From IMG/VR virus record IMGVR_UViG_3300046463_000857, positions 1 to 59,332 of that record: DNA of 59,332 nucleotides; one strand, 5' to 3'. How positions within the stretch are numbered: the first letter of the stretch is position 1; each line of letters starts with the position of its first letter. Below, piece after piece: positions 1-59,332 of the stretch. This stretch comes from a virus. The translations under genes and the position numbers were made by a program. The notes below the pieces were generated by a model. That model had not been told where the DNA came from and ran no database searches. It saw nothing but the letters and a program-made list of their open reading frames with translations.

Positions 1-671
1 ACAGAGTCTCTGGTCCAGGGACGCCCGTGACGGTTCGTATCCCCAACCATGTTGAGCATTTCCGCGATGCGGTTGTAGCCATACAACGGCTGCCACCCGA
101 TTATCGCGGCCTTGATTCGTTTCTCGGTGTCGTTTAATGTCCCATAAGGTTTTGCGCCGCCCCAGCGGCCAGTTCGTTGTTTAGCTGCATACAGCTTTTT
201 GACTAATGCGGATTTTTCCCATTCTGCTACCGCTCCCAAAACTTGTCGAATCAATTTCCGCGTCGGGTCACCCCCGTCGGAGGCTTGGTCAACGAGCCCC
301 TGGTCTGCGGCATAGACCTTGATGTTCCGGTCGCGGCACTCGCGAAGCAAAAGCTCTTGAACCATCAGCGTGCGGGCAAGCCGGTCGAGTCGCTCAACCA
401 CAATCGCGACGGGCTCCAGTGTGGCCGGGTCGATTGCTTCCGGGTTAAGCGGGCCGCATCTAAGCGATTCGATATCCTTGATTAGCTCCGAAAAAGCGGG
501 CCGGTCGAGTGCCTCCACGGTGCCAGACACCCCTTCCTCGCGCACGACCTTGACCGCTACGAGCGACGGGTCCGAAGCGATGAATGTATCGATAGCCTGT
601 AGCTGTCGCTCGAACCCGTCGCCTTCGACCTGGGTGGCCCCGGAGACTCGGAGGTAGGGATAGACCTTCAT
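1..671 (-). CDS. Serine recombinase (resolvase/invertase family), C-terminus beyond the window
   Basis: At least 223 residues are present and the gene runs off the left edge. The N-terminus reads MKVYPYLRVS; Ser10 in the Y-x-R-V-S context is the expected nucleophile of serine recombinases, with Arg8 beside it. Around residues 92-100 the sequence VERLDRLAR matches the family's conserved D-R-L helix. A long basic helix follows (EWEKSALVKKLYAAKQR), then a segment that looks like the start of the DNA-binding part (YGYNRIAEML). Such enzymes cut and rejoin DNA through a phosphoserine intermediate. Integrase, resolvase and invertase roles cannot be separated without the C-terminus. The ATG overlaps the upstream stop as ATGA, so translation is probably coupled. 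The catalytic family is clear; the biological role is inference. Confidence 0.88.
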   Translation of the reverse strand, partial: MKVYPYLRVSGATQVEGDGFERQLQAIDTFIASDPSLVAVKVVREEGVSGTVEALDRPAFSELIKDIESLRCGPLNPEAIDPATLEPVAIVVERLDRLARTLMVQELLLRECRDRNIKVYAADQGLVDQASDGGDPTRKLIRQVLGAVAEWEKSALVKKLYAAKQRTGRWGGAKPYGTLNDTEKRIKAAIIGWQPLYGYNRIAEMLNMVGDTNRHGRPWTRDS

Positions 672-895
672 ATTGCGCGTTGGTGGCTGGAAATGTGAGG
701 AGTCGGCATTCCTCGATGCGGAAGCAGAACAAAATCATCGCTTTCCGCGCGGGGGATATAATGCAGGTAGCCTGCTTTATTCACCGTTACTACGGTTTTA
801 CCCCTAAGCAACCTCAATGTGAGGGTGTTGTCAGTTTCGCTAATTACTTCACCGGCACCATAAACACCGGAGACCACGGTTCTGCCTATATTCAT
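668..895 (-). CDS. Hypothetical 75-aa protein upstream of the recombinase
   Basis: A small protein with a beta-rich look (GAGEVISETDNTLTLRLL, then a VVTVNKAG strand). The pattern vaguely recalls KOW or CarD-like small barrels, but no diagnostic motif is present, so no function is assigned. It begins at an ATG, and its TGA overlaps the recombinase ATG, which suggests the two genes are translated together and may work together, for example as a directionality or regulatory partner. That partnership rests on position only. Confidence 0.55.
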   Translation of the reverse strand: MNIGRTVVSGVYGAGEVISETDNTLTLRLLRGKTVVTVNKAGYLHYIPRAESDDFVLLPHRGMPTPHISSHQRAI

Positions 896-955
896 GGAAT
901 CAGTTTACACCCGGAAAACGAAAAAGCAAGTCCCGAAATGCGATTTCAGAACAAC

Positions 956-1843
956 TTATAGTCCGTCTGTGGCTGTTAAGCTAGACCAGCCGTATGAAGT
1001 GTCCACGGTCGCGTTGTTAGGGACCGAGAAACCCATACCAGGACGCCCCGTCGCAAATGAGTTATCAGTAAAATTATAGATGGTCGCACCATTCAGTTTC
1101 ACGATGATGTTGTTCCCGATGATGCTTGCGAACGCCGTGTCGCCATTCTGCAAAAAGTGGGTTAAGTCCGTGGGCGCTGGCGTGATGTCGGTGAAATCTC
1201 CGAGCGCACCATTCCACCGGATGACCGCAATATACGGAGTCGAAGAACTGACCGAGAAAACGATTTCATACCCGGTGCTTGAGTGCGCCGAGAGAGAAGA
1301 CCGCAATCGAATCTCGGATTCTTTGAATCCACTGATAGGTGCCCCCGAGGAATGAAACACTGCGGTGACTGACTGATTCGGGGTCCATATCCCAAGAAGT
1401 AATCCCACAGCGTCTGAATAATTGGGCTGACCAGGACCGTCTTGCAGCCCTGCCGCATAATGGACCCCGCCACTAACGGTCGCCTCACAATTACTCCAGT
1501 CCAGTCCCGTATCCGCGCCGTTTTCCCAATTACCTCCCTCCGATAAGGGATTCTCAGGAGTAGAAAAATTAGTTGAGTATACCCGGTTGGGCGGACCCGG
1601 CAATATTCCTCCCCCTGGGAAACCTATGAAAGCGGCGAACCCCACGAGTGTAGTAAACGGTCGGTCTCGGAAAGCTTGCTGCGCGGTGTGAGTGTCTGAA
1701 TGAAAGCCGGTCGCAACAGTCACCCGGGAGATTTCGTGAATCGCCGATTCGTGGAACTGGTTCTCCGGAGCCGTCCCCAGCACATACGATTGAATCGCAT
1801 GCTGCAACACGGCGTATTGTGCTGCGGTGAGCACTATCGCCAT
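956..1843 (-). CDS. Lectin-like virion or surface protein with duplicated N-terminal module
   Basis: A 295-aa protein. Residues 1-76 form an alpha-helical module (LTAAQYAVLQHAIQSYVLGT...) that is paralogous to the whole of the neighbouring gene at 1857-2087. After a Gly/Pro linker (FPGGGILPGPPN), residues ~85-295 look like a concanavalin A-like jelly roll: FSTPENPLSEGGNW near the start, alternating strands, VKLNGATIYNF and a final GMGFSVPNN...W strand. Such folds bind carbohydrate in phage fibres and in secreted proteins. No signal peptide is seen, which favours a virion component. The fold is inferred from strand pattern and composition; ligand and location are unknown. Confidence 0.65.
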   Translation of the reverse strand: MAIVLTAAQYAVLQHAIQSYVLGTAPENQFHESAIHEISRVTVATGFHSDTHTAQQAFRDRPFTTLVGFAAFIGFPGGGILPGPPNRVYSTNFSTPENPLSEGGNWENGADTGLDWSNCEATVSGGVHYAAGLQDGPGQPNYSDAVGLLLGIWTPNQSVTAVFHSSGAPISGFKESEIRLRSSLSAHSSTGYEIVFSVSSSTPYIAVIRWNGALGDFTDITPAPTDLTHFLQNGDTAFASIIGNNIIVKLNGATIYNFTDNSFATGRPGMGFSVPNNATVDTSYGWSSLTATDGL

Positions 1844-1856
1844 AATGGGCCTTGGT

Positions 1857-2087
1857 TTACGGATGCCCCAGGAACGCGGCGAATCCTAACAGAGTAGTCA
1901 GGGGCCGGTCTTGGAGCTTCTGCTGGGCCAAGCCAGTGTTCGCGATGAAGCCGGTGGCCACAATCACGCCGACAATCTCCTCGATGAATTCGTCGTGAAT
2001 CTGGTTCTCCGGCGCAGTGGCGAGAACGTATTGATTGATTGCGTGCTGGAGCACGTTGTATTGAGCGGTCGTGAGTGTAACAGCCAT
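1857..2087 (-). CDS. Stand-alone copy of the helical N-terminal module
   Basis: A 76-aa protein that aligns along its full length with residues 1-76 of the lectin-like protein at 956-1843. Both share TAQYNVLQHAI/TAAQYAVLQHAI, then TAPENQ, VATGF, a DRP-TTL step and GFAAF near the end. It stops exactly where the larger protein enters its Gly/Pro linker. It could be a virion-attachment module expressed alone, a chaperone-like decoy, or the remnant of a duplicated fibre gene. The encoding DNA has diverged clearly, so the duplication is not recent. No function is known to me for this module. Confidence 0.65.
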   Translation of the reverse strand: MAVTLTTAQYNVLQHAINQYVLATAPENQIHDEFIEEIVGVIVATGFIANTGLAQQKLQDRPLTTLLGFAAFLGHP

Positions 2088-2118
2088 AAATAAACAGTCT
2101 CAGCCCCAAAAAATTCTG

Positions 2119-2418
2119 TCAACTCAGTTTTCTCCGGTTCTGGTATGAATCGGCAACCATCATCGCAAAGTTAGCGACGTCAGCGGCTTCAAACAGGACG
2201 GCTCCCGTGGATTGGGTGTGTTCCAAAGCAAGCTCCAGTTCTTTGACTTCCTTGCGCAACAAAACCAAAAGCTCCCAGGGGTCTTTGGTTAGCCAGCCTT
2301 CGCGGTCGCCCTTGTGCCGGTTCTTCGCGAGTTTGTATTCCATAGCGCGCGCAAACTCCAGCACATGCGGAATAGTCGGAGACCGAACGACGGAAAAATA
2401 ACTTAGCGGGTCACTCAT
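2119..2418 (-). CDS. MazG-like nucleotide pyrophosphohydrolase
   Basis: A 99-aa helical protein. It shows the two-part acidic signature of the all-alpha NTP pyrophosphohydrolase superfamily: E-V-K-E (in LRKEVKELELAL) and, about 20 residues on, E-A-A-D (in FEAADVANFAMM), matching ExxE...ExxD, which binds magnesium. Relatives hydrolyse (d)NTPs to monophosphates. In phages they act on nucleotide pools or ppGpp-like signals; the substrate here is not known. The start overlaps the stop of the reductase gene as ATGA, making this the last gene of a three-gene coupled set (3667 to 2119). Confidence 0.7.
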   Translation of the reverse strand: MSDPLSYFSVVRSPTIPHVLEFARAMEYKLAKNRHKGDREGWLTKDPWELLVLLRKEVKELELALEHTQSTGAVLFEAADVANFAMMVADSYQNRRKLS

Positions 2419-3311
2419 GAATGTTTAAACGCGTGAATTGTTGCTCGTAAACCATCTTCCAAAAGTGTGGGCGGATTCCAACCGAGCCAGTTCTTCGCGC
2501 GCTCGATGTCGAGCACCCTTCTCAACTGACCCTCCGGCTCACTGTGAGCCCAGACGATTTCTGCCTCCGAGCCGGACAGCCTGCGAATGCGGTCCGCAAG
2601 TTCAGAGATAGGAGTCTCGACACCGCTGCCGAGATTAATCGGCACAGTCGGCAGGCCGGGGTTCTCACACGCGGTTACAATTCCCTGGGCGGCATCGGTG
2701 ATATACAGAAAGTCTCGTGTCGCTCTGCCGGTGCCCCAGATTTCAACTGCCTTTGGCTGCCTACAAAACTTTCTCACCAAGTCGGGCACCACATGACTCG
2801 ACTTGTCCCAGGGGCCGTAAAGATTCGTTGGCACCAGCAAAATTGACTTGAGCTTGTATTGCTTCCGGTAAGCATCGGCAGCCATGAACAAAGTCGATTT
2901 CGCGACTCCGTAATGTCCGGTCGCCTTCGCAGGCAGGCCGGTGAACATCTCGCTCTCGTTAATCGGGCAACTCGCTCCCGCAGGATAGCTGCACGAGGTG
3001 CCAATGATGCAAAGTTTTTCAACCTCATACCTCGCGCATGCCTTGAGAACGTTCAGCCCCATCAGCAGATTGTCGTGCATGAAGTCGGCGGGCTTCGCAA
3101 CGTTGGCCGAGATTCCGCCGACTCGCCCCGCGCAGTGAATCACCGTGTCCGGCTGTTCAGCCAAAAAATAGCCGGACACCTGGGGCACGCTGAGCAAATC
3201 AAGCTCGTCGTGCCCCGGGCTAAGAACATCACGATACCCTCGAACGCGAAGCTCACGAACTACCGCGCGGCCAAGAAAACCATGCCCACCGGTGACAAGG
3301 ATTTTTTTCAT
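2415..3311 (-). CDS. fcl: GDP-L-fucose synthase-like NAD(P)-dependent epimerase/reductase
   Basis: A 298-aa extended short-chain dehydrogenase. The Rossmann glycine motif is at the N-terminus (VTGGHGFLG). A catalytic-site serine is in GTSCSYP, and the Tyr-Lys pair is in HYGVAKS. The AGRVGGI and NLYGPWD segments are typical of GDP-4-keto-6-deoxymannose epimerase-reductase, which makes GDP-L-fucose. Length is close to that of bacterial Fcl (~320). A GDP-mannose 4,6-dehydratase at 19020-19976 would supply its substrate, although it lies on the other strand. Both ends overlap neighbours by ATGA. The exact sugar product is inferred from family and partner. Confidence 0.82.
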   Translation of the reverse strand: MKKILVTGGHGFLGRAVVRELRVRGYRDVLSPGHDELDLLSVPQVSGYFLAEQPDTVIHCAGRVGGISANVAKPADFMHDNLLMGLNVLKACARYEVEKLCIIGTSCSYPAGASCPINESEMFTGLPAKATGHYGVAKSTLFMAADAYRKQYKLKSILLVPTNLYGPWDKSSHVVPDLVRKFCRQPKAVEIWGTGRATRDFLYITDAAQGIVTACENPGLPTVPINLGSGVETPISELADRIRRLSGSEAEIVWAHSEPEGQLRRVLDIERAKNWLGWNPPTLLEDGLRATIHAFKHS

Positions 3312-3667
3312 TGCGGGCTGGGCGGAGGACAGGGAATTTCGCTAATCGGTTCGATTGTGAACAGACTCAGGTCGCAGTCCATGTGGAACTTCAGCGTGCG
3401 GCCATAGGAGCCCGGCCCGATGCTGTAGTCCTTCTCGCGCTGATTCCCATACTGGTCTTTTGTGGTGCTGTTGAAAAAATCCCAGGTCTCGCCGCAGACA
3501 GCCACCGAATACACTGCGGTCAGAGTCCAGTTGTTGCCCACGCCGATGGGCTGGGTGTAATCCTGCCATGGCTGAGCGTTTCCCTGGTCGTCTTTCAACA
3601 CCCAATACTCTGGTGGCACGCCACTGGGCGAGTTTACCAGATGAACCAACCAACTACATGCATTCAT
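3308..3667 (-). CDS. Hypothetical protein with CSW N-terminus, related in pattern to the secreted cluster
   Basis: A 119-aa protein starting MNACSWLVHL; an AAAGG Shine-Dalgarno-like stretch lies ~8 nt upstream of this ATG, so it is preferred over upstream alternatives. The rest is beta-rich with W/Y residues, cysteines and a Pro-rich tail (CPPPSPQ). The C-S-[hydrophobic] opening resembles that found just after the signal peptides of the proteins at 3818, 6777 and 7567, but this one has no signal peptide. It may be a cytoplasmic paralogue or a virion protein. Its stop overlaps the reductase start (ATGA). No known family recognised. Confidence 0.6.
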   Translation of the reverse strand: MNACSWLVHLVNSPSGVPPEYWVLKDDQGNAQPWQDYTQPIGVGNNWTLTAVYSVAVCGETWDFFNSTTKDQYGNQREKDYSIGPGSYGRTLKFHMDCDLSLFTIEPISEIPCPPPSPQ

Positions 3668-3817
3668 AATTTTTGCCTTTCTAAATTCCGCCCGGAGGGA
3701 TATTAAAGCACCCAACCGGGCTTAACCGCGTTTTCTTCATCGGGTATCCATTACTGGAGCGCGGTCCCGACGCTTTTCCCGGGTGTCAAATCCGCTGACA
3801 TGCGGCCCGAGTCGAAA

Positions 3818-4321
3818 TTATTGCTGGCCTCCAGGCTGACTCCCGAGGCACGTTTTGCACACGCCCAATTGACAGGCACCTTGCCCATCGCAGGCGGCAA
3901 CGTAAAATTTGAAAGTGCATTGTGTGCAGTAAGGGTCAATCACAATGCTGTAGGGCGCGCTCGTCACGACCATGTCACCGTCTGGAGTATGCTTCCAACA
4001 GGAAATAGTGATGGTGCCTGCGGTGAGCGGACTCGGATTATTTCCAATCCAGTTGTCAGGTATCGCAATCGTGAACGAGAGCCCGGTAAGGTGAAGGCAA
4101 TCGGTTCCGTCCGAGATGACGCCCACTCCCTGAAAATCACCGTTGGTTCCGTTTATCGGAGGGATGAAAGTGCCGTTGGGGGTGCCAGTCCATTCCACTA
4201 TGTAGGGTGTAGAGATGGTCATACGAGCATCAAACAGACATGAACCGGCAGCCTTCGCCCGCGAGGGGGCGACGAACATCGCCAGGACGGCGCATACTAG
4301 ACTGAGAACTGATTTTATCAT
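3818..4321 (-). CDS. Secreted Cys-rich hypothetical protein
   Basis: A 167-aa protein with a clear Sec signal peptide: basic start MIKS, hydrophobic core VLSLVCAVLAMFV, then an AKAA-type cleavage region near residue 24. The mature part begins GSCLFDAR and is beta-rich. It ends in a cysteine cluster (YCTQC, then CDGQGACQLGVCKTC) suited to disulphides or metal binding outside the cytoplasm. Export by a phage protein suggests host-envelope modification, exclusion or adhesion, but no domain is recognised. It is one of at least four signal-peptide genes in this leftward block. Confidence 0.65.
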   Translation of the reverse strand: MIKSVLSLVCAVLAMFVAPSRAKAAGSCLFDARMTISTPYIVEWTGTPNGTFIPPINGTNGDFQGVGVISDGTDCLHLTGLSFTIAIPDNWIGNNPSPLTAGTITISCWKHTPDGDMVVTSAPYSIVIDPYCTQCTFKFYVAACDGQGACQLGVCKTCLGSQPGGQQ

Positions 4322-4448
4322 TGTGTTTTCGATTTCTTTCTTGCCCGTTTGTTTACTCCCGAAATTGGTGGCCGGGGTCGGACGCTACCCCGACATCTCG
4401 CGCTTTGTATTCACGCCGCTTTACTTTAAGCTACCCGGCTGTCAAAAT

Positions 4449-4526
4449 TGGTTGCGGGGGATGGATTTGAACCATCGACCTTCACGTTATGAGCGTGACG
4501 AGCTAGCCAGACTGCTCCACCCCGCA
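4449..4526 (-). tRNA. tRNA-Met (CAU anticodon), CCA encoded
   Basis: A complete cloverleaf on the minus strand. The acceptor stem is 7 bp (TGCGGGG with CCCCGCA), then discriminator A and a genomically encoded CCA. The D stem is GAGC/GCTC, and the anticodon stem TCACG/CGTGA holds loop CTCATAA, giving anticodon CAU. The T arm is GATGG-TTCAAAT-CCATC. The anticodon stem lacks the three G-C pairs of initiator tRNA, so elongator Met is likelier; tRNA-Ile2 with a modified C34 cannot be excluded. Confidence 0.93.
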
Positions 4527-4529
4527 AAT

Positions 4530-4597
4530 TGGGGTCGTGGGCTGGCCTTCCCCAGCATCTCCGGTGCCCCGGAATCCTACACTTAGACGACCACGAC
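4530..4597 (-). tRNA. tRNA-like element with collapsed anticodon arm, CCA encoded
   Basis: It lies 3 nt upstream of tRNA-Met on the same strand. A perfect 7-bp acceptor stem (GTCGTGG/CCACGAC) is followed by discriminator C and an encoded CCA. The D-arm region (GTCTAAGTGTAGGAT) resembles real tRNAs. The anticodon arm, however, is a 5-bp stem TCCGG/CCGGA with only four loop bases (GGCA), and the T arm GCTGG/CCAGC has a GGAAGG loop lacking the TTC signature. It is either a degenerate tRNA gene or a tRNA mimic that keeps the ends but has no usable anticodon. The stems are directly visible; function is unknown. Confidence 0.5.
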
Positions 4598-4604
4598 ATA
4601 AAAT

Positions 4605-4686
4605 TGGCACCCGGGCAAGGGTTACGAACCTTGCAACTCCAGCTTCAATATCAATCCACTGGTGTTTTGCATTTAAACTACCGAGT
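4605..4686 (-). tRNA. Degenerate tRNA-like element, CCA encoded
   Basis: It lies 7 nt upstream of the previous element. The acceptor ACTCGGT/CCCGGGT pairs except for one mismatch and one G-U, and is followed by G and an encoded CCA. The D stem is GTTT/AAAC. The T stem CAAGG/CCTTG carries an 8-nt loop (TTCGTAAC) instead of 7. The anticodon region is abnormal: either CCAGT/GCTGG with a 14-nt loop, or a wobble-rich CAGTG/TATTG with a 6-nt loop. No anticodon can be assigned. A broken gene, a sequencing indel or a mimic are all possible. Confidence 0.4.
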
Positions 4687-4937
4687 ATTAAAACGTGCGG
4701 CTCTTCTCTCTTTGCCGAGTGGAGCCGCAGACTCCGCACCCATTCGGGTGACTGACTTTCGAATACCCTATGTCGGTGAAGAGCCGGGTTCCCGGCACAA
4801 CCGGACCCAGCCAGCCGACTCTTACTTCGGCTGTTTCTCTGTGGCCGCATAAAGCATTCTCTAGAGTGGGTCCCAAGCAGGAAGAGCTACTCCCCGAACT
4901 GGTCCACCGCTTATGGCAGGTTGGTATACCCGCCAAA
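4687..4937. other. Non-coding stretch with long inverted repeats upstream of the tRNA cluster
   Basis: No convincing gene is seen. Two structured elements stand out. GGCTCTTC (4699-4706) is the exact reverse complement of GAAGAGCC (4778-4785). Between them lies a CACCC-GAAT-GGGTG hairpin (on the minus strand), which might be a further degenerate tRNA-like fold of ~87 nt without CCA. CAGCCGA (4812-4818) pairs with TCGGCTG (4827-4833) around an 8-nt loop, followed by TTTCTCT on the plus strand. I could not find a canonical tRNA here. Confidence 0.4.
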
Positions 4938-5060
4938 TTATTTTTTCTCAAAGAACAATCGGCTGGCCAGCCACATCAAACCAGCGGCTGCTGCCGAAAT
5001 CACTGCTACTCTCGATGAAAAGATTAGCAGTTCAACGAACAAAACCAACACCAAACTCAC
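4938..5060 (-). CDS. Small membrane protein (GTG start)
   Basis: A 40-residue protein with two hydrophobic stretches (SLVLVLFVELLIF and AVISAAAAGLMWLAS) and a charged C-terminus RLFFEKK. The start is a GTG that overlaps the upstream TGA as GTGA, and AGAGGA lies about 6-9 nt upstream, a good ribosome-binding site. Such small hairpin or bitopic proteins occur as holins, antiholins or spanin parts, but no lysin lies beside it, so no role is assigned. Confidence 0.5.
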   Translation of the reverse strand: MSLVLVLFVELLIFSSRVAVISAAAAGLMWLASRLFFEKK

Positions 5061-5473
5061 TTGCGATTCCTCTTCGCGGCCCGGAGTTGCTTTTCCAGGT
5101 CGGCGATTTTCGCATCCCGGGCATCGAGGAGGTGGTTTGTGGCATGATTCAGTATACCGATGCTGCATTCGCGGGCCGCGATTTCAACGTTCAGACCATT
5201 AACTTGGTCTTTGAGCCGCGCGACGTGGCTCTGGCTGTATTCGAGGTAGTTCACCGCTTCCTGACGAGTGGCCACCAGCCGCTGTTCCACGGCATTCTTC
5301 TGCCGCTGGATAAGGCCCATGTGGGTCGAAATTCCGTCCAGGATTCGATTGTATTCCGTGAGCGACACGGTGACTTCGGGAGTGCTGACGTCGGTCGCCG
5401 CAGTTCGCAAGGCTTGCAACACGTCGCTGGTAACCGCCTGACGACCGTCGCAGCAATTTTCTTGTTGGTTCAT
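5057..5473 (-). CDS. Coiled-coil hypothetical protein
   Basis: A 138-aa protein from MNQQENCCDG, an internal ATG chosen because the preceding in-frame residues look untranslated. It is rich in E/Q/R/A heptad-like stretches (YNRILDGI, QRQKNAVEQRLVATRQEAV, KIADLEKQLRAAKRNRK), suggesting a rod-like coiled coil. A Cys-Cys pair sits near the start. The basic C-terminus could contact nucleic acid or membrane. Its stop overlaps the GTG of the small membrane protein downstream, so the two may form a pair. No family recognised. Confidence 0.6.
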   Translation of the reverse strand: MNQQENCCDGRQAVTSDVLQALRTAATDVSTPEVTVSLTEYNRILDGISTHMGLIQRQKNAVEQRLVATRQEAVNYLEYSQSHVARLKDQVNGLNVEIAARECSIGILNHATNHLLDARDAKIADLEKQLRAAKRNRK

Positions 5474-5548
5474 AAACTTTGTTTTCTGTTTTGTTTCTAA
5501 CGTTGGTTGCACTCTATCAGGTCTCACCGGTAGCTGCAACCAGAAAAT

Positions 5549-6013
5549 TTAATTCGCTAGCGGGGGCTCGTCGGTCCACTCGAAAATCTTGCCAGCCGAA
5601 TTCGTATACGAGCCGTGGTGATATCCACCAGGGGGTGGTCGCTGCGGAGGATTCACTACCGTGTAAACAACCACGATGCCGATGCCCAAAACCGAAATCC
5701 ACAGGACGCCGAAAAAGCAACCGACAGGTGGACGACTCACATACCCCGGCGCGGTCCATTCGTCGCCTGGATACTGGTAGGTCCACTGATACGAACACTC
5801 CGGGTCAGAGACCGGGCCGGTTGCGACAACCTGGATGTTAGTCACCGCAGCGGAATCAAAACCAGTCTGAGTCTGGAATCGCGACAGCAAAGCCCAGGGG
5901 TCGTCGTTTGCGAGCGCGGTTTTGGTTTGCACGCAGACCACGTCTTCGGAATGCGAGGTGAACGGTAGCACCGAGAGAATCACCGAGAGTAACACCGACA
6001 ATAGTTTCTTCAT
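5549..6013 (-). CDS. Secreted/membrane-anchored hypothetical protein
   Basis: A 154-aa protein with a Sec signal peptide (MKKLLSVLLSVILSVLPFTSHS). A short extracytoplasmic part contains cysteines (EDVVCVQT, DPECSYQW). A strong transmembrane segment (FFGVLWISVLGIGIVVVYTVV) follows near residue 105, then a Pro/Gly-rich tail (PPQRPPPGGYHHG). The topology would place residues ~22-100 outside the cytoplasmic membrane. It precedes the glycosyltransferase stop by one base and belongs to the exported-protein cluster. Function unknown. Confidence 0.65.
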   Translation of the reverse strand: MKKLLSVLLSVILSVLPFTSHSEDVVCVQTKTALANDDPWALLSRFQTQTGFDSAAVTNIQVVATGPVSDPECSYQWTYQYPGDEWTAPGYVSRPPVGCFFGVLWISVLGIGIVVVYTVVNPPQRPPPGGYHHGSYTNSAGKIFEWTDEPPLAN

Positions 6014-6014
6014 A

Positions 6015-6719
6015 TCACAGCCCCTTTGATTGTTTGTATCTCACTCTGGCGTGCCCAATCTGTTTGAGCACTTCGAGCGTTTTGATTGAATGAACGAAAA
6101 TCTTTCCGTTCCGCATCACCGCGTGCGTCATCACGTTGAGCGAGTGTGCGTCGGAGGAAGGACACGAGACCCCTTCGGGGAAACTCTTGTGCGGAATCCC
6201 GGCAGAGATTGCCCACGCCATCATGCACCAATCGATAAAAGGTGTGGTGGGGTTCGCCTTCACTTTGTCCGCGACAGTGAGCAGCCGCTGGATGACATTG
6301 CGACTCATAAAATACGGGGGCTGAAAAGCGAGGCGGGGATACTGGTAGTCAGGCTCCGGTCGGTTGTGCATCTCGTCGCTGACTTCGTTCGACCAGAGCA
6401 CGTCCGACTTGTAGAGATAGTCCGGCAGCCTGGGGGACAAGCAGACGGAATCGGAGTCGTTCACGAGGTAGTGTTTAAACGGATGCTCCAGCAAAATTCT
6501 CAAATGAATGATTTGCCGGTCGAGTGATTCTTGGCCAATGTATGCTCTCTTACCCCCGGTTCGGGTCCATATATTGGGATTTCGGGCCACGATGGGGGAA
6601 TCATCTGGCGAAAGCACCAGCACCGGGCACTTGTGATGGAGGTAATAAGGCATCGCGTTCCGAATCTGGTGTGCGTCGCCTTCGTATCCGCACACAGCTA
6701 CCAAAGTGTTCTCGTTCAT
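6015..6719 (-). CDS. GT-A type glycosyltransferase with DSD motif
   Basis: A 234-aa protein from MNENTLVAVCGYEGDA; AAGGA lies 5 nt before this ATG, deciding the start. The N-terminal half has a Rossmann-like pattern (LVAVCGYEGD, PVLVLSPDDS), and residues 88-90 read D-S-D inside HYLVNDSDSV, the metal- and nucleotide-sugar-binding DxD of GT-A enzymes. The second half has aromatic acceptor-site-like segments (PYFMSRNVI, FIDWCMMAWA) and a conserved-looking HSIKTLEV end. It probably transfers a sugar, perhaps fucose given the GDP-fucose genes. Donor and acceptor are inference. A GCGACT motif lies 7 nt upstream of the predicted transcript start. Confidence 0.75.
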   Translation of the reverse strand: MNENTLVAVCGYEGDAHQIRNAMPYYLHHKCPVLVLSPDDSPIVARNPNIWTRTGGKRAYIGQESLDRQIIHLRILLEHPFKHYLVNDSDSVCLSPRLPDYLYKSDVLWSNEVSDEMHNRPEPDYQYPRLAFQPPYFMSRNVIQRLLTVADKVKANPTTPFIDWCMMAWAISAGIPHKSFPEGVSCPSSDAHSLNVMTHAVMRNGKIFVHSIKTLEVLKQIGHARVRYKQSKGL

Positions 6720-6725
6720 TTTTCC

Positions 6726-6738
6726 TTTTAACAGTCGC
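6726..6738 (-). promoter_or_regulatory. GCGACT-N7 putative phage promoter motif
   Basis: On the minus strand it reads GCGACT then GTTAAAA, then GGAAAAATG. If it works like the other copies, transcription would start at the G of GGAAAA, leaving a 6-nt leader before the glycosyltransferase ATG. Confidence 0.45.
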
Positions 6739-6745
6739 AAAATGT

Positions 6746-6770
6746 CAGCCACCTGTTGAACAAGTGGCTG
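6746..6770 (-). terminator. Hairpin after the 6777 gene
   Basis: The 7-bp stem CAGCCAC/GTGGCTG with an 11-nt loop lies between the stop of the secreted protein gene and the glycosyltransferase start. It is followed on the minus strand by ACATTTTGC, a weak T tract, so it is a possible but not strong intrinsic terminator. Confidence 0.4.
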
Positions 6771-6776
6771 GTGATT

Positions 6777-7562
6777 TTACCACTGATATTGCAAACCGCC
6801 CGAGATGGTCACCGGGTGAGGCCCAGTGTAGCCGTCGTCCGGAGGTGTATAATACCCTGTTGGCCGGGGGATGACCCCGTTTATGATACCAGGAAAACCG
6901 GTGCCCGAGTTAAATACCCAGGCCGGATTCATAGAGCCGCTGATTTCCACCACCTCAAAAGAGGCGGTGCAATGCACCACATGCTGGCAGTCGCCACACG
7001 ATATGTGACAACGCCAAACTGCGCCGTTGTAACCAATGACATCCGCAGGGTTCAATCCGAATGGCGGAATGCCGAGCTGAGAAAACGGTGGAATCTGTGT
7101 TCCTGGCAAACCTACCGGTCCTCCGAGTGCCCCGGTAGGAGGGTTCACAATCGGTGTCGGAATCAGATTATTCCAGGACGGGATGCTCAACGTGATTCGG
7201 TTCTGTGCGATAAGCTGCCCCTGGTCGATGGTATACAGCATGCCTGCCGCTGCTACGCCCCAACCAGAAGACACACAGTCCGGCCATGTAACGAGAATCA
7301 AATCCCCGTCGCCGATTAAGAAAATTCCGGGAGGGTCGTTCACCAACTTGTTGTTGCCTGCGGAATCCGTATGACCGACGCCCCAAGCACTGGTGCAATT
7401 CGGCACCGTATACATGTTGTTGGTGGTATTCAGGAGATTGTTTGGCGTCCCCTGATACGGTGAACCGTAGACCTGGAGGGCCAGTGAACAACCATTGTCC
7501 ACCGCAACCGCAGGCAACGCGAAGAAAAGCAAACCGGCCAGAAATGAGAAAAGTTTTTTCAT
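6777..7562 (-). CDS. Large secreted hypothetical protein
   Basis: A 261-aa protein with a textbook signal peptide (MKKLFSFLAGLLFFALPAVAV) and a mature start DNGCSLALQVYG. The body is rich in Gly, Pro, Asn and aromatic residues with several cysteines (VTWPDC, HISCGDCQHVVHC), a composition typical of extracellular beta proteins. The Cys shortly after the cleavage site and the C-S-hydrophobic pattern link it to the proteins at 3818 and 7567. It is separated from the next upstream gene by only 4 nt. Function unknown; surface exclusion or envelope binding is conceivable. Confidence 0.68.
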   Translation of the reverse strand: MKKLFSFLAGLLFFALPAVAVDNGCSLALQVYGSPYQGTPNNLLNTTNNMYTVPNCTSAWGVGHTDSAGNNKLVNDPPGIFLIGDGDLILVTWPDCVSSGWGVAAAGMLYTIDQGQLIAQNRITLSIPSWNNLIPTPIVNPPTGALGGPVGLPGTQIPPFSQLGIPPFGLNPADVIGYNGAVWRCHISCGDCQHVVHCTASFEVVEISGSMNPAWVFNSGTGFPGIINGVIPRPTGYYTPPDDGYTGPHPVTISGGLQYQW

Positions 7563-7566
7563 GGGG

Positions 7567-8115
7567 TTAGATGTCGAGGATTGGAATCAGGTGACGGGGC
7601 AGCACTGGCCGAAAAGCCAAAACATTCCCGGGTGAAAAAATACTGCCACTGTCTGGTGAAGGCGCACAGACCGGCGCGAGCGTGAGGCATTGCCAGTGCA
7701 ACTGATACGGAGTCGCCGGGTCAATGTAAAATTGCCAGGAGCCGCCCGAGTAACCGCGCGGCAACCGAATCCAAACAGCCATCTGGTCCATGGTCACTCC
7801 GTTCGAGTCAATCATTTTGTAGAGCCCGTTGATAACTACCGGGTCCGCTGGCCCCCAAGTGGTGTTGCCAAGCTGGTCGTCAGTGCAGGGATAGTTAATT
7901 GTCCAGATGTCGTTGTTATGAACCGGAATCGGGGTGAGCCAATTTGAGCCCAGGTTGAACACCGAGTTATCCGAGTGATGAATCGAAATGTTCGGTGAGT
8001 TGGTGCTCATGTCGTATTCACCATGCGCGACGAACGAGCAAGTGGTGGTTTGTGCTGTAGCTGAAAGACAGCCCAGCAGGGCTACCAACAACGCAGCGAT
8101 TTTTTTCTTTATCAT
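7567..8115 (-). CDS. Secreted hypothetical protein
   Basis: A 182-aa protein with signal peptide MIKKKIAALLVALLGCLSATAQ and mature start TTTCSFVAHGEYD. It is beta-rich with WTINYPCTDD, GGSWQFYIDPA and a paired-cysteine region (LHWQCLTLAPVC). It resembles the proteins at 6777 and 3818 in architecture and in the C-S-F opening, and its FYIDPATPYQLHWQC segment recalls FHMDCDLS of the 3308 gene product. Probably a divergent paralogous family. No enzyme motif seen. Confidence 0.66.
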   Translation of the reverse strand: MIKKKIAALLVALLGCLSATAQTTTCSFVAHGEYDMSTNSPNISIHHSDNSVFNLGSNWLTPIPVHNNDIWTINYPCTDDQLGNTTWGPADPVVINGLYKMIDSNGVTMDQMAVWIRLPRGYSGGSWQFYIDPATPYQLHWQCLTLAPVCAPSPDSGSIFSPGNVLAFRPVLPRHLIPILDI

Positions 8116-8157
8116 GTGTTTTTGTTTTTCTAACCGTAGTTTGCCTCCTGAGCAAAA

Positions 8158-8490
8158 TTAAGACGGAATGTGGTCAGGGTCGAGTCCCATCCGTTTCGCG
8201 ACTTCCTTGAATTCGTCCCCGTGGTGCGTTCTGCGCCGTGCGTGAAAATCTGCGGCAGCGTGGCACAACTCGTGGACTAAAAAAGGCACCACCCGGTGCG
8301 CCTTCCAGCCCCGCTTGAATTGATTCGAAACGATAATTCGATTCCAGGGATAATACTCCGCGCGGTGATGCGGTTGCGACGTGCGGTCGAAGCTCACCAG
8401 GATGCACGGAGGAAGCGGCCTGCCCACCGCAAAAAAAATTGGCCGGTAAAGCATCACCAACACGCGCAGATAGTCGTTGTCGATTTTCAC
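8158..8490 (-). CDS. SprT-like zinc metalloprotease, short form
   Basis: A 110-aa protein from a GTG that overlaps the upstream stop (GTGA). The active site VHELCHAAADFH (His73-Glu74-x-x-His77) is an HExxH zincin motif, followed by HHGDEFKEVAKRMGL, where a further histidine can bind zinc. This arrangement is that of the SprT/Spartan family, which in eukaryotes cuts DNA-crosslinked proteins. It lacks the C-terminal zinc ribbon found in the second SprT-like protein at 35005. Phage roles are not established. Family call from motif; substrate unknown. Confidence 0.75.
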   Translation of the reverse strand: MKIDNDYLRVLVMLYRPIFFAVGRPLPPCILVSFDRTSQPHHRAEYYPWNRIIVSNQFKRGWKAHRVVPFLVHELCHAAADFHARRRTHHGDEFKEVAKRMGLDPDHIPS

Positions 8491-8909
8491 AGGTGCGACA
8501 TTTTTTCTTTGACGAATTCTCGCTCCGCGGCTAGCACTTCGATTTGCGCGGTGAACGCAATGCACTGCTTGGCGAGCTTGTCCTGCTCCGGGGTGCAGCG
8601 GTAGACGTAGTAGTGCTGCGCCTGGAAGCGCACCTTTGCCCCATCGAGCTTAACCCAATACATTTTGGATTGATACCGGGAATAAGCTTCCGACAAAACA
8701 ACGCCGTGTTTAAACTCGTTGCCGTGGAAAATCCATGCGTCGAATCTTTCGAACGCGGGACCTTCTTCTTTTGGTTTGAACGGCTTGTCGATTGCCTCCT
8801 TGGCAGCCGCTAAACTCTCCACAGTCCGTTCCCGGCCACGAAGCTCGAACAGCCAGTTGTTCTCTTGTTCCTGATAAGTGATTTTGATTTCTTTGTATGT
8901 CGTTTCCAT
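8487..8909 (-). CDS. Hypothetical 140-aa protein
   Basis: Begins METTYKEIKITYQEQ, 4 nt after the preceding stop; a longer start at 8957 is possible but overlaps the upstream gene. Aromatic and charged, with WIFHGNEFKHGV, KMYWVKLDGAKV and a helical C-terminal end (IEVLAAEREFVKEKMSHL). It couples to the SprT-like gene through a GTGA overlap. No recognised domain; the regular alternation suggests a small alpha/beta fold. Confidence 0.55.
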   Translation of the reverse strand: METTYKEIKITYQEQENNWLFELRGRERTVESLAAAKEAIDKPFKPKEEGPAFERFDAWIFHGNEFKHGVVLSEAYSRYQSKMYWVKLDGAKVRFQAQHYYVYRCTPEQDKLAKQCIAFTAQIEVLAAEREFVKEKMSHL

Positions 8910-8913
8910 AAAA

Positions 8914-9096
8914 TTAAGCACTGAGAGATTTTCCGGCGCAAAATCCGGTCGCGCCAATCAAGGGCGTCTCAACCACCAGCGCCAACAGGTCGATTCCACG
9001 ATGCGTAGGAAACGGATATCCGGAAACCCACCAGAGCGCGGGGAACAAAACACCGGCACCGATTCCCAAAATCCACGGCAGATACTTCTTCTTCAT
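8914..9096 (-). CDS. Small membrane protein
   Basis: A 60-aa protein MKKKYLPWILGIGAGVLFPALWW... with one strong membrane span near the N-terminus and a second, weaker hydrophobic stretch (LLALVVETPLIGATGF). The basic start places the N-terminus in the cytoplasm. The internal ATG at 9096 was chosen because it follows AGGCGC and because the upstream in-frame extension is not hydrophobic or conserved-looking. Function unknown. Confidence 0.5.
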   Translation of the reverse strand: MKKKYLPWILGIGAGVLFPALWWVSGYPFPTHRGIDLLALVVETPLIGATGFCAGKSLSA

Positions 9097-9121
9097 GCGC
9101 CTACTGTAGCAGGTTGTTGGT

Positions 9122-9262
9122 CTACCAGAAACCACATTCGTCGTGATATCGCCCATGGGTCCCAGGGAGCAAGTCCCACAGACGACAGCCGTGCCGCCAG
9201 GACTCCCAGCAGCAGTGGACGAAGCAACAGAGAAGCCCGATTGCGAATTTGATTCGCGTCAT
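9122..9262 (-). CDS. Possible 46-aa Cys/Trp-rich peptide
   Basis: The ATG overlaps the stop of the 9259-9453 gene as ATGA, and the frame stays open for 46 codons (MTRIKFAIGLLCCFVHCCWES...). The hydrophobic, Cys-rich start could be a signal or membrane segment. The other frames of this stretch are also open for some distance, so coding is uncertain. Confidence 0.32.
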   Translation of the reverse strand: MTRIKFAIGLLCCFVHCCWESWRHGCRLWDLLPGTHGRYHDECGFW

Positions 9263-9453
9263 ATTCTTGAACGGATATGCACCTCGTTCTTCGGAACGAG
9301 ATGGAGCTGATACCGCGAATCCACCAGCAAATATTTATCGGCGGGCACCTTGTGCTTCAGGTGGTCGCTTAAACAGCAGAGGCGATACCATTGCCCTTGG
9401 TAGACGCAATCAAACTCCGCTTTGTCCATTCCGGTTCGATATCGATACTTCAT
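9259..9453 (-). CDS. Hypothetical 64-aa protein
   Basis: MKYRYRTGMDKAEFDCVYQG... with YRLCCLSDHLKHKV and YLLVDSRYQLHLVPKNEV. A compact, probably beta-rich protein with three cysteines. It is the first gene of the leftward run after the repeat-rich gap at 9454-9925, so its promoter must lie in that gap. No recognised family. Confidence 0.5.
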   Translation of the reverse strand: MKYRYRTGMDKAEFDCVYQGQWYRLCCLSDHLKHKVPADKYLLVDSRYQLHLVPKNEVHIRSRI

Positions 9454-9496
9454 GAAACCAATTTAGCACACCTTCAGCGGTTGTCAAATCTTGTTT

Positions 9497-9528
9497 TTGT
9501 CAGAAAAATGACCCTATTTTTCTGACAA
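9497..9528. repeat. 13-bp perfect inverted repeat
   Basis: TTGTCAGAAAAAT (9497-9509), spacer GACCCT, then ATTTTTCTGACAA (9516-9528). The stem is AT-rich and symmetric, so it could be a bidirectional terminator-like hairpin or a dimeric protein-binding operator upstream of the 9453 gene. Confidence 0.8.
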
Positions 9529-9834
9529 AGTAAAGTCCGCGTTTTCTTTCATAAGCCCCTCGATGTCAAGAATTTTATTTCTCGGTATATCCACTAAGCG
9601 GGGCTCAGACGCCCGCGAACCCCCCAGGCCGACCCTCGAACTTTAACGATAAAGACTCGACGCCGAGGGCCGGTCGGCGCGCCTGGGCCTGGGGTGGCGC
9701 GTTGTGTTGACAATACGCCATAGAAACCAGCGAACGTTAACGATAAAGCACGCAATCGGGCCGACATCCAGGCCGCTCGACCATAAATCAGTGCAGAAAT
9801 TGCACCGAGCGCCCGATTTTCGCTTACCGGCAAG

Positions 9835-9910
9835 AGTGAGACAGAATGGCACACAGTGGGCCAGGATGACACAGTGAGACAGAATGGCACAAGTGAGACA
9901 AAATGGCACA
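9835..9910. repeat. Four tandem iterons, consensus AGTGAGACAGAATGGCACA
   Basis: Copies start at 9835, 9855 (degenerate: AGTGGGCCAGGATGACACA), 9873 and 9892, so the period is 18-20 bp. They are flanked by two palindromes, GTGCA-N5-TGCAC at 9791-9805 and 9911-9925; the second touches the stop codon of the next gene. Confidence 0.75.
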
Positions 9911-9925
9911 GTGCAATTATTGCAC

Positions 9926-10654
9926 TCATGTCTGGGCGTCCACAAGCTCTGCCTGAAGTGTGGCCTCGATGTTCTGCTGCTCTGCCTTGGCAAGCTGCTG
10001 GTCAAACACCAGGGCACGCGGAGAGGTGGATGCACTGGCCTTCGACATCGCGTCAGCAATGGCGCTGTGAATCTCCTGCGATGTCGGTCCGCTGTCGTCG
10101 TTCTCTTCCTTGAGTCGGCGCGCGCGGTCCGGCGTCGTGTCGTTGAGAGCGTAATAAGACATCATGTGCGCCTTCTCAATCGCTGAAGTAAGGTCAGTCA
10201 AACCGCGTGCAGAAAATTTGCGTTCGACAACCTTGTCACCGTTCTTGCTCGTGGTCTCAGTCTCCTGGAATAGCTGCGCGAAAAGCTCCTGGTCGTTCAT
10301 GTCATACAGCCGCTTCACTGCGCGCTCCAACACCATTCGCATCCGAGTAATCTGTCCGAAGTTCAGCGTGCGGTTGACCATCCGCTCAATCTCTTTTGGT
10401 TTCGCATTCTTCTTGAGCGTAACAATGGGCTGAATCTTTTCCTTCCATTGCTCTTCGTCAACCATGCGCTGCAATGCGACAGCGTCAATCTTGCACTCTG
10501 CTGCGGTGCGCGCGACATCGCCACTGGTCGCGAGGTAAACCATGAACACATTCTGACGGTCCATTTCAACGACAGGCAAATTGTCTGGCGTCTTCACCAG
10601 GGCCACGACCTTGCGTCGTTGTCTGCGTGCTTCCTTGGCTTCGAATTCGTCCAT
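9926..10654 (-). CDS. Possible terminase small subunit (HTH DNA-binding, helical)
   Basis: A 242-aa protein from MDEFEAKEARRQRR; GGAG lies 8 nt upstream and the previous gene stops 2 nt before. Residues ~35-65 form an HTH-like unit (MVYLATSGDVARTAAECKI, ALQRMVDEEQW) of the kind used by small terminases to recognise packaging sites. Long helices follow (IERMVNRTLNFGQITRMRMVLERAV) suited to ring oligomerisation, and the C-terminal part is Ala/Gln-rich. Immediately downstream are iterons and palindromes that could be its binding site. No large terminase follows, which weakens the call; a different HTH regulator is the alternative. Confidence 0.45.
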   Translation of the reverse strand: MDEFEAKEARRQRRKVVALVKTPDNLPVVEMDRQNVFMVYLATSGDVARTAAECKIDAVALQRMVDEEQWKEKIQPIVTLKKNAKPKEIERMVNRTLNFGQITRMRMVLERAVKRLYDMNDQELFAQLFQETETTSKNGDKVVERKFSARGLTDLTSAIEKAHMMSYYALNDTTPDRARRLKEENDDSGPTSQEIHSAIADAMSKASASTSPRALVFDQQLAKAEQQNIEATLQAELVDAQT

Positions 10655-10656
10655 GC

Positions 10657-11034
10657 TCAACTCCAATCCACTGGGAAAAGTATTTCGATTGACTTGCGCC
10701 GATACCAGCCGGTGCCGCGCGGTCCATTGCTCAATCGCATGAACCACTGATAGTCCGCTGGCAGCCATTGAGGTGGTGAGTCGTGCGCGGTGAAAAGCAA
10801 CGTGCCGCAGTGGCCGCAATGCTTCGAGCCCAGGTCCACAAAAACTTTCGCGCCACGCGTGTTCATGCGGCACTGTGGGCACCAGTGCCCGGAGTGCGCG
10901 CGATTCCATTTCTTAATCGGCTGCGGGGGCTGCCACTGAGACAGAGGCTGGCCAGGAATTGTGATTCGCAAATCACTGACTGGGGTGTTAAACACCGAAA
11001 GGTCTGCGGGGAATAATTGGTCGAAGATGCTCAT
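10657..11034 (-). CDS. Zinc-ribbon hypothetical protein
   Basis: A 125-aa protein, MSIFDQLFPADLSVF..., with a four-cysteine zinc ribbon: HWCPQC and, ~20 residues later, KHCGHCG. The C-terminal part is Trp-rich (WLPADYQWFMRL). Pro-rich N-terminal residues may be an unfolded tail. The gene ends 2 nt before the possible small terminase, with which it probably forms an operon. Zinc ribbons usually bind nucleic acid or protein; no specific family. Confidence 0.58.
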   Translation of the reverse strand: MSIFDQLFPADLSVFNTPVSDLRITIPGQPLSQWQPPQPIKKWNRAHSGHWCPQCRMNTRGAKVFVDLGSKHCGHCGTLLFTAHDSPPQWLPADYQWFMRLSNGPRGTGWYRRKSIEILFPVDWS

Positions 11035-11186
11035 TGAGGTTTGGGTTGGTTGGCAGCCCACCATTGCTGGCGAGCCCGCTGGCGAAGCTCAGCATGGGCC
11101 TGCCGCGCGAGTTGCTGTGTGCTTCGGCCTGACTTGGCAAAAAGCCGCTTCGTCGCCTGGGCGTGCTTCTGTTGGTGTTTCGGCAC
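11031..11186 (-). CDS. Small basic protein (GTG start)
   Basis: A 51-aa peptide rich in Lys, Arg, Gln and Ala (PKHQQKHAQATKRLFAK, QLARQAHAELRQRARQQWW). The stop overlaps the next ATG as ATGA. The GTG lies exactly 7 nt after GCGACT, as in the gene at 14075, and both read ATGTGCCG at the start. Other frames are open here too. The composition suggests a nucleic-acid-binding peptide. The shared promoter motif is the main support. Confidence 0.45.
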   Translation of the reverse strand: MPKHQQKHAQATKRLFAKSGRSTQQLARQAHAELRQRARQQWWAANQPKPQ

Positions 11187-11199
11187 ATAAAACAGTCGC
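11187..11199 (-). promoter_or_regulatory. GCGACT-N7 putative phage promoter motif
   Basis: Minus strand: GCGACT, GTTTTAT, then the GTG start. It is a near match to the copy before 14075 (GCGACT, ATTATAT, GTG). Confidence 0.5.
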
Positions 11200-11484
11200 G
11201 GCCCGGGCCGGACTTGTCAATTACTCGATTGTATTGCCGAACCGTCAACATGTATATCCAACATGGGTTCCCACTTCTCTGTATAAAAAGTGTGGTTAAC
11301 CGGTATTCTCATATTTATTATAAAATAATCTTGTGCGTATATGAAAGATATACCATGTTATGCATGCTTTTGGCGTAGAGAAGTGAAAACCCGAGTTGGA
11401 TATAGATGTTGGTGGATGCACAATAGAAAGAAGTTGACAACTGGGCGATTCGGCGCGACGTCTATATGTCGAAACGTCATCACT
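11187..11484. other. AT-rich divergent intergenic region
   Basis: It separates the leftward and rightward gene blocks. It is much more AT-rich than its surroundings (TATTTATTATAAAATAATC near 11310-11328), as expected for a bidirectional promoter. GCGACG-TCTATAT at 11455-11467 is a variant of the GCGACT motif, 17 nt before the ATG at 11485. TTGACA occurs at 11434-11439 without an obvious -10 at normal spacing. No gene is convincing here. Confidence 0.5.
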
Positions 11485-12270
11485 ATGAAAAAACTTGAGC
11501 CAGCCCAGCAGCGGGACCTTCGCCGGAAGGCGATGTCCCTGGAACAATTCAACTTCACCCATACTACTCTGCTTGAGCAGCAGCCTGGGGGAGCGGCAGC
11601 CTTGAAGTGGAAGCTGGAGCGGCATTACGGCATGGTTCATCCAGCCCTGCCAAAGATAGGCATCGTGTGGATGGAAAAACCAAACCATACAGCCAAGTCA
11701 TTGTGGGACGTCCGCGTGTCAGTGTGCGGCTATCCCTGCGTAATCGGCTGCGCCCAGGGCGGCTTCAGCATCACCGAGAAAATGCTGAGGTTCGCGGACA
11801 TGACTCGCCTGTATTTTTGGAAGTATCGAGTGCGAGGCAAGACAGAGCCGTCCGATGCGGATTTCAATTTTTCGAAAGCCCAGGCAGAGCTTGACCTGCT
11901 GCAAGAAACAGAGTTGAAAACTTTTCTGGACAATCAGGCGAAATTCCTCACGTCTATCAACATCCTGAAATTGCCTGACCCGGCTGCAAAGGAATCGCGC
12001 GCACGTCCCACTGACCAATTGAATTCGCGCATGGGCAGCCTCCAGCTTGACTTCGTGCATCTGAAAGAAAAACAGGACGAACTAGCAGTCAGTCTGAACG
12101 ACGTGAAGCTTGAATTGCGAGAGGCGAAACAGTTCAACGCTTCACTGGTTGGCCTGCTCAAAGAAATTTTATTCCACTTGAGCTTCATAACTACTGCACA
12201 GACCGCGCAACGCGCAAATCCGAATCAGGTTGCAGCTTCACCGGGTGATGTGTTACCGTCTGGCTCATGA
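11485..12270 (+). CDS. Hypothetical protein with C-terminal coiled coil
   Basis: A 261-aa protein from MKKLEPAQQRDLRRK; an in-frame ATG at 11341 would add 48 residues with poor coding character, so the internal ATG is preferred. The N-terminal ~120 residues are globular with Trp/Tyr/Cys. The C-terminal ~110 residues are predicted coiled coil (LDFVHLKEKQDELAVSLNDVKLELREAKQ in heptads), ending in a short hydrophobic stretch. First gene of the rightward block; it couples by ATGA to the next. No known family. Confidence 0.6.
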   Translation: MKKLEPAQQRDLRRKAMSLEQFNFTHTTLLEQQPGGAAALKWKLERHYGMVHPALPKIGIVWMEKPNHTAKSLWDVRVSVCGYPCVIGCAQGGFSITEKMLRFADMTRLYFWKYRVRGKTEPSDADFNFSKAQAELDLLQETELKTFLDNQAKFLTSINILKLPDPAAKESRARPTDQLNSRMGSLQLDFVHLKEKQDELAVSLNDVKLELREAKQFNASLVGLLKEILFHLSFITTAQTAQRANPNQVAASPGDVLPSGS

Positions 12271-12713
12271 ATCGATTTATTATTTGTCACGTTGAGAGCA
12301 CGGTGGCCCGCAAGATACTCGTGAAGCATGCGGCTGCGGCTGGCTGGAGGGCTGAGCAATCCGAATTCAATATGAATGGCGCAGCAGTCAATCCGGCCCG
12401 TGACCCGTTTTTCTTTTTGGATTACGTGCATCGTGAATACGGTTTTGCAATGGGCGGCTCTGTCGTCCACGAGCAAGGCGATTCCGTGGGCCTGGAAGAC
12501 ATGCTCGACCGCGCGCACGCTAGCCCACCTCCGTGGAATTTTCATGAGCAGCAACTTGCAGACGGAATCCGGGGCGAGATTCACGCAACCGGCAACGTGG
12601 TGCTCCGGGTTAAACTGCCACCGCATGACTTTTCACTTTTCATTCGGCGCGAGAACTTCGAAAAGTTCTGTGCTGACCACAACAAACTACGCAATCAGTT
12701 CACAAATCCATGA
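12267..12713 (+). CDS. Hypothetical 148-aa protein
   Basis: MNRFIICHVESTVARKIL... The ATG overlaps the previous stop (ATGA) and the stop overlaps the next start. It looks like a compact alpha/beta protein (DPFFFLDYVHREYGF, LPPHDFSLFIRREN). No signature recognised. Confidence 0.6.
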   Translation: MNRFIICHVESTVARKILVKHAAAAGWRAEQSEFNMNGAAVNPARDPFFFLDYVHREYGFAMGGSVVHEQGDSVGLEDMLDRAHASPPPWNFHEQQLADGIRGEIHATGNVVLRVKLPPHDFSLFIRRENFEKFCADHNKLRNQFTNP

Positions 12714-13075
12714 GCAAACAAAATCCGTTATCACCCGAAATCGCCAACCAAATCGGTGGCGCAATCCAGCGGCTGTCGCAGTTGTCTGAATCCAAAATCG
12801 TCACCCAGGAAAGCGACGCTGAAAAAGCTGGGCTGACTAACTTTTTGCAGCGGGTCGTGGTCGAGCACGCCGACGAATTAATTGCGTCCTGGTATGCCGT
12901 GCGCATGGAATACGAGCCGCTGGTGAATGGTTTTGCTGGCCTCATGGCCCGTGCGTCTGGTATCCTCAAGCGCAAAGAGGAATTCATCCGGCAGCATGAA
13001 GCCGCGAAAGCAGCGGAAGCAGCAGAGCAGCAGCAGCCGACGCCGGACAACGTGGTGCCGTTAATCAAACCATGA
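12710..13075 (+). CDS. Hypothetical helical protein
   Basis: A 121-aa, mainly helical protein (IGGAIQRLSQLSES, VEHADELIASWYAVRMEYEPLV) with an Ala/Glu/Gln-rich C-terminal segment (EAAKAAEAAEQQQ). Coupled to both neighbours by 4-bp overlaps. It could be an assembly or scaffolding-type protein, but nothing specific is seen. Confidence 0.58.
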   Translation: MSKQNPLSPEIANQIGGAIQRLSQLSESKIVTQESDAEKAGLTNFLQRVVVEHADELIASWYAVRMEYEPLVNGFAGLMARASGILKRKEEFIRQHEAAKAAEAAEQQQPTPDNVVPLIKP

Positions 13076-13266
13076 ATACTTCATTGATTGGCCGACGCGT
13101 TCTCTACCAAGCAGAGCAACAGGAAATTGTTGCGGTAGCCTACGATTCGGAATCGAGCAATTTTGTTCTGCTGGTGAAAGATGATTTGGGACGATTGAAT
13201 CAAATCAATGCCTGGGCGCATATCTTGGAGCCGCTCGAACCAAACAAATCCCTATGCACGAATTAA
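13072..13266 (+). CDS. Small beta-rich hypothetical protein
   Basis: A 64-aa protein with strand-turn-strand pattern (IGRRVLYQAEQQEIVAVAYD, NFVLLVKDDLGRLNQI) reminiscent of small SH3-like barrels. ATGA-coupled to the preceding gene. No motif-level assignment. Confidence 0.5.
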   Translation: MNTSLIGRRVLYQAEQQEIVAVAYDSESSNFVLLVKDDLGRLNQINAWAHILEPLEPNKSLCTN

Positions 13267-13598
13267 ATCACGGTGCCGCAGGCAAGGGCGACAAAGAACG
13301 CTCACCCGGCTGGAGAAACAATTACAATGAAATCCAAAACTTCCAAAAAGACGGCATCCCCGGCCTTGTCAAACTCGCGCCCGGGAGATATCGCAAGAGC
13401 TACGGTAATCCGATGCACACGCGAGGAGGAGTTTCCTTCGAAAACTTCGACACCGGGAAAGTCATCGAGTGGCGCGGCAGCTTACTTGGCAGCGTCGCGC
13501 ACTACGAAGCCACAGTCAATCGTTGCATGCCCACTGTGCCGCAGGACCAAAACGGTGACGCTTGTGGATGTCATCCCCGGCGTGCTCGGACGGACTGA
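13254..13598 (+). CDS. GKGDK-motif small phage protein, overlapping another frame
   Basis: The N-terminus reads HGAAGKGDKERSPGWRNNYN, matching a widespread short phage protein family I recognise from the G-K-G-D-K-x-R-S...N-N-Y-x-E-I pattern; members are usually 40-60 aa. Here the frame stays open to 114 aa, and most of it overlaps the next gene (13327-13668). The C-terminal half may therefore be non-functional, or a frameshift may join the frames. Function of the family unknown. Confidence 0.5.
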   Translation: MHELNHGAAGKGDKERSPGWRNNYNEIQNFQKDGIPGLVKLAPGRYRKSYGNPMHTRGGVSFENFDTGKVIEWRGSLLGSVAHYEATVNRCMPTVPQDQNGDACGCHPRRARTD

Positions 13599-13668
13599 GT
13601 ATCACTATCGATGCTCATTCGACCCGTATGTTTTCGTGGAGTCGATTGACGAGAAAGCACGAAGATGA
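13327..13668 (+). CDS. CxxC-containing hypothetical protein in an overlapping frame
   Basis: A 113-aa frame from MKSKTSKKTASP. The first ~65 residues are low-complexity Ser/Thr/Lys. The last ~45 look like real protein: ACPLCRRTKTVTLVDV..., then RTEYHYRCSF, a CxxC that could bind zinc. Its stop overlaps the next ATG as ATGA, good evidence that the 3' end is translated. It shares 272 nt with the GKGDK frame. Confidence 0.48.
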   Translation: MKSKTSKKTASPALSNSRPGDIARATVIRCTREEEFPSKTSTPGKSSSGAAAYLAASRTTKPQSIVACPLCRRTKTVTLVDVIPGVLGRTEYHYRCSFDPYVFVESIDEKARR

Positions 13669-13898
13669 AATCACCCAGGTTCGGGAAGCTTCAGTATTTT
13701 GTCTACCGGGGCTTCACCTACTCGGACTACGCGCCTCGGTTCTACAGGGCGACACGGCTGCCCGCCGAATTCTTTTTTGAATACTGGGCTCCGCGCAGCG
13801 GATGGTGTCCATCTCACAATGACCTTCCCTGGTTGCTCGACAACCTGGAGCCGCTCACGAAGACCGCAGCACGCAAGCAATGGCCCGAGGTTGTTTAA
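13665..13898 (+). CDS. Hypothetical 77-aa protein
   Basis: An aromatic, basic protein (QYFVYRGFTYSDYAPRFYRA, EFFFEYWAP) ATGA-coupled to the CxxC gene. Ends at a stop inside a GTTTAAAC palindrome (13893-13900). No family recognised. Confidence 0.52.
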   Translation: MKSPRFGKLQYFVYRGFTYSDYAPRFYRATRLPAEFFFEYWAPRSGWCPSHNDLPWLLDNLEPLTKTAARKQWPEVV

Positions 13899-13907
13899 AC
13901 GACTACT

Positions 13908-14057
13908 ATGCACACAATATTTTTCCTTCAATATGCATTGGTGCCAGTTTCACTACCAGTGCTCCGCCACGAGACTGAGCACACGATGATTTATCGGCGA
14001 TACCTGTTGCTGTTTGGTCTTCGCGTTGCGTTCTGGACCGTCGCGCCCTGGGCCTAA
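13908..14057 (+). CDS. Possible small membrane protein
   Basis: A 49-aa frame ([19 protein letters not shown]..., then [18 protein letters not shown]) with two hydrophobic stretches. It fills the gap between the 77-aa gene and the fibre promoter. There is no ribosome-binding site; ACGACTACT directly precedes the ATG. Coding is plausible, not proven. Confidence 0.4.
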
Positions 14058-14061
14058 TCAC

Positions 14062-14074
14062 GCGACTATTATAT
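14062..14074 (+). promoter_or_regulatory. GCGACT-N7 putative phage promoter motif before the collagen-like fibre gene
   Basis: GCGACT, ATTATAT, then the GTG start codon at 14075. It has the same layout as the copies at 11187, 31341 and 44446. A T7 promoter core has CGACT, 7 nt, then +1, so +1 here would be the G of GTG. Confidence 0.5.
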
Positions 14075-15505
14075 GTGCCGCTGTTACCGACCGCTTATGG
14101 AGTCCGCCCGCCTGCGCCAAAAGATTTTGGCCCTCTCGCTGACCCACCTCCGAATCCGGAAATAAATGACATCTACTTCGACACTACTCAGGGCTTCCGT
14201 TTCGTATGGAATGGACTCTTCTGGGCGACAATTGCAAACGGTGGCGGAGGTGGAAGTGGCACTGGGCCGACTGGAGCAACCGGCCCGCGCGGTTCTACTG
14301 GACCGTCTGGTGCTGCTGGCAGCCAAGGTGCAACGGGTGACACTGGAACGACCGGACCTACGGGACCAACTGGCTACAGTGGGCCGACTGGAAACACTGG
14401 CCCTACTGGATACACTGGGGATACCGGGCCTGGGGGACCCGCAGGCGGACCTACTGGACCGACCGGCTACACCGGATACACCGGCCCAAATTCTGGCTTC
14501 ACCGGAGATACCGGTCCGACTGGTTACACAGGTTACACGGGACCCGCAGGCGCGGGCTCAACTGGACCCACTGGACCAACTGGCTATACTGGCCCGACCG
14601 GGCCGGGGATAGCAAGCACCGCGTATGGCGAAATTCATTTGCTCTCAGACTCGACGGTGCTGGTCGCTGTGCCCGGGACTTATTACAATTTCAGCACCAC
14701 CTGGGTTGCTGGTGACACGTTCAACACGACGGTCAACACGGCGACGGGAGAAATCACTGTCCTGGTTGACGGAGAATATCGCGTCTCTGTGTCGCTGGAT
14801 TTTCAGTGCATCACGGCGAACCAACTCCAGTATCGTATCTTCAAGAATGGAGTGCTTGTCCCAGGCTTCACGCTCAAGGTTGTTCCGGCGAATGGAGGTT
14901 ACACTAATGTCCTCATCGCGCTCAACGGAATCGTTTCATGCCTAGCCAATGATATTCTCTCCGTTAAAGTCGGCAATAACGCAGGCGGCACATTCAATCT
15001 CACGACTCACGATGCGGTTTTCGCGGTCTCGTTGGTTAATGGAGCCCGAGGCGATACAGGTCCAGCAGGCCCTACAGGCTATACCGGTTATACTGGTGGT
15101 GCTGGTGCCACTGGGGACACTGGCCCGACTGGTTACACTGGCCCTGCTGGGATTCCAGGTGCTACTGGGCCTACTGGGTTTACTGGTCCTACTGGATACA
15201 CGGGACCGACGGGTTACACGGGGGACACTGGCCCGGGCGGCACAGGAACCACCGGAGACACTGGACCAACTGGCTACACGGGTTACACGGGACCAGGGAA
15301 TTTCACAGGATACACTGGACCTACTGGCCCTACCGGATACACTGGTCCAGCCGGTGGGTCTGGGACTAATGGACCTACCGGGCCAACCGGGTATACCGGC
15401 TACACTGGGCCGCAGGGACCCACCGGATACACAGGTTACACCGGGTATACAGGTTACACGGGGCCAGTGAGTCCCGATGTTCTCTACATCCAGGTAATGA
15501 GTTGA
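14075..15505 (+). CDS. Collagen-like tail fibre with central C1q/BclA-like domain
   Basis: 476 aa from a GTG directly after the GCGACT-N7 motif. Residues 1-55 are Pro-rich and contain [16 protein letters not shown], likely the virion-attachment end. Two Gly-x-y blocks (about residues 57-172 and 325-468), rich in GPT and GYT triplets, would form collagen-like triple helices. Between them, ~150 residues ([44 protein letters not shown]) have the jelly-roll pattern of C1q/TNF-like trimer domains, as at the C-terminus of BclA. Probable trimeric fibre or receptor-binding protein. The GYT triplet bias is unusual. Confidence 0.85.
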
Positions 15506-15509
15506 TTCT

Positions 15510-15866
15510 ATGTCACAAACATTCACCAAATTTTTGCTGAACGGCAGCACGAACGGCAAGCAAATCAAAATCTCCGGCACAGCGTCCGGCTCTGCGAACA
15601 CGATTCACACTGCTGTATCCGGCACTTCGTCTCTCGATGAAATCTGGATTTACTGTTACAACAGCGATAGCACCGCGCGCAGCCTAACACTTTTGTGGGG
15701 CGGCACGACGGAACCGGACAACCAAATCACTATCTCGATTCCACCGCTGGCTGGCCGGGTGCTGGTGTGCGACGGGATGCTGCTGCAAAATTCACTGATA
15801 GTGAAAGCTTACGCGTCACTGACCAACGTTTTGTTAGTGGACGGATTCGTAAATCAAATCGTGTAA
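15510..15866 (+). CDS. Small virion structural protein
   Basis: A 118-aa beta-rich protein (NGKQIKISGTASGSANTIH, DEIWIYCYNSD, ARSLTLLWGG, SIPPLAGRVLVCDG). The pattern is typical of small head- or tail-associated decoration proteins that sit beside fibre genes. It starts 5 nt after the collagen-like gene. The assignment rests on composition and neighbours. Confidence 0.55.
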   Translation: MSQTFTKFLLNGSTNGKQIKISGTASGSANTIHTAVSGTSSLDEIWIYCYNSDSTARSLTLLWGGTTEPDNQITISIPPLAGRVLVCDGMLLQNSLIVKAYASLTNVLLVDGFVNQIV

Positions 15867-15869
15867 AAA

Positions 15870-16652
15870 ATGTCCACTGTTCAGACTCATATCCTACACC
15901 GGAACAACCGCCGATATCACCTGGGCGATTACGCAGCCGATTCGAAAAATGGTTTGTTGAATTCCCTGGTTGGGTATTGGAAGTTGGATGAAGCAGCCGC
16001 CGCAACGCGATTGGACTCTACCGCTAACGCACACGACCTAACCCAGCCGGTAGGAACCTGCGGCCAGTCCACCGGCATCATCAGCTTCGCGGCAAACACA
16101 AATGGTGGCGGCTCTAAGCTGCGCAACAGTGCATCATCGAGCCAGAGCACTTTCTGGGCAAACATCCAGTCCGGCGATTCATTCTCGATGTCAAGCTGGT
16201 TCAAGTTTAATGTCGTGCCTACCACTGGGTTTCACGGCGTGCTTAGCTTTTGGAATCAGTCCACGATTTCTTACTTCTTGTGGTTTGCGAATAACAACTC
16301 GCTGATAATGCAGTTCAACAACGCGGCGAACAATGCGCAGCCTACGTTGAGTGTGCTCGCTCCGCCCTCGACTGCGACGTGGTATCACATCGTGATGGGA
16401 TACGACGACACGAACCACCAGATGTTTTACTATCTGAATAACGGCGCGCGCACAAACGCAAGCATCACCGGGATTTTCAAAGCCACCACCGGCACCGTGG
16501 CATTCGAGTTGATGGACTACGCAAGCTCTGGGGGTCCGCCTGACATGATTATGGACGAGACCGGCTGGTGGAGACGCGTTCTATCTTCCACTGACGTTGC
16601 GCTGCTCTATAATAGCGGGGCCGGGACTCCTTACGGTTCGTTTACCACCTGA
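15870..16652 (+). CDS. LamG/concanavalin A-like lectin domain protein
   Basis: 260 aa. The motif LVGYWKLDEAAAATRLDSTANAHDL opens a classic LamG-like domain (residues ~32-255). It continues with FSMSSWFKF, WYHIVMGYDD and ending MDETGWWRRVLSSTDVALLYN, where the D-E-x-x-W-x-R-x-L-s pattern and the final L-Y-N are diagnostic. These domains bind glycans. With the adjacent fibre genes it is a likely receptor-binding or adhesion component of the virion. Confidence 0.85.
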   Translation: MSTVQTHILHRNNRRYHLGDYAADSKNGLLNSLVGYWKLDEAAAATRLDSTANAHDLTQPVGTCGQSTGIISFAANTNGGGSKLRNSASSSQSTFWANIQSGDSFSMSSWFKFNVVPTTGFHGVLSFWNQSTISYFLWFANNNSLIMQFNNAANNAQPTLSVLAPPSTATWYHIVMGYDDTNHQMFYYLNNGARTNASITGIFKATTGTVAFELMDYASSGGPPDMIMDETGWWRRVLSSTDVALLYNSGAGTPYGSFTT

Positions 16653-16712
16653 TTTCTTACTGAAATTAAGTGGTTTCACTCACCAGTAAAATCGGTTAGT
16701 CTCAGTGAAGAT

Positions 16713-18497
16713 ATGGCTGACGCTGACGCTCCATTATTTTCTGTCGTAGTAATTGCACGCAATGAATCCAAGACACTTCCTCGACTCACGGAGTCGCTGA
16801 AGGAATTCAAGGCGAGGGGTGGACAACTCGTATTGATGGACACCGGGAGCACCGACGGGACACAGCGACTCGCGCTCGACCTGGGATGGGAGGTTCACGA
16901 AGCCACATACACGCAGAGAATCGGCACCGCTGAAGCAAAGGAAATCAACGCGAAGTTCGTCAAGGAATCCGACCCGGAACTGCTGGAAGGTGGCGAGACT
17001 TTTTTCGACTTCTCTGCGGCGCGCAACAACGCGGCGCAGTTTGCGCGATGTAACGTGGTTGCAATGCCGGATTGCGACGAGGTTTACACGAAGCTCGACA
17101 TCGACAAAATCAACGAGGCTATCCGGAGTGGAACGCATCAATTCGAATACGAGTTTGTCTTCGCCCACGACTCCGAAGGCAAGCCAGCAGTGCGATTCCG
17201 GCACTGCAAATTCTACAACAAAGGTGTGCTATACTGGACCGGAATCATCCACGAGATTTTGTCTCCATTGTTCCCTAAGCTGGACGCCATTAAGAGAGAC
17301 TACGTTGATTTCATACGCCTGGAGCATTGGCAAAATCCCGGCACGAATCGCGGGAACTACCTGACCGGGCTCGCAATCGACTGCAATCGCAATCCGAACA
17401 ACGACCGCAATTCGCATTACTTCGCGCGGGAGCTAATGTATTCGGGCCGGTATGCTTCGGCATGGGACGAATTCGCGAGGCACATCAAGATGAACAGGTG
17501 GTTAGCGGAGCGGGCACAGTCGAAAATTTTCCAGGGCGATTGTGCCGCTGCGCAAGGGTATCCCGACATTGCGCTCGAAATGTATTTTGAAGCCTGGAAG
17601 CTGGATGGAAATCGCAGGCTGGCCCTGGTTCGAATCGCTGACCACTATTACAAAACAAAAGACCCACAACGCTGCGCTACGTTCGCACATGCCGCCCTCA
17701 CCGTCCCAAAAGATTCATTCTACGGGAACCACGAGTCGGATTACACTTGGTATCCGCACGAAATGCTTTACTGGTCGTCTTGGCAGCTTGGACAGAAAGA
17801 CGCGGCGCGCATTAGCTGGAACATCGCGCGTAGATATTCTCCAACCAATTCGAAATATCTTCACGACGCGCGGTTCTTTATGGACCTGCCGAAAGTGAGC
17901 ATCGTGATTCCGCATGTTCCGGATACCCGAGACATCAAGGGAGTGTTGATAGCGATTCAGCAGAACGCAAACTACCCAAACTTCGAGGTGCATGTGGAGG
18001 ATGATAGGTGCGCGCGCGGGTGCCCGGTAACACTCAACGACGGAGTGGTCAAAACGGATGGAGACTTGGTGATGTTCCTTGGGGATGATTGCGAACCGCA
18101 GCCGGATTTTTTAATCCAGGCAGTTCTCAGTCATCTGGACTTTAAATGGAAATCCCGGAAAGATAGGGCTGTCACCGCGCTCAACGACGGGATGTGGGAC
18201 GGAGAGCTAGCGACGCATTGGCTGGCCGACCGAGACTTTAAATCCGCGTTACCTACGGGGGTATTTTTCCATGAGGGCTACCATCACGTAGGCTGCGACA
18301 ACGAGCTAACCGGTTTCGCAAAAAAGTGGTGCTGCTACAACTACGCGCCGCTTTCGAAAATCAAACATACACCGGTGGACGACGAGGTTCACCGGCTAGG
18401 ATGGCAGCCGAATCTGGTTGCACGAGACCGTGAACTGTTGAAAGTGAGATGTGAAACTTATGAACTGGATAAAGAGGATTCTTGTTGCGCTGGCTAA
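16713..18497 (+). CDS. Bifunctional glycosyltransferase, two GT2 domains
   Basis: 594 aa. The N-terminal GT2 domain has FSVVVIARNES, D43-T-G-S-T-D-G and the metal-binding DCD at about residues 121-123. The middle (residues ~210-380) is helical with repeat-like character (a TPR-type region is possible). A second GT2 domain begins near residue 391 (KVSIVIPHVPD) and has FLGDDCEPQPD around 454 as its DxD equivalent. Probably adds two sugars or binds a carbohydrate chain, for example on a virion protein or host surface. It overlaps the next gene. Sugar donors unknown; GDP-fucose is a candidate because the dehydratase gene follows. Confidence 0.85.
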   Translation: MADADAPLFSVVVIARNESKTLPRLTESLKEFKARGGQLVLMDTGSTDGTQRLALDLGWEVHEATYTQRIGTAEAKEINAKFVKESDPELLEGGETFFDFSAARNNAAQFARCNVVAMPDCDEVYTKLDIDKINEAIRSGTHQFEYEFVFAHDSEGKPAVRFRHCKFYNKGVLYWTGIIHEILSPLFPKLDAIKRDYVDFIRLEHWQNPGTNRGNYLTGLAIDCNRNPNNDRNSHYFARELMYSGRYASAWDEFARHIKMNRWLAERAQSKIFQGDCAAAQGYPDIALEMYFEAWKLDGNRRLALVRIADHYYKTKDPQRCATFAHAALTVPKDSFYGNHESDYTWYPHEMLYWSSWQLGQKDAARISWNIARRYSPTNSKYLHDARFFMDLPKVSIVIPHVPDTRDIKGVLIAIQQNANYPNFEVHVEDDRCARGCPVTLNDGVVKTDGDLVMFLGDDCEPQPDFLIQAVLSHLDFKWKSRKDRAVTALNDGMWDGELATHWLADRDFKSALPTGVFFHEGYHHVGCDNELTGFAKKWCCYNYAPLSKIKHTPVDDEVHRLGWQPNLVARDRELLKVRCETYELDKEDSCCAG

Positions 18498-19023
18498 TTT
18501 TTGGCCACCGTGTCTCTGGGCCGCAATCAAAAATTGGCAGCGAGGTTTTGAGGAGCAACGCAAGCGGCTGGAAGATTCCGACGCCGCGCTGCGGATTGCC
18601 GACTCACATATCCGGCTGTTATCCGAGGAATACAAAATGCTTCGCTCGCAGGTCATGCAGCTTCGAGTCGCCCAGGCACCGCACCCTCGCACCGGCTGGG
18701 AAATCATGGCCTATATCCCCAATGAGGTAGTGGACAAGCTCAAGCGTGATAAGGCAGAGGGTGGGCTGAGGGAATATTTTGTTTCGCGAATCGCTAGCGG
18801 GCTAGTGGATTTCGCAGTCCGGGGCATTGTCCACGTTGCGCAACAGGGCAGGGTCAACGCATTGGTGTTCGAGCCGCTGGACATCAGAGAAGCACCCAGG
18901 GCTCCGAAGTGGATGCAAGTTTTGTATGAGCGGGAGAACGGAGAGCTTCATTTGAGCGGCAAGGCGAAACTAATCGACCCTGGTTCGCCAGAAGAGCGCG
19001 CACGCAGGGCTTCAGGATTATGA
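18460..19023 (+). CDS. Membrane-anchored coiled-coil hypothetical protein
   Basis: A 187-aa protein, [20 protein letters not shown]..., overlapping the end of the glycosyltransferase by 38 nt. One N-terminal hydrophobic segment is followed by a heptad-rich region ([24 protein letters not shown]). A globular C-terminal half follows ([26 protein letters not shown]). The stop overlaps the dehydratase ATG as ATGA. It may tether the sugar enzymes to the membrane; that is inference from position only. Confidence 0.58.
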
Positions 19024-19976
19024 GACACGCACTAATCACCGGCATCACTGGCCAGGACGGAAGTTACCTAGCGGAGCAATTGCTGACCCTGGGCTATGAA
19101 GTCCACGGCACTGTCCGCAGGTCGAGCGCCTATCACTGGGACCGAATCAACCACATCAAAGACCAGCTTCACCTTCACTACGCCGACCTGGGCGACTCCG
19201 GCTCGATTCAACGCGTGCTCGATTTGTCACAGCCCCACGAGGTTTATAATCTGGCCGCGCAGTCCCACGTCAAGGTGAGTTTTGATATGCCGGAATACAC
19301 TGCCGACATCACCGGCACCGGCACGATTCGGTTGCTGGAAGAGTTGAGAAATTCGAACGCCAGATTTTATCAGGCGTCGTCCAGCGAAATGTTTGGGTCC
19401 AGTCCTCCGCCGCAGAATGAAAAAACTCCGTTTCATCCGCGTTCACCCTACGGATGCTCGAAAGTTTTCAGTTATTACGCGACCGTGAACTACCGCGAGG
19501 CTTACGGGCTGCACGCAAGCAACGGAATTCTTTTCAATCACGAGTCTCCGCGCCGTGGCGAAAACTTTGTCACTCGCAAAATCACTCGCGCGGTTGCTGC
19601 GATTAAATTCGGGCTTCAACAAAGTGTGCGGCTGGGCAACCTGGACGCGCGCAGAGACTGGGGGCACGCTAAAGACTACGTCAACGCGATGTATCTAATG
19701 CTTCAGCAGGCGGAGCCAGATGATTACGTGATTGCTACCGGGGTGTCGTGGTCCGTGCGAGACTTCTGTGAACTGGCATTCCATGCGCTGGGTTTGAATT
19801 GGCGCGACCATGTTATCGTGGACCCTAAATTTTTTCGACCTTCTGAAGTTGAACATTTACTAGGGGACCCGGCCAAGGCTATGGACAAGCTTGGATGGGA
19901 ACCGGAGATTCAACTTTCTGAATTGGTAGAGGAAATGGTAAAACACGATTACGACGCAATCAAAAAAACTCTATGA
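19020..19976 (+). CDS. gmd: GDP-mannose 4,6-dehydratase
   Basis: A 318-aa extended short-chain dehydrogenase. The N-terminus [18 protein letters not shown] is the GMD-specific Rossmann motif. Further signatures are [12 protein letters not shown], the catalytic region QASSSEMFG, the Tyr-Lys pair in SPYGCSK, the [19 protein letters not shown] loop, and [10 protein letters not shown] near residue 215. The enzyme converts GDP-D-mannose to GDP-4-keto-6-deoxymannose in the cytoplasm, the first step to GDP-L-fucose. Slightly shorter than bacterial relatives (~345-370) but with all motifs. A fucose synthase-like partner lies at 2415-3311. Confidence 0.93.
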
Positions 19977-20194
19977 CGATTACCCTCACGCCTGAAGACC
20001 TGAAGAAGTTCGAGAACGCGGTCAAAGAACACCAGGGCAGAAAGTTTGTTCACTTCACACACTGCCTCGCAAGTCAGGCCAGCCAGTTTGGTGGCGGAAT
20101 CGCTCGTGATGATGCCGCCCGCGCGATTAAGCAGCACCGGGACACGTTCACCGAGGTTTACCCCACTATTAGTAAAGTTTTAGGTCTGGATTAG
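19973..20194 (+). CDS. Hypothetical 73-aa protein
   Basis: [20 protein letters not shown]... a mainly helical small protein with a [13 protein letters not shown] turn. ATGA overlap with gmd. Last gene before the first sigma70-like promoter cassette at 20221. No recognised function. Confidence 0.52.
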
Positions 20195-20220
20195 TCCAGC
20201 TTAAATCTGCATTCTGCCCC

Positions 20221-20248
20221 TTGCGTTTAAACGGGGCGGGTGTATCTT
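20221..20248 (+). promoter_or_regulatory. Sigma70-like promoter, leaderless type
   Basis: -35 TTGCGT (20221-20226), 16-bp spacer containing GTTTAAAC and ending in TG, -10 TATCTT (20243-20248). The ATG at 20255 is 6 nt after the -10, so the expected start of transcription is the A of ATG. Confidence 0.7.
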
Positions 20249-20254
20249 GGTTGC

Positions 20255-20458
20255 ATGAGCAGAAAACATTTCGAAGCAGCCGCAAAACTAATCCGCAACC
20301 TGCGCGAGCAGGCCCACAACCTGCGCCAGTCAAACCCGGAATTGGCCATGCGCCTGGACCATCAGGCTTATGGTGCCACCGAGGTTTTTATCGCCGTTGC
20401 GATGGACGCCAATCCTCGGTTCGAACGCGCCCGGTTTGAAGCCGCCTGCGCTTTCTAA
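20255..20458 (+). CDS. Small conserved-type phage/plasmid protein (SRKHFEA family)
   Basis: 67 aa: MSRKHFEAAAKLIRNLR ... ANPRFERARFEAACAF. The paired N-terminal S-R-K-H-F-E-A and C-terminal N-P-R-F-x-R-x-R-F-x-A-A-C signatures mark a small family common on phages and plasmids whose function is not known to me. The start is fixed by the leaderless promoter: -10 box 6 nt upstream and no ribosome-binding site. Confidence 0.75.
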   Translation: MSRKHFEAAAKLIRNLREQAHNLRQSNPELAMRLDHQAYGATEVFIAVAMDANPRFERARFEAACAF

Positions 20459-20466
20459 TTAACCCC

Positions 20467-20496
20467 TTGACATCCGCCCCGCCCCTGTGCTATTGT
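20467..20496 (+). promoter_or_regulatory. Sigma70-like promoter, leaderless type
   Basis: -35 TTGACA (20467-20472), 18-bp GC-rich spacer ending TGTGC, -10 TATTGT (20491-20496). The ATG at 20502 is 5 nt downstream. Confidence 0.65.
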
Positions 20497-20501
20497 AAGA
20501 T

Positions 20502-20876
20502 ATGAATGTAATTACTGTATCAGCCAAACTGGTCAACCACTACGGCAATCTCAACAGCGGCATCATGGCCCAAACCCTTCCCAAGCCCGACGCCAAGGAA
20601 GGCGACGAAGCCACAATTTTGCGCGGTCGCGACCGGGACCCCGCTAAAATCGTATCCATCGTGCGCGCCAAGAACGGCAAAATCACGGGCTACATCCTCC
20701 AGGCGTTCGAATGGACCCTGGATTCCAACACGGAGGGATACGCCAAGGAAATCCACTGGGACCGTCCGCAGGGCTCACCTACGCTTTACCCGGTGATTGC
20801 TCGCGGTCACCGCAAGGGCACCGTCCGCGACGCATTCATTGGAAACGCCCAGGCGTTCTACGACCGGAGCTTTTGA
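20502..20876 (+). CDS. Hypothetical 124-aa early protein
   Basis: MNVITVSAKLVNHYGNLN... with a beta-rich middle (EATILRGRDRDPAKIVSIVRAKNGKITGYIL) and a YPVIARGHRKGTVRDAF end. Expressed from its own predicted leaderless promoter, so probably early. No known domain. Confidence 0.6.
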   Translation: MNVITVSAKLVNHYGNLNSGIMAQTLPKPDAKEGDEATILRGRDRDPAKIVSIVRAKNGKITGYILQAFEWTLDSNTEGYAKEIHWDRPQGSPTLYPVIARGHRKGTVRDAFIGNAQAFYDRSF

Positions 20877-20879
20877 CCT

Positions 20880-21110
20880 ATGCCAATCGACTACAGCAAA
20901 ACCATGGGATATTCCCGCACGTGCTCCGTGCGGGTGTGCGAACACATCAACGGTTCTGGCCCGAAATATGGGCACGACAAATGGCCTGCCGTCCAGGTTC
21001 GGGTAGATTTCCCGAAGGAGGGCGGGGAAAAGGCCCGGGAGCAATTCTTGATTGCCCTGGACGAGTTTTTCCGGCTCCAGGGATTTCCTGCTCCGCGCTA
21101 CGAAAGTTAA
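20880..21110 (+). CDS. Hypothetical 76-aa protein
   Basis: MPIDYSKTMGYSRTCSVRVCEHI..., 3 nt after the previous stop, thus in the same transcript. Two cysteines near the start and a helical C-terminal part (EKAREQFLIALDEFFRLQGF). No family recognised. Confidence 0.55.
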   Translation: MPIDYSKTMGYSRTCSVRVCEHINGSGPKYGHDKWPAVQVRVDFPKEGGEKAREQFLIALDEFFRLQGFPAPRYES

Positions 21111-21123
21111 TTTGACATATCAT

Positions 21124-21151
21124 TTGACACCCGCCCGCGACGTGCTATTTT
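21124..21151 (+). promoter_or_regulatory. Sigma70-like promoter of the SF1 helicase gene, leaderless type
   Basis: -35 TTGACA (21124-21129), 16-bp spacer ending GTGC, -10 TATTTT (21146-21151). The ATG at 21158 is 6 nt downstream, so +1 should equal the A of ATG. Confidence 0.72.
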
Positions 21152-21157
21152 GTAGGC

Positions 21158-22933
21158 ATGAATGATATCAACAGCGTGATTGAAAGCCTGGACTGGCACA
21201 ACGAAGTTGCCACCCCGTCTCCCGAATTCTGGAGCCTCTGGCGCTCCAACAAGGAAGCCGTCCGCGCCGCTGGTTTCGGCTGCCGCCCTGGTAGCAATGG
21301 CTGGGAAGTTTTTCGCCGGAGCAACGTGTGGAGCAGCCAAGGCAGCAATCCCGTGAACCGCAACATCGCGCCGGTAGTTGGCGGCGAAGTCGCGCAGCCG
21401 GTGGTGTTGGGGCTCGACGGTGCGCGCCGCATCGCTGGATACGTGGCCGGTTTTGAAGCGGTGCCCCTGGACGACTCTCGCCCCTGGAGCCCGGAGCAAC
21501 TCGCCATTTTTGAAGAGGGTCGCATCGGCAAGGGCAACGTGATTGTGGATGCGAAGGCGGGCACTGGGAAAACCACCACGATTAAGGTCATGTTTTCCCA
21601 GGCCCCGGAAGAAGAGCAACTCTATGCGGTCTTTGGCAAACGCAATCAGGAAGAAGCCGCCCGCGCAATCACTGACCCGCGCGTGACCGTTTCCACACTT
21701 CACTCGATGGGACTCCGGCTGATTCGCATGGTCTGGCACAACGTGAAGCCGGACAACGCGATTGAAGACGCCCGCATTCTCACCGTGGTTGGCAAGGACC
21801 AGCCGGACGACGCTTACGGTGCCGTGAACAAGCTGGTTGCCTTTGCAAAAAATATGTTCGCTGGCATTCCGTCCGTGCGCGAACTGGAAGAGCTTGCCGA
21901 GGACTACGACGTGGACGCCCGCGAGATTCCCGGATGGAATCAAAACCGGCTCGCCCAGGCTGCGCTCGATGTGTTGCTTCTCTCTTTACAGCGGGACCCC
22001 GAAGGTCGCATTTCATTCAACGACATGGTTTGGCTGCCTGTCGCGGCTGGTTGGGTGCGCCCGCTTTTTGATTTGGTTTGCGTTGACGAAGCCCAGGACA
22101 TGAGCCTGCCTCAGTTGCTCATGTGCATCGGGCTCTGCCGTCCTGGTGGCAGAATTTTCGTAGTTGGTGACCCTCGCCAAGCAATCTATGCTTTCCGTGG
22201 CGCGGCTTCGGACGGCATGGCGATGATGAAGGAACGGCTGAACGCGAAAACGCTTACCCTCTCGGTGACGTATCGCTGCCCGAAACTCGTGGTTGCTATC
22301 GCCCAGGAAATTGTCCCGGGTTACGTGGCCGCTGACTCCGCTCCTGAAGGCATCGTGCGCAACATGGGCGACGGGATGCTGCTCGACGTGCTCCAGGTTG
22401 GCGACGCAGTGCTCAGCCGCGCCAATGCGCCGCTGATGCCGATTTGCCTCAAGCTGCTTCGACGTGGTATCCCGGCTGCGATTCGTGGCCGCGACATTGG
22501 CAAAACTCTGGCCGGTATCGCCCGCAAGCTGAATGCAAAATCGATTCCGCACTTCCTGGCGCGCGTTGAATCCTGGGCCGACAAGCAGAAGTCCCGCTTC
22601 CGCGCGGATAAGAATTACGAAGCCAAGTGTGATTTAATTAACGACCAAGCCGCCTGCCTGAAGTCGATTGCTGAAGGGCTAACGAGCGTTAAGGAAATCG
22701 AACCCCGGTTGATGTCGCTGTTCGTGGACGACAAGGGTTTCAACAAGCCCACCGTGGTGCTTAGCTCAGTCCACAAAGCCAAGGGCCTGGAGTGGAATCG
22801 GGTTTTCCTGATTAGCAAAACCTTTCGCGTGACGAAGGGCGAAGATGAAGAAGCCAATATTTACTACGTTGCGGTTACCAGGGCAAAGCAAGAACTGGTT
22901 TTCGTCAGCGAAGACAAACCAACGGACAACTGA
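21158..22933 (+). CDS. Superfamily 1 DNA helicase (UvrD/Rep type)
   Basis: 591 aa. After a ~110-residue N-terminal extension come the SF1A motifs in order: Walker A AKAGTGKTTT (~131), VDEAQD (~310), GDPRQAIYAFRGA (~337), TYRCP (~372), SSVHKAKGLEW (~538) and YVAVTRAKQEL (~573). These define ATP-driven 3'-5' translocases related to UvrD, Rep and RecB. The enzyme probably acts in phage replication or recombination. The N-terminal extension has no recognised domain. It is driven by its own leaderless-type promoter and followed 1 nt later by a small gene. Confidence 0.9.
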   Translation: MNDINSVIESLDWHNEVATPSPEFWSLWRSNKEAVRAAGFGCRPGSNGWEVFRRSNVWSSQGSNPVNRNIAPVVGGEVAQPVVLGLDGARRIAGYVAGFEAVPLDDSRPWSPEQLAIFEEGRIGKGNVIVDAKAGTGKTTTIKVMFSQAPEEEQLYAVFGKRNQEEAARAITDPRVTVSTLHSMGLRLIRMVWHNVKPDNAIEDARILTVVGKDQPDDAYGAVNKLVAFAKNMFAGIPSVRELEELAEDYDVDAREIPGWNQNRLAQAALDVLLLSLQRDPEGRISFNDMVWLPVAAGWVRPLFDLVCVDEAQDMSLPQLLMCIGLCRPGGRIFVVGDPRQAIYAFRGAASDGMAMMKERLNAKTLTLSVTYRCPKLVVAIAQEIVPGYVAADSAPEGIVRNMGDGMLLDVLQVGDAVLSRANAPLMPICLKLLRRGIPAAIRGRDIGKTLAGIARKLNAKSIPHFLARVESWADKQKSRFRADKNYEAKCDLINDQAACLKSIAEGLTSVKEIEPRLMSLFVDDKGFNKPTVVLSSVHKAKGLEWNRVFLISKTFRVTKGEDEEANIYYVAVTRAKQELVFVSEDKPTDN

Positions 22934-22934
22934 T

Positions 22935-23180
22935 ATGGACAAAAAATACTTCCTTGTGGAAATGGATTACAACGGGCCTTTCGCCCTCGTTCCGGTGGAC
23001 AAGCTGGAGGACTACAGCCGGTGGGAGTCGTGGACCGACGCTCCGCCTCCGGAAGGAGTCATCGTGGTCAACAGACCGGAGCAAATTATTTTCACATTGC
23101 CGGAGGTGACTTTAAAAACCCAGGAGTGTGAGATTTACAAAAAGTTAACTCTGAGCATCGATGATTTGAACAAACAATGA
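22935..23180 (+). CDS. Hypothetical 81-aa protein
   Basis: MDKKYFLVEMDYNGPFALVPVDKL..., just downstream of the helicase stop. Acidic, with alternating strands. Its end overlaps the RNA ligase start (ATGA). No motif recognised. Confidence 0.58.
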   Translation: MDKKYFLVEMDYNGPFALVPVDKLEDYSRWESWTDAPPPEGVIVVNRPEQIIFTLPEVTLKTQECEIYKKLTLSIDDLNKQ

Positions 23181-24151
23181 ACACGATACCAAAAATCTAC
23201 CGGCTGGGTGACAGACTCACCCAGGGAATTTTCGACAACGATGTAATAATCCAGGAGAAAATTGATGGCAGTCAGTTTTCTTTTGGAGTGGAGAACGGCA
23301 TGCTTGTGTGCCGGAGTAAATCCACCGAGATTAACCAGATTGAACCTGGGATGTTTAAACAAGCGGTTGACACTGCCTGTCGGCTGGAGACCGCTGGACT
23401 GCTGGCTCCTGGAATGGTGTTTCAATGTGAGTATCTCGCGAAGCCCAAGCACAACGTGCTCGCTTACGCGCGAGTGCCGAACGGTTATCTCGTGTTGTTC
23501 GATGTGTGCCGGGGGGATTCCTACTGCGACCAGGAGCACACGCAGGAGTGGGCCGACATTCTGGGACTCGAACGCGTGCCCGTTCTTTTCACTGGCAAAC
23601 TTTCTGAATTCGACGCCCCGGCGAAGATTCAAGAACTGCTCAACACCGACAGCGTGCTAGGCGGACAGAAAATCGAAGGTGTGGTGATTAAGAATTATTC
23701 GAAATCCCACGGCGAACGGGAGAATCATCCGCTCACCGCGAAAGTGGTTTCCGACGCATTCAAGGAACGCGTAGCGACGAAGCCGCGCAACCCAAAGAAG
23801 TGCGGTGACGAGCTACAGGGAATCATCAATGCATTGCGCACAGAAGCACGCTGGGTCAAAGCAGTCGGCCACCTTCGCGACTCCGGCGCGCTCCAGGACT
23901 CTCCGAAAGATATCGGGCCACTGATGAAAGAGCTTTCTATCGACCTGGAGACCGAGGAAACGGAATGGATTAAGGAAGCACTTTTCGAAGCCTTCCGGAA
24001 ACAGATTCTGAAGGGTGCCACTGACGGATTCCCGCAGTGGTATCTGAAGCTGATTTCCTCCGGGGGATTGTCAGTGTTCCAGCAAACTATCGCGGACAAC
24101 CGCGAAGCCGCAATGACCCAAGTCGAACAAAAAATTAATGAAAACACCTGA
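23177..24151 (+). CDS. RNA ligase, T4 Rnl2-like family
   Basis: 324 aa. Nucleotidyltransferase motif I is IQEKIDGSQFSF, with the adenylated lysine at about residue 28 (K-I-D-G). VFQCEYLAKPKHN fits motif III region, KIEGVVIKNYS is motif IV and PLTAKVVS is motif V. The enzyme would seal RNA nicks through an AMP-lysine and AMP-RNA intermediate. Phage RNA ligases often repair host- or phage-cleaved tRNA. No polynucleotide kinase is visible in the window. The C-terminal ~110 residues are helical, as in other ligases. It overlaps the next gene by 14 nt. Confidence 0.88.
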   Translation: MNTIPKIYRLGDRLTQGIFDNDVIIQEKIDGSQFSFGVENGMLVCRSKSTEINQIEPGMFKQAVDTACRLETAGLLAPGMVFQCEYLAKPKHNVLAYARVPNGYLVLFDVCRGDSYCDQEHTQEWADILGLERVPVLFTGKLSEFDAPAKIQELLNTDSVLGGQKIEGVVIKNYSKSHGERENHPLTAKVVSDAFKERVATKPRNPKKCGDELQGIINALRTEARWVKAVGHLRDSGALQDSPKDIGPLMKELSIDLETEETEWIKEALFEAFRKQILKGATDGFPQWYLKLISSGGLSVFQQTIADNREAAMTQVEQKINENT

Positions 24152-24686
24152 ACAGAAAAAATGGACTCCTCCTCCGCGCGGTATCGTGGAGAAGCAAGTT
24201 GACCACATGCCGAAAGAAGTCGCCACCGAGATGCTTTGCCGCACTCGATACAGCAACCGGCAGCGAAAAGAATACATGAACGCAAGACACAGATTTTTCG
24301 AATCTGACCGCAAACGTGCCGAGCCGATTGTGAAGCTGGAGAAACGGTTGAAGGGTGCGACCTGGGCGCAAATCACCAAGTGGGAGACCCGGGCTCTCAA
24401 TCACCGTGCGGAAATCCAGGCGGCATACACGCTTACGGAACGCGCGCTAAAGCAAGCCCGTGATGCGAAGCCGAAGGACAAGCAAACCACGGTGGCTATC
24501 GGCGCTCGCATCGCAGTGCTGGAGCGCGCGTTGGCTGGCCTGAACATGAAGGCCGCGCAAATCGACCTTTTCTGGGATGCACTCGACACTGAAAAAGGCC
24601 GCAGGGGTTTGCTGATTGCGAATCTTCGACAGCTAAAACTGGACGAGATGGCGAATCGGCTGGCGCACGCAACGCAGAACAATTAA
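24138..24686 (+). CDS. Basic helical hypothetical protein
   Basis: 182 aa, rich in Lys/Arg/Ala with long helices (NRQRKEYMNARHRFFESDRK, QAAYTLTERALKQAR). Could bind nucleic acid. Translationally close to the RNA ligase (14-nt overlap). No domain recognised. Confidence 0.58.
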   Translation: MKTPEQKKWTPPPRGIVEKQVDHMPKEVATEMLCRTRYSNRQRKEYMNARHRFFESDRKRAEPIVKLEKRLKGATWAQITKWETRALNHRAEIQAAYTLTERALKQARDAKPKDKQTTVAIGARIAVLERALAGLNMKAAQIDLFWDALDTEKGRRGLLIANLRQLKLDEMANRLAHATQNN

Positions 24687-24760
24687 TCCTATGAAAAGCA
24701 TCGGCAAGAGCAAGCCGCAACGCTAGACAACTGATAAATGCCCGATACACTTAAAACATT

Positions 24761-24895
24761 ATGACGACAGATGACCGCGACCAAGAAACTATCGATGACC
24801 AGCAGAACGATGGCAACATGTCTCCCTCAGAAATAGAGATTCAATCTCAAAATAACGAAACTACTCAAGACGAGTGGACACGAGGAGAACATTAA
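24761..24895 (+). CDS. Possible small acidic protein
   Basis: A 44-aa frame, MTTDDRDQETIDDQQNDGN..., very rich in Asp, Glu, Asn and Gln. Strongly acidic small phage proteins sometimes mimic DNA to inhibit host enzymes, but this one is too short to judge. No ribosome-binding site seen; TTAAAACATT precedes the ATG. Confidence 0.4.
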   Translation: MTTDDRDQETIDDQQNDGNMSPSEIEIQSQNNETTQDEWTRGEH

Positions 24896-24905
24896 GTGGT
24901 TTCAG

Positions 24906-24945
24906 GAATCGCCGCATGCTGCTAGTCTTGGGCATGCGGCGATTC
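24906..24945 (+). terminator. 13-bp perfect hairpin without T tract
   Basis: GAATCGCCGCATG (24906-24918) and CATGCGGCGATTC (24933-24945) around a 14-nt loop, shortly after the stop at 24895. There is no U-run behind it, so it may be a terminator of another kind, an RNA-processing site, or an operator. Confidence 0.5.
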
Positions 24946-25045
24946 TCCCTCTGGGAAGACTACGAAGAGCAAAACGAAATTCCGGCGAGGCCGGAAGACT
25001 CTCAGATTGTAGGCGCGCATACGGAATTAATATTCGACAAAAGCT

Positions 25046-26071
25046 ATGGATACAAATCAAAACGCAGTCGGCCTGAACGACACGAAGCCGAAGGGGTTCA
25101 AACCCCAGGGCACAGCAGCGGAAATCCGGATGCTGGAAATGGAGTGTGCGTTTCTGAACAACCCCGAAATCAGCGGGAACAAAGCGCCAGCGGGTGCCCC
25201 TACTGTCACGGGAGTAACCCCGCCTGCAACGGCTCCGGGGGTGTCGATACCGGGGGCACCAATCCCTGGGGGTCCTCCATCTACGTCCCCTGCTGCTGAA
25301 GGGGTTTTAGACTACCGGGGCGCTACCCTGGTAACTTCAGACCCGGTGCTCGAAAACGTTGCGCCAGCCCCTATAGCGCCTCCGAATCCGGTTGTTCCTG
25401 TGCCTCCTGCGGTGGTTGCCCCGGTGCTAATCATCCTGACGGGCCGGACCGGAGTCGGAAAGAGCTTTCTGGCGCAGCGGAGCGGGGCAGTCGTGATGGA
25501 GCTTGACGACCCGATTCGCAACATTGCGAAGAAAGTTCTGGGTCACATCGCCGACGGTCCCCAGGCGGACTCGTTGGTTGACACCATTTTTCAGTGGGGC
25601 AACGGTCAGGTTAACACGCAATACCCGCTGACCCCGGCGCGGTTGCTGTTTTCTGCATGCAGCCTAGCAGGAATGCCGCAGGACTATGGCTCTCCTGGAT
25701 GCTGGGTGCGAGATTTAATTGACCGTGCGAAGCGATTTTCCGAGGTGGGCGGACACCAAATCATCGTCACCGGAGTTTCCTCGGTGGACGATTTCAAAGC
25801 GTTGGTTGCAGCGGGCTTCCGACACTATCACGTTGTTTGCTCTGCGGCATCTTACACGAGCCGACCGAAACGGAAAAATGCTTCAGACCAATTGGCCGCA
25901 GCACTCGACAAGGACATCAGCCTGAAACTTTCGCAGCAACGCCAGGGCGACCGGCTCCGATGTATCTGGAGCGATGCTGGAGTGCCCCATCCGAGGCTGT
26001 TTTCTGTTGACCAATGGTTGCAAGCAATTTCGATTCAGCCGACGGCAGAATTTAACCCCGCACTGGAATGA
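25046..26071 (+). CDS. P-loop NTPase, deoxynucleoside monophosphate kinase-like
   Basis: 341 aa. The first ~125 residues are a Pro/Ala/Val-rich, probably unfolded tail (VSIPGAPIPGGPPSTSP). A P-loop LTGRTGVGKSFLAQ follows (residues ~130-143). Then come MELDDPIRNIAKKVLG and DLIDRAKRFSEVGGHQIIVTGV, a layout like phage dNMP kinases that phosphorylate nucleotides for DNA synthesis. The lid and specificity residues are not certain, so general P-loop kinase is the safe call. The Pro-rich extension is unusual. ATGA-coupled to the DUF1937 gene. Confidence 0.65.
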   Translation: MDTNQNAVGLNDTKPKGFKPQGTAAEIRMLEMECAFLNNPEISGNKAPAGAPTVTGVTPPATAPGVSIPGAPIPGGPPSTSPAAEGVLDYRGATLVTSDPVLENVAPAPIAPPNPVVPVPPAVVAPVLIILTGRTGVGKSFLAQRSGAVVMELDDPIRNIAKKVLGHIADGPQADSLVDTIFQWGNGQVNTQYPLTPARLLFSACSLAGMPQDYGSPGCWVRDLIDRAKRFSEVGGHQIIVTGVSSVDDFKALVAAGFRHYHVVCSAASYTSRPKRKNASDQLAAALDKDISLKLSQQRQGDRLRCIWSDAGVPHPRLFSVDQWLQAISIQPTAEFNPALE

Positions 26072-26535
26072 AACCCCTGACTTACATCACGACTCCCTAC
26101 ACGCCTACGGTTGCCCCTGGGTGCGGTTCTCCGACTCTGGAAACCGCGCGCCGGGTGAAGCAGATGCGGTTCGAGGAAGTCACCAAAGCAACCGCGTGGC
26201 TGATGGAACAATTCGGCTGGAACGTTTTCTCGCCGATTACTCACTCCCATCCGCTGCACATTATTTCCGACTTGCGCGGTGACTGGCAATTCTGGAAAAA
26301 GGTGGACACCGAATACCTTCAGTGTTCCGAGCGGCTAATCAATTTCGTGATACCCGGCTGGAGACATTCCATCGGCGTCACCGAAGAAAACAAAATCGCA
26401 CGGGAACTGGGCGTGCCGATTTTTTATCTGCACTACGTTAGCCCAGGCAAATACCGGCTCTCCGACTTTCCGGAGACTGAAACCGAACCAAACCTGTTTG
26501 ATTATGATGGAGAATACACCGACTGCACCCGTTAA
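26068..26535 (+). CDS. DUF1937-type nucleoside 2-deoxyribosyltransferase-like protein
   Basis: 155 aa with the family pattern: TYITTPYT at the N-terminus, then a FEEVTKATAWLM helix and NVFSPITHSHPL. W-x-x-W-x-x-x-D-x-x-x-L-x-x-C-x-x-L is seen as FWKKVDTEYLQCSERL, followed by GWRHSIGVTEENKIARELGVPIFY. Related enzymes cleave or exchange bases on nucleosides or nucleotides. In phages they may alter nucleotide pools. The fold call is solid; activity is inferred. Confidence 0.78.
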   Translation: MKPLTYITTPYTPTVAPGCGSPTLETARRVKQMRFEEVTKATAWLMEQFGWNVFSPITHSHPLHIISDLRGDWQFWKKVDTEYLQCSERLINFVIPGWRHSIGVTEENKIARELGVPIFYLHYVSPGKYRLSDFPETETEPNLFDYDGEYTDCTR

Positions 26536-26899
26536 AGTAGGTATCGGCGGCGCGCCCGCCCGCGCCACGATACTGCCCACGACCGCACCAGAGCGGAAGA
26601 AATTTCCGGTCGCCTCAGGTGTGCTGGACTATTTTCCGGATGCGCTTGCGGCGATAGCAAATGTGTCCTGGCATGGAAACAATCAACATAATCCGGACAA
26701 GCCGTTGCATTGGGACCGAAGTAAGTCCGGCGACGAGGCCGACACCATGATGCGCCATTTTCTTCAGCGTGGAACCGCCGACAGCGATGGCATCCGGCAC
26801 TCTGCAAAGATGGCTTGGCGCGCCTTGGCGCTGCTCCAGAAAGAAATCGAATCGGAGGCAGTCGAACGTGCTGCGCCCACGGACGACGTGCCTTTCTAA
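26504..26899 (+). CDS. dATP/dGTP diphosphohydrolase-like protein (DUF5664 type)
   Basis: 131 aa. The core KFPVASGVLDYFPDALAAIA, SWHGNNQHNP and the H-W-D-R-S...D-E-A-D-T-M-M-R-H-F...H-S-A-K-M-A-W-R-A pattern match the phage family annotated as dATP/dGTP diphosphohydrolase. The His/Asp residues would bind metal. Some relatives help to exclude standard purines from modified phage DNA, but no modifying enzyme (such as a PurZ-like synthetase) is seen. It overlaps the DUF1937 gene by 32 nt; a TTG at 26498 is an alternative start. Confidence 0.7.
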   Translation: MMENTPTAPVKVGIGGAPARATILPTTAPERKKFPVASGVLDYFPDALAAIANVSWHGNNQHNPDKPLHWDRSKSGDEADTMMRHFLQRGTADSDGIRHSAKMAWRALALLQKEIESEAVERAAPTDDVPF

Positions 26900-26901
26900 G
26901 C

Positions 26902-27231
26902 ATGAAAAAACTACTGCTGGCTCTGATGTTGCTGGTGGCACTGCGAGTCAACGCAGTGCCGCCAGGGACCCTGGAGTGGGACTATGTGTTTCCACATCCA
27001 GGCGTCCATTTCGAAGTCTGGTATTCCACCGACTTAACTCACTGGGCTTTGCTTTGCGACACTGATGTTACCTACTGCCGGATTCCTCCGCTGACCCACG
27101 AAACGTTTTTCCGGTGCCGAGCGGTGGACGACAACACCCTGGTGAGCGATTGGAGCAACATCGCGGCGAACGATTTAACCCAGGACGAATCCCAGCTTTT
27201 GGATTACCTAATCGATAATGCTAACCGATGA
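26902..27231 (+). CDS. Secreted fibronectin-III-like protein
   Basis: 109 aa with a signal peptide (MKKLLLALMLLVALRVNA). The mature part resembles one FN3 domain: HFEVWYSTDLTHWALLCD, TDVTYCRIPPL, ETFFRCRAVDDNTLVSDWSN, where the Y/F-x-x-x-A strand and final S-x-W-S are typical. FN3 domains mediate surface binding. It lies within the replication genes, 2 nt after the diphosphohydrolase-like gene, an odd place for an exported protein. It overlaps the SF2 helicase by 14 nt. Confidence 0.65.
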   Translation: MKKLLLALMLLVALRVNAVPPGTLEWDYVFPHPGVHFEVWYSTDLTHWALLCDTDVTYCRIPPLTHETFFRCRAVDDNTLVSDWSNIAANDLTQDESQLLDYLIDNANR

Positions 27232-28738
27232 AATTTTTGGAGCCCTGCGACCCCATCAACCGGCGTTGGTTCGAGAACTATTTTCGGTCCTTGGGAAACG
27301 CCGAACTGCGGTCGATTTATCAGACCCTGGTGCAGGAAAAACATATGTCTCCTGTGCTGTTGCTGCTCTCCGAAAAAGAGCTACGCTCGTGGTTGGACCT
27401 AAGATTTCAGAAGGAGTATGGAAGCGCGCTGCAAAACATTTTGGGGACTCCATCTCCTTTGCCGGATACGAGAAATTGCGTGCTGGAAATACTCCTTTTG
27501 GAAGCTGGTCGAAGGCGAATCGAAAATCAACTGTTTACTACGTCTGCACCAACTGCCAGCAAAAGGTTGACCTTGCGAAGCCGCATCCGTGCTATTGCCA
27601 CCCGCACGGCTTCCACTGCCTGGAGACTCGCAAGAAAGCTCCGAGCTACGGCACTTTCAGTTTTGCGCCGGAAATCCAGGACGTAATTTTTGACGAGGTT
27701 CACCGCTGCGGTGGAATGGACTCGCTAAACGCGGACTTGCTAATAGCGGCTAAAAACCAAAAGCTAACCATCACTGGACTGTCCGGCACCGTCGCGTGCA
27801 ACCCGCTCAACATGCGCGCACTTGGGTATGCACTCGACCTGCATAACCTGGACTCAGATTTAACTGCCGTTGCGCCGATTGGGCTCCGCGTAATCCGGCC
27901 AAACTTCAAACGCTGGGCACGCAAACACGGATGTGTTCACGACCCGAGGTTCCACGGCTGGAAGTGGCTCGTGGGTTCAGAGCGACAGAGAGAAGTCATG
28001 ATGGAAATCCGGAATCAAATTATTCCGGACCGTGGAATTCGAGTAGGCTGGCGAGACATCCCCGGCTTTCCAGACCGACAGATTACGGCAGAGTTATATA
28101 ACACCGACGACGTTGAAAAAGCGAATGCGTTGTTCAGGGAGATGGAGGGGGCCGTAGGTCAGCTTCGAGACCGCGCGTTCGCTGACAAAGACCCGGACCA
28201 TCCGCTCACAAGAATTTTGAGAGCCCGCCAAGAAGTGGAGCTTTTAAAAGTGCCGATATTCACCGAGCTAGCACAAGATTACCTGGACAAAGGATTGACG
28301 GTGATTTTCTTTGTTAATTTCCGACAAACAATAGATGAACTGTTTAAACGCTTTCCACAATTCGGAATCCTCGATGGACAAACTTCGAACCGAACCGAAA
28401 CGCTCGACGCTTTACAGTCGAATCGGATTTCTGGTCTCATTGCTAACAGCGATGCTGGTGGTATTTGTTGCGACATGCACGATTTGGATGGGAGTCATCC
28501 TCGTGTCGGCCTTGTTTCCCTTGGGCTCTCTGCTGTTACGACTAAGCAGGTCTTTGGCAGGCTTCATCGGGACGGCGCGCTGTCGCCTGCGCTGTATCGG
28601 TGCATTCTTCTCGACGGGACAATCGAAAACGAAACCCACCGAATGCTCGCGCCGAAACTCGACAACATCGACACGTTGAACGACGGAGATTTACAGCCAG
28701 AAAATCTGCGATTTGTGGCTAAAGGTAGTTTGACATAA
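27218..28738 (+). CDS. Superfamily 2 helicase with zinc-finger insertion
   Basis: 506 aa. The N-terminal LRPHQPALVREL Q-motif-like box is followed by Walker A DPGAGKT (~40), a Cys-rich insertion (YVCTNCQQ...HPCYCHPHGFHC, ~110-135), the DEVH box (~160), SGT motif III, and the C-terminal motifs TVIFFVNFRQTIDEL and QVFGRLHRDG (~444). This is the order of SNF2/DEAD-type ATPases. Phage members remodel replication forks or recombination intermediates. The zinc insertion between Walker A and B is a distinctive feature. The final codons include TTGACA, the start of the next promoter region. Confidence 0.85.
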   Translation: MLTDEIFGALRPHQPALVRELFSVLGKRRTAVDLSDPGAGKTYVSCAVAALRKRATLVVGPKISEGVWKRAAKHFGDSISFAGYEKLRAGNTPFGSWSKANRKSTVYYVCTNCQQKVDLAKPHPCYCHPHGFHCLETRKKAPSYGTFSFAPEIQDVIFDEVHRCGGMDSLNADLLIAAKNQKLTITGLSGTVACNPLNMRALGYALDLHNLDSDLTAVAPIGLRVIRPNFKRWARKHGCVHDPRFHGWKWLVGSERQREVMMEIRNQIIPDRGIRVGWRDIPGFPDRQITAELYNTDDVEKANALFREMEGAVGQLRDRAFADKDPDHPLTRILRARQEVELLKVPIFTELAQDYLDKGLTVIFFVNFRQTIDELFKRFPQFGILDGQTSNRTETLDALQSNRISGLIANSDAGGICCDMHDLDGSHPRVGLVSLGLSAVTTKQVFGRLHRDGALSPALYRCILLDGTIENETHRMLAPKLDNIDTLNDGDLQPENLRFVAKGSLT

Positions 28739-28742
28739 CCAC

Positions 28743-28770
28743 TTGCGCTCTGGCTGTTCAGGTGTATTGT
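28743..28770 (+). promoter_or_regulatory. Sigma70-like promoter of the structured RNA
   Basis: -35 TTGCGC (28743-28748), 16-bp spacer ending GGTG, -10 TATTGT (28765-28770); +1 expected near 28777. A TTGACATAACC block overlapping the helicase stop also precedes the promoter at 30108. Confidence 0.65.
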
Positions 28771-28776
28771 GTGGGT

Positions 28777-28939
28777 AGTTCTTTGAAGGCCGCGTCCGTC
28801 GTGCTCCTGCCGAATCTGGAGGTTGCTCCTCCGCTAGCAGGCTCCGCGTGGGTCCAAAGGTTAGCAGTGCAAAAGTAGCCGGGTCGCTCCGGTAAGGTAT
28901 GCAGGAACTAGCCGGGTAAAGCGGACGTAGCCTTCAGAG
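28777..28939 (+). ncRNA. Structured RNA closed by a 16-bp long-range helix
   Basis: CTTTGAAGGC (28781-28790) pairs with GCCTTCAGAG (28930-28939) with one wobble. Inside it CGTCCG (28793-28798) pairs with CGGACG (28922-28927), separated by a 2x2 internal loop. The interior has hairpins CCTGC...GCAGG enclosing GGAGG-TTGCT-CCTCC, and CCGG-GTCGCT-CCGG. The RNA starts a few bases after the predicted promoter and ends before ten A residues and the ATG at 28952. No frame within it looks coding. It may be an independent small RNA or a structured leader of the next gene. I do not recognise it as RNase P, tmRNA or 6S RNA. Confidence 0.6.
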
Positions 28940-28951
28940 AAAAAAAAAATT

Positions 28952-29200
28952 ATGCACGGACTATCTGGAATCATTCGAATGAACCGCAAAGCGGTGGAAG
29001 CCGCCGACGCAATCGAAGACAATCACAATCGCCACTGCTCGTTCTCCGGCGACGCGAAGAACGGAGTGGTGCTGCACTCCGCGAAGCTGCGGAACACGGT
29101 GTTTCTGTATCCGCTCCAGGCAAAGCGGTTTCTGGTGAAGTGGTTCAGCGTGAACAGCCAGGAAGCCCGCGATTCGATTGTGGAAAGCTATTTCGTATGA
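28952..29200 (+). CDS. Hypothetical 82-aa protein
   Basis: MHGLSGIIRMNRKAVEAADAIEDN..., then VVLHSAKLRNTVFLYPLQAKRFLVKWFSV. A compact alpha/beta protein lying directly after the structured RNA. It may be controlled by that RNA. The stop overlaps the next ATG (ATGA). No family recognised. Confidence 0.6.
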   Translation: MHGLSGIIRMNRKAVEAADAIEDNHNRHCSFSGDAKNGVVLHSAKLRNTVFLYPLQAKRFLVKWFSVNSQEARDSIVESYFV

Positions 29201-29397
29201 AAAAGTTTTTGGTAGTTCGTCATAGCCGCGTGGGCCAGTGGCAATTCGACACCGCGCGAGAAGTCGGCGTGTTCATGTGGGGCAAAGAAGGTGCGGATTA
29301 CAGCATCTTTATTCGAGCCGACGATTTACCGCACGACGTTTTCGAGCTTCAAACTGACCTGGATGACATGTCAAAGGAGTGTTCAAAAAATCCATGA
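29197..29397 (+). CDS. Hypothetical 66-aa protein
   Basis: MKKFLVVRHSRVGQWQFDTAREVGVFMWGKEG..., a small acidic alpha/beta protein coupled by ATGA on both sides. Function unknown. Confidence 0.55.
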   Translation: MKKFLVVRHSRVGQWQFDTAREVGVFMWGKEGADYSIFIRADDLPHDVFELQTDLDDMSKECSKNP

Positions 29398-29813
29398 GCT
29401 ACAATACCCGTTTCAAACATCGGTTCCAAGCCGTTGGTGACCAGCCCGACAGACCTAACTGTCCCCATCGAGTCGCCAAAGGGCAAAAGTTTTGCCCTGA
29501 GTGTGGGGCTCCCGTTGGCAGCATCGGCCTGGAGACCGCAATCGAAAAATGGATTGCGGACCAGCGTGAGACCACCGACAGATATTTTATGGGCGGCTGG
29601 GACGCTGAGGACGTGTGTAGCTGGTATGACTGGGTTGAAAACATGGGCGCGCTGTCGCTGGCCTTTCCCCAGGTGCTATTCGAGATTACCGGAGTAGGCG
29701 AGGAAGCTGGCGACCACTGGCGCGCGTGGTTCCTGGGCGGGAAGTATTACAAGGTCAAAGCGGAATTCCCGAGCTTTGACGTGTCGAAACTCGGACAATT
29801 AATCACCACATGA
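29394..29813 (+). CDS. Zinc-ribbon hypothetical protein
   Basis: 139 aa. The N-terminal zinc ribbon CPHRVAKGQKFCPECG is followed by an acidic, Trp-rich region (FMGGWDAEDVCSWYDWVENM, HWRAWFLGGKYYKV). The ATG at 29394 overlaps the previous stop. Could contact nucleic acid or RNA polymerase; nothing specific. Confidence 0.6.
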   Translation: MSYNTRFKHRFQAVGDQPDRPNCPHRVAKGQKFCPECGAPVGSIGLETAIEKWIADQRETTDRYFMGGWDAEDVCSWYDWVENMGALSLAFPQVLFEITGVGEEAGDHWRAWFLGGKYYKVKAEFPSFDVSKLGQLITT

Positions 29814-29819
29814 TTCTAT

Positions 29820-30011
29820 ATGAAAAAAATCAAAATCACTCTGACCTACGACCCGGACCCTCAGTTCAACCGGGGGCTCTACCAAATCACTAAACTCACG
29901 AACACGACCACAGTGGAGGGGAAGAGGGTGGGAGATTTCTTTGACCAAAAAACTGCGGACTCGATTGCGTCGAATCGAAAATACGACGTCACCATTATAC
30001 CTGCTGAATGA
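29820..30011 (+). CDS. Hypothetical 63-aa protein
   Basis: MKKIKITLTYDPDPQFNRGLYQIT..., ending in a KYDVTIIPAE strand: a small beta-rich protein. ATGA overlap with the small membrane protein that follows. No family recognised. Confidence 0.52.
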   Translation: MKKIKITLTYDPDPQFNRGLYQITKLTNTTTVEGKRVGDFFDQKTADSIASNRKYDVTIIPAE

Positions 30012-30103
30012 TTCACACGCTTTGGTTTTGGCTGGTGGTCACAATCGTAATGGCGATAGCCTGGAAAGACGACCACGACAACGACGAAGATAGTTTGACA
30101 TAG
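30008..30103 (+). CDS. Very small membrane protein
   Basis: 31 aa: one hydrophobic span (TLWFWLVVTIVMAIAW) followed by an acidic tail KDDHDNDEDSLT. The start overlaps the preceding stop as ATGA. It ends AGT TTG ACA TAG, the same -S-L-T-stop end as the SF2 helicase; both ends carry the start of a promoter block. Confidence 0.48.
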   Translation: MIHTLWFWLVVTIVMAIAWKDDHDNDEDSLT

Positions 30104-30107
30104 CCCC

Positions 30108-30135
30108 TTGCGTTTAAACGGCGCGGTGCTAAGCT
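30108..30135 (+). promoter_or_regulatory. Sigma70-like promoter, leaderless type
   Basis: -35 TTGCGT (30108-30113), 16-bp spacer with GTTTAAAC and GTGC, -10 TAAGCT (30130-30135). ATG at 30142 is 6 nt downstream. Confidence 0.65.
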
Positions 30136-30141
30136 GTAGGT

Positions 30142-30276
30142 ATGAATGAAAACGGACTAAACTGGACCAGGGCGCAAATCTGCGCGGCACTGAACCGCCT
30201 GGGCATCGAGTGGGACAACTCGGAAACCGACCTGGAACTTTTCAACGCTCTTCCTGACGAGGTTGCCAGCCAATGA
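30142..30276 (+). CDS. Small hypothetical protein
   Basis: 44 aa, MNENGLNWTRAQICAALNRLG..., then WDNSETDLELFNALPDEV. Helical, possibly HTH-like (WTRAQICAALNRLGIEW). Expressed from a predicted leaderless promoter; the stop overlaps the next ATG. Confidence 0.55.
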   Translation: MNENGLNWTRAQICAALNRLGIEWDNSETDLELFNALPDEVASQ

Positions 30277-30641
30277 AAGACGGACTTTACAACCGAGGGG
30301 CCTACGGACTTCCTGCCCGCAGTGCGGAAGCGTTCGCCGGTATCGTGGAGCTTCATTACGCGCGGCATGCTCACGACGAGCACCTCGTGGAGACACTGGG
30401 CACCGACCTGCTCCCCAGTTCTATCGATATCCAGGAGAACGACGTAGTCGAAATCCAGGTTAGCAATGGCACAGTAGCCAAGGGCATCGTGCGCTACCCC
30501 TGGGACGACGGTCGAGACCTTTGCTTCGTGCTGGTGCCCTACAAAAACACCGTCAACCACTTCTTCGTGAAGACTGTCTGGTTCAACCTAGTTTCTGACA
30601 AACATCGAACCCTGAGACTACAACCTTTCTCCCGGCCATGA
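30273..30641 (+). CDS. Hypothetical 122-aa protein
   Basis: MKDGLYNRGAYGLPARSAEAFAGIVELHYARHAHDEH... with a His/Asp-rich N-terminal segment and a beta-rich C-terminal half (VVEIQVSNGTVAKGIVRYPWDD, LCFVLVPYKN). ATGA-coupled on both sides. Function unknown. Confidence 0.57.
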   Translation: MKDGLYNRGAYGLPARSAEAFAGIVELHYARHAHDEHLVETLGTDLLPSSIDIQENDVVEIQVSNGTVAKGIVRYPWDDGRDLCFVLVPYKNTVNHFFVKTVWFNLVSDKHRTLRLQPFSRP

Positions 30642-31279
30642 ATTTATCCAAGCTCACCTTCGGCCAGCTTTACAAGCTGTATCATACCTCTACGCTGATG
30701 CGGGTTACAGCCGCGTATCACGGCGCGCTCGAACGCCTATGGTTCGAAGATGGAAACGAGATTCCATTTACGGTCAGTGCGGCCAAACGAATGTTCCCTA
30801 CTACTGCGACAGCTTGGGAACGGCTGATTTCATTTCTCACCGGCCCAGAGCTTCGTGCAGCACTTCGAAAATCCGCTGGGGAAGCTCCGGTTCGAGTGCT
30901 TCCCGGAATATGGTCGATGCTAACAGTCTGGAGCTATCGCGACGTGGGCGGCAGAGACGGCGCAGTCTCGCGCGCGTTGGTCACTGGATATTTTTGTTCC
31001 CGTCTCGGAGTGCCGTCACGGCTTGCTTTTCTCAGCGATGCTGCCCAGGTGTTCGTGATGACCGACGAAATCGGTGCGGAAGCGATTCGATTCCATCCGG
31101 GAATCGATTGGAGCGAACTGGCGGAGTATTGTGTCGCCACTCCGGCAGAGCCAGCACAAACCTTTTGGTGGATTCAAACCCAGGAATTTCGTGGGCTAGT
31201 AAATCCCTGCCTGCGGCCAATCCGAACCCCGGACGAAGGAGCCCAACGACGTGAAATCTTATCGACAGCAGGCAATTGA
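30638..31279 (+). CDS. Hypothetical 213-aa protein
   Basis: MNLSKLTFGQLYKLYHTSTLMRV..., mainly helical with Trp-rich C-terminal part (TFWWIQTQEFRGLV). No catalytic motif seen. ATGA-coupled to the previous gene; last gene of the operon starting at 30108. Confidence 0.57.
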   Translation: MNLSKLTFGQLYKLYHTSTLMRVTAAYHGALERLWFEDGNEIPFTVSAAKRMFPTTATAWERLISFLTGPELRAALRKSAGEAPVRVLPGIWSMLTVWSYRDVGGRDGAVSRALVTGYFCSRLGVPSRLAFLSDAAQVFVMTDEIGAEAIRFHPGIDWSELAEYCVATPAEPAQTFWWIQTQEFRGLVNPCLRPIRTPDEGAQRREILSTAGN

Positions 31280-31340
31280 TGACGGGATTGTGCGCAACCT
31301 TTTGTGGTTTGCGCTGATGTTGACACTTATGGTCTAATTA

Positions 31341-31353
31341 GCGACTGTTATGC
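31341..31353 (+). promoter_or_regulatory. GCGACT-N7 putative phage promoter motif
   Basis: GCGACT, GTTATGC, then ATG at 31354. Identical in layout to the copies before 14075 and 44445. Confidence 0.5.
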
Positions 31354-31545
31354 ATGCCAGTAAAAATACGACCAGCAGGAAAAGGCAGAGTCCGCGTATC
31401 CACCCCAGGCGGAGTAAAAGCAAAATCAACCACTCCCGCAAAAGCCGCGCGACAAAAACGGCTGCTGAACGCGGTCGAGCACGGCTGGAAACCAACCGGA
31501 GCGCCAGCCAGAGACGCGATGCACAAACGCGTAATGGGGCAATAG
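31354..31545 (+). CDS. Small conserved-type phage protein (VSTPGGVKAK motif)
   Basis: 63 aa, basic: RVRVSTPGGVKAKSTTPAKA and RLLNAVEHGWKPTG. I recognise this pattern from short phage proteins of unknown function. The strong positive charge suggests nucleic-acid contact. The ATG lies directly after the GCGACT-N7 motif, with no ribosome-binding site. The following 87 nt (31546-31632) hold no gene. Confidence 0.65.
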   Translation: MPVKIRPAGKGRVRVSTPGGVKAKSTTPAKAARQKRLLNAVEHGWKPTGAPARDAMHKRVMGQ

Positions 31546-31632
31546 CCAGTTTTCTGAGTCGGTTCGCGGCATCGATTCCTTTCGAGGTGACACTTCCCTC
31601 GAAATACCAACTCAAGAAGTGTAACTAAAAAT

Positions 31633-31806
31633 ATGAACAAATTCAAAAAACGTATCCGTAAGGACCAGCAGACCAAAAATCCCCTCCCCCGCAACCTTCC
31701 CTATCTTCTCCCGGATGAATTCTCAGGCGTGGACCTGAATCTCCGGACAGCGAAGTGTGGCCGCGCGTGGGCCGCAGTGCAGGAGGCTTACCGTGGGACC
31801 CGCTAA
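31633..31806 (+). CDS. Small basic hypothetical protein
   Basis: 57 aa, MNKFKKRIRKDQQTKN..., then LPDEFSGVDLNLRTAKCGRAW. The 3' end contains the AGGAGG ribosome-binding site of the next gene and overlaps it by 14 nt. Function unknown. Confidence 0.5.
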   Translation: MNKFKKRIRKDQQTKNPLPRNLPYLLPDEFSGVDLNLRTAKCGRAWAAVQEAYRGTR

Positions 31807-32026
31807 AAAATTCTCCAAGGGTAGGACGGGAGAAGGCTACAAAGAGCAGATGCACATCGGCCAGCGAATCGCTGCGGCACTTCCTCAACGAATGACCCGT
31901 GCGGAAGTTGCGAAAAGACTGGGCATCAGCCGGACCATGGTTGCCCGGGAAGAATGCCTCGCACTGTTTAAGCTCCAGGTCAGGCTCCGGGCTGCCCTGG
32001 GCATGGCGCAAGGATTGAACGATTGA
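31793..32026 (+). CDS. HTH DNA-binding protein
   Basis: 77 aa from a GTG preceded by a perfect AGGAGG at 8 nt, one of the best ribosome-binding sites in the window. Residues ~33-60 form a helix-turn-helix (MTRAEVAKRLGISRTMVAREECLAL) like sigma region 4 or small regulators. The gene ends inside three tandem GATTGAAC copies, which could be an operator for it or for the nuclease gene downstream. Likely a transcription regulator; target unknown. Confidence 0.72.
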   Translation: MGPAKKFSKGRTGEGYKEQMHIGQRIAAALPQRMTRAEVAKRLGISRTMVAREECLALFKLQVRLRAALGMAQGLND

Positions 32027-32036
32027 ACGATTGAAC
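32013..32036 (+). repeat. Three tandem GATTGAAC copies
   Basis: Eight-bp unit repeated at 32013, 32021 and 32029 across the stop codon of the HTH gene. Confidence 0.8.
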
Positions 32037-32038
32037 GA

Positions 32039-32182
32039 ATGATAACTTTTTTCATTATCTGGTTTCTCGTTCTCTCCGGTTTAGCTATTCTCCCGTCAGA
32101 AGAAAATGTCAGACCCGAAAACAATCATGACTGTTCCAACTGCAACCGGCCCCGCTGCACCGGTTGCAGTTCCAGAGACTGA
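32039..32182 (+). CDS. Possible small membrane protein with CxxC pairs, overlapping the nuclease start
   Basis: A 47-aa frame: a hydrophobic span (MITFFIIWFLVLSGLAILP) and then CSNCNRPRCTGC. The second half lies inside the 5' end of the nuclease gene in another frame, so the cysteine pattern may be accidental. Included because the membrane span fills the gap before that gene. Confidence 0.3.
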   Translation: MITFFIIWFLVLSGLAILPSEENVRPENNHDCSNCNRPRCTGCSSRD

Positions 32183-33392
32183 GGTCGAAAGACCACATCA
32201 CCCCTATTCGCCTTCGTCCCTGGCGAACCTGGAAGCTTGCCCGGATTACATTGGCCGGGATTCGAAAGCGGTTCGTTCGATTATTGGCACCATCGCCCAC
32301 AAGGCTACTGAGACTCAGGAGGACGACACCCGGCTGGATGACGATGACGCGGCAGCGGTGGCAGAGTGCTTGGACTTCGTGGAAGAGCGGCGATTAATTC
32401 TCCAGCAGGAAGCTACCGCAGCAGTGACCGACAACAATGGAGTGTTAACCGGCACGCCAGTGGAAATCCAGGAGCTAAAAGAAGCTTACCTTCCGATTGA
32501 TGACATCGTTTTCGATGATGCAATTTCAACCACGGCTGGATACGTGGACCACGTTTTACTCAACTACAATATAACCTATGCAGAAGTCATTGACTGGAAA
32601 TTCGGCTACTGGGCAGTTGAAGGCGCGGAAACGAATCCGCAAGGTATCGCCTATGTCCTGGGTCTTTTCAAAAAGTATCCTTCACTCCGCGCCGTTAGAT
32701 TTTGGTTCAAGCAGCCACTTATCGGGCTGCTGTCTGAGCACACATTCAACCGGGAAGAAATCCCCGTTCTCTATCTTCGAATTCAAGCTATCGTTGCCCG
32801 TGCGCGACTCGCTCGAAGAAAGCAGGATTTTTCGACAGCTAGGGCGTATGTCCCGGCCTGTAATTTCTGTGCGAATCTCGGACGCTGCCCAATCGGATTA
32901 GCCAATGCGTTGAAGGTTGGCAAGAAGTTTCACCCGCTGGAATTTCCTGACGACATCACGCCGACAATGATACTCGACCCGCAGAACACCAAGAAGGCGC
33001 TCACGTTAGCGTCCGTGGTGAAAATCTGGGCGGAGGCATTCCGTAGGCAGGTCACGGACCGAGTGCTGCGAAACGACGCAGCGGTTCCTGAGGGCATGAT
33101 TATCCAAACCATGCCTGGACGCCGGGGCATAGTGGACCTTTCGAAATTCCGCGAGATAGCGTTGCAATACGTGACCAGGGACGAATACGAAAAATGCCTG
33201 GACGCTACCTTCGGTCCCATCGAGGAAATCATCAAGGATAAAAGTCCTCGCGGCACGAAGAAGTCCGCAGTAGAAGATTTTAAGAAAGCTCTGGTTGATT
33301 CCGGTGCAGTCGTTCACGGGGATGGATACGCTTTCTTGAAGGTTCAAAACGACAAAGGTAAAAACAACGTAACACAAAAACAAAATGAGTGA
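32106..33392 (+). CDS. PD-(D/E)XK nuclease (DUF2800/RecB-like)
   Basis: 428 aa. SPSSLANLEACP and GTIAHKATE (residues ~37-70) are the conserved entry motifs. GYVDHVLLNYN and AEVIDWKFGYW (~144-163) carry the D...D-x-K core, and NPQGIAYVLGL is the following Q-x-x-x-Y helix. A cysteine cluster CNFCANLGRC near residue 263 could hold an iron-sulphur or zinc centre, as in Cas4/AddB-like nucleases. It probably processes DNA ends in recombination. The stop overlaps the next start by 8 nt, suggesting joint action. Confidence 0.85.
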   Translation: MSDPKTIMTVPTATGPAAPVAVPETEVERPHHPYSPSSLANLEACPDYIGRDSKAVRSIIGTIAHKATETQEDDTRLDDDDAAAVAECLDFVEERRLILQQEATAAVTDNNGVLTGTPVEIQELKEAYLPIDDIVFDDAISTTAGYVDHVLLNYNITYAEVIDWKFGYWAVEGAETNPQGIAYVLGLFKKYPSLRAVRFWFKQPLIGLLSEHTFNREEIPVLYLRIQAIVARARLARRKQDFSTARAYVPACNFCANLGRCPIGLANALKVGKKFHPLEFPDDITPTMILDPQNTKKALTLASVVKIWAEAFRRQVTDRVLRNDAAVPEGMIIQTMPGRRGIVDLSKFREIALQYVTRDEYEKCLDATFGPIEEIIKDKSPRGTKKSAVEDFKKALVDSGAVVHGDGYAFLKVQNDKGKNNVTQKQNE

Positions 33393-34221
33393 AATAGTGT
33401 TTGGTAAAAATGAGCAGCCGGTCACTGATGTGGCTGGAACTACTGCTACGCCTGCAACCACTGCGGTTATTCCCGCTCCGGTCGCTGGCCCGGTCGCCGT
33501 CGCTGCCCCGAGCAGCAGCGGCTTGTTGCTGGGAGACTTCATCCCGGCCTTCGAGGACATCATCATCCCCCGGGTGAACATCGTCCAGAACATGGGCGAG
33601 CTTAAGGACACCTTCGAACTGGGCTCGCTGGTCTACGACCAGAAGGCAGTTCTGTTTGTGCCCCCGCGCCTCAAGGACGGCGCAGTGGTTCGCGCTGCGA
33701 CTGCTCCAGTGAACATGGTGGTTATCGGCTTCCGGCCTACCCGGTATGTCGAGAAAACTACCGGTGGCGCGCGCGGCCTTATCGTGAAGAACGTCGCCGA
33801 GGTTGCCTCGAACGGTGGCACCACGGACTACCAGGAATGGAAGCTGAAGGAGAAATCCGGATGCAAACTGTTCCAGCCCCTGGTGGACGCGTTCATCGCG
33901 GTCGAACGTCCGGCTGACTATCCGGATGACGACACGGTCTTCAACTACCCGGTTGGAGACAGAAAATTCGCCCTGGCTCTCTGGGCGATGAAGGGCGCGG
34001 TTTACACCGCTGCCGCGAAGAAGGTTTTCTTCACGGCTCGCAAGATGGGAATTCTGCGGAAGGGTGGTTACCCCTCCTACGAGTATGCCGTCACCACGAA
34101 GGAAGAGACCTACGGCACGGGCAACAAAGCCTGGGTCCCGGTCTGCATCGCCACGAAACCCACTACCCCGGAGTTTCTGGAATTCGTGAGGAATGCGCTC
34201 GAAGCGCCCGCCACTGAATAA
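33385..34221 (+). CDS. Nuclease-partner protein, possibly single-strand DNA binding
   Basis: 278 aa. A low-complexity Thr/Ala/Pro/Val N-terminus (~residues 15-45) precedes a globular domain with IIIPRVNIVQNMGEL, FELGSLVYDQKAVLFVPPRLKDG and a C-terminal VPVCIATKPTTPEF. Proteins at this place next to DUF2800 nucleases are often single-strand DNA-binding or recombination mediators; this is a positional inference, no OB-fold motif is certain. It is followed by a strong terminator, so it ends the operon. Confidence 0.5.
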   Translation: MSEIVFGKNEQPVTDVAGTTATPATTAVIPAPVAGPVAVAAPSSSGLLLGDFIPAFEDIIIPRVNIVQNMGELKDTFELGSLVYDQKAVLFVPPRLKDGAVVRAATAPVNMVVIGFRPTRYVEKTTGGARGLIVKNVAEVASNGGTTDYQEWKLKEKSGCKLFQPLVDAFIAVERPADYPDDDTVFNYPVGDRKFALALWAMKGAVYTAAAKKVFFTARKMGILRKGGYPSYEYAVTTKEETYGTGNKAWVPVCIATKPTTPEFLEFVRNALEAPATE

Positions 34222-34242
34222 TCAGACACGCGGATTGCACAG

Positions 34243-34272
34243 GGCACCGTGGATTAATTCACGGTGCCTTTT
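34243..34272 (+). terminator. Intrinsic terminator
   Basis: GGCACCGTG (34243-34251), loop GATTAATT, CACGGTGCC (34260-34268), then TTTT. A 9-bp perfect GC-rich stem with a U-run, 21 nt after the stop. Confidence 0.88.
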
Positions 34273-34305
34273 CCATTAGATAAACTACAAACTGCAAATA
34301 GGGGG

Positions 34306-34333
34306 TTGCGTTTAAACGGGCCGGGTGTATCTT
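34306..34333 (+). promoter_or_regulatory. Sigma70-like promoter, leaderless type
   Basis: -35 TTGCGT (34306-34311), 16-bp spacer with GTTTAAAC ending GGGTG, -10 TATCTT (34328-34333); ATG at 34340 is 6 nt downstream. Nearly identical to the copy at 20221. Confidence 0.72.
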
Positions 34334-34339
34334 GGTGGC

Positions 34340-34756
34340 ATGAATGAAAATTACATGGTAGTCAGCGTCAAAGACCTGAAGGGTCTTCTCCGCAAAGCCC
34401 GCGCCCAATGCAAGGGTGACAAGTCTGGTGACAAAGCTTGCGTGGTTCTCTCGGTGGATATCGCCCTGGTGAACGGCAAAAATCAGGTGCAGATTCCTTC
34501 CTGCTATACTCACGGTTCCGCTCCCCTTTCTCCTCTGGGTCGGCCTAACAGGGTCGCTGAGAGAGTTCTCTGGTCGTTCACTTTCATCGGTGGCGGCTTT
34601 AATCAGGTCTACGCGGTCACCAAGGACGAAGCCCTTGCCCAGGCGCGCCGCGAACTGCCCACGCTCGCCAATCAGATTGACGAGAACAGTTTCAAGGCCC
34701 TTCGCACTCGCGACGAGCAGGACGCCTATTACGCCGCATTCCCCAACATGGACTAA
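34340..34756 (+). CDS. Hypothetical 138-aa early protein
   Basis: MNENYMVVSVKDLKGLLRKARAQCKGD..., with a beta-rich middle (CVVLSVDIALVNGKNQVQIP) and a helical end (DEALAQARRELPTLANQIDE). The start is set by the leaderless promoter. No domain recognised. Confidence 0.62.
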   Translation: MNENYMVVSVKDLKGLLRKARAQCKGDKSGDKACVVLSVDIALVNGKNQVQIPSCYTHGSAPLSPLGRPNRVAERVLWSFTFIGGGFNQVYAVTKDEALAQARRELPTLANQIDENSFKALRTRDEQDAYYAAFPNMD

Positions 34757-34760
34757 TTTT

Positions 34761-35000
34761 ATGGCCAAACCTTTTGGATACGTTCTCAAGTCCCAGGTCC
34801 AGACGAATTTTCCCTGGATGGGCAAACGCTGGTCGGACGCGCGGAATTGCTGCGGCGATTTTCGCCGGTTACTCGGAGACGCTAAGGTCTACAAGCGGCT
34901 CAGCAGTGCGAAGCAATTCGTCGCTACCCTGGACGTCGTGCCGGTCTATTCAGACCCTCGCGCGACCGGCAACTTGGCGCTCCGGCCAATCGAGGAATAA
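34761..35000 (+). CDS. Hypothetical 79-aa protein
   Basis: MAKPFGYVLKSQVQTNFPWMGKRW..., basic, with YKRLSSAKQFVATLDVVPVYSD. It follows 4 nt after the previous stop. No family recognised. Confidence 0.57.
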   Translation: MAKPFGYVLKSQVQTNFPWMGKRWSDARNCCGDFRRLLGDAKVYKRLSSAKQFVATLDVVPVYSDPRATGNLALRPIEE

Positions 35001-35004
35001 TTTT

Positions 35005-35637
35005 ATGGCACAAAAACAAAAACACGAAAACCGAGAACAGTGGCTAGCCGCAGCAGTCCAGGCGATGCTACCGCTGTTCACCAAGCAGGGATACAAAGTC
35101 CCCAAGGTTCGCGTTAGCTGCGGCTGGCCCTCCAGTCGTGGTCTATCGGCGAAAAAATATTCAATCGGCGAATGCTGGGATGCGAAAGCGTCAACGGACA
35201 AGGTTCACCAGATTTTTATCTCGCCGCGACTCAAGGACCCGGTGGATTCCTACGGGGTTCTTCCGACACTCGCGCACGAGGTTGCTCATGCGGTCGTGGG
35301 CATCAAAGAAAAACACAACAAGGTGTTTGGGAAATGCGTGCGTTCAATCGGCCTGGAAGGAAAGCTCACCGCTACTTTTGGTGGCGAAGCGTTTCTCGCG
35401 GAGTCGAAGACAATCGTGGCGAAGCTTGGCGCGTATCCGCACGCCCAGCTTAATCCGAATATGCGCCCGGTGAAGAAGCAGACCACCCGGCTTATTAAAG
35501 CAGAGTGCGGTTCCTGTGGCTGCAACGTTCGAATCACCCGCAAGTGGCTCGAAGAAATCGGTGCCCCATTGTGCGCGTGCAACAGCAAGGCAATGAAATT
35601 CGAAATCCCCGAGGGGATGGAACTGGGGGACGAATGA
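35005..35637 (+). CDS. SprT-like zinc metalloprotease with C-terminal zinc ribbon
   Basis: 210 aa from an ATG with GAGGAA upstream. The active site is LAHEVAHAVVG (H91-E92-x-x-H95), followed by KEKHNKVFGKCVRSIGL, where the downstream His completes zinc binding. The C-terminal ribbon ECGSCGCNVRI...APLCAC (~170-200) is the second hallmark of SprT/Spartan proteins. Such proteases can digest DNA-crosslinked proteins. It lies among replication genes, unlike the shorter copy at 8158, suggesting a fork-associated role. Substrate is inference. Confidence 0.85.
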   Translation: MAQKQKHENREQWLAAAVQAMLPLFTKQGYKVPKVRVSCGWPSSRGLSAKKYSIGECWDAKASTDKVHQIFISPRLKDPVDSYGVLPTLAHEVAHAVVGIKEKHNKVFGKCVRSIGLEGKLTATFGGEAFLAESKTIVAKLGAYPHAQLNPNMRPVKKQTTRLIKAECGSCGCNVRITRKWLEEIGAPLCACNSKAMKFEIPEGMELGDE

Positions 35638-35909
35638 GTTTTCTCGAATGCCTCGCCCTCGTCGTATACGGGGGCACGCTGTTCGTGCTCCTCGTGCTCA
35701 TGGTCGCGGCTCTGGTAGTCGGACCCCTAGGGCTACTAAGCTCAAAGGCCAGCGACAGGGTTAAGGGTATCGGAATGCTCGTCTGGCTGGGGCTACTGGT
35801 GTTTGCGTTCGCAGGAGCTTTTTATATCCGCGATAATCATCCGGCTTGGACTGACCCAGAGAGGTTCGTGCATCAGTTTTTTGTGCCTCCTACGGCAGAG
35901 AAACCATGA
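35634..35909 (+). CDS. Small membrane protein, two spans
   Basis: 91 aa from an ATG overlapping the SprT stop. Two membrane spans: ALVVYGGTLFVLLVLMVAALVVG and IGMLVWLGLLVFAFAGAFYI, joined by a short basic loop, with a polar tail. Function unknown. Confidence 0.62.
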   Translation: MSFLECLALVVYGGTLFVLLVLMVAALVVGPLGLLSSKASDRVKGIGMLVWLGLLVFAFAGAFYIRDNHPAWTDPERFVHQFFVPPTAEKP

Positions 35910-36106
35910 ATTGCCCCGTCTGCAATCAGCCGTTGTCCGAGCAACCGGGAAACCAGATTCATCCTGGTGACCCGAAATTCGGAATGACGGTCTACTGCGC
36001 AAATCCCAAGTGCTCTGCGGCTGAAGTCGCAGGGCACGGGTCAACTTCGAAAGAAGCCTTTTCAATCGTTAACCAAAAATTTGAAAAACGAAAATCCAAT
36101 GAGTGA
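35906..36106 (+). CDS. Small zinc-ribbon protein
   Basis: 66 aa: MNCPVCNQPL...YCANPKCSAAEV...TSKEAFSIVNQKF. The C-x-x-C...C-x(4)-C ribbon followed by an E-A-F/I-x-x-V/W-N helix recalls the restriction-alleviation (Lar) type of small phage proteins, but the match is loose, so only zinc ribbon is claimed. ATGA-coupled to the membrane protein. Confidence 0.6.
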   Translation: MNCPVCNQPLSEQPGNQIHPGDPKFGMTVYCANPKCSAAEVAGHGSTSKEAFSIVNQKFEKRKSNE

Positions 36107-36446
36107 AGAAGTAATGGAGCTTGGGACCCTTCGTATCCTAAACGAAGCAGCCGTGCGCGAACATGCGCTCCGCTGTTCAAAAGAAATCCGCCTAGGAAAA
36201 TTCACCCGCGTGGGGCAAGACTTCCTGGATGAAGTAAGGGCCGACGTGGAATCCCTGGTCCGGGCTATCGACCAGGGTGCCGGAGTTTCCCAGGAAGATT
36301 TTCTGAATCCTGGCGAATTAGGTTTCACCACGGGGGCTCTTTCTGATAGAGTCATGGAGAAATGGAATCTGGTCATTGCCAAGATAATTCAGCGGAAGGT
36401 CAAGCGGATGCCCTCAGTGGGTGTAACGTTGGGCCGGACCAGATAG
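36099..36446 (+). CDS. Helical DNA-binding-type hypothetical protein
   Basis: 115 aa from MSEEVMELGTL. The segment ALRCSKEIRLGKFTRVGQDF and the following helix LDEVRADVESLVRAI resemble a recurring phage/bacterial pattern (R-x-G-K-F-T-R-V) with a histone-fold-like spacing of helices; that similarity is only impressionistic. Overlaps the previous gene by 8 nt and is followed by a strong terminator. Confidence 0.5.
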   Translation: MSEEVMELGTLRILNEAAVREHALRCSKEIRLGKFTRVGQDFLDEVRADVESLVRAIDQGAGVSQEDFLNPGELGFTTGALSDRVMEKWNLVIAKIIQRKVKRMPSVGVTLGRTR

Positions 36447-36454
36447 CAAACCCT

Positions 36455-36500
36455 GCCGTCCTGGTGGACTCTTGGCACCAGGACGGCTCTTCTATTTGTC
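36455..36500 (+). terminator. Intrinsic terminator
   Basis: GCCGTCCTGGTG (36455-36466), loop GACTCTTGG, CACCAGGACGGC (36476-36487), then the T-rich TCTTCTATTTGTC. A 12-bp perfect stem between the stop at 36446 and the next ATG. Confidence 0.82.
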
Positions 36501-36502
36501 TT

Positions 36503-36685
36503 ATGGACTATTTAATCAGCGGCGCATCGATGTGTGCAACCGGGCATCCCAAAATCTGGCACAAGGAAAAAGAGTGTCCTCTGTGCAAGGCCGAAGCGGA
36601 ATTGGGCAAGAAGGAATACGAAGCTACACAACTCGAAGGCACCATTGACAGCCTGCGAACCGAAATTCAAGGCTACGCGCAGTGA
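36503..36685 (+). CDS. Small zinc-finger coiled-coil protein
   Basis: 60 aa, MDYLISGASMCATGHPKIWHKEKECPLCKAE, then a coiled-coil-like helix (QLEGTIDSLRTEIQ). The C...H...C-P-L-C set could bind one zinc. Its stop overlaps the GTG of the polymerase (GTGA), so it is co-translated with it. Confidence 0.55.
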   Translation: MDYLISGASMCATGHPKIWHKEKECPLCKAEAELGKKEYEATQLEGTIDSLRTEIQGYAQ

Positions 36686-38682
36686 GCCACATCAGCCTAG
36701 ACTTCGAGACATTTTACTCGAAGAAGCTCAAATACGGCCTGAAGCAACTCATTGCTGAAGACTACTGCCGTCACGAGCTTTTCGACTGCTACCTTTTGTC
36801 CGCTTGCAACGGGCCGATAGTCTGGGCTGGTGCCCCGGGGGAATTCAACTGGGAGTCGGTTCACGGCGCTGTCGTCGTGAGCCACAACCGGTATTTCGAT
36901 AACACTGTTTTCAACGAGCTTCAGCGGCGCAATCTAATCCCCGCGCATGTCAAGCCAGCCGCGTGGCACTGCACCGCTAACCTGACTTCGTATCTCTGCA
37001 ACCGGCGCGCGCTCGCTGAAGCGGTTCTGCACCTCTACAAAACGAAGGTGGGAAAAGATTATCGCGACATCATGGATAACGCGAAATTCGCGGACCTTAC
37101 CGAGGCTCAGCGGACCCAGGTCGTGGACTCCGGCAAGGTGGATGCATATTGGGCCTGGAAGCTCTGGGAAGACTACGGCTCGCAGTGGCCGGAGCACGAA
37201 CAAATTTTAAGCAACATCACAATCGACCAGGGCATGCACGGCGTGCAAATCGACACCGCGCTGCTCGATAGCTACATCCTTCAAACGCATGACGTCAAAC
37301 ACAACACCGAAAAAATCATCCCCTGGCTTCGCGATGACGAGTCCGAAGATTGGGATGATTTCAACTGCAAGCCTACCTCCACTAAGTGCATCGCAGAGCA
37401 ATGCCGGAGAATGGGAATCCCGTGCCCGCCGACGAAGTCGGAGGACGAAGAGGGTTACGAAGAGTGGGAGCTTCAATACGCCAAGCAGCACCCCTGGATT
37501 AAGGCTGTTTCTGCTTGGCGCTCTATAAACAAACTGTATTGCACTTTTCTCACGGTGAAACGCAGGTTGCGTTCCGACGGCACGATGCCGTTCGCCCTGA
37601 AATATTTCGGCGCGCACACTGGCAGGTGGTCCGGAGATGCGAAGATTAATTTTCAGAACATGCGGAAGAAGCCGATGCTGGTGACCATAGAAGGCACCAT
37701 GGAATCGGATGATATCCGGGTCCAGCAGGCGCTCGACCACAAGGACGAGCACGGGGTTTACCCGGACTGGGTGAAGCACGCTATCGATTTCCGGGCTCTG
37801 ATTATCCCCCGGCCTGGAAAGAAAATGATTGCATGCGATTTATCACAAATCGAGCCGCGTGTCCTCGCATACATTTCAGGCAATTCAAGATTGCTCAAGC
37901 TCATTCAAGAGGGTTATGGGGTGTATGAAGCCTTCGCGGTCGCATCCATGGGATACACCGGACCCCGGTTTGACAGAAACACCAAGAAGACCGACTGGTA
38001 TAAGATGATTAAAATCCAGGTGTTGGGCCTGGGCTATGGTGCTGGCTGGGAAAAGTTTATCGCGATTTGTGCGAAAGAAGGCGGAATCGATATCACCAAA
38101 GACGACCCGGAGTTTGAAGAGATTCACGACCTGGGCGCGCCGGGTGGTATCAGGAAGATTCCCGGCTGGGGAAAGAAGAGCCGCGAGATTGTGAAAACGT
38201 TTCGCGAACAAAATCCCCTGGTGTTCTCAGTAGAACATAACGGCTTGAGCCCGCGTCTGGATTCTAAACTCCGGTCCTCGGTCGGCGAGGACTTCAAAGT
38301 AACGTTGCCTAGCGGTCGCGTGATTTTCTATCGAGATGTCCGACTCGCCGTGGAGATTACAAAAGACCCGGTGAGCGGGAGACCTATCCGAAAGAATAAA
38401 GCGACCGCTGACGTGGGAGGGAAACGAAAGACTTTCTATGGGGGCAAGCTGGTTGAGAATATTGTCCAGGCCACGGCTCGTGAAGTGTTCGCCCGCCAAT
38501 TGGTGGAGATGCACAAGCGAGGCTGGTGGAATCTATTTTCAGTTCACGACGAAGCCGTGCTGGAAGTGGACCTGAACGTCACCGCAAAAGATGTCGAAGA
38601 AGAGATGTCGAAGACTCCTGACTGGCTGGTAGGTTGCCCGATTGCAGCGGAGGGTAAAGAACTGCAACACTACGAGAAATAA
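36682..38682 (+). CDS. Family A DNA polymerase with 3'-5' exonuclease domain
   Basis: 666 aa from a GTG. Exonuclease motifs: SLDFETFYS near the N-terminus (D-x-E), HNRYFDNTVF as Exo II and KVDAYWAWKLWEDY as Exo III. Polymerase motif A is ACDLSQIEPRVLA (~385), motif B KIQVLGLGYGAGW (~443) and motif C SVHDEAVLEV (~620). This is a compact proof-reading replicative polymerase of the phage PolA type, without a 5'-3' nuclease domain. Motif B is split from motif C by a long insertion (IHDLGAPGGIRKIPGW...). It is the probable replicase of this phage. Confidence 0.93.
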   Translation: MSHISLDFETFYSKKLKYGLKQLIAEDYCRHELFDCYLLSACNGPIVWAGAPGEFNWESVHGAVVVSHNRYFDNTVFNELQRRNLIPAHVKPAAWHCTANLTSYLCNRRALAEAVLHLYKTKVGKDYRDIMDNAKFADLTEAQRTQVVDSGKVDAYWAWKLWEDYGSQWPEHEQILSNITIDQGMHGVQIDTALLDSYILQTHDVKHNTEKIIPWLRDDESEDWDDFNCKPTSTKCIAEQCRRMGIPCPPTKSEDEEGYEEWELQYAKQHPWIKAVSAWRSINKLYCTFLTVKRRLRSDGTMPFALKYFGAHTGRWSGDAKINFQNMRKKPMLVTIEGTMESDDIRVQQALDHKDEHGVYPDWVKHAIDFRALIIPRPGKKMIACDLSQIEPRVLAYISGNSRLLKLIQEGYGVYEAFAVASMGYTGPRFDRNTKKTDWYKMIKIQVLGLGYGAGWEKFIAICAKEGGIDITKDDPEFEEIHDLGAPGGIRKIPGWGKKSREIVKTFREQNPLVFSVEHNGLSPRLDSKLRSSVGEDFKVTLPSGRVIFYRDVRLAVEITKDPVSGRPIRKNKATADVGGKRKTFYGGKLVENIVQATAREVFARQLVEMHKRGWWNLFSVHDEAVLEVDLNVTAKDVEEEMSKTPDWLVGCPIAAEGKELQHYEK

Positions 38683-38683
38683 T

Positions 38684-40927
38684 ATGTTTCTATACGCAGA
38701 GAACGCCGTCACCAATACGCTCCTAAGCGGAGTAGAGCCGTGGGACTTTAAACCCACGGAGAAAATTACCGAGCAGATTCGAAAGGTAAAAGAGGACCGG
38801 CAGGCATGGTATCAGAATCCGGACACGAAGCATTATTTTTACACCCTCATTGAGCCGCTGAATCCCCGGCTGAGGGTAACGAAGGAGAGCAATCCGCCGC
38901 AACTCGTCAGAGGATTCTCGCCGGACTTCGACATCGCCTGTCCCCGGGAAACCATAATGCAAGCCATCGAGTCGATGAAGTATAAGCCCTCATGGCTGGA
39001 GCACTCGCTGGGCGGAAACTTTCGATTGATATATCTCTTAGAAGAGCCGATTCGAGTCCATGATTTTTCGTTCGCAATTTTCCTGCACCAGCACGCCAAA
39101 ATATGGTTGAACCTCAAGCTGCTCCCATGCCTGGACGAGCCTGCGTTTGAAAATCCTACCCGGCTGCTGTGTAGGGGCGACCTATGGGAGGACCTGAAGC
39201 ATCCTCCAATCAAAGCAAAAGACTCACAATACTTTTTCTTCCAGACAGCCAAGGAATACAAATTCAAGCCGACAGAAAGCGACCAGATTCCTCTTGCTAC
39301 TGTCGAGAAGGCGCTGAAGGAAAAATATGCTGCGTATGAGTGGCCGGACGAATTCGAAGTTAACTCCCAGGGGCCTTCACACTGGTTTGTCCCGGGCAGC
39401 ACCTCGCCGATGTCCGCAGTCGTCAAGTCGGGCGGCATCACTTGTTATTCCGCTCATGCGGACAAAGGCTACTACACATGGGCCGACTTGTTAGGCGGCG
39501 ATTTCGTGACGGAGTATCTGGCCAATGCGTATACCCAGGCCACACGCGATTGCTGGTATGACGGGCACGACTATTTTCGCAAGATTCATGGCCGCTACGA
39601 ATCGGTCAACGAAGCCAGCTTCAAGCTCTATCTGCGGGTCGAGTGCAAGCTATCTGGCAAGCCGGGGCCGGATGGAATCTCTCCGATTGACCAAGCACTG
39701 CATCACGTCCAATCGGAAAATCGAGTCGCTAGCGCGGGCTCTTTTGTGTTCATGAAACCGGGCTTGGTTACCTTCCAAGGGGAGCTACGTTTAAACAACT
39801 ACAAGCGGAAGCCAATTGAGCCCGCTGTAGGCACACAGAAGTGGGGTCCCCATGGCGGCGCGCCGTTCTGTTCATTCATCCTACAAAATCTGTTCGCACC
39901 CCCGGTTTCCGGGAGAGAAGAGCAGATTCAACTTCCGTGGTTTCTCGCCTGGGCGCAGTATGCCTATTTGTCTGCAATAAATTGGACTCCTTTGCCCGGG
40001 CATAGACTGGGAATGTGCGGGCCGACTGGCTCCGGCAAAACGCTGGTTAACCGAGAATTCATCGGCGCTTTGCTGGGTGGATTTGCGGACGCTACCCGGT
40101 ATCTTGTGGGAGGAGAGACTTTTAATGCTTACCTTATGGATGTGGCCCATTGGGTGCTAGACGACGAGGTTCCCGCAAACACTCCTGGCGCACGCGCGAA
40201 GGTAGCGGCGCTCCTCAAAAAAGTGACCGCGCAGTCCGGCCTGATTAGCAATGACAAGTTTCGCAAACAGGGATTGGTGGACTGGAATGGCCGCGTAGGC
40301 ATGACTCTAAACATGGACTTCGAGTCGATGCGAATTCTAACCGCGAGTCTGGATAACAATTCGATGGACAAAATGGTTTTGTTCCGTTGCCAGAATCTGC
40401 CCAATTTTAAATTCCCGTCTCGCACGGAGATTCAGAAGATGCTAGCCGTGGAGCTTCCGGTGCTGGGTAGGCTGCTCGTTGATTTCAAATGGCCTGACTA
40501 TATCGAAGCGACGAGGGATTCACGCTACGGATTTCTTGCATTCCACGACGAGCTTATGGTCGAGCGCGGCAGGCAGACTGCTCCGTCGGCGATGTTCCGC
40601 GAACTGCTGATAGAGACTCTCCGGCTCTGGTTCCAGGACAATCCCGAAGCTCCCAGGTATTCCGGGACTACCTCCGCCATCATCCGAATGATTAATCAGA
40701 ACGCATTTAATCAGGACCTGATGCGCGGCTACAAGTCAGACCAAATCAACAGATTTTTGGAGCAGATACAGACCGAAGGTTTGCTAAAATGCTCCGTTCA
40801 CACTGCCCCTGATAAGACTCGCGTCTGGACCTTCGAGCGTTTTGATACAGAGGCGGTTCCCACCCTTAACCCAACGACTGGAGTTTCATTTGAATCCCCT
40901 CGACCCATTTCCCCTGAAGCTAAGTAA
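38684..40927 (+). CDS. Primase-helicase (SF3/D5-type AAA+ with N-terminal primase-like domain)
   Basis: 747 aa starting 1 nt after the polymerase stop. C-terminal AAA+ module: Walker A GMCGPTGSGKTLVN (~446), Walker B HWVLDDEVP (~489), sensor region RVGMTLNMD, as in virus SF3/D5 helicases. The N-terminal half has SPDFDIACP, a D-x-D like motif I of archaeo-eukaryotic primases, then GGNFRLIYLLEEP and LDEPAFENPTRLLCRG, in the order seen in PrimPol-type proteins. It probably unwinds and primes the phage fork. The primase activity is inferred; the helicase call is firmer. Confidence 0.8.
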   Translation: MFLYAENAVTNTLLSGVEPWDFKPTEKITEQIRKVKEDRQAWYQNPDTKHYFYTLIEPLNPRLRVTKESNPPQLVRGFSPDFDIACPRETIMQAIESMKYKPSWLEHSLGGNFRLIYLLEEPIRVHDFSFAIFLHQHAKIWLNLKLLPCLDEPAFENPTRLLCRGDLWEDLKHPPIKAKDSQYFFFQTAKEYKFKPTESDQIPLATVEKALKEKYAAYEWPDEFEVNSQGPSHWFVPGSTSPMSAVVKSGGITCYSAHADKGYYTWADLLGGDFVTEYLANAYTQATRDCWYDGHDYFRKIHGRYESVNEASFKLYLRVECKLSGKPGPDGISPIDQALHHVQSENRVASAGSFVFMKPGLVTFQGELRLNNYKRKPIEPAVGTQKWGPHGGAPFCSFILQNLFAPPVSGREEQIQLPWFLAWAQYAYLSAINWTPLPGHRLGMCGPTGSGKTLVNREFIGALLGGFADATRYLVGGETFNAYLMDVAHWVLDDEVPANTPGARAKVAALLKKVTAQSGLISNDKFRKQGLVDWNGRVGMTLNMDFESMRILTASLDNNSMDKMVLFRCQNLPNFKFPSRTEIQKMLAVELPVLGRLLVDFKWPDYIEATRDSRYGFLAFHDELMVERGRQTAPSAMFRELLIETLRLWFQDNPEAPRYSGTTSAIIRMINQNAFNQDLMRGYKSDQINRFLEQIQTEGLLKCSVHTAPDKTRVWTFERFDTEAVPTLNPTTGVSFESPRPISPEAK

Positions 40928-41549
40928 GCCGGAAGAAAACAAGCTCGCCCAGGGCTCTCAAAAAGACCTGGACAAACTCGTGCTGCACTCGATGCGTGAA
41001 GCGGTAGCCTACGCGCGCCACATCAGCAAGGGCCACATTGAAGACGGTGAGCTTATCTCGATTTGCTACGACGTGCTGAATCGCGGCGCGAAGCGGTGGA
41101 AGACCGGCTGGGCGAGGTTCTTCGCGTTCTGCAAGCCGGGAATTCGCGGCTATGTTCACCGAAGTTGGCGCTCAAAAAATGTGGTGAAGGGTGTCGGCTC
41201 TGAAAACATGGTGCCCCCGGATACCTCGAACCCCAGCGGGCATCACGTTGATTTAACCGGCCCCTGGGACGACACAGAAGAAATCACTCCGGAGCACGAA
41301 ATTGACAACCCCAGGTTCGAAGACATCCACACCCGCGAACGCTGGGAGCAAATGAAGCCGCTGGTGGAACGAATCTGCACCGAGCGGGAGAAGGCAGTTT
41401 TAAACTTGACCTACTTCAGCGGAAGGAATTTTCAGGAAATTGCCGAGATGCTGGATTTAACTCGGTCGGCGATTCAGCGCACTCACCGCGTGGCGCTCCG
41501 AAAGATTCGCGTCGCGTTGCTGGACCAGGGGCGACTACTCTCTGAATAA
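40890..41549 (+). CDS. Sigma70-family RNA polymerase sigma factor
   Basis: 219 aa from a TTG with GGAG 6 nt upstream, overlapping the primase-helicase by 38 nt. The N-terminal helices resemble sigma region 2 (LVLHSMREAVAYARHI, WARFFAFCKPGIRGYVHRSW). The C-terminal CTEREKAVLNLTYFSGRNFQEIAEMLDLTRSAIQRTHRVALRKI is a classic region 4 helix-turn-helix. It would redirect host RNA polymerase to phage promoters. The GCGACT-N7 sites, one of which lies 3 nt after its stop, are candidate targets. Region 3 is short or absent, as in ECF-type factors. Confidence 0.82.
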   Translation: MNPLDPFPLKLSKPEENKLAQGSQKDLDKLVLHSMREAVAYARHISKGHIEDGELISICYDVLNRGAKRWKTGWARFFAFCKPGIRGYVHRSWRSKNVVKGVGSENMVPPDTSNPSGHHVDLTGPWDDTEEITPEHEIDNPRFEDIHTRERWEQMKPLVERICTEREKAVLNLTYFSGRNFQEIAEMLDLTRSAIQRTHRVALRKIRVALLDQGRLLSE

Positions 41550-41551
41550 TT

Positions 41552-41564
41552 GCGACTTTTATAT
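41552..41564 (+). promoter_or_regulatory. GCGACT-N7 putative phage promoter motif
   Basis: GCGACT, TTTATAT, then GTCTG. The base after N7 would be +1; the CTG start of the resolvase gene begins two bases later. Confidence 0.5.
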
Positions 41565-41566
41565 GT

Positions 41567-42067
41567 CTGAAAATACTCGCCATAGACCTGGGGACCCACA
41601 CGGGATTCGCTCACAACCTCGCCGGAGCGGATACACTTACTGCTGGGACTTGGACGCTAGCAACGGGGGCGGAAGTTACTGCCTGGGGGAAGGAACGCTG
41701 GACCCGGCGAAACGACCCGAGGATTCATCGATTTCAGGAATATCTGGTTTCACTTCCCAAGCCCGATGTGGTAGTCTTCGAGGACGTGCAATTTTCGACT
41801 TACACCCTGCAAACCCAGTTGTGGGCATCATTGCGGACCTGTGTATGGTTGACCCTTGGCAAATCGTGCTTGCTGGAATGTTTGCCAGTCTCCACTTTAA
41901 AAAAGTTTGCCACCGGGTTCGGCGGCGCAACAAAAGAAGGAATGGCAGCCGCCCTGTTTAAACAGTCCCCAGGATTTCGCGGACAAAAACTAGACGACAA
42001 CGCCATTGACGCAATATGGATTTTCAAATGGGCACAAACACACCTATCTCGCGTAAAGTTCCAGTGA
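41567..42067 (+). CDS. RuvC-like Holliday junction resolvase (apparent CTG start)
   Basis: 166 aa in the frame beginning CTG AAA ATA CTC, i.e. (M)KILAIDLGTHTGFA, exactly how RuvC-type proteins begin. Catalytic acids: Asp7 in I-D-L-G, Glu72 in VVFEDVQF, and the Asp pair in LDDNAIDAIW (~143-148). RNase H-fold resolvases cut four-way junctions, resolving replication and packaging intermediates. No ATG, GTG or TTG is available in frame before these motifs, so CTG (or a frameshift from the out-of-frame ATG at 41563) must be used. The end overlaps the next gene. Confidence 0.82.
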   Translation: MKILAIDLGTHTGFAHNLAGADTLTAGTWTLATGAEVTAWGKERWTRRNDPRIHRFQEYLVSLPKPDVVVFEDVQFSTYTLQTQLWASLRTCVWLTLGKSCLLECLPVSTLKKFATGFGGATKEGMAAALFKQSPGFRGQKLDDNAIDAIWIFKWAQTHLSRVKFQ

Positions 42068-42876
42068 AGAATCTCAATCAGTCGGAACCGATTCAGCTTT
42101 CCAGCCGGGAGCTTTCGACCCGGTTCATGATAGACACTTGCCTCCAGGTGTTCTCCACCGCTGGCGCGGTAATGAGTCACTGGATGCGGACCCCACCCGG
42201 CGTGAACATGTTCGGCATGCCCGAGGCTGCCCCCGCAGAGGTTCCTCCGCTGACTCCCGCCGAGACCGAGACCAAAATCGAATGCGAGAATACACTTCGC
42301 GCGGCTGCGAACCGCATTCAGAAAATCATGGATGACGACGACCGCTGGAGCCTGGAGTTTCAGAAGCGGACCGAAAAGCATTTTGAAGACATCGCACAGA
42401 GACAGCGGGACGTCCTCGATATGCAACGCAAGTCCGCCGAGGAACATCTGCTGGCCACCCAGGAAGTCTCTTCACCGCATTTTCGCTACAAGCCCGCGCT
42501 CTGCCGCCTGTTGGACGGAAACTGGCTGGCCTACCTGGGCGACATCAATGACCTGGAGCACGCCTTAGTCGGTGTGGGTCCCACGGCGCAAATCGCGCTC
42601 GAAGCTTTTGACGGAGCCTTTAGGGGTGTGCTACACCCAGCCACACAGGAGTGGTTAATAAAACGGGAACAGAACCTAGAAACCGGGGCCGAAGACGCTC
42701 CATATCCTAAAACACATGAGTTGGACCAAAACGCAAATCGACACCTTGACGAGCCTCCGGCAGGAGGGTTACAGCAACCCGGCGATAGCCACCAAGATGG
42801 GCAAGAGCCTGGATGCGGTGGTGAACAAAATCCGCCGACTGAGCCTGAGCCGCCCATTGACGGCTGGGTCCGCTGA
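42028..42876 (+). CDS. Hypothetical protein whose 3' end overlaps the metallophosphoesterase
   Basis: 282 aa from MGTNTPISRK (an ATG at 42016 is also possible). Residues ~80-150 are helical/coiled coil (ECENTLRAAANRIQKIMDDDD, KHFEDIAQRQRDVLDMQRK), followed by a small globular part (GNWLAYLGDINDLEHALVG). The last ~53 codons read through the start of the next gene in a different frame and are low-complexity (Gln/Gly/Pro/Glu), which looks like a non-selected tail. Function unknown. Confidence 0.58.
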   Translation: MGTNTPISRKVPVKNLNQSEPIQLSSRELSTRFMIDTCLQVFSTAGAVMSHWMRTPPGVNMFGMPEAAPAEVPPLTPAETETKIECENTLRAAANRIQKIMDDDDRWSLEFQKRTEKHFEDIAQRQRDVLDMQRKSAEEHLLATQEVSSPHFRYKPALCRLLDGNWLAYLGDINDLEHALVGVGPTAQIALEAFDGAFRGVLHPATQEWLIKREQNLETGAEDAPYPKTHELDQNANRHLDEPPAGGLQQPGDSHQDGQEPGCGGEQNPPTEPEPPIDGWVR

Positions 42877-43774
42877 CCCTGCTGCTCCTGCGCTCGCGGC
42901 GGAAACCGAGATTCCTGTTCTCCAGGAGCCAGTCACGCTGCCCCGGCCTACCTTCGGATATCTTCCGTTGGAAGTCGTGAACACCGGCGACTGGATTCGC
43001 CACGGACTGGTCGCAGACACACACATGTGCTGCAAGGAAGAACGCCTCGCAGAACTGCACGCCCAATACGACCTTTTCAAAGCCGAAGGACTCACGACCG
43101 TGTTCCATGCGGGCAACCCGATTGACGGCTATGTGGCGCGCATCAACGGTGAAAGTGTTTTCTCCTCGACCATCGATGGACAGGCGCAATACTTCGCCGA
43201 CAACTATCCGCAGCGGGAAGGCATCACGACTTACTTCATCACCGGCGACGACCACGAGTCCTGGTTTGCTCCCGGCTTCAACATCGGGTCATACATGGAG
43301 CTTGTCGCCCGCAAAAATGACCGAAAGGATTTGCGCTATATCGGTCACGTCGAAGCGGACGTCGCGATTAAGGCCGGTGCCGTGCCGACTATCATCAAAA
43401 TCATGCACCCCGGTGGTGGTTCAGCGTATGCGCGCAGCTACACGGCGCAGAAGATTGTGGAGTCTCTGGAGGGTGGCGAAAAGCCGTCTATCCTGGTGCT
43501 GGGCCACTATCACGTCTCGAACTACATGCAAGAGCGCAACATTCACGTCGTGTCTCTGCCGGGGTTTCAGGACCAAACAATTTTCGCTCGCAAGAAACGC
43601 CTGCGGATGGAAGTCGGCGGGGCGATTATGGAATTCAAAGTGAACCCGGACGACGGCTCTGTCACCCGGTTCAGAGTGGAAATCAATCGCTTTTTCACGC
43701 GCGGATACTACAAGCGGTTCATCCGTTCAGACGCGAGGTTGATTAAGGGCCAGCTTGAACTGACCCCCGGTTAA
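42716..43774 (+). CDS. HTH-metallophosphoesterase fusion
   Basis: 352 aa. Residues 1-45 (WTKTQIDTLTSLRQEGYSNPAIATKMGKSLDAVVNKIRRL) form a Myb/GcrA-like helix-turn-helix. The calcineurin-like domain from ~85 has VADTHMCC (D-x-H), FHAGNPIDG where GD is usual, FITGDDHESW in place of GNHE, IMHPGGG and VLGHYH. These bind two metals for phosphoester hydrolysis. The Asp-to-Asn change in the second motif would remove a bridging ligand and may lower activity. HTH plus nuclease suggests sequence-guided DNA work. Its stop shares TTAA with the convergent gene. Confidence 0.8.
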   Translation: MSWTKTQIDTLTSLRQEGYSNPAIATKMGKSLDAVVNKIRRLSLSRPLTAGSADPAAPALAAETEIPVLQEPVTLPRPTFGYLPLEVVNTGDWIRHGLVADTHMCCKEERLAELHAQYDLFKAEGLTTVFHAGNPIDGYVARINGESVFSSTIDGQAQYFADNYPQREGITTYFITGDDHESWFAPGFNIGSYMELVARKNDRKDLRYIGHVEADVAIKAGAVPTIIKIMHPGGGSAYARSYTAQKIVESLEGGEKPSILVLGHYHVSNYMQERNIHVVSLPGFQDQTIFARKKRLRMEVGGAIMEFKVNPDDGSVTRFRVEINRFFTRGYYKRFIRSDARLIKGQLELTPG

Positions 43775-44445
43775 ACAACCGGCTTGTAGATTTGATTCAG
43801 CAAACGTCCGGCTCCCGGCATCGAGCCCGAAGTCGGAGCCCCAGGGCTGATATTCCCAATCCGGGCAGCCATAGCTTTACGCTGGACGGAATTCGGGGCA
43901 GCCGCGACAGGCGAGGAGCCTGGAGCCATTCCCGCAGTGACCTGAGGAGGAGCTTGAAGCGTAGGCGGAGCCAATCCATTCGGGACCGACTTCGCCTTCA
44001 AAACTGGATTGTGAATTCCGGATTTCGACACCGCATGGTCCACGATATCAAAAGAAGGCGCGAGTTGTGTGAGCTTCCCGGCCTTGTCGGCTGCCATCAA
44101 ATCTTGGGGGTGCAAATGCAACGAATTGAAAATGACCCCCAGGTGACCGTTCAGAGAGCGGTAAAAGCCGAAACCGGCTTGCGTTAGAGCATCCTTGTGC
44201 TCCTTGATAAGTTTCGCTTCCTTACGGTTACCAAATTCTTTTAACGGGGCGGACACGGCAGCCGGGTTCCCGGCAATCAATGCCTGCATCGCGTGAATCT
44301 TCAGAATCTCCGGGGGCAGCCGGTCGTCCTGGGTGCTAGGCGTCTGGGACGCGTCAGGGGATGGAGCGGCAGCGATGGGTGCGGGGGCAGCAGCGGGTGG
44401 GGCAACCGCAGCGGGAGCAACGAGACCTGATTCAGTGCCAGTCAT
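43771..44445 (-). CDS. Virion-associated hypothetical protein
   Basis: 224 aa. The N-terminal ~45 residues are Ala/Pro-rich and unfolded; the middle is helical (EILKIHAMQALIAG, KEAKLIKEHKDALTQAGF) and the C-terminal part is again Ala/Pro/Gly-rich. Composition matches the internal virion proteins upstream. The ATG is placed exactly 7 nt after a GCGACT motif. The stop codon TAA shares its bases with the stop of the convergent metallophosphoesterase gene. Function unknown. Confidence 0.6.
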   Translation of the reverse strand: MTGTESGLVAPAAVAPPAAAPAPIAAAPSPDASQTPSTQDDRLPPEILKIHAMQALIAGNPAAVSAPLKEFGNRKEAKLIKEHKDALTQAGFGFYRSLNGHLGVIFNSLHLHPQDLMAADKAGKLTQLAPSFDIVDHAVSKSGIHNPVLKAKSVPNGLAPPTLQAPPQVTAGMAPGSSPVAAAPNSVQRKAMAARIGNISPGAPTSGSMPGAGRLLNQIYKPVV

Positions 44446-44458
44446 ACTTAACAGTCGC
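44446..44458 (-). promoter_or_regulatory. GCGACT-N7 putative phage promoter motif
   Basis: Minus strand: GCGACT, GTTAAGT, then ATG at 44445. The motif begins inside the TAG stop codon of the upstream gene. Confidence 0.5.
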
Positions 44459-44634
44459 TATTTGCGGGCTCTGGGTCGAGCCTGCACAAGCCCCTGGCGG
44501 CTCTTTTCCTTCCGGTCGAGGTGTTCTACCACTTCCTGCCAGAACGGGTCCTGGGAGTAGATATCCGAGGCAATCCGGGCCGCTACCTGCTGCTCCCGGG
44601 TGTATTCTTTCTGCAATTTAGTGTTTACTTTCAT
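44458..44634 (-). CDS. Small charged hypothetical protein
   Basis: 58 aa: MKVNTKLQKEYTREQQVAARIASDIYSQ, then QEVVEHLDRKEKSRQGLVQ and a basic tail. Mostly helical. The ATG overlaps the stop of the 2466-residue protein as ATGA. Its TAG is followed at once by a promoter motif. Not long enough for domain assignment. Confidence 0.6.
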   Translation of the reverse strand: MKVNTKLQKEYTREQQVAARIASDIYSQDPFWQEVVEHLDRKEKSRQGLVQARPRARK

Positions 44635-47600
44635 CGGATTGTAACTTTAAAGTCATCCTTGTTTCGACGTTGGTCTTTCGTCCCGTATTGAGACGCCGGG
44701 AGTCCTATTTGATTGGATATGATTGCGTCCGCCCACGCAGAAGCGTCAACAGGCGTCAAAGGACTGGAAGTAATGGACTTACCTCCGCCAATCAAGATTC
44801 CACCGTTTTTGTCTTGCACTGTCGCTTTGACTAATTTCATACCTGGATTATACTGCACTCCGGGCCTTGGCGCAACTAGATTCATCTCCTGCTGTGCGTT
44901 CCGCTGCTCAAACCTTTTCTGTAGTTCTGGGACCTTTGCCATCTCTTTACGGTAGTCCCCCAGGTCGAGCCGTCCCCAGCCCTTGTCCGCCCAAAGCTGC
45001 TTTTCAGCGAACCAGAGAGCCCCTTGCAGAGCATCGGGCTTGATATCCATCTGATTGGCAGCCGCGCGGAATACTTTCTGAGAAAAGTGGAAATCAGTGT
45101 CTGGCACTCCGGTCGCGTTCTTCGGCAAAATCCGCCACCGGTCCTGGTAGTCCTGGTAACCCAGGCGTCTCATAGTCCGGTCAGCCCATACGTCGATTGT
45201 GGCCTCGTGTTCCGAGCCAACCAAGTTCTTGATAAAATTCTGAGTCTTCGGGCCGGTCGTTTGGTTTAGCCACCGGCGCGCAAGAACCTGGAGCACCGGC
45301 ACGGAATGCATCCCGTAATTTTTTCCATTCGATTGGCGAGGCGCGAGGTCGTGCTGGTCAATCCACTCCGCCATGAAAGTCGCCTTGGTAGGCTTCACAG
45401 GCCGGTCTGACTCTGGAACATTTTTGTTATACCAGTCCTGCCAGTTGTCCTCGTCCGCCATCTTCATGCCCTCGTTGAACTTAGCAATCTGTTGGTCGAA
45501 CTTTCCGGTCTCGAAAGATTTCAGAGCATCGTAGGCGAATCCAAAATTCACATCCGGTGTGGTGTTCGGCGAAGTCGCCGCGAGTAGTTCAGCGAACAGT
45601 TGCGCGTTCTTTCCAAAATTTGCTTTGAGCTTCGGGACAAAATCAGAATACCATTTCATCCCGTCCTTAAACGCCGGGTGGTCTTGCCATTGCTTGGCAA
45701 AATCAACCACCTTCTGCGCGTAGGCTTTGATTGCCTTCGGGGACTCCGCACCACCGTTTGCTTCTACGAGCGGCGCGTGAACGATATCGGAGGTTAGCTC
45801 CGGCTCTACCAGCTTGCCCTTTTTGTTTCGGACCTTGTTAGGAACGACTGCCTCAGGGTAGTGTTCCAAAAGGTCTTTGTTCGACATCGCCATGACTTCC
45901 GCTTTGCTGAACGCCTGCGGGGCGATAGCTGCACCGAGTAAATCTCTTTCTTCTGGAGTGTTGGGCTTGAACTGAACCCGCTTGTCGGTATCGATTCCCA
46001 TGCTGAACGCGGGACCATCTTTGAGCTTCGAATAAAAATCCTGCTTCTCTGCCTCTGGCCCAACAACAGTTTTCGAATGGTCGGCAGGGTTAATCGTCCC
46101 GTCACCGTAAAGAATACCGTGTGGAGTAAGCACGCTCTCTTGGCCATACTTATTACCCCACGCGGTCGCTTGCTCCGGGGTCATGTTGGGCACCAGAAAA
46201 CTTTTTCCCTGGTCAACGCCTTTGTAATTTCCGCTCACCTCGGTAGGAGTGAAGCCGTCGGCTACAAGAGCTTTTTCTAAATTCTCGTTTCGCAGTTCGT
46301 TGTGCTCGTTGGTGCCGGGGCCTAAATCTTCTTTTGTCGCCGTGAAGATTGCCCAGTTAGGAGACTGGAGCGCGCGAGGAAGTGTTTCTTCGCTCTTAAA
46401 ATCTTCCGGCTTAGCGGACGGTCGGTATTGGACGTCTGGAGCGTAGCCAGCTTTTTGTAGCTCCTGCTGTCTGGTGAACGCTTGAGACTCCAGACTGCTT
46501 CCCTCGTTCGGTTTAGCGACATACTGCTTTAGTTCAACCGCACGGTCTTTTGCCTCGTCGCGGCTCAAAAATTCTCCCGCGTTGGTAGTGAATCCTTCCG
46601 ACAAGTTAGGGTCCGCCTTCCAGGCTTGAAGCATCAGGTTATCCGGAAGGTCACCGTTCTCGTCCAACCGACTGGCGTATTTTTCTTTCAGATACTCCAG
46701 CTTAGCAAAGGCATGCATCGGGCCTTCGTAAATCTTACCGGTGTCCTCGTCACGGAGTGCAGCCATCTTTACCGCGCGCGGGTTTGTTTCATCGGGCCGG
46801 AATTGAATCGGTAGTTCATACGTGGGCTGGTCAAGCTCACCCACCGGCTCCGCCTTTTTCACCCACTCATTGGGAAGCACAAAATCCGTGGAGGTGCCAC
46901 TACCCTGTTTCAACGCGGCTTCGCGGGCTGCCTGTGCAATTTCTTTCGGCACTTCTACTCTGCTAACTGACGGGCCGAAAGAAATGGCGCGTCTCAAACT
47001 CGAAGTCCACCAGGAGCCACCTTCGCCGGAGCCTACTCCTCCACCTTTGCCGGAGTATAAAATCTGGGTGTCTTCATCAGCGGGCCGGAATTGGGCTGAC
47101 TCTGCTTTCCCAGTCGCCTGAGGGCTCGTCTCAGTGACCGTAGACGACGGCTCCGAAATCAACGGGATGTGGTCCAGCTTTTCCCCCGCGTCGTAGGTGT
47201 GCAACGCTACGCCATCCTGGTCAACAATGTTCTTGCCCTTCGCATCCAGCAAATGCACGTCCATGTTGTCAATCTTCCCCAGGTTGCGCTTCACCATCTC
47301 TAGCACCGAGGGAGACAGCTTATCCCAGTCCTGCTGGCGAGCCTCCACTTTAAAAGTGCCGGTGTTCTTCTCGTAGTTCACGCGAGCAAAACCTTTTTGC
47401 AAAGCTTCGGAACGATTCTCTTCGCCGCTGGTCGTAGGCTTCAGACCATACTTCTCGGCCACATCAGGATTCTCGTTTACCCATTCGTGGTGCCACTGCC
47501 CGCCAAGTTGAATCGGTTTCCCGTCGGGGGCAATCCACGCCTTCGAAAACATCCCGGGTCCCTCCTTAAGCTGCCAGTCGTCTTTTCGCTTTCGGGGTTT

Positions 47601-50600
47601 GAACTGGGCAGATTCGTCATCCAAAGAAAGTTTCTGAAGATTCTCCGGCAACAGAAAAGCTTTCTGCTCCGCAAATGGTCTTTCCGGGGCAGGAACAAAT
47701 CCGGCTTCGCCCTTCTTGGGAATATTACCTTCCGGGGTCCGGAGGTGCTCACCGAAGTTAACCCAGGAGTTTTGTCCGAGAGTCTCCGAAGCCATCGCAG
47801 GCTTCGCGGCATCCGAATACATCGCGGAGTGCGCGAGGTAAGCGTTAAGCTCCCCCTTCGGGCCGAATTCGTAACCCTCTTTTGCGTGCCCCATCACGTC
47901 GTGGACCGCGCGAAAAACGTCGTTATAAGGAAGCTCACGCCCGTTGACCTGGACGCCAGAATCCTCCAGCAGTGGATGCTTGGCAATCTCTGTGCCGGTT
48001 CCATAGCCCGCCTCAGTGGGAAAAAACCAGAGGTGATGGTTGTCTCGAACATCTGCGGTCATCTCTGCCGAGCTACCGTAGGGCTGCCCGGGCTTAGTCC
48101 AGGGCTCCATCTTATATCCGGCCTTCTCCAGAGCGTTCCATTGCTGAACGGTTTCGTCCGCCATCGCTTTGTAAGACGACTGGACTTCTGGACTGTCCGG
48201 CGAATGGGCCGCACTCTGATAAAAATCCGCGATACGCTTCGCCACCGCTTCATTGAGCGGCGTAGCGGCAGTAGGCCGGGTATACGGCCTGCCGGTGGCC
48301 TTCATGTATCTATCGGCAACTTGCTGGATGTCTTCATTGCCTCTCAACTCCGGACGGAATCCGGCAGGAGCCTCTATCACAGTCCGTCCGCTATCATTAT
48401 TAACCGGTAGCCCCTGACTCTCTGCGGCTGAATCCAAAGCCCGCATTTGAGTCGGATTAGGTTTCGGACCCTCAATAAGAATCTGAGCGTCGGCAGACCC
48501 GCCATCGATATTAACTCTGACCCATTGTTTTTTATAGGCTAATTCTCGGGGGTCTTCTTTTGTGACCCCAGTTATGTATTTCTCCGCTGAATGATAGTGG
48601 GTAGGGGTCGCATCATAGAAATCTCCGTCTGGGGACAACCACATTCCTACTAGGTGAGAGAATCTTGACCATCTCCCCACGTTTTCTTTATCCGGGAGTA
48701 ATTCAGGACGAAATCCGGCAGCCATCGTCAACGTGTTCCCCCGCAGCGACGGTGAACCAGCAGGCGCATGTTCAACGTCCGCCATGTGCTCCAGGTTCAG
48801 CCTGCGCCGTGCCTCGATGAAACTAGGCGCGTCAGAAAATTTGTTTAGCTCCTGTAAAAACGGATTCGGCTCCAAGACATGCTGGCCCTCGATGCCGAGC
48901 CCTTTCGCAGTTTCCCCTTCAAACTCCGGCGACTCTGCGGTCGGCGCTTCGACTCTACCTGGAAGGGTGGCTTCCGCGATTCGCTGCCCCGCGAGATTCA
49001 GCGGCACGACATCCTTCTTCATGATGCGTGCGGTAGCAGGAGTGGTCTGGCCGAACACCGCATTGATTGCGTCGGCAGCATCCTGCGGAATCACAGCAGC
49101 CTCGCCGGTGACTGGAGGAGCAAAATAGCCCTTCATCTTCGGCACCACGAGCGGCTGGCCGGAGCCTGCGCGACCAGTTAACTGGTTGCGGGAATACTTC
49201 TGGACTTGGTCCAGAATGGTATTCCACGAGTCGGGAGTAAAAGACTTGTCGTCAACGTTCCACCCGTCAGGTAGCTTCACCTCAGGGTGCGCGATAGAAA
49301 AATTCGCAAGCTTCTGAAGGTTCGCCGCGAGAACAGCATGCGAACCGCCATAGACCTGATACTTCCCGCCCTTGGTAACGTCGAAACGTTCCGGAGAGAA
49401 TAACGTGGCCATAAAAGACCGGGTCGCAATCGGGAGTTGTCGCCAAGCCTCGATGACTTCTCGCCTGTCCGCGCGGCTGACCCCGCCGAGCGCAGCTTCC
49501 GGCAAATCGCCAGTGCCAGCCGCAGGTGCGGTTCCGCCCGCGTGCCCGTAGTGAATATCTACCGGCGAGCCCGAAAGAACTGCCTCGTTCAAAATTCCCA
49601 TCATCTCGCGCGGAGACTTGGCAGCGCCAGGGAGCGCAACGTCCGGCGCGGTCTTCACGATTTCCTCGTGGCGTTTCTGTTGCTGCGTCGCGGCAGCGGG
49701 TGACCCAACCGGAGCTACCACTTTCGGGAGCTTGGACGGAGACACCAGCGGCTTGTTTACAGCCGACTGTTTCAGCCCTTGCTTCATCGTGGCGTAGTCG
49801 AGCGGGAAGCCCAGGTCGGAGTATCGGCCAGCAACCGGATTAAATCCGAGAGACGCCATGGTGCCCGCTACCGCGTGAGCGAGCTTGTCAGTGAGCGTCT
49901 TTCCATCACCGATTCCTTTATAAGCCGAATCAAAATTCTCAGCACGGACTTCGGAGCCCATGTATTGGTCTGCTACGTTGTTCTGCTCTTCGGGAGTCAG
50001 GGTGTGCTCCCACAAAGATTTGCCTGCCGCTGCGGCATCGGATTGCTGGCGTTGAATCTCAGAACCGGCAGCTTGTTTAAACGACTCCATGTCCGGAGTC
50101 TCGTTATTCTGGGTGAAGGTGTCGTGGACCTGACGGATTATTTTTTCCTTCGCTTCCGCGTCACCTCTGCCGGTCTGGTCAAGAATGGTAGCGGTGGGAT
50201 TGTCGGTGCCTGGAGCGAGCAGGTCGGCATACCGCTGGCGCATTTGCGACCATACCTCAGGGGTATACTGACCCTTGACCGCGTCGTTAAGCTCCCGGAC
50301 CTGGGTAGCGCCAACCACATCGTCAATCGCGTGCAGTGCGTCGTGCGGACCGGCCTCAACGTTTCGAATCACCACCACTTTCTTTCCGTTGATGGTAGTG
50401 GTGAAAGCGGCCTTGTCTGCGAAAGTATCTGCCCGGTCTGCGGGAATTCCCATACCCGTCAAAGTGTCGGGTAGATTGTCGGGCTGTCCTTGCTCCGGCC
50501 TGGGCGCATAAAAAAGTTCTGCGCCGGTTCCCTCCACTAGCTGCCGCAAAGCATTCACCCGGGATTTTACCCCGGGAGACGCCGAATCATAACCCGCGTC

Positions 50601-52031
50601 ATGGACCGAATTAAGACCCGGAAAATTCTTCGAGTTGGGGGTGCGAATGTTCGAGCCCCACTCGCGTGGAGCGGAAATCAAACCGCTAATCGTGTGGGTC
50701 CCGGCATACTTCACGCCATGAGCGAGACCGAAAATAGTTCCAAACGGAGTGAACGATTCTCGCTCTTCCGGAGTCTCCGCAGTGCCTGCTTGCAGCCCGA
50801 TATCGAATCCAGCACCGGCCAACGCTGCGCCAGCGGCACGAGGTGCAGCTTCAGCAACCTGTCGGCCCACGACTGCCAGGGAAGACTTAAGCGGGGCCGC
50901 GCCAGCAATCTGTCTTCCAATTTCCGAAAGCTGGTCGAAGCTACCGGCCACTTTGCCAGCGCCCGTAGCGATTTTTTCTCCGAGCTTCCCGCCCTTCTCC
51001 AAGCCCTCCATGATACCCAGAGGGATAGCAGCCGGATTTAGCTCACCAGCCGCGACTGCTCCCGCAGCAGCACCCGCCGCCTTTGATACTCCCGGAGCTA
51101 CCGCGCGCACCGCAGTCGCCACCGGCTTCACCAGAGCACCGACAGCCTGCACGCCGCGTCCAATCGTAGCCTGGGCTGCCTTCTGGGCCAGTGCAGCAGC
51201 CGATTCAGGCACCAGAGCACCGGCAGCTTTGCCAACCGGGGCCAGACCTTTGCCCATCGCTTCAAAAGCGAACGGGTCCGCCTGGGCTAGCGAGGCCACT
51301 TGCTCCGGTCTCACTGCGGAGCCCTGCTGCTCCAAATTCTTAACCACCTCCGGACCCACCGCACTTAACAACGCGCCGTGGCCGGTTGCAATCTTTTGCT
51401 GCTGCTGAAGGTCGGCCAGGGAATCGAAAAGTGAATTGACTTTGTCTTGTTCCGTGTATTGGTCGAGCGGTTTGCCGCCAACTTTTTTCGCGAGGCGAAC
51501 GGCTTGACCCACGAGGCCGGTAGTAGCCGCCTCAGTCGCTGAGGTAGACTCTGCGACTCGCTGCTGGATGTTTCGGCCTAACTGGTCTAGCGTGCCCGGG
51601 TCCGCGCCGAGCAGATGCCCGAGGCCCAAGCTAATCGAATCAGCGGCATTCTGCGCGACATCGCTCGCTTGAGTGAATGCGCCTTTGCCGAAACCCGCGA
51701 TGCCCTTCGCCATGCCCGAAGCGGAGATTCCGCGATACCAGGGCTCCAGCTTCTGCTTGTGCAACGCGTCGGCAACCTTGGAGACCATCCACGGGTCCTT
51801 CTGAAGGTCGGGACGGCTGGAAAATTGTTCGAGGATTCGAAACTCAGGGTCCTGCTTCGATAACTGAAAAATCTGCTCCGAAGTAAAATCCTTCAGAGGG
51901 TCAACCTCTTTGGACTGGGGCTGGTCGAATGCGGCCTGCTGGTCCGGGGTTAACTGAACCTCTTGTCCAGCCGTAGGCGAGTTTTCATACTGCGCCTGTT
52001 GCTCCGGCGATAGAGAAACTTCTTGGGGCAT
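44631..52031 (-). CDS. Giant polyvalent internal virion protein
   Basis: 2466 aa. The N-terminus has two copies of a LSPEQQAQYE / LTPDQQAAFD repeat, then a long Ala/Gly-rich membrane-active-looking region (~220-450). The C-terminal ~1400 residues are globular domains separated by the recurring motif [QG][FY][RKN]P near residues 1105, 1223, 1475, 1645, 1741, 1866, 2018 and 2391. Recognisable parts: two W-[LI]-x-P-D-G...H modules (~1115 and ~1490), an AVHDVMGHAKEG...ETLGQNSW domain (~1385-1420), a DUF3293-like domain (~1885-1960), and a segment like HhH-GPD glycosylases (TTGPKTQNFI...IDVWADRTMRRLG, ~2240-2280). Probably ejected with the DNA to act early in the cell. Domain calls after 1100 are tentative. 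Confidence 0.75.
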   Translation of the reverse strand: MPQEVSLSPEQQAQYENSPTAGQEVQLTPDQQAAFDQPQSKEVDPLKDFTSEQIFQLSKQDPEFRILEQFSSRPDLQKDPWMVSKVADALHKQKLEPWYRGISASGMAKGIAGFGKGAFTQASDVAQNAADSISLGLGHLLGADPGTLDQLGRNIQQRVAESTSATEAATTGLVGQAVRLAKKVGGKPLDQYTEQDKVNSLFDSLADLQQQQKIATGHGALLSAVGPEVVKNLEQQGSAVRPEQVASLAQADPFAFEAMGKGLAPVGKAAGALVPESAAALAQKAAQATIGRGVQAVGALVKPVATAVRAVAPGVSKAAGAAAGAVAAGELNPAAIPLGIMEGLEKGGKLGEKIATGAGKVAGSFDQLSEIGRQIAGAAPLKSSLAVVGRQVAEAAPRAAGAALAGAGFDIGLQAGTAETPEERESFTPFGTIFGLAHGVKYAGTHTISGLISAPREWGSNIRTPNSKNFPGLNSVHDAGYDSASPGVKSRVNALRQLVEGTGAELFYAPRPEQGQPDNLPDTLTGMGIPADRADTFADKAAFTTTINGKKVVVIRNVEAGPHDALHAIDDVVGATQVRELNDAVKGQYTPEVWSQMRQRYADLLAPGTDNPTATILDQTGRGDAEAKEKIIRQVHDTFTQNNETPDMESFKQAAGSEIQRQQSDAAAAGKSLWEHTLTPEEQNNVADQYMGSEVRAENFDSAYKGIGDGKTLTDKLAHAVAGTMASLGFNPVAGRYSDLGFPLDYATMKQGLKQSAVNKPLVSPSKLPKVVAPVGSPAAATQQQKRHEEIVKTAPDVALPGAAKSPREMMGILNEAVLSGSPVDIHYGHAGGTAPAAGTGDLPEAALGGVSRADRREVIEAWRQLPIATRSFMATLFSPERFDVTKGGKYQVYGGSHAVLAANLQKLANFSIAHPEVKLPDGWNVDDKSFTPDSWNTILDQVQKYSRNQLTGRAGSGQPLVVPKMKGYFAPPVTGEAAVIPQDAADAINAVFGQTTPATARIMKKDVVPLNLAGQRIAEATLPGRVEAPTAESPEFEGETAKGLGIEGQHVLEPNPFLQELNKFSDAPSFIEARRRLNLEHMADVEHAPAGSPSLRGNTLTMAAGFRPELLPDKENVGRWSRFSHLVGMWLSPDGDFYDATPTHYHSAEKYITGVTKEDPRELAYKKQWVRVNIDGGSADAQILIEGPKPNPTQMRALDSAAESQGLPVNNDSGRTVIEAPAGFRPELRGNEDIQQVADRYMKATGRPYTRPTAATPLNEAVAKRIADFYQSAAHSPDSPEVQSSYKAMADETVQQWNALEKAGYKMEPWTKPGQPYGSSAEMTADVRDNHHLWFFPTEAGYGTGTEIAKHPLLEDSGVQVNGRELPYNDVFRAVHDVMGHAKEGYEFGPKGELNAYLAHSAMYSDAAKPAMASETLGQNSWVNFGEHLRTPEGNIPKKGEAGFVPAPERPFAEQKAFLLPENLQKLSLDDESAQFKPRKRKDDWQLKEGPGMFSKAWIAPDGKPIQLGGQWHHEWVNENPDVAEKYGLKPTTSGEENRSEALQKGFARVNYEKNTGTFKVEARQQDWDKLSPSVLEMVKRNLGKIDNMDVHLLDAKGKNIVDQDGVALHTYDAGEKLDHIPLISEPSSTVTETSPQATGKAESAQFRPADEDTQILYSGKGGGVGSGEGGSWWTSSLRRAISFGPSVSRVEVPKEIAQAAREAALKQGSGTSTDFVLPNEWVKKAEPVGELDQPTYELPIQFRPDETNPRAVKMAALRDEDTGKIYEGPMHAFAKLEYLKEKYASRLDENGDLPDNLMLQAWKADPNLSEGFTTNAGEFLSRDEAKDRAVELKQYVAKPNEGSSLESQAFTRQQELQKAGYAPDVQYRPSAKPEDFKSEETLPRALQSPNWAIFTATKEDLGPGTNEHNELRNENLEKALVADGFTPTEVSGNYKGVDQGKSFLVPNMTPEQATAWGNKYGQESVLTPHGILYGDGTINPADHSKTVVGPEAEKQDFYSKLKDGPAFSMGIDTDKRVQFKPNTPEERDLLGAAIAPQAFSKAEVMAMSNKDLLEHYPEAVVPNKVRNKKGKLVEPELTSDIVHAPLVEANGGAESPKAIKAYAQKVVDFAKQWQDHPAFKDGMKWYSDFVPKLKANFGKNAQLFAELLAATSPNTTPDVNFGFAYDALKSFETGKFDQQIAKFNEGMKMADEDNWQDWYNKNVPESDRPVKPTKATFMAEWIDQHDLAPRQSNGKNYGMHSVPVLQVLARRWLNQTTGPKTQNFIKNLVGSEHEATIDVWADRTMRRLGYQDYQDRWRILPKNATGVPDTDFHFSQKVFRAAANQMDIKPDALQGALWFAEKQLWADKGWGRLDLGDYRKEMAKVPELQKRFEQRNAQQEMNLVAPRPGVQYNPGMKLVKATVQDKNGGILIGGGKSITSSPLTPVDASAWADAIISNQIGLPASQYGTKDQRRNKDDFKVTIR

Positions 52032-53710
52032 TAGTCAACTTTGTAAAATTTTCCATCTGGACCACGCTGCACATTTCCAATCCCTTGAATAAATCGAACA
52101 GGCCCCGCTGCGGCAGCCCCAGGAGCAGAAACCAAACCCTTCGCGGACCCTTTGCTGAGCGGCCAGGGATTTTCCAAAAATTGTCCATTGGCAACTCGCG
52201 ACTGCTCCGCGTCCAGAGGATTGCCGATGCCTGCGGTGCCCGCTGACTGAACCGCATTTTGAAACGCTGGCTGAGCGGCAGACTCGACACCGCGAATCGC
52301 TTCGTAGCCCATATCCACCAACCGCTGGCGCGCCTGGGGAGTAAGGACTGTTTCACCCTTAATCTTTTGCCAGACGTTTTTCATGTTCAGATACCGTTCG
52401 ATTTTGCTCTGGTTCTGTTCCGTCTTCTCCCACTTGAATTCTCGCATCACGCCAGAGGGGTCATACATCTTGATAAGATTTTCAACCATCCCCTGGTCGA
52501 TGACAGCCATGTTCGAGGACTGCTGTTGCTCGATAGGCATCTTCGCCACTTCCTGCGCGCGACTTACAAAAGGTGTGATGTATTGCTGAGCCGCTTCCCA
52601 GTTCGTCACGCGTTTATCCGCGCGCGCCGCAGTCTGGATGTCGTTCTTGACCTTCCAAGCTTCCGGAGTGTAAGTCAGGATGCCGGGAGTAGGCTTAGCA
52701 GCCGGAGCCGCAGGCGCAGATTTCGGAGCCACCATCGGAGCTTCACCGGGGGTGTGCTGAGCCACCGCAACCGAGCGCCGGTTCATCATCTCCTGGACTT
52801 GAGCGTCCGGCATAGAAGACACCAAGGCCGGACCATTCTCCGCACCTTCCTGTTCGAGTTGATTCGCTAACCCTGCCCGGTCTGCCGGATTGGACGCCTG
52901 AGGATTTGGAGTGCCCGCTGGCGAGACTAAGCCCGAACCTGCGTGCATGTCTTTAGCACCGGACACCGCAGAGGGGTCCAAAAAATATTGCCCGCGCGCC
53001 GGATGAAACTGCGGAAGAACTTTGTCCAACTGCTTGGCATACGACCAATATGCCGGAGAGCCGGGATACCCGCTCTCCACGTCCGGAGGAGTAACATTCT
53101 GGCCCTGCCAGTTCACCTTAGCCGTATACTTGCGGCCATTCTCTTCCACGGTCCGTTCGCCCACTGGAGTGAGCGCCTTCAACCAGGAATCGGAAAGTGA
53201 AAGCTGGCCGCGCATTTCGTTTCCACGAGCCGCAGCTTTCTTGAAATCTTCCGGACCAGGATTCGGGGGCATAGCCTCACCGAAAAAATGGCCGAACTGT
53301 TGGTAGGTATCGAGCCCGCCCGGGCCATACACAGCAGTCGCCTGTTGCGCCGCGAGATTCGTCTTCGCTAAAGCTGTCTGTTGCTCCACGAGCCCTTGCT
53401 GGGCCTGCGCTTGCTGGGCCGAGAGTTGGGCCTGGGCACCCGCAGCGCGAGCAGTATCAAGACGAGACTGCACCACATCAGGATTGACATATTCTTTCAG
53501 ACTTTCCAGCAGAGCCTTTTTCTTCGACTGCCCCACTTGACCGATGCGGTCCAAAATATCCTGGTTGGTAATGAACCCCTTTCGGAGTGAATCAACAAGC
53601 TGCTCCACCGCTGCGGGTCCAACCACATTAGGGTCCGCAGAAGTGACGAGGGGCTGCCCGAGCGAGTTTACGCTGGACTGAGCGGTATCAGTAGGTCCAC
53701 CAATTGCCAT
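52031..53710 (-). CDS. Internal virion protein
   Basis: 559 aa from MAIGGPTDTAQSS; an upstream in-frame extension looks non-coding. Rich in Ala, Gln and Val, with long helices (AQLSAQQAQAQQGLVEQQTALAK) and Pro-rich linkers (APMVAPKSAPAAPAAKPTPG), the usual composition of podovirus ejection proteins. The stop TAA shares its last A with the ATG of the giant protein (TAATG), so the two are translated together and probably act together in DNA ejection. No enzyme motif found. Confidence 0.68.
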   Translation of the reverse strand: MAIGGPTDTAQSSVNSLGQPLVTSADPNVVGPAAVEQLVDSLRKGFITNQDILDRIGQVGQSKKKALLESLKEYVNPDVVQSRLDTARAAGAQAQLSAQQAQAQQGLVEQQTALAKTNLAAQQATAVYGPGGLDTYQQFGHFFGEAMPPNPGPEDFKKAAARGNEMRGQLSLSDSWLKALTPVGERTVEENGRKYTAKVNWQGQNVTPPDVESGYPGSPAYWSYAKQLDKVLPQFHPARGQYFLDPSAVSGAKDMHAGSGLVSPAGTPNPQASNPADRAGLANQLEQEGAENGPALVSSMPDAQVQEMMNRRSVAVAQHTPGEAPMVAPKSAPAAPAAKPTPGILTYTPEAWKVKNDIQTAARADKRVTNWEAAQQYITPFVSRAQEVAKMPIEQQQSSNMAVIDQGMVENLIKMYDPSGVMREFKWEKTEQNQSKIERYLNMKNVWQKIKGETVLTPQARQRLVDMGYEAIRGVESAAQPAFQNAVQSAGTAGIGNPLDAEQSRVANGQFLENPWPLSKGSAKGLVSAPGAAAAGPVRFIQGIGNVQRGPDGKFYKVD

Positions 53711-53715
53711 AAAAA

Positions 53716-54381
53716 TTAAACTCCCATCGACATTATGTTTTTCGCAATCGAGGGACTCTGCATAGGACCGAGTCCAGATTGCACCGGCGAAATCCAGCCG
53801 GAGAGCCCGTAGGGATTCCACGACTGCGTAGGATTCATCCCGGGGCTAGTCGATTGATAAATGTTTGGCGCATACGACGGACTCAGCGCAGCGGCCTGCG
53901 AAATTCTCATTGCGTTCGCGCCCGCATCGCCGGTCTGCAAATTAGTTAGCTGCTGAACAGCATTGTTATAGTTAGGGTCAACCCAACCACCAGCCGAAGT
54001 CGAACGCGTCGAGGCAACTTTGTCCTGGGCAACTTGTAATGAACGTTGATACGAATCGTAGGCGTGCATCGCAGTGTTTTTTGCAGTAAGATTTTGAGCA
54101 TACGCATTCGCCTCGATGAACGCCGGATTTTTGGTAGGGTCCTGCTGCTGCGGTGCCTGATACGCACCGGTGCCCAGCATGTTCTGAAAATTGGGACCGT
54201 AAATTGACTGGAGCATGTTTTGAATCAGCGGGTCCGACAAGCTCTGAATCCCCGGAGCCGCGCCCGGCGTAGGCATGGGGGCTACCTGCCGAGTCGCGAG
54301 ACCCGGGTCACGAGGAGCCACTGGCGCTAACCCAGGAGTCAGCGACGCTGCGGTCCAACCACCAAGAGGAGAGACAGGCAT
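53716..54381 (-). CDS. Virion structural/ejection protein
   Basis: 221 aa, MPVSPLGGWTAASLTPGLAP..., Gln/Asn/Ser/Pro-rich with a helical middle (NAYAQNLTAKNTAMHAYDSYQRSLQVAQ). It lies 5 nt from the next gene in the virion operon. A GCGATT-TAACGAT sequence, a weak variant of the promoter motif, ends directly at its ATG. Function inferred from position and composition. Confidence 0.62.
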   Translation of the reverse strand: MPVSPLGGWTAASLTPGLAPVAPRDPGLATRQVAPMPTPGAAPGIQSLSDPLIQNMLQSIYGPNFQNMLGTGAYQAPQQQDPTKNPAFIEANAYAQNLTAKNTAMHAYDSYQRSLQVAQDKVASTRSTSAGGWVDPNYNNAVQQLTNLQTGDAGANAMRISQAAALSPSYAPNIYQSTSPGMNPTQSWNPYGLSGWISPVQSGLGPMQSPSIAKNIMSMGV

Positions 54382-54385
54382 ATCG

Positions 54386-55354
54386 TTAAATCGCAGACAG
54401 AGCTAAGCCGCCTAAATCGGCAGCGTTACCCCCGCCACCTCCGCCGCCACCACCACCAAACCATCCGCTAATCGTAGGAATCGCGCTTCCGAGCGCAGAC
54501 CCAGCACCACCAAAAGCGTTCCCCCACGCGGTCGCCTGACCCATGGTCCCACGAGCCGCAGCATCCGCCGAGGACTGCGCGAGTTGATTCGTAGCTCCAA
54601 CACGGGCAAGCCAGATGTTGGCAATGTTCTGGCCGGAGAGTCCCGCATTCGGGAGCATCGAGGCCGAAGTGCCAAGCACGCTCTGCGTTCCACCGAGGTT
54701 CGCGAGTTGCGTCTGACTGAGCCGAGGGAAAAGCTGCTGCAAAATATTCTGCCTGGAATTTTCCAGGTTCTGCGCCGACTCAGAAAGCTGAGCGGCCTGC
54801 TGCTGGCGTTGCATCTGAAGATTCAGACCAGCGGTTCCCAAAACGGTCCGCAGCATCTGTCCGCCGATTCCTCTGCCGGATGCTCCCTGAGTAACCATGC
54901 CGGACTGTTCGAGACCGGCCTGGACAAGCTGGTTCTCCACGTCCGGAGGAAGTGTAGCGCCCGCAGAAAGTTGTTTGAGCGCGGCATCGACTAAACCATT
55001 CTTGGCTTCCGTCATTCCCGGCGTTCCCGCTAAAGCCTCCTGGGCTGCCTGGGTCCCCACCGCTCCCGATTGCTGCCCGATTTGCTGCGCCTGCGACAGC
55101 ATTTGATTTTCTGATTGATACCGAGCTTGAAGCAAAGCCGGGTCAACCTGTCCCTGAAGCGCGAGACGCGCCATCGTATTCTGAATATCCCCTGCGGTCG
55201 CCTGCGCGTTAATCACCGAAGGGTTCAGATTATTGAAGACGAATTCACGCTGCTGGCGCAACGCATCGATTTGCATCCGCGTAGCGGTCTTCACCGCGTC
55301 CGCCTGAAGTGCGGCACCCGCTACCTGACCAATTCCTGAGAAAATATCGCTCAC
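54386..55354 (-). CDS. Internal virion protein with Gly-rich C-terminus
   Basis: 322 aa from a GTG overlapping the acetyltransferase stop (GTGA). Predominantly helical and Gln/Ala-rich (RMQIDALRQQREFVFNN, QSENQMLSQAQQIGQQ). It ends in a run of nine glycines within WFGG...NAADLGG. It resembles the smaller ejection proteins of podoviruses (gp14-like position before the larger ones). No sequence-level homology can be claimed. Confidence 0.65.
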   Translation of the reverse strand: MSDIFSGIGQVAGAALQADAVKTATRMQIDALRQQREFVFNNLNPSVINAQATAGDIQNTMARLALQGQVDPALLQARYQSENQMLSQAQQIGQQSGAVGTQAAQEALAGTPGMTEAKNGLVDAALKQLSAGATLPPDVENQLVQAGLEQSGMVTQGASGRGIGGQMLRTVLGTAGLNLQMQRQQQAAQLSESAQNLENSRQNILQQLFPRLSQTQLANLGGTQSVLGTSASMLPNAGLSGQNIANIWLARVGATNQLAQSSADAAARGTMGQATAWGNAFGGAGSALGSAIPTISGWFGGGGGGGGGGNAADLGGLALSAI

Positions 55355-55800
55355 ATTTTTATTGAGAATGCCTCAGCTACGGGATGATACCCAAGCTTGG
55401 CGTAAAGTCTTCGCATCCGTTCAATAGTCGGGCCGGTGGTCGCGGTGCAAACTACGTCATGACACCCGGCCCGCTTGCAATCGAATTCAAAATGATTCAA
55501 CAGGTCGAGGGAATGCCGTCGTGATGTCTTATCGACAGCCCACAAACATTCTTGACCCCGAAGATGCCCGGTTAATGAATCAGGAAAAATCAATCCCAAG
55601 AGGATGCCTTTCACTTTCTCATTCACAGACGCCACATAACCTTTTCCAATTCCCTGTTGCAGCAAAGCAGTCCAGGTCTTCGCAAGGTGCTCGTGATTGG
55701 TCTTTAGCTCGAAGCCGGACTCAATCGCTGCCGCGTCGAGCACCGGCGTTAATTCCTTGATTATCCCGGAAAGCTCTTGATATTGAATCGGTCGAACCAT
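55351..55800 (-). CDS. GNAT-family acetyltransferase
   Basis: 149 aa. The GNAT order is visible: beta4-like YVASVNEKVKGILLGLIF, then ECLWAVDKTSRRHSLDLLNHFEFDCKRAGC (acetyl-CoA loop and helix), and the C-terminal RMRRLYAKLGYHPV, the typical ...Y-x-x-L-G-Y/F end. The canonical R/Q-x-x-G-x-G/A is replaced by S-R-R-H-S, as in some phage members. GNAT genes sit next to ejection-protein genes in several T7-like phages. It may modify a virion or host protein. Start lies just after a GCGACT motif. Confidence 0.78.
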   Translation of the reverse strand: MVRPIQYQELSGIIKELTPVLDAAAIESGFELKTNHEHLAKTWTALLQQGIGKGYVASVNEKVKGILLGLIFPDSLTGHLRGQECLWAVDKTSRRHSLDLLNHFEFDCKRAGCHDVVCTATTGPTIERMRRLYAKLGYHPVAEAFSIKM

Positions 55801-55801
55801 C

Positions 55802-55814
55802 TATGAGAAGTCGC
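55802..55814 (-). promoter_or_regulatory. GCGACT-N7 motif with T7-like end
   Basis: Minus strand: GCGACT, TCTCATA, G, then ATG at 55800. CGACT-TCTCATA-G closely parallels the T7 core CGACT-CACTATA-G. Confidence 0.42.
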
Positions 55815-55821
55815 TGTTTTC

Positions 55822-56634
55822 TCACTGCTTGTAAAGGTGCCACAAAGCCAATTGAGGCGGATACGGAGTCGGCGAAGCAGGGTTAATCTGCACCCCGTCG
55901 GTCTCGCCGAAAGTTTCAAAAGACTGGCGCGCAGGCACCCCGGAGGGCACCGTCAAACTCGTTTCACCGTCGTGGTTAGCCTGCATGATGATTCGGCCAC
56001 GAATGGTCTGATTTCCGTCTCCCACGACTGCCCAGCCGGGGTTACCAATCAAGGCGTCCGAGAGCAAGTGATACATCACTGCCTTGACGTCGCCAGGGAC
56101 TCCGGAGACCGTGCGCCACTGATTTCGCTCGAACCAAATCAAGCAGGAAATATCCGTGTCGTAGTATTGCTGATACGCCGCAGGCGCAGAAGGCCGGTTC
56201 GCGGATGGGCCGGACAAAACGATTCCAAGGAACGGCACCCAAGACGTCCCGTTGAAAATATACCAGCCAATCGGGTTTCCGATGCTGGGGTCGATGTCGG
56301 TCTGGTCCTTCGTGGTCAACAGCCAAATCGGAGGAGTGCTGCTAGCCGGAGTGGACGCGCCCACGAAAAACGGAATCGTGAACGAAGCCGAGATGTCCTG
56401 GGGAACATAGCGATTGGTCGCGTCGTCCCAGACATACCACTGCGTGCCGCCCTTTAGCCAGGGGCCTACGTTTGAAGTGGGTTCCGTGTCACCGATGAAG
56501 ATGAAGTTGGTTCCGTTGGGCGAAACGATTTTTAATCGCTTCACGATTTCCACCCGCAGGTCGTCCGGGCTTCCTTTAAAGGAAGCGGGCAACGGAGCGG
56601 ACTGAATAATCAGACTGGTTGCTTGTAGGCTCAT
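55822..56634 (-). CDS. Fibre or tail-collar-like virion protein
   Basis: 270 aa. The N-terminal half has repeated Trp-rich strands with W-Y-V/I-x-x-x-T (QWYVWDDATNRYVP, GWYIFNGTSWVP), a pattern common in fibre and chaperone-associated repeats. It continues with QQYYDTDISCLIWFERNQWRTVSG, and GDVKAVMYHLLSDALIGNPGW near residue 180 recalls tail-collar domains. Lies between the acetyltransferase and the Ig-like protein genes. Probably a distal virion component. Confidence 0.6.
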   Translation of the reverse strand: MSLQATSLIIQSAPLPASFKGSPDDLRVEIVKRLKIVSPNGTNFIFIGDTEPTSNVGPWLKGGTQWYVWDDATNRYVPQDISASFTIPFFVGASTPASSTPPIWLLTTKDQTDIDPSIGNPIGWYIFNGTSWVPFLGIVLSGPSANRPSAPAAYQQYYDTDISCLIWFERNQWRTVSGVPGDVKAVMYHLLSDALIGNPGWAVVGDGNQTIRGRIIMQANHDGETSLTVPSGVPARQSFETFGETDGVQINPASPTPYPPQLALWHLYKQ

Positions 56635-56638
56635 AATT

Positions 56639-58390
56639 TTACGTTAGGGTCATGTTACCTAGAGACAGAATCTGGACACCCCCGAGACCCGTGTCCGGAG
56701 AACATCGCACGATAAGCTCCAGCAGAATGTGTTTTACCGAATGCGCCGGTAAAACCAAAGACAATGTGAACGGAGTAAAGGGACCCGTTACTAAGTCCCG
56801 TAGGGGCGACTGAATGCTGCTTCCTGAACCGGGAATAGAATCATACAACTCCATGTTGAAGATTACTCCATCCTGGCCCGCGATATAATTGCAAACATTT
56901 CCATCGGCTTCCCACGCTGGAATGTGCCAAGTCAGCGTAACGGGATTGTCTGTCGGATTACATATCCGGGAAGTAAAACCCTGGGAAGTGGAAAGCTGAA
57001 AACAAGGACCGACGCCCGGTGAGAGTGCGTTAAAAGTTCCTGTTCCGCCCGCCATTGTATTCCCGGGGTCAGCCGGAGAAATCGTCCAGGTCAGGTCTGC
57101 AATATTGCTGGGCACACCGGCGCACTCGCCATCTGAAATAGCGATACTGTAGCTCCTAGAGCATATTTCCTGGTCCGTGCTAGAGTCCACGACCTGCACC
57201 TCGAAGGTGCTAGTCTGATTCGTAGTAGGAGTGCCGGAGACATGCCCCGCTGAATTCATGCTGAGCCCATCGGGCAGGCTACCGCTAATAATCGAAAACG
57301 TAAGCGGCGCAGTTCCTCCGCTAGCAGTAAAATCAAAAGTGTAAGGCGTGGTGGTGGCCCCGCTGGGAGGATTCGCATTCGTAAATCCAAACGTAATCAG
57401 CTTGTAGTAGAAAATCGCTACACGGTTATTCGCGCTCGTAACTGTGATGTTGTAGTGGAAAGTTCCACTCACTGTCGGGATGCCACTCACGTTTGCCGAA
57501 ATCGGTGACTCTTGCGCAAACACCAATCCGGTCGGCAACGGGTCCCCGGCGTATACAAAAGTGCAAGGCCCCGTGAATCCATCCGGCGCGAGAGTAGTCT
57601 CTCCGAACATATCTCCAAGGCATCCATCTAAGTCGGTAGTGTCCCCTCCGCCACCTCCATCGGGAATACAGGTGCAGCTTGCTGCGTTCCAGGTGAACCC
57701 TGGTTCACACGGGCTCGTGATTAGCCCGCACGGCACACACTCACATAAGATAGCATTCCAGCCCGTTCCAGGAGGACACGTCAACGGAGAGCAATCAAAG
57801 TCTGTGCATACGTGGTCACTCAACGGAGTCTCGCCATCACCAGTGATTGCGGTGATTCGATAACATCCCGGCGTGCAGACTTCGAACGAGCTTCCAGAGA
57901 AGGCATACCAGTAGAGACTGTAAGGGCCGCTAGGCCCATTAGAACTTTTATACAGATTGTAGGCAACGGTCTGCGGGAACACAGGAAGAGCGACGATGGT
58001 ATATCCTCCGCCTGGAATGGCGATAGGCGAACTTCGGGCCGACTCATGCCCCTGTCCATCGATAGCGGAAATCTCATAGTAGCCCTCCGAGCACAGCGCA
58101 ATCGAACCGTTAGGAACGCACTCCGAAATTAAATTGTAAGGGCTGTCCGGATTATTCGGGTCTATTGCTTCATAAATCTGGAAACAGATTTGCCCGGGAA
58201 CATTGTCGAACGAAAAGAATCTGCGGCCTCGCCCGCCCGCTCTGCCGCCCGTCGGTCCATGATGCCGGAGGATGTCGGGCAGAATTATAACCGGGCCACC
58301 GCTGCTCGAAAACTGTGCCTCGCAAATCGGTGGCGACACATACTCGATGCGCGGCTTGCGCAGAAATAGAGTGTCTAAGATTACGTTCAT
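56639..58390 (-). CDS. Ig-like/putative-Ig (He_PIG) domain virion protein
   Basis: 583 aa. The middle contains bacterial Ig-like strands: YDFTASGGTAPLTFSIISGS, LPDGLSMNSAGHVSGTPT, STFEVQVVDSST, with the L-P-x-G-L...G-x-x-S-G-T-P signature of He_PIG domains near residue 390. An earlier half-copy reads LPTGLVF...ISANVSGIPTVSGTF. The N-terminal part has FN3-like turns and paired cysteines (CPPGTGWNAILCECVPC). Probably a receptor-binding or spike protein. ATGA-coupled to the gene at the right edge. Confidence 0.75.
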   Translation of the reverse strand: MNVILDTLFLRKPRIEYVSPPICEAQFSSSGGPVIILPDILRHHGPTGGRAGGRGRRFFSFDNVPGQICFQIYEAIDPNNPDSPYNLISECVPNGSIALCSEGYYEISAIDGQGHESARSSPIAIPGGGYTIVALPVFPQTVAYNLYKSSNGPSGPYSLYWYAFSGSSFEVCTPGCYRITAITGDGETPLSDHVCTDFDCSPLTCPPGTGWNAILCECVPCGLITSPCEPGFTWNAASCTCIPDGGGGGDTTDLDGCLGDMFGETTLAPDGFTGPCTFVYAGDPLPTGLVFAQESPISANVSGIPTVSGTFHYNITVTSANNRVAIFYYKLITFGFTNANPPSGATTTPYTFDFTASGGTAPLTFSIISGSLPDGLSMNSAGHVSGTPTTNQTSTFEVQVVDSSTDQEICSRSYSIAISDGECAGVPSNIADLTWTISPADPGNTMAGGTGTFNALSPGVGPCFQLSTSQGFTSRICNPTDNPVTLTWHIPAWEADGNVCNYIAGQDGVIFNMELYDSIPGSGSSIQSPLRDLVTGPFTPFTLSLVLPAHSVKHILLELIVRCSPDTGLGGVQILSLGNMTLT

Positions 58391-59332
58391 TCCAAGCCTA
58401 ACGAAATAGTTTTAGGCAGAACCGAGATTAGCTCGTTCTCCGCCATCTTGGTGGCAATCACCAGAGCTACTCGGTCGGCTGCTCGCTGAGAAATAATGCT
58501 CTCAGCGACACCAACACCCACAGCAGAGAAGTCGCCGACTATGACGGTCTCGGTGACCACAGAATGAAAGTCCTGAGTCGGGGCCTGACTCAATGCTATA
58601 TCGAGGGCCTCTTCAGAGGGTCCTTGAACTGATGCCCCGTCGAATCGAACCGCGCTTAGACTAGCCTCGTCCTGGCACGCCTGACCGTCGCCGGACTTAT
58701 CTTCGGGCACGGTCAACGCAAAGGTGCGGAGAAATCGAACGGTCGCGGGTCCCTGGCCCACTACGAGTAGCTCGAAGCTCTCGTCAATATTCTCCACGTC
58801 TGGTCGCTCCGCTCCGCAGGAAGACAGAGAGCCGTTGTCGTCCTGTTGGTTCGCATCCTCAGACCGAATCACCCGAGACTGGGGCTTATAGCCGAACAGT
58901 TGCGAATTGATGTCGATTAGAATCCGGAAATTAAGGTTTCCCTTTTCCACAGAAATTTTCTTCGACATGATTTGACGGAACGCGCCACGAAACGCTCCAG
59001 CATAAAAAACTCCGATGTCCAGGTCTTCAGCGACACCGGCAAGGCCGACATCCACCCACTGGAATCGGCAACGTTGTGCCGGGAGCTTACCCGGCACCGG
59101 GCACGTCTGCCCGAAATGTGCGCGCGGTTGAAAGGCCCAGGTGATTGGGCAGCCGTTGTCCAGCCGGTCGGGAGTGAAAGATTCCCACAACCGATTCTTC
59201 CCGTCAGCATCTACCGATACGTGAAAAATTCTGTTCTTGTCCGCGATTTCTCCGTAGACCCATTCAACTGGCCGGGTGCCAGTCCAATGGCCGCACCAGG
59301 ACGGGCCGGAGTCATCTGAGAGGGTCTCCAGA
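58387..59332 (-). CDS. Virion protein, N-terminus beyond the window
   Basis: The frame is open to the right edge (about 314 codons visible), so the start is missing. Trp/Gly-rich beginning (WCGHWTGTRPVEWVYGE, HVSVDADGKNRLW), a middle with MSKKISVEKGNLNFRILIDIN, and a long Ala/Val/Glu-rich C-terminal half (SEEALDIALSQAP, AADRVALVIATKMAENELI). It precedes the Ig-like fibre gene and probably belongs to the tail or baseplate; no domain is recognised. Confidence 0.62.
   Translation of the reverse strand, partial: LETLSDDSGPSWCGHWTGTRPVEWVYGEIADKNRIFHVSVDADGKNRLWESFTPDRLDNGCPITWAFQPRAHFGQTCPVPGKLPAQRCRFQWVDVGLAGVAEDLDIGVFYAGAFRGAFRQIMSKKISVEKGNLNFRILIDINSQLFGYKPQSRVIRSEDANQQDDNGSLSSCGAERPDVENIDESFELLVVGQGPATVRFLRTFALTVPEDKSGDGQACQDEASLSAVRFDGASVQGPSEEALDIALSQAPTQDFHSVVTETVIVGDFSAVGVGVAESIISQRAADRVALVIATKMAENELISVLPKTISLGLE

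Follow-up and report, generated by a model that had tools for sequence, protein, structure and literature searches.

A non-coding locus lying directly beyond the stop codon of a probable small terminase gene (terS) is marked by tandem 19-bp repeats (iterons) and exact palindromes that are conserved among related phages, almost confined to the locus, and exchanged between close relatives. It was found in a viral sequence of 59,332 nucleotides (IMGVR_UViG_3300046463_000857; hereafter the window) and is a real, dedicated cis-acting regulatory locus. Our leading explanation, held tentatively, is that it nucleates phage DNA replication in the manner of SPP1 oriR.

Repeats and palindromes beside terS

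The repeat AGTGAGACARAATGGCACA is present exactly at 9835, 9873 and 9892 on the plus strand, while the copy at 9855 is degenerate; all four positions had been given correctly in the preliminary description. Exact matching likewise confirmed the flanking GTGCA-N5-TGCAC palindromes at 9791-9805 and 9911-9925, the second of which lies, as had been described, directly beside the stop codon of the helix-turn-helix (HTH) gene (9926-9928). Allowing up to three mismatches, the window holds 3 iteron matches, compared to 0.01 in shuffled windows. The GTGCA palindrome occurs nowhere else in the window and is found 0.06 times per shuffled window, with two copies within 150 bp in 0 of 150 shuffles; among the 82 same-arm 5-N5-5 palindromes of the window, the GTGCA pair is the only one to fall within 150 bp. 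Eight TGRSMCA heptamers make up the repeats; they lie at 9837, 9847, 9857, 9867, 9875, 9885, 9894 and 9904 and are spaced by 10, 10, 10, 8, 10, 9 and 10 bp – approximately one helical turn. The whole plus strand carries 38 such heptamers, and shuffled sequences reach at most 3 per 80 bp. Chance does not explain the repeats and palindromes.

With a spacing of 18-20 bp the iterons are tandem, directly repeated sites of the kind expected of an origin. On one side of the block is the stop codon of the 9926-10654 gene; on the other, a longer non-coding stretch runs to about 9454 (Table 1).

Table 1. Elements of the control region, in window coordinates
Feature	Position	Strand	Basis or remark
TerS-like HTH gene, 242 aa	9926..10654	-	12-homologue alignment, HTH model, synteny with TerL
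Palindrome AGTGCAATTATTGCACT, touching the TerS stop codon	9910..9926	.	
Iteron copy AGTGAGACAAAATGGCACA	9892..9910	+	
Iteron copy AGTGAGACAGAATGGCACA	9873..9891	+	
Degenerate iteron copy AGTGGGCCAGGATGACACA	9855..9873	+	
Iteron copy AGTGAGACAGAATGGCACA	9835..9853	+	
Eight TGRSMCA heptamers, 8-10 bp spacing	9837..9910	+	
Conserved left core TAAGCGAAAATCG	9814..9826	-	TRAGCGA in most relatives
Palindrome GTGCAGAAATTGCAC	9791..9805	.	Counterpart in relative G004 duplicated as TGTGCAAATTTTGCACA
GTTAACG element, minus-strand CTTTATCGTTAACG	9726..9748	.	
Second GTTAACG-type element, minus-strand CTTTATCGTTAAAG	9632..9654	.	
Conserved right core CGCTTAG, inverse of the left core	9594..9600	-	CGCTYAG in relatives
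14-bp perfect inverted repeat TTTGTCAGAAAAAT	9496..9529	.	Inside AT-rich 9484-9533 (72% AT)
Sigma70-type promoter-like TTGACA-N16-TAAATT	9460..9487	-	By eye; before ORF 9259-9453 (minus)

By eye, a TTGACA-type pattern precedes the next ORF in several relatives also. The inverted repeat at 9496-9529 sits where the region is richest in A and T, and a similar pair (GTCAGAAAAA/TTTCTGAC) stands ahead of a TTGACA site in relative G017.

The phage and its probable small terminase

The window is a piece of a phage of approximately 73 kb: a second record, IMGVR_UViG_3300046663_000412 (73,277 bp), is identical to it at every overlap examined and extends 14 kb further left. This left part encodes a 658-aa protein with Walker-type motifs (GAAKMGKS and FLDE), the C-terminus of which matches annotated large terminases (E values of 1e-5 to 8e-5; the structure model, built on a two-sequence alignment, has a pLDDT of 32), followed by a 714-aa portal-like protein. 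The large terminase (TerL) gene that the preliminary description proposed to seek beside the region is thus present in the fuller genome, about 10.8 kb downstream of the TerS-like gene and on the same strand. Homologues of the TerS-like gene occur in more than 35 (about 40) contigs in all, and in every relative with a long-enough contig the gene lies 7-11 kb upstream of that for TerL, with 7-8 kb being the distance in the relatives checked. An alignment of 12 homologues shows 27-38% identity and places the conserved start at 10654, the 327-aa ORF that reaches to 10909 overlapping the upstream gene. The predicted fold, of moderate confidence (pLDDT 68), comprises an HTH, long helices and a beta hairpin. 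Fold searches gave weak matches, with several small terminases among the low-ranked viral ones, and neither family nor fold searches returned a confident named relative. The protein has no match in the phage collection or in the bacterial genome collection. On synteny and predicted architecture the gene at 9926-10654 is very probably the small terminase: what had been called a possible small terminase is well supported by synteny with TerL in relatives, and the modelled HTH architecture fits.

Several other features of these genomes were recorded. A 252-aa serine recombinase (Resolvase domain) is encoded between terS and terL (L008:3470-4228; window about -87 to 671); it is present in 10 of 10 TerS-family genomes compared and absent from G002, a phage considered below. 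A tRNA-Met gene lies at 4449-4526 (minus strand), and tRNA genes are found downstream of the locus in several relatives too. Positions 14075-15505 hold a collagen-like tail fibre gene, 44631-52031 a gene for a 2,466-aa protein kept in ten genomes of the group, and 42716-43774 a gene whose product combines a GcrA-like N-terminus with a weak match to calcineurin-type phosphoesterases. Next to the exonuclease gene, positions 31757-32026 encode an 89-aa protein whose short HTH by eye resembles sigma-70 region 4, with homologues only in G004 and G023 among 11 genomes compared; the replication genes span 32106-40927.

Conservation of the locus in relatives

The phages concerned form a widespread, uncultured group with genomes of about 70-75 kb. 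In most of them terS is followed by a non-coding region of 300-450 bp made up of the same kinds of element. Two cores, TRAGCGA on the left and CGCTYAG on the right, are accompanied by one or several iterons or palindromes, by a GTTAACG element, and by two stretches of biased composition, one C/G-rich and the other A-rich; GGCAA-N3-TTGCC is often present as well, and a TTGACA promoter-like site commonly precedes the next ORF. What varies is the identity of the sites, which include TGTGCCA-N3-TGTCYCACT, GCGTGA-N3-TCACGC, TTGGGT-N2-ATACACCCAA, GTCCC-N6-GGGAC, GTGCA-N5-TGCAC, TTTCTGT-N4-ACAGAAA and others.

In 772 kb of sequence from 11 genomes, the matches falling within the locus were 5 of 5 for the iteron, 8 of 8 for the GCGTGA palindrome, 3 of 3 for TGGGT and 4 of 5 for the GTGCA palindrome; the motifs were picked from the locus, and the informative part of these counts is recurrence in genomes beyond that of first sighting. 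A pattern scan found the exact GCGTGA palindrome in 7 of 20 records, and every occurrence whose position was checked lies inside the locus. With one mismatch allowed, matches were scattered and roughly at the rate expected by chance. The contigs searched are marked as linear, the relatives are not independent of one another, and the position mostly next to terS is that of loci found through terS. The preliminary description had named a lack of conservation among the results that would count against it; that objection fails, as the repeats are kept in relatives and confined to the locus.

A 19-mer match in L010 was taken as chance: it belongs to a phage with no TerS match and has, by eye, no other element nearby. 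A site for a host factor was considered and rejected, the iteron pattern giving 4 single matches in the genome collection, which is about the chance level. Two further palindromes were noted in the course of these comparisons: a parS-like sequence, GTTCCACGTGGAAC, at L065:2278-2292, in the same non-coding region of relative G004; and a palindrome-like GTTAGGC-N-CGTCTAA near the locus in three phages (L011:1028-1050, L073:3622-3640 and L238 at about 2400), the GTTAGGC core of which resembles the ends of integron attC sites.

Exchange and displacement of the sites

The phages that carry loci L085 and L086 are close relatives, with identical TerS HTH regions (alignment rows L041 and L044) and nearly identical non-coding regions. 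One carries a segment of about 45 bp with the iteron and GTCCCGAAAGTGGGAC, the other a segment with ATTGGGTGGATATACCCAATT: the iteron has been swapped for a TTGGGTGGATATACCCAA-type sequence under an identical TerS HTH. The position of the locus varies also. It lies downstream of terS by about 1 kb in L144 and L145 and by about 0.3 kb in L238; G039 has a GCGTGA and GTTAACG pair 3 kb upstream of the gene. The locus is therefore a separate entity that usually, but not always, touches terS.

G002 (66.6 kb) offers a natural test: at its strand switch, the 790 bp of non-coding DNA separating divergent genes contain the iteron, GCGTGAAAATCACGC and GAACGTTAACG (in motif terms, the iteron, the GCGTGA palindrome and GTTAACG). 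The packaging genes of G002 are of the SU10/Terminase_3 kind, with an SU10-like portal and capsid, and nothing in G002 matches the TerS, TerL or portal of the window phage; the two do have a homologous replication module in common (DNA polymerase, primase-helicase, exonuclease and helicase). The most AT-rich 50 bp of G002 (92%), unique in its genome, fall inside the same region. This pattern favours replication or general control over recognition by TerS. The simple proposition that the elements follow the replication module is weakened by 15 further TerS-less phage records (14 of them found via a homologous DNA polymerase), in which the exact GCGTGA palindrome is absent; the sites therefore do not simply follow the polymerase. 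These 15 phages may have other hosts.

Function of the locus

The exact palindromes and phased heptamers argue for sequence-specific binding proteins, probably dimers or repeat-binding oligomers other than TerS, that would occupy the iterons and palindromes. In the explanation we tentatively prefer, the locus – situated close to where the early and late gene blocks meet, usually immediately beyond terS – would, once bound, start phage DNA replication, this being its most likely job. When co-inheritance was compared, no initiator candidate was cleanly co-inherited with the sites; a family of 58-122-aa proteins tracks the GCGTGA palindrome in 5 of 6 genomes, but G002 lacks it and its members show no evident fold for binding DNA. 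The AT-rich stretch of the window is moderate (72%, with 10 peaks as high or higher), and in most relatives no outstanding AT-rich unwinding element was found at the locus. The check for a GC-skew inversion, suggested in the preliminary description, was uninformative: extrema of GC, AT and keto skew fall at the gene-strand switch, often 1-3 kb from the locus, and the GC extremum changes sign from one relative to another.

The preliminary description took the layout for that of a packaging-initiation site or replication origin. Either may apply, but the simplest packaging form, a pac site recognised by TerS, is disfavoured by the swaps and by G002. Under a pac reading, which is a live though less likely rival, TerS rings would bind the repeats and TerL would make the first headful cut nearby. 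In its favour, the locus abuts terS in the window, most relatives have it no more than a few hundred bp from the gene, and near-complete contigs terminate at scattered positions, which is what permuted headful genomes would give. Swapped repeats do not in themselves exclude pac, because SF6 lacks the boxA repeats of SPP1 even though the TerS proteins of the two are interchangeable (PMC4737164). Against this, the elements occur in a phage with an unrelated terminase and portal, differ under an identical TerS HTH rather than following a cognate TerS, and in some relatives lie 0.3-3 kb from terS; taken together, the unrelated terminase, the swaps and the shifts therefore fit a pac site read by TerS alone less well than a control locus read by other proteins. 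Exact palindromes of 15-18 bp also suggest dimeric specific binders rather than a TerS ring. A fixed genome terminus (cos) was rejected, since near-complete contigs of about 66-75 kb end at many places; one contig ends inside the locus, but that point is spanned by two contigs from the same virus or one very like it.

Only slightly less probable, and likewise a live rival, is control of transcription, with the palindromes serving as operators at which phage or host regulators switch a promoter into the adjacent late genes. Operators of dimeric regulators do resemble these palindromes, the region terminates in a promoter-like site of the TTGACA type both in the window and in several relatives, the divergent gene switch is close by, and in an unrelated phage an identical GCGTGA palindrome (TGCGTGATTTTCACGCA, L150:7269-7285) lies just upstream of a Cro/CI-like regulator gene. 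(The L150 copy is also near a serine recombinase.) However, as much as about 450 bp separates the sites from the promoter, no further copies stand at the other promoters of these genomes, promoters of this kind seem to precede other genes in these loci as well, and a repressor of the HTH_3 (Cro/CI) type scored above the family cut-off in 0 of 11 genomes. Least credible by far is a structured RNA some 280-310 nt long, with a TRAGCG/CGCTYA helix closing it. The complementary cores do vary together (TAAGCG/CGCTTA versus TGAGCG/CGCTCA) and folding energy is low in several loci, but this closing helix shows only one double change, and the two strands have the same folding z-scores (mean about -2 each), which is the outcome expected of DNA palindromes. 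RNAalifold returned a consensus structure of only -6.8 kcal/mol with a positive covariation term, no Rfam family was matched, and a search for stems enclosing conserved loops likewise gave nothing in its favour; the RNA reading is not supported.

A different view of the same data, which we regard as improbable though worth stating, treats the locus as a specificity cassette: at one fixed position, relatives would trade short recognition modules, either palindromes or iterons, the recognition proteins being encoded elsewhere or supplied by the host.

Relation to known systems

The origin of phage lambda lies within the initiator gene O and has four tandem 18-20-bp repeats. The window locus has the same number and length of repeats and differs in having no initiator gene O. 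In SPP1, a repeat-based origin, oriR, occupies a non-coding stretch interrupting the late region and is served by a known initiator, gp38, and an AT-rich unwinding element (PMC6316719). Direct repeats as sites, a non-coding stretch in the late region and a permuted genome are likenesses to SPP1 oriR and oriL, whereas here the initiator and unwinding element are only putative and palindromes are exchanged between relatives (PMC6316719). The pac site of SPP1 likewise has direct repeats at terS, and as in SPP1 and SF6 the repeats of the window touch the small terminase gene and differ between relatives (PMC4737164). SPP1 pac, however, overlaps the start of terS (PMC4737164), whereas the window locus lies beyond its stop codon; unlike pac of SPP1 and SF6, a locus of the window type may sit away from terS, and an unrelated terminase is found alongside the same elements. 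The origins and parS arrays of extrachromosomal mycobacteriophages are similar in being non-coding loci with repeat arrays (PMC7157519). In contrast to those parS systems, no parAB or repA was noticed in the window phage, the TerS of which has no relative in the bacterial genome collection.

Implications

Recognition of cis-acting sites is rare in uncultured phages. Conservation in more than 20 genomes defines one such locus here, in a phage group for which the phage collection searched contains no close cultured relatives. The cassette-like swapping of its sites between near-identical phages provides a natural set of variants for finding the protein that reads each site and the role – replication, packaging or late transcription – that it plays. 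If the locus is indeed a specificity cassette, then the replication or packaging control of co-infecting relatives would not cross-react, and the system would be a phage counterpart of plasmid iteron incompatibility groups.

Follow-up and report, generated by a model that had tools for sequence, protein, structure and literature searches.

The window, that is, the whole stretch of DNA analysed (59,332 nt), corresponded to the complete IMG/VR record G000 and represented a phage encoding a family-A DNA polymerase and a Cas4-like exonuclease. A helicase gene (nt 27218–28738), assigned by PHROG and Pfam matches and by synteny, and an 82-aa gene, g28952 (nt 28952–29200), flanked an intergenic slot at nt 28739–28951; these genes and the features described below within the slot and at its edge are all on the + strand. 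The slot was non-coding by codon use, as the best of its six frames scored no more than 0.0 bits per codon, compared with 0.14 to 0.28 for the neighbouring genes and -0.03 for the lowest 1% of coding windows. No family match was found for the 82-aa product of g28952, and its protein fold gave no useful match. Shine-Dalgarno-like motifs preceded 6 of the 46 phage starts, compared with 11% of random positions; since starts in this phage do without the motif, the A10-TT spacer (nt 28940–28951) before the ATG of g28952 represents an ordinary, A-rich start context. Elsewhere in the window, a strong structure at nt 26811–27106 (z about -6) overlapped the start of a small protein bearing a signal peptide, and nt 14075–15505 encoded a collagen-like protein with G-P-T-G-Y-T-G repeats, followed by a glycosyltransferase-like protein (nt 16713–18497).

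Behind the helicase gene, a -35 element TTGCGC (nt 28743–28748) and a -10 element TATTGT (nt 28765–28770) were separated by a 16-nt spacer, and six bases separated TATTGT from the predicted +1, A28777. This TTGCGC-16-TATTGT-6-A arrangement bears out the first-pass annotation, which had placed a promoter at nt 28743–28770 with +1 near nt 28777, because TTGCG with the same spacing recurred in the window at leaderless promoters, namely TTGCGT-16-TATCTT-6-ATG at nt 20221 and 34306 and TTGCGT-16-TAAGCT-6-ATG at nt 30108, where the A of the ATG is the +1. An upstream box, AAAGGTAGTTTGACATA (nt 28721–28737), recurred at nt 30086, more weakly at nt 21103, and in the relatives L034 and L069, the recurring pattern in the window phage and these relatives being AAAG.TAGTTTGACA. 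The box was common to other promoters of the window phage and of L034, and these start leaderless genes. In L034, GGTGTATTGTGTGGG was found in identical form at the syntenic place behind the helicase and was followed directly by CATG. More generally, promoters of the form TTGAC/TTGCG-16-TA...T-6-ATG were observed at nt 20221, 21124, 30108, 34306, and 9487 (- strand), in front of genes lacking Shine-Dalgarno motifs.

What follows this promoter was read from the sequence as a non-coding element, about 165 nt long, that begins with the ten bases AGUUCUUUGA and contains a three-way junction. The folded part spanned 163 nt (nt 28779–28941) and was closed by helix P1, with arms at nt 28779–28799 and 28921–28941, in which 12 bp (nt 28779–28790 with 28930–28941) and 8 bp (nt 28792–28799 with 28921–28928) were separated by a C28791·A28929 mismatch; the closing helix of the first-pass annotation is thus real, but its length is 20 bp rather than 16. 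Likewise, an ATG does follow the element as had been described, but the element does not end before the A10 run (nt 28940–28949), the first two A residues of which close the helix. Inside P1, helix P2 (nt 28802–28806 with 28914–28918) closed a three-way junction with arm A (nt 28809–28853), which is weakly supported by the window sequence alone and has an alternative fold 2.3 kcal/mol above, and arm B (nt 28859–28913), predicted by folding. The minimum free energy of the element was -73.8 kcal/mol, and the + strand (z -3.9) folded better than the - strand (z -2.9). A helix this good appeared in none of 10,000 dinucleotide shuffles of the 175-nt interval from promoter to ATG, compared with 7.5% of shuffles when it was allowed anywhere in the window, so that the position of the helix matters. 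The enclosed hairpins alone were not more stable than chance in the window sequence (z +0.75).

Related sequences were collected through a polymerase alignment, which brought in about 37 related loci, and about 25 related phage genomes were searched with a single-sequence covariance model, the E-values being derived from a short calibration. The first such searches covered partial loci only and missed the one true homologue, which was found once the far end of G011 (IMGVR_UViG_3300037484_001420) was included; it matched over its full length at L073:714–548 (- strand) with 37.9 bits and an E-value of 4e-8. No further members were found in the other relatives with models from both RNAs, several of these relatives being fragments and some having been scanned only by a loose first pass that, with model R1, had missed G011. 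Apart from an identical copy in IMGVR_UViG_3300046663_000412, the only one found, the RNA is therefore known from two independent sequences, both from related phages of soil. The G011 promoter, TTGACC-16-TATAGT-6-A, had the same geometry as that of the window, the first ten bases, AGTTCTTTGA (L073:731–722, - strand), were identical in the two phages, and an ATG lay 1–2 nt past the helix.

Folded by itself, the G011 RNA adopted the same layout (z -5.4). Between the two sequences all 20 pairs of the closing helix and the C·A mismatch were retained, partly through G-U pairs, with 6 two-sided compensations, whereas random substitution of the 3′ strand kept the helix in only 6 of 200,000 trials. 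Over the whole structure 98% of the cells paired, and 17 two-sided changes, 2 of them in P2, were observed, compared with 8.4 in shuffles and 0 to 2 when the pairs were slid; RNAalifold, run on the same two-sequence alignment, agreed. The structure itself guided the interior part of this alignment, so that the closing helix provides the most secure evidence. Further hairpins inside the helix, also claimed in the first-pass annotation, were supported by the homologue, the interior of which reached z -2.8 with covarying arms including arm B, but not by the interior of the window sequence alone. Covariation in relatives, on which that annotation had made the closing helix depend, was present, and its view that the RNA is structured and has a promoter of its own gains support from the compensatory changes in the homologue.

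The gene order helicase - slot - g28952 - Cas4-like exonuclease - polymerase was conserved in many of the related loci, and in sister phages the slot was occupied by one or more leaderless small ORFs placed at the promoter, to which the RNA region was unrelated; in L042, g28952 itself stood directly at the promoter. The gene was kept in relatives that lack the RNA. Two of the roughly 25 related genomes carried the RNA, in unrelated locations and with different genes downstream. Comparison of G010 with G011, which share homologous neighbours, showed a promoter followed by a leaderless ORF in the former versus a promoter, the RNA and an ORF in the latter. A separate observation concerns G036, where an HNH/AP2-like endonuclease gene, assigned by eye, occupied the slot behind the helicase (L064:2649–3161).

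In agreement with the first-pass annotation, which had not recognised the RNA as a known class, Rfam 15 gave no match to the window RNA at the gathering score or even at an E-value of 10; the homologue likewise had none at gathering, the weak match being to a hammerhead model (E 0.81, 14.5 bits against 52). ARAGORN found no tRNA or tmRNA in the element. An expression platform of the riboswitch kind was not seen, as neither a terminator nor a Shine-Dalgarno sequence, which the phage does not use, lay between the 20-bp closing helix and the ATG. Searches by blastn of phages and plasmids with both RNAs returned short chance matches only, and the interior-loop pattern, sought in IMG/VR and GTDB, was met only in the identical phage and by chance inside unrelated sequence. 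Several candidate leads were dropped: a 15-mer match in G002/G003 lay in unrelated sequence context, a CCUCC loop in arm A resembling an anti-Shine-Dalgarno sequence was missing from the homologue, a 14-nt stretch complementary to the gene at nt 56639–58390 was near chance, and descent from a decayed small gene was rejected because the region did not resemble the small genes in the sister phages.

The ten bases at the predicted +1 (nt 28777–28786, AGTTCTTTGA) resemble boxA. In a pattern search they were identical to boxA in the 16S leader of a Paenibacillus, and the sole GTTCTTTGAAAACT of a 4.6-Mb Paenibacillus genome sits in the 16S leader, as AAGTTCTTTGAAAACT. In Bacillus subtilis, boxA is of the GTTCTTTGAAAAC type. 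Against GYTCTTTAA of the gamma-proteobacterial consensus GYTCTTTAANA (PMC5725501), a consensus that may not be that of the host, the ten-mer agreed at 8 of the 9 defined letters and was one transition off. Most of the ten-mer was paired inside the closing helix in the window, while in G011 it preceded the helix. The heptamer TTCTTTG was noted at most 12 nt upstream of a tRNA in L070 (about nt 4219–4230) and L083 (nt 16906–16919), against a background of 0.016 per 160 nt, and in L083 it lay at the predicted +1 of the tRNA transcript. In Escherichia coli pre-16S rRNA, boxA together with a leader-trailer helix longer than 17 bp yields an antiterminated RNA that is closed co-transcriptionally (PMC10250234). 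By comparison, both phage homologues carried the boxA-like sequence at the predicted +1, towards the 5′ end as in a boxA-dependent antitermination leader, and the closing helix comprised 20 covarying base pairs plus the C·A mismatch, as would suit a pre-rRNA-like unit.

Neither phage had a terminator between the RNA and the gene that follows, and the RNA therefore forms at least the opening part of a longer transcript. On balance, nt 28777–28941 are given an even chance of being a lineage-specific phage gene for a non-coding RNA that would be made and folded like pre-rRNA, probably be cut from the operon transcript, and serve as trans-acting cargo. Accounting for the features above, host RNA polymerase would start at A28777, and the boxA-like 5′ end would recruit the host NusB-S10 (rrn-type) antitermination complex, which would keep Rho off the untranslated stretch and, as happens with pre-16S rRNA, retain the 5′ strand until its 3′ partner has been made. 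Pairing of the two RNA ends would next give a helix roughly two turns long, suited to RNase III, which would free a stable RNA from the operon transcript; the downstream small gene would be translated from the remaining transcript, and the freed RNA would act in trans as optional, moron-like cargo.

The parallel with pre-rRNA, in boxA antitermination and helix closure, is drawn by analogy. Like the leader-trailer of pre-16S and pre-23S rRNA, the phage RNA is untranslated, has a boxA-type GTTCTTTGA at its 5′ end and is closed by a long helix that joins the two ends; unlike them, it is about 165 nt long, has no rRNA content, is preceded by a phage promoter, has its boxA at +1, and in the window has boxA overlapping the helix. 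CRISPR arrays are described, in work cited by PMC12691694, as shielded from Rho through the rrn antitermination complex, and there too boxA would help to carry a non-coding transcript, but the phage RNA has no repeats or spacers. As with lambda nut, which contains boxA, and HK022 put, the RNA heads a phage transcription unit; unlike in these systems, no boxB/N pair was found and the place is not conserved in the phage group, and put presumably lacks a closing helix of the present kind. The pRNA of phi29, a phage RNA of similar size that also has a closing helix and a three-way junction, differs in belonging to another phage type; there was no sign of a link to packaging, and the Rfam 15 search, assumed to include a pRNA model, gave no covariance-model match. 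Phage T4 encodes the stable RNAs C and D, the function of which is unclear, but those lie in a tRNA cluster.

A small RNA and a regulatory leader, both suggested in the first-pass annotation, remain candidates. As a cis-acting structured 5′ leader, the RNA would stay on the downstream operon, protecting its 5′ end and/or, through boxA in the manner of nut or put, making polymerase resistant to termination. This is possible, at clearly less than even probability: the boxA-like element at the predicted +1, the lack of a terminator, an ATG 2–11 nt behind the helix in both phages, and the A-rich start context usual in the window phage all fit a leader, but the downstream genes of the two phages differ, g28952 is expressed in relatives that lack the RNA, as a leaderless gene in L042 and downstream of a leaderless ORF in others, and a riboswitch-like platform was not seen. 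Because the RNA also occurs patchily and in two genomic places, cargo RNA is ranked above a leader, and an RNA cargo gene is favoured from the sequence comparisons. A decoy that sequesters NusB/S10 of the host and thereby lowers its rRNA synthesis is improbable; a boxA-like ten-mer at the very 5′ end of the RNA in both phages would suit it, but in the window most of that ten-mer is hidden by pairing.

Explanations without a functional RNA are less probable still. A DNA-level inverted repeat, either a small mobile, MITE-like element ending in 20-bp repeats or a palindrome bound by a protein, is very improbable: the ends do form a 20-bp imperfect inverted repeat and the two phages carry it at different places, but each genome (the window and about 25 relatives) holds no more than a single copy, the flanks lack a target duplication, AGTTCTTTGA opens both copies right at the predicted transcription start, an RNA-type C·A mismatch and G-U pairs are kept, and the + strand folds better. 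Chance structure in a decayed small-gene slot is hardly credible; the window-wide shuffles and the unremarkable interior fold would permit it, but the homologue, with its 6 closing-helix compensations and identical +1 sequence, strongly disfavours it, as do the interval shuffles and the lack of similarity to sister-phage small genes. Returning to the non-coding RNA gene, it is a more tentative and rather doubtful extension that a family of phage RNAs borrows the host rRNA production line, boxA antitermination with leader-trailer closure, for a stable viral RNA or else as a NusB/S10 decoy.

Hardly any of the non-coding RNAs of uncultured phages have been mapped, and the present RNA combines a predicted promoter and a covarying fold with exact ends and a candidate host-machinery tag, which make it directly testable. 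If the boxA step holds, rrn-type antitermination would extend to a viral small RNA gene, and phage non-coding RNAs might be found through a boxA-like sequence at the +1 of phage promoters that lack a start codon.

Other structured regions were observed in the phage group. In G022, a structured non-coding stretch of about 350 nt (L044:445–790) lay behind a TTGACA promoter and upstream of an RNA ligase gene; it contained a perfect 20-bp closing helix at nt 548–664, and only a marginal match to a snoRNA model was obtained, upstream of the stretch. Long hairpins of about 130–200 nt with AT-rich centres occurred in at least nine genomes, mostly between divergent -/+ genes, at window nt 11242–11415 (z about -10 on both strands), L073:5294–5453, L083:13882–14073, L087:8044–8232, L095:9993–10177, L103:19684–19880, L101:11928–12118, L134:about 10580–10735, and L139:about 2430–2560. 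Their arms were near-perfect in several relatives although the sequences differed between phages, so that they look like a maintained palindrome, perhaps an origin or a divergent control region.
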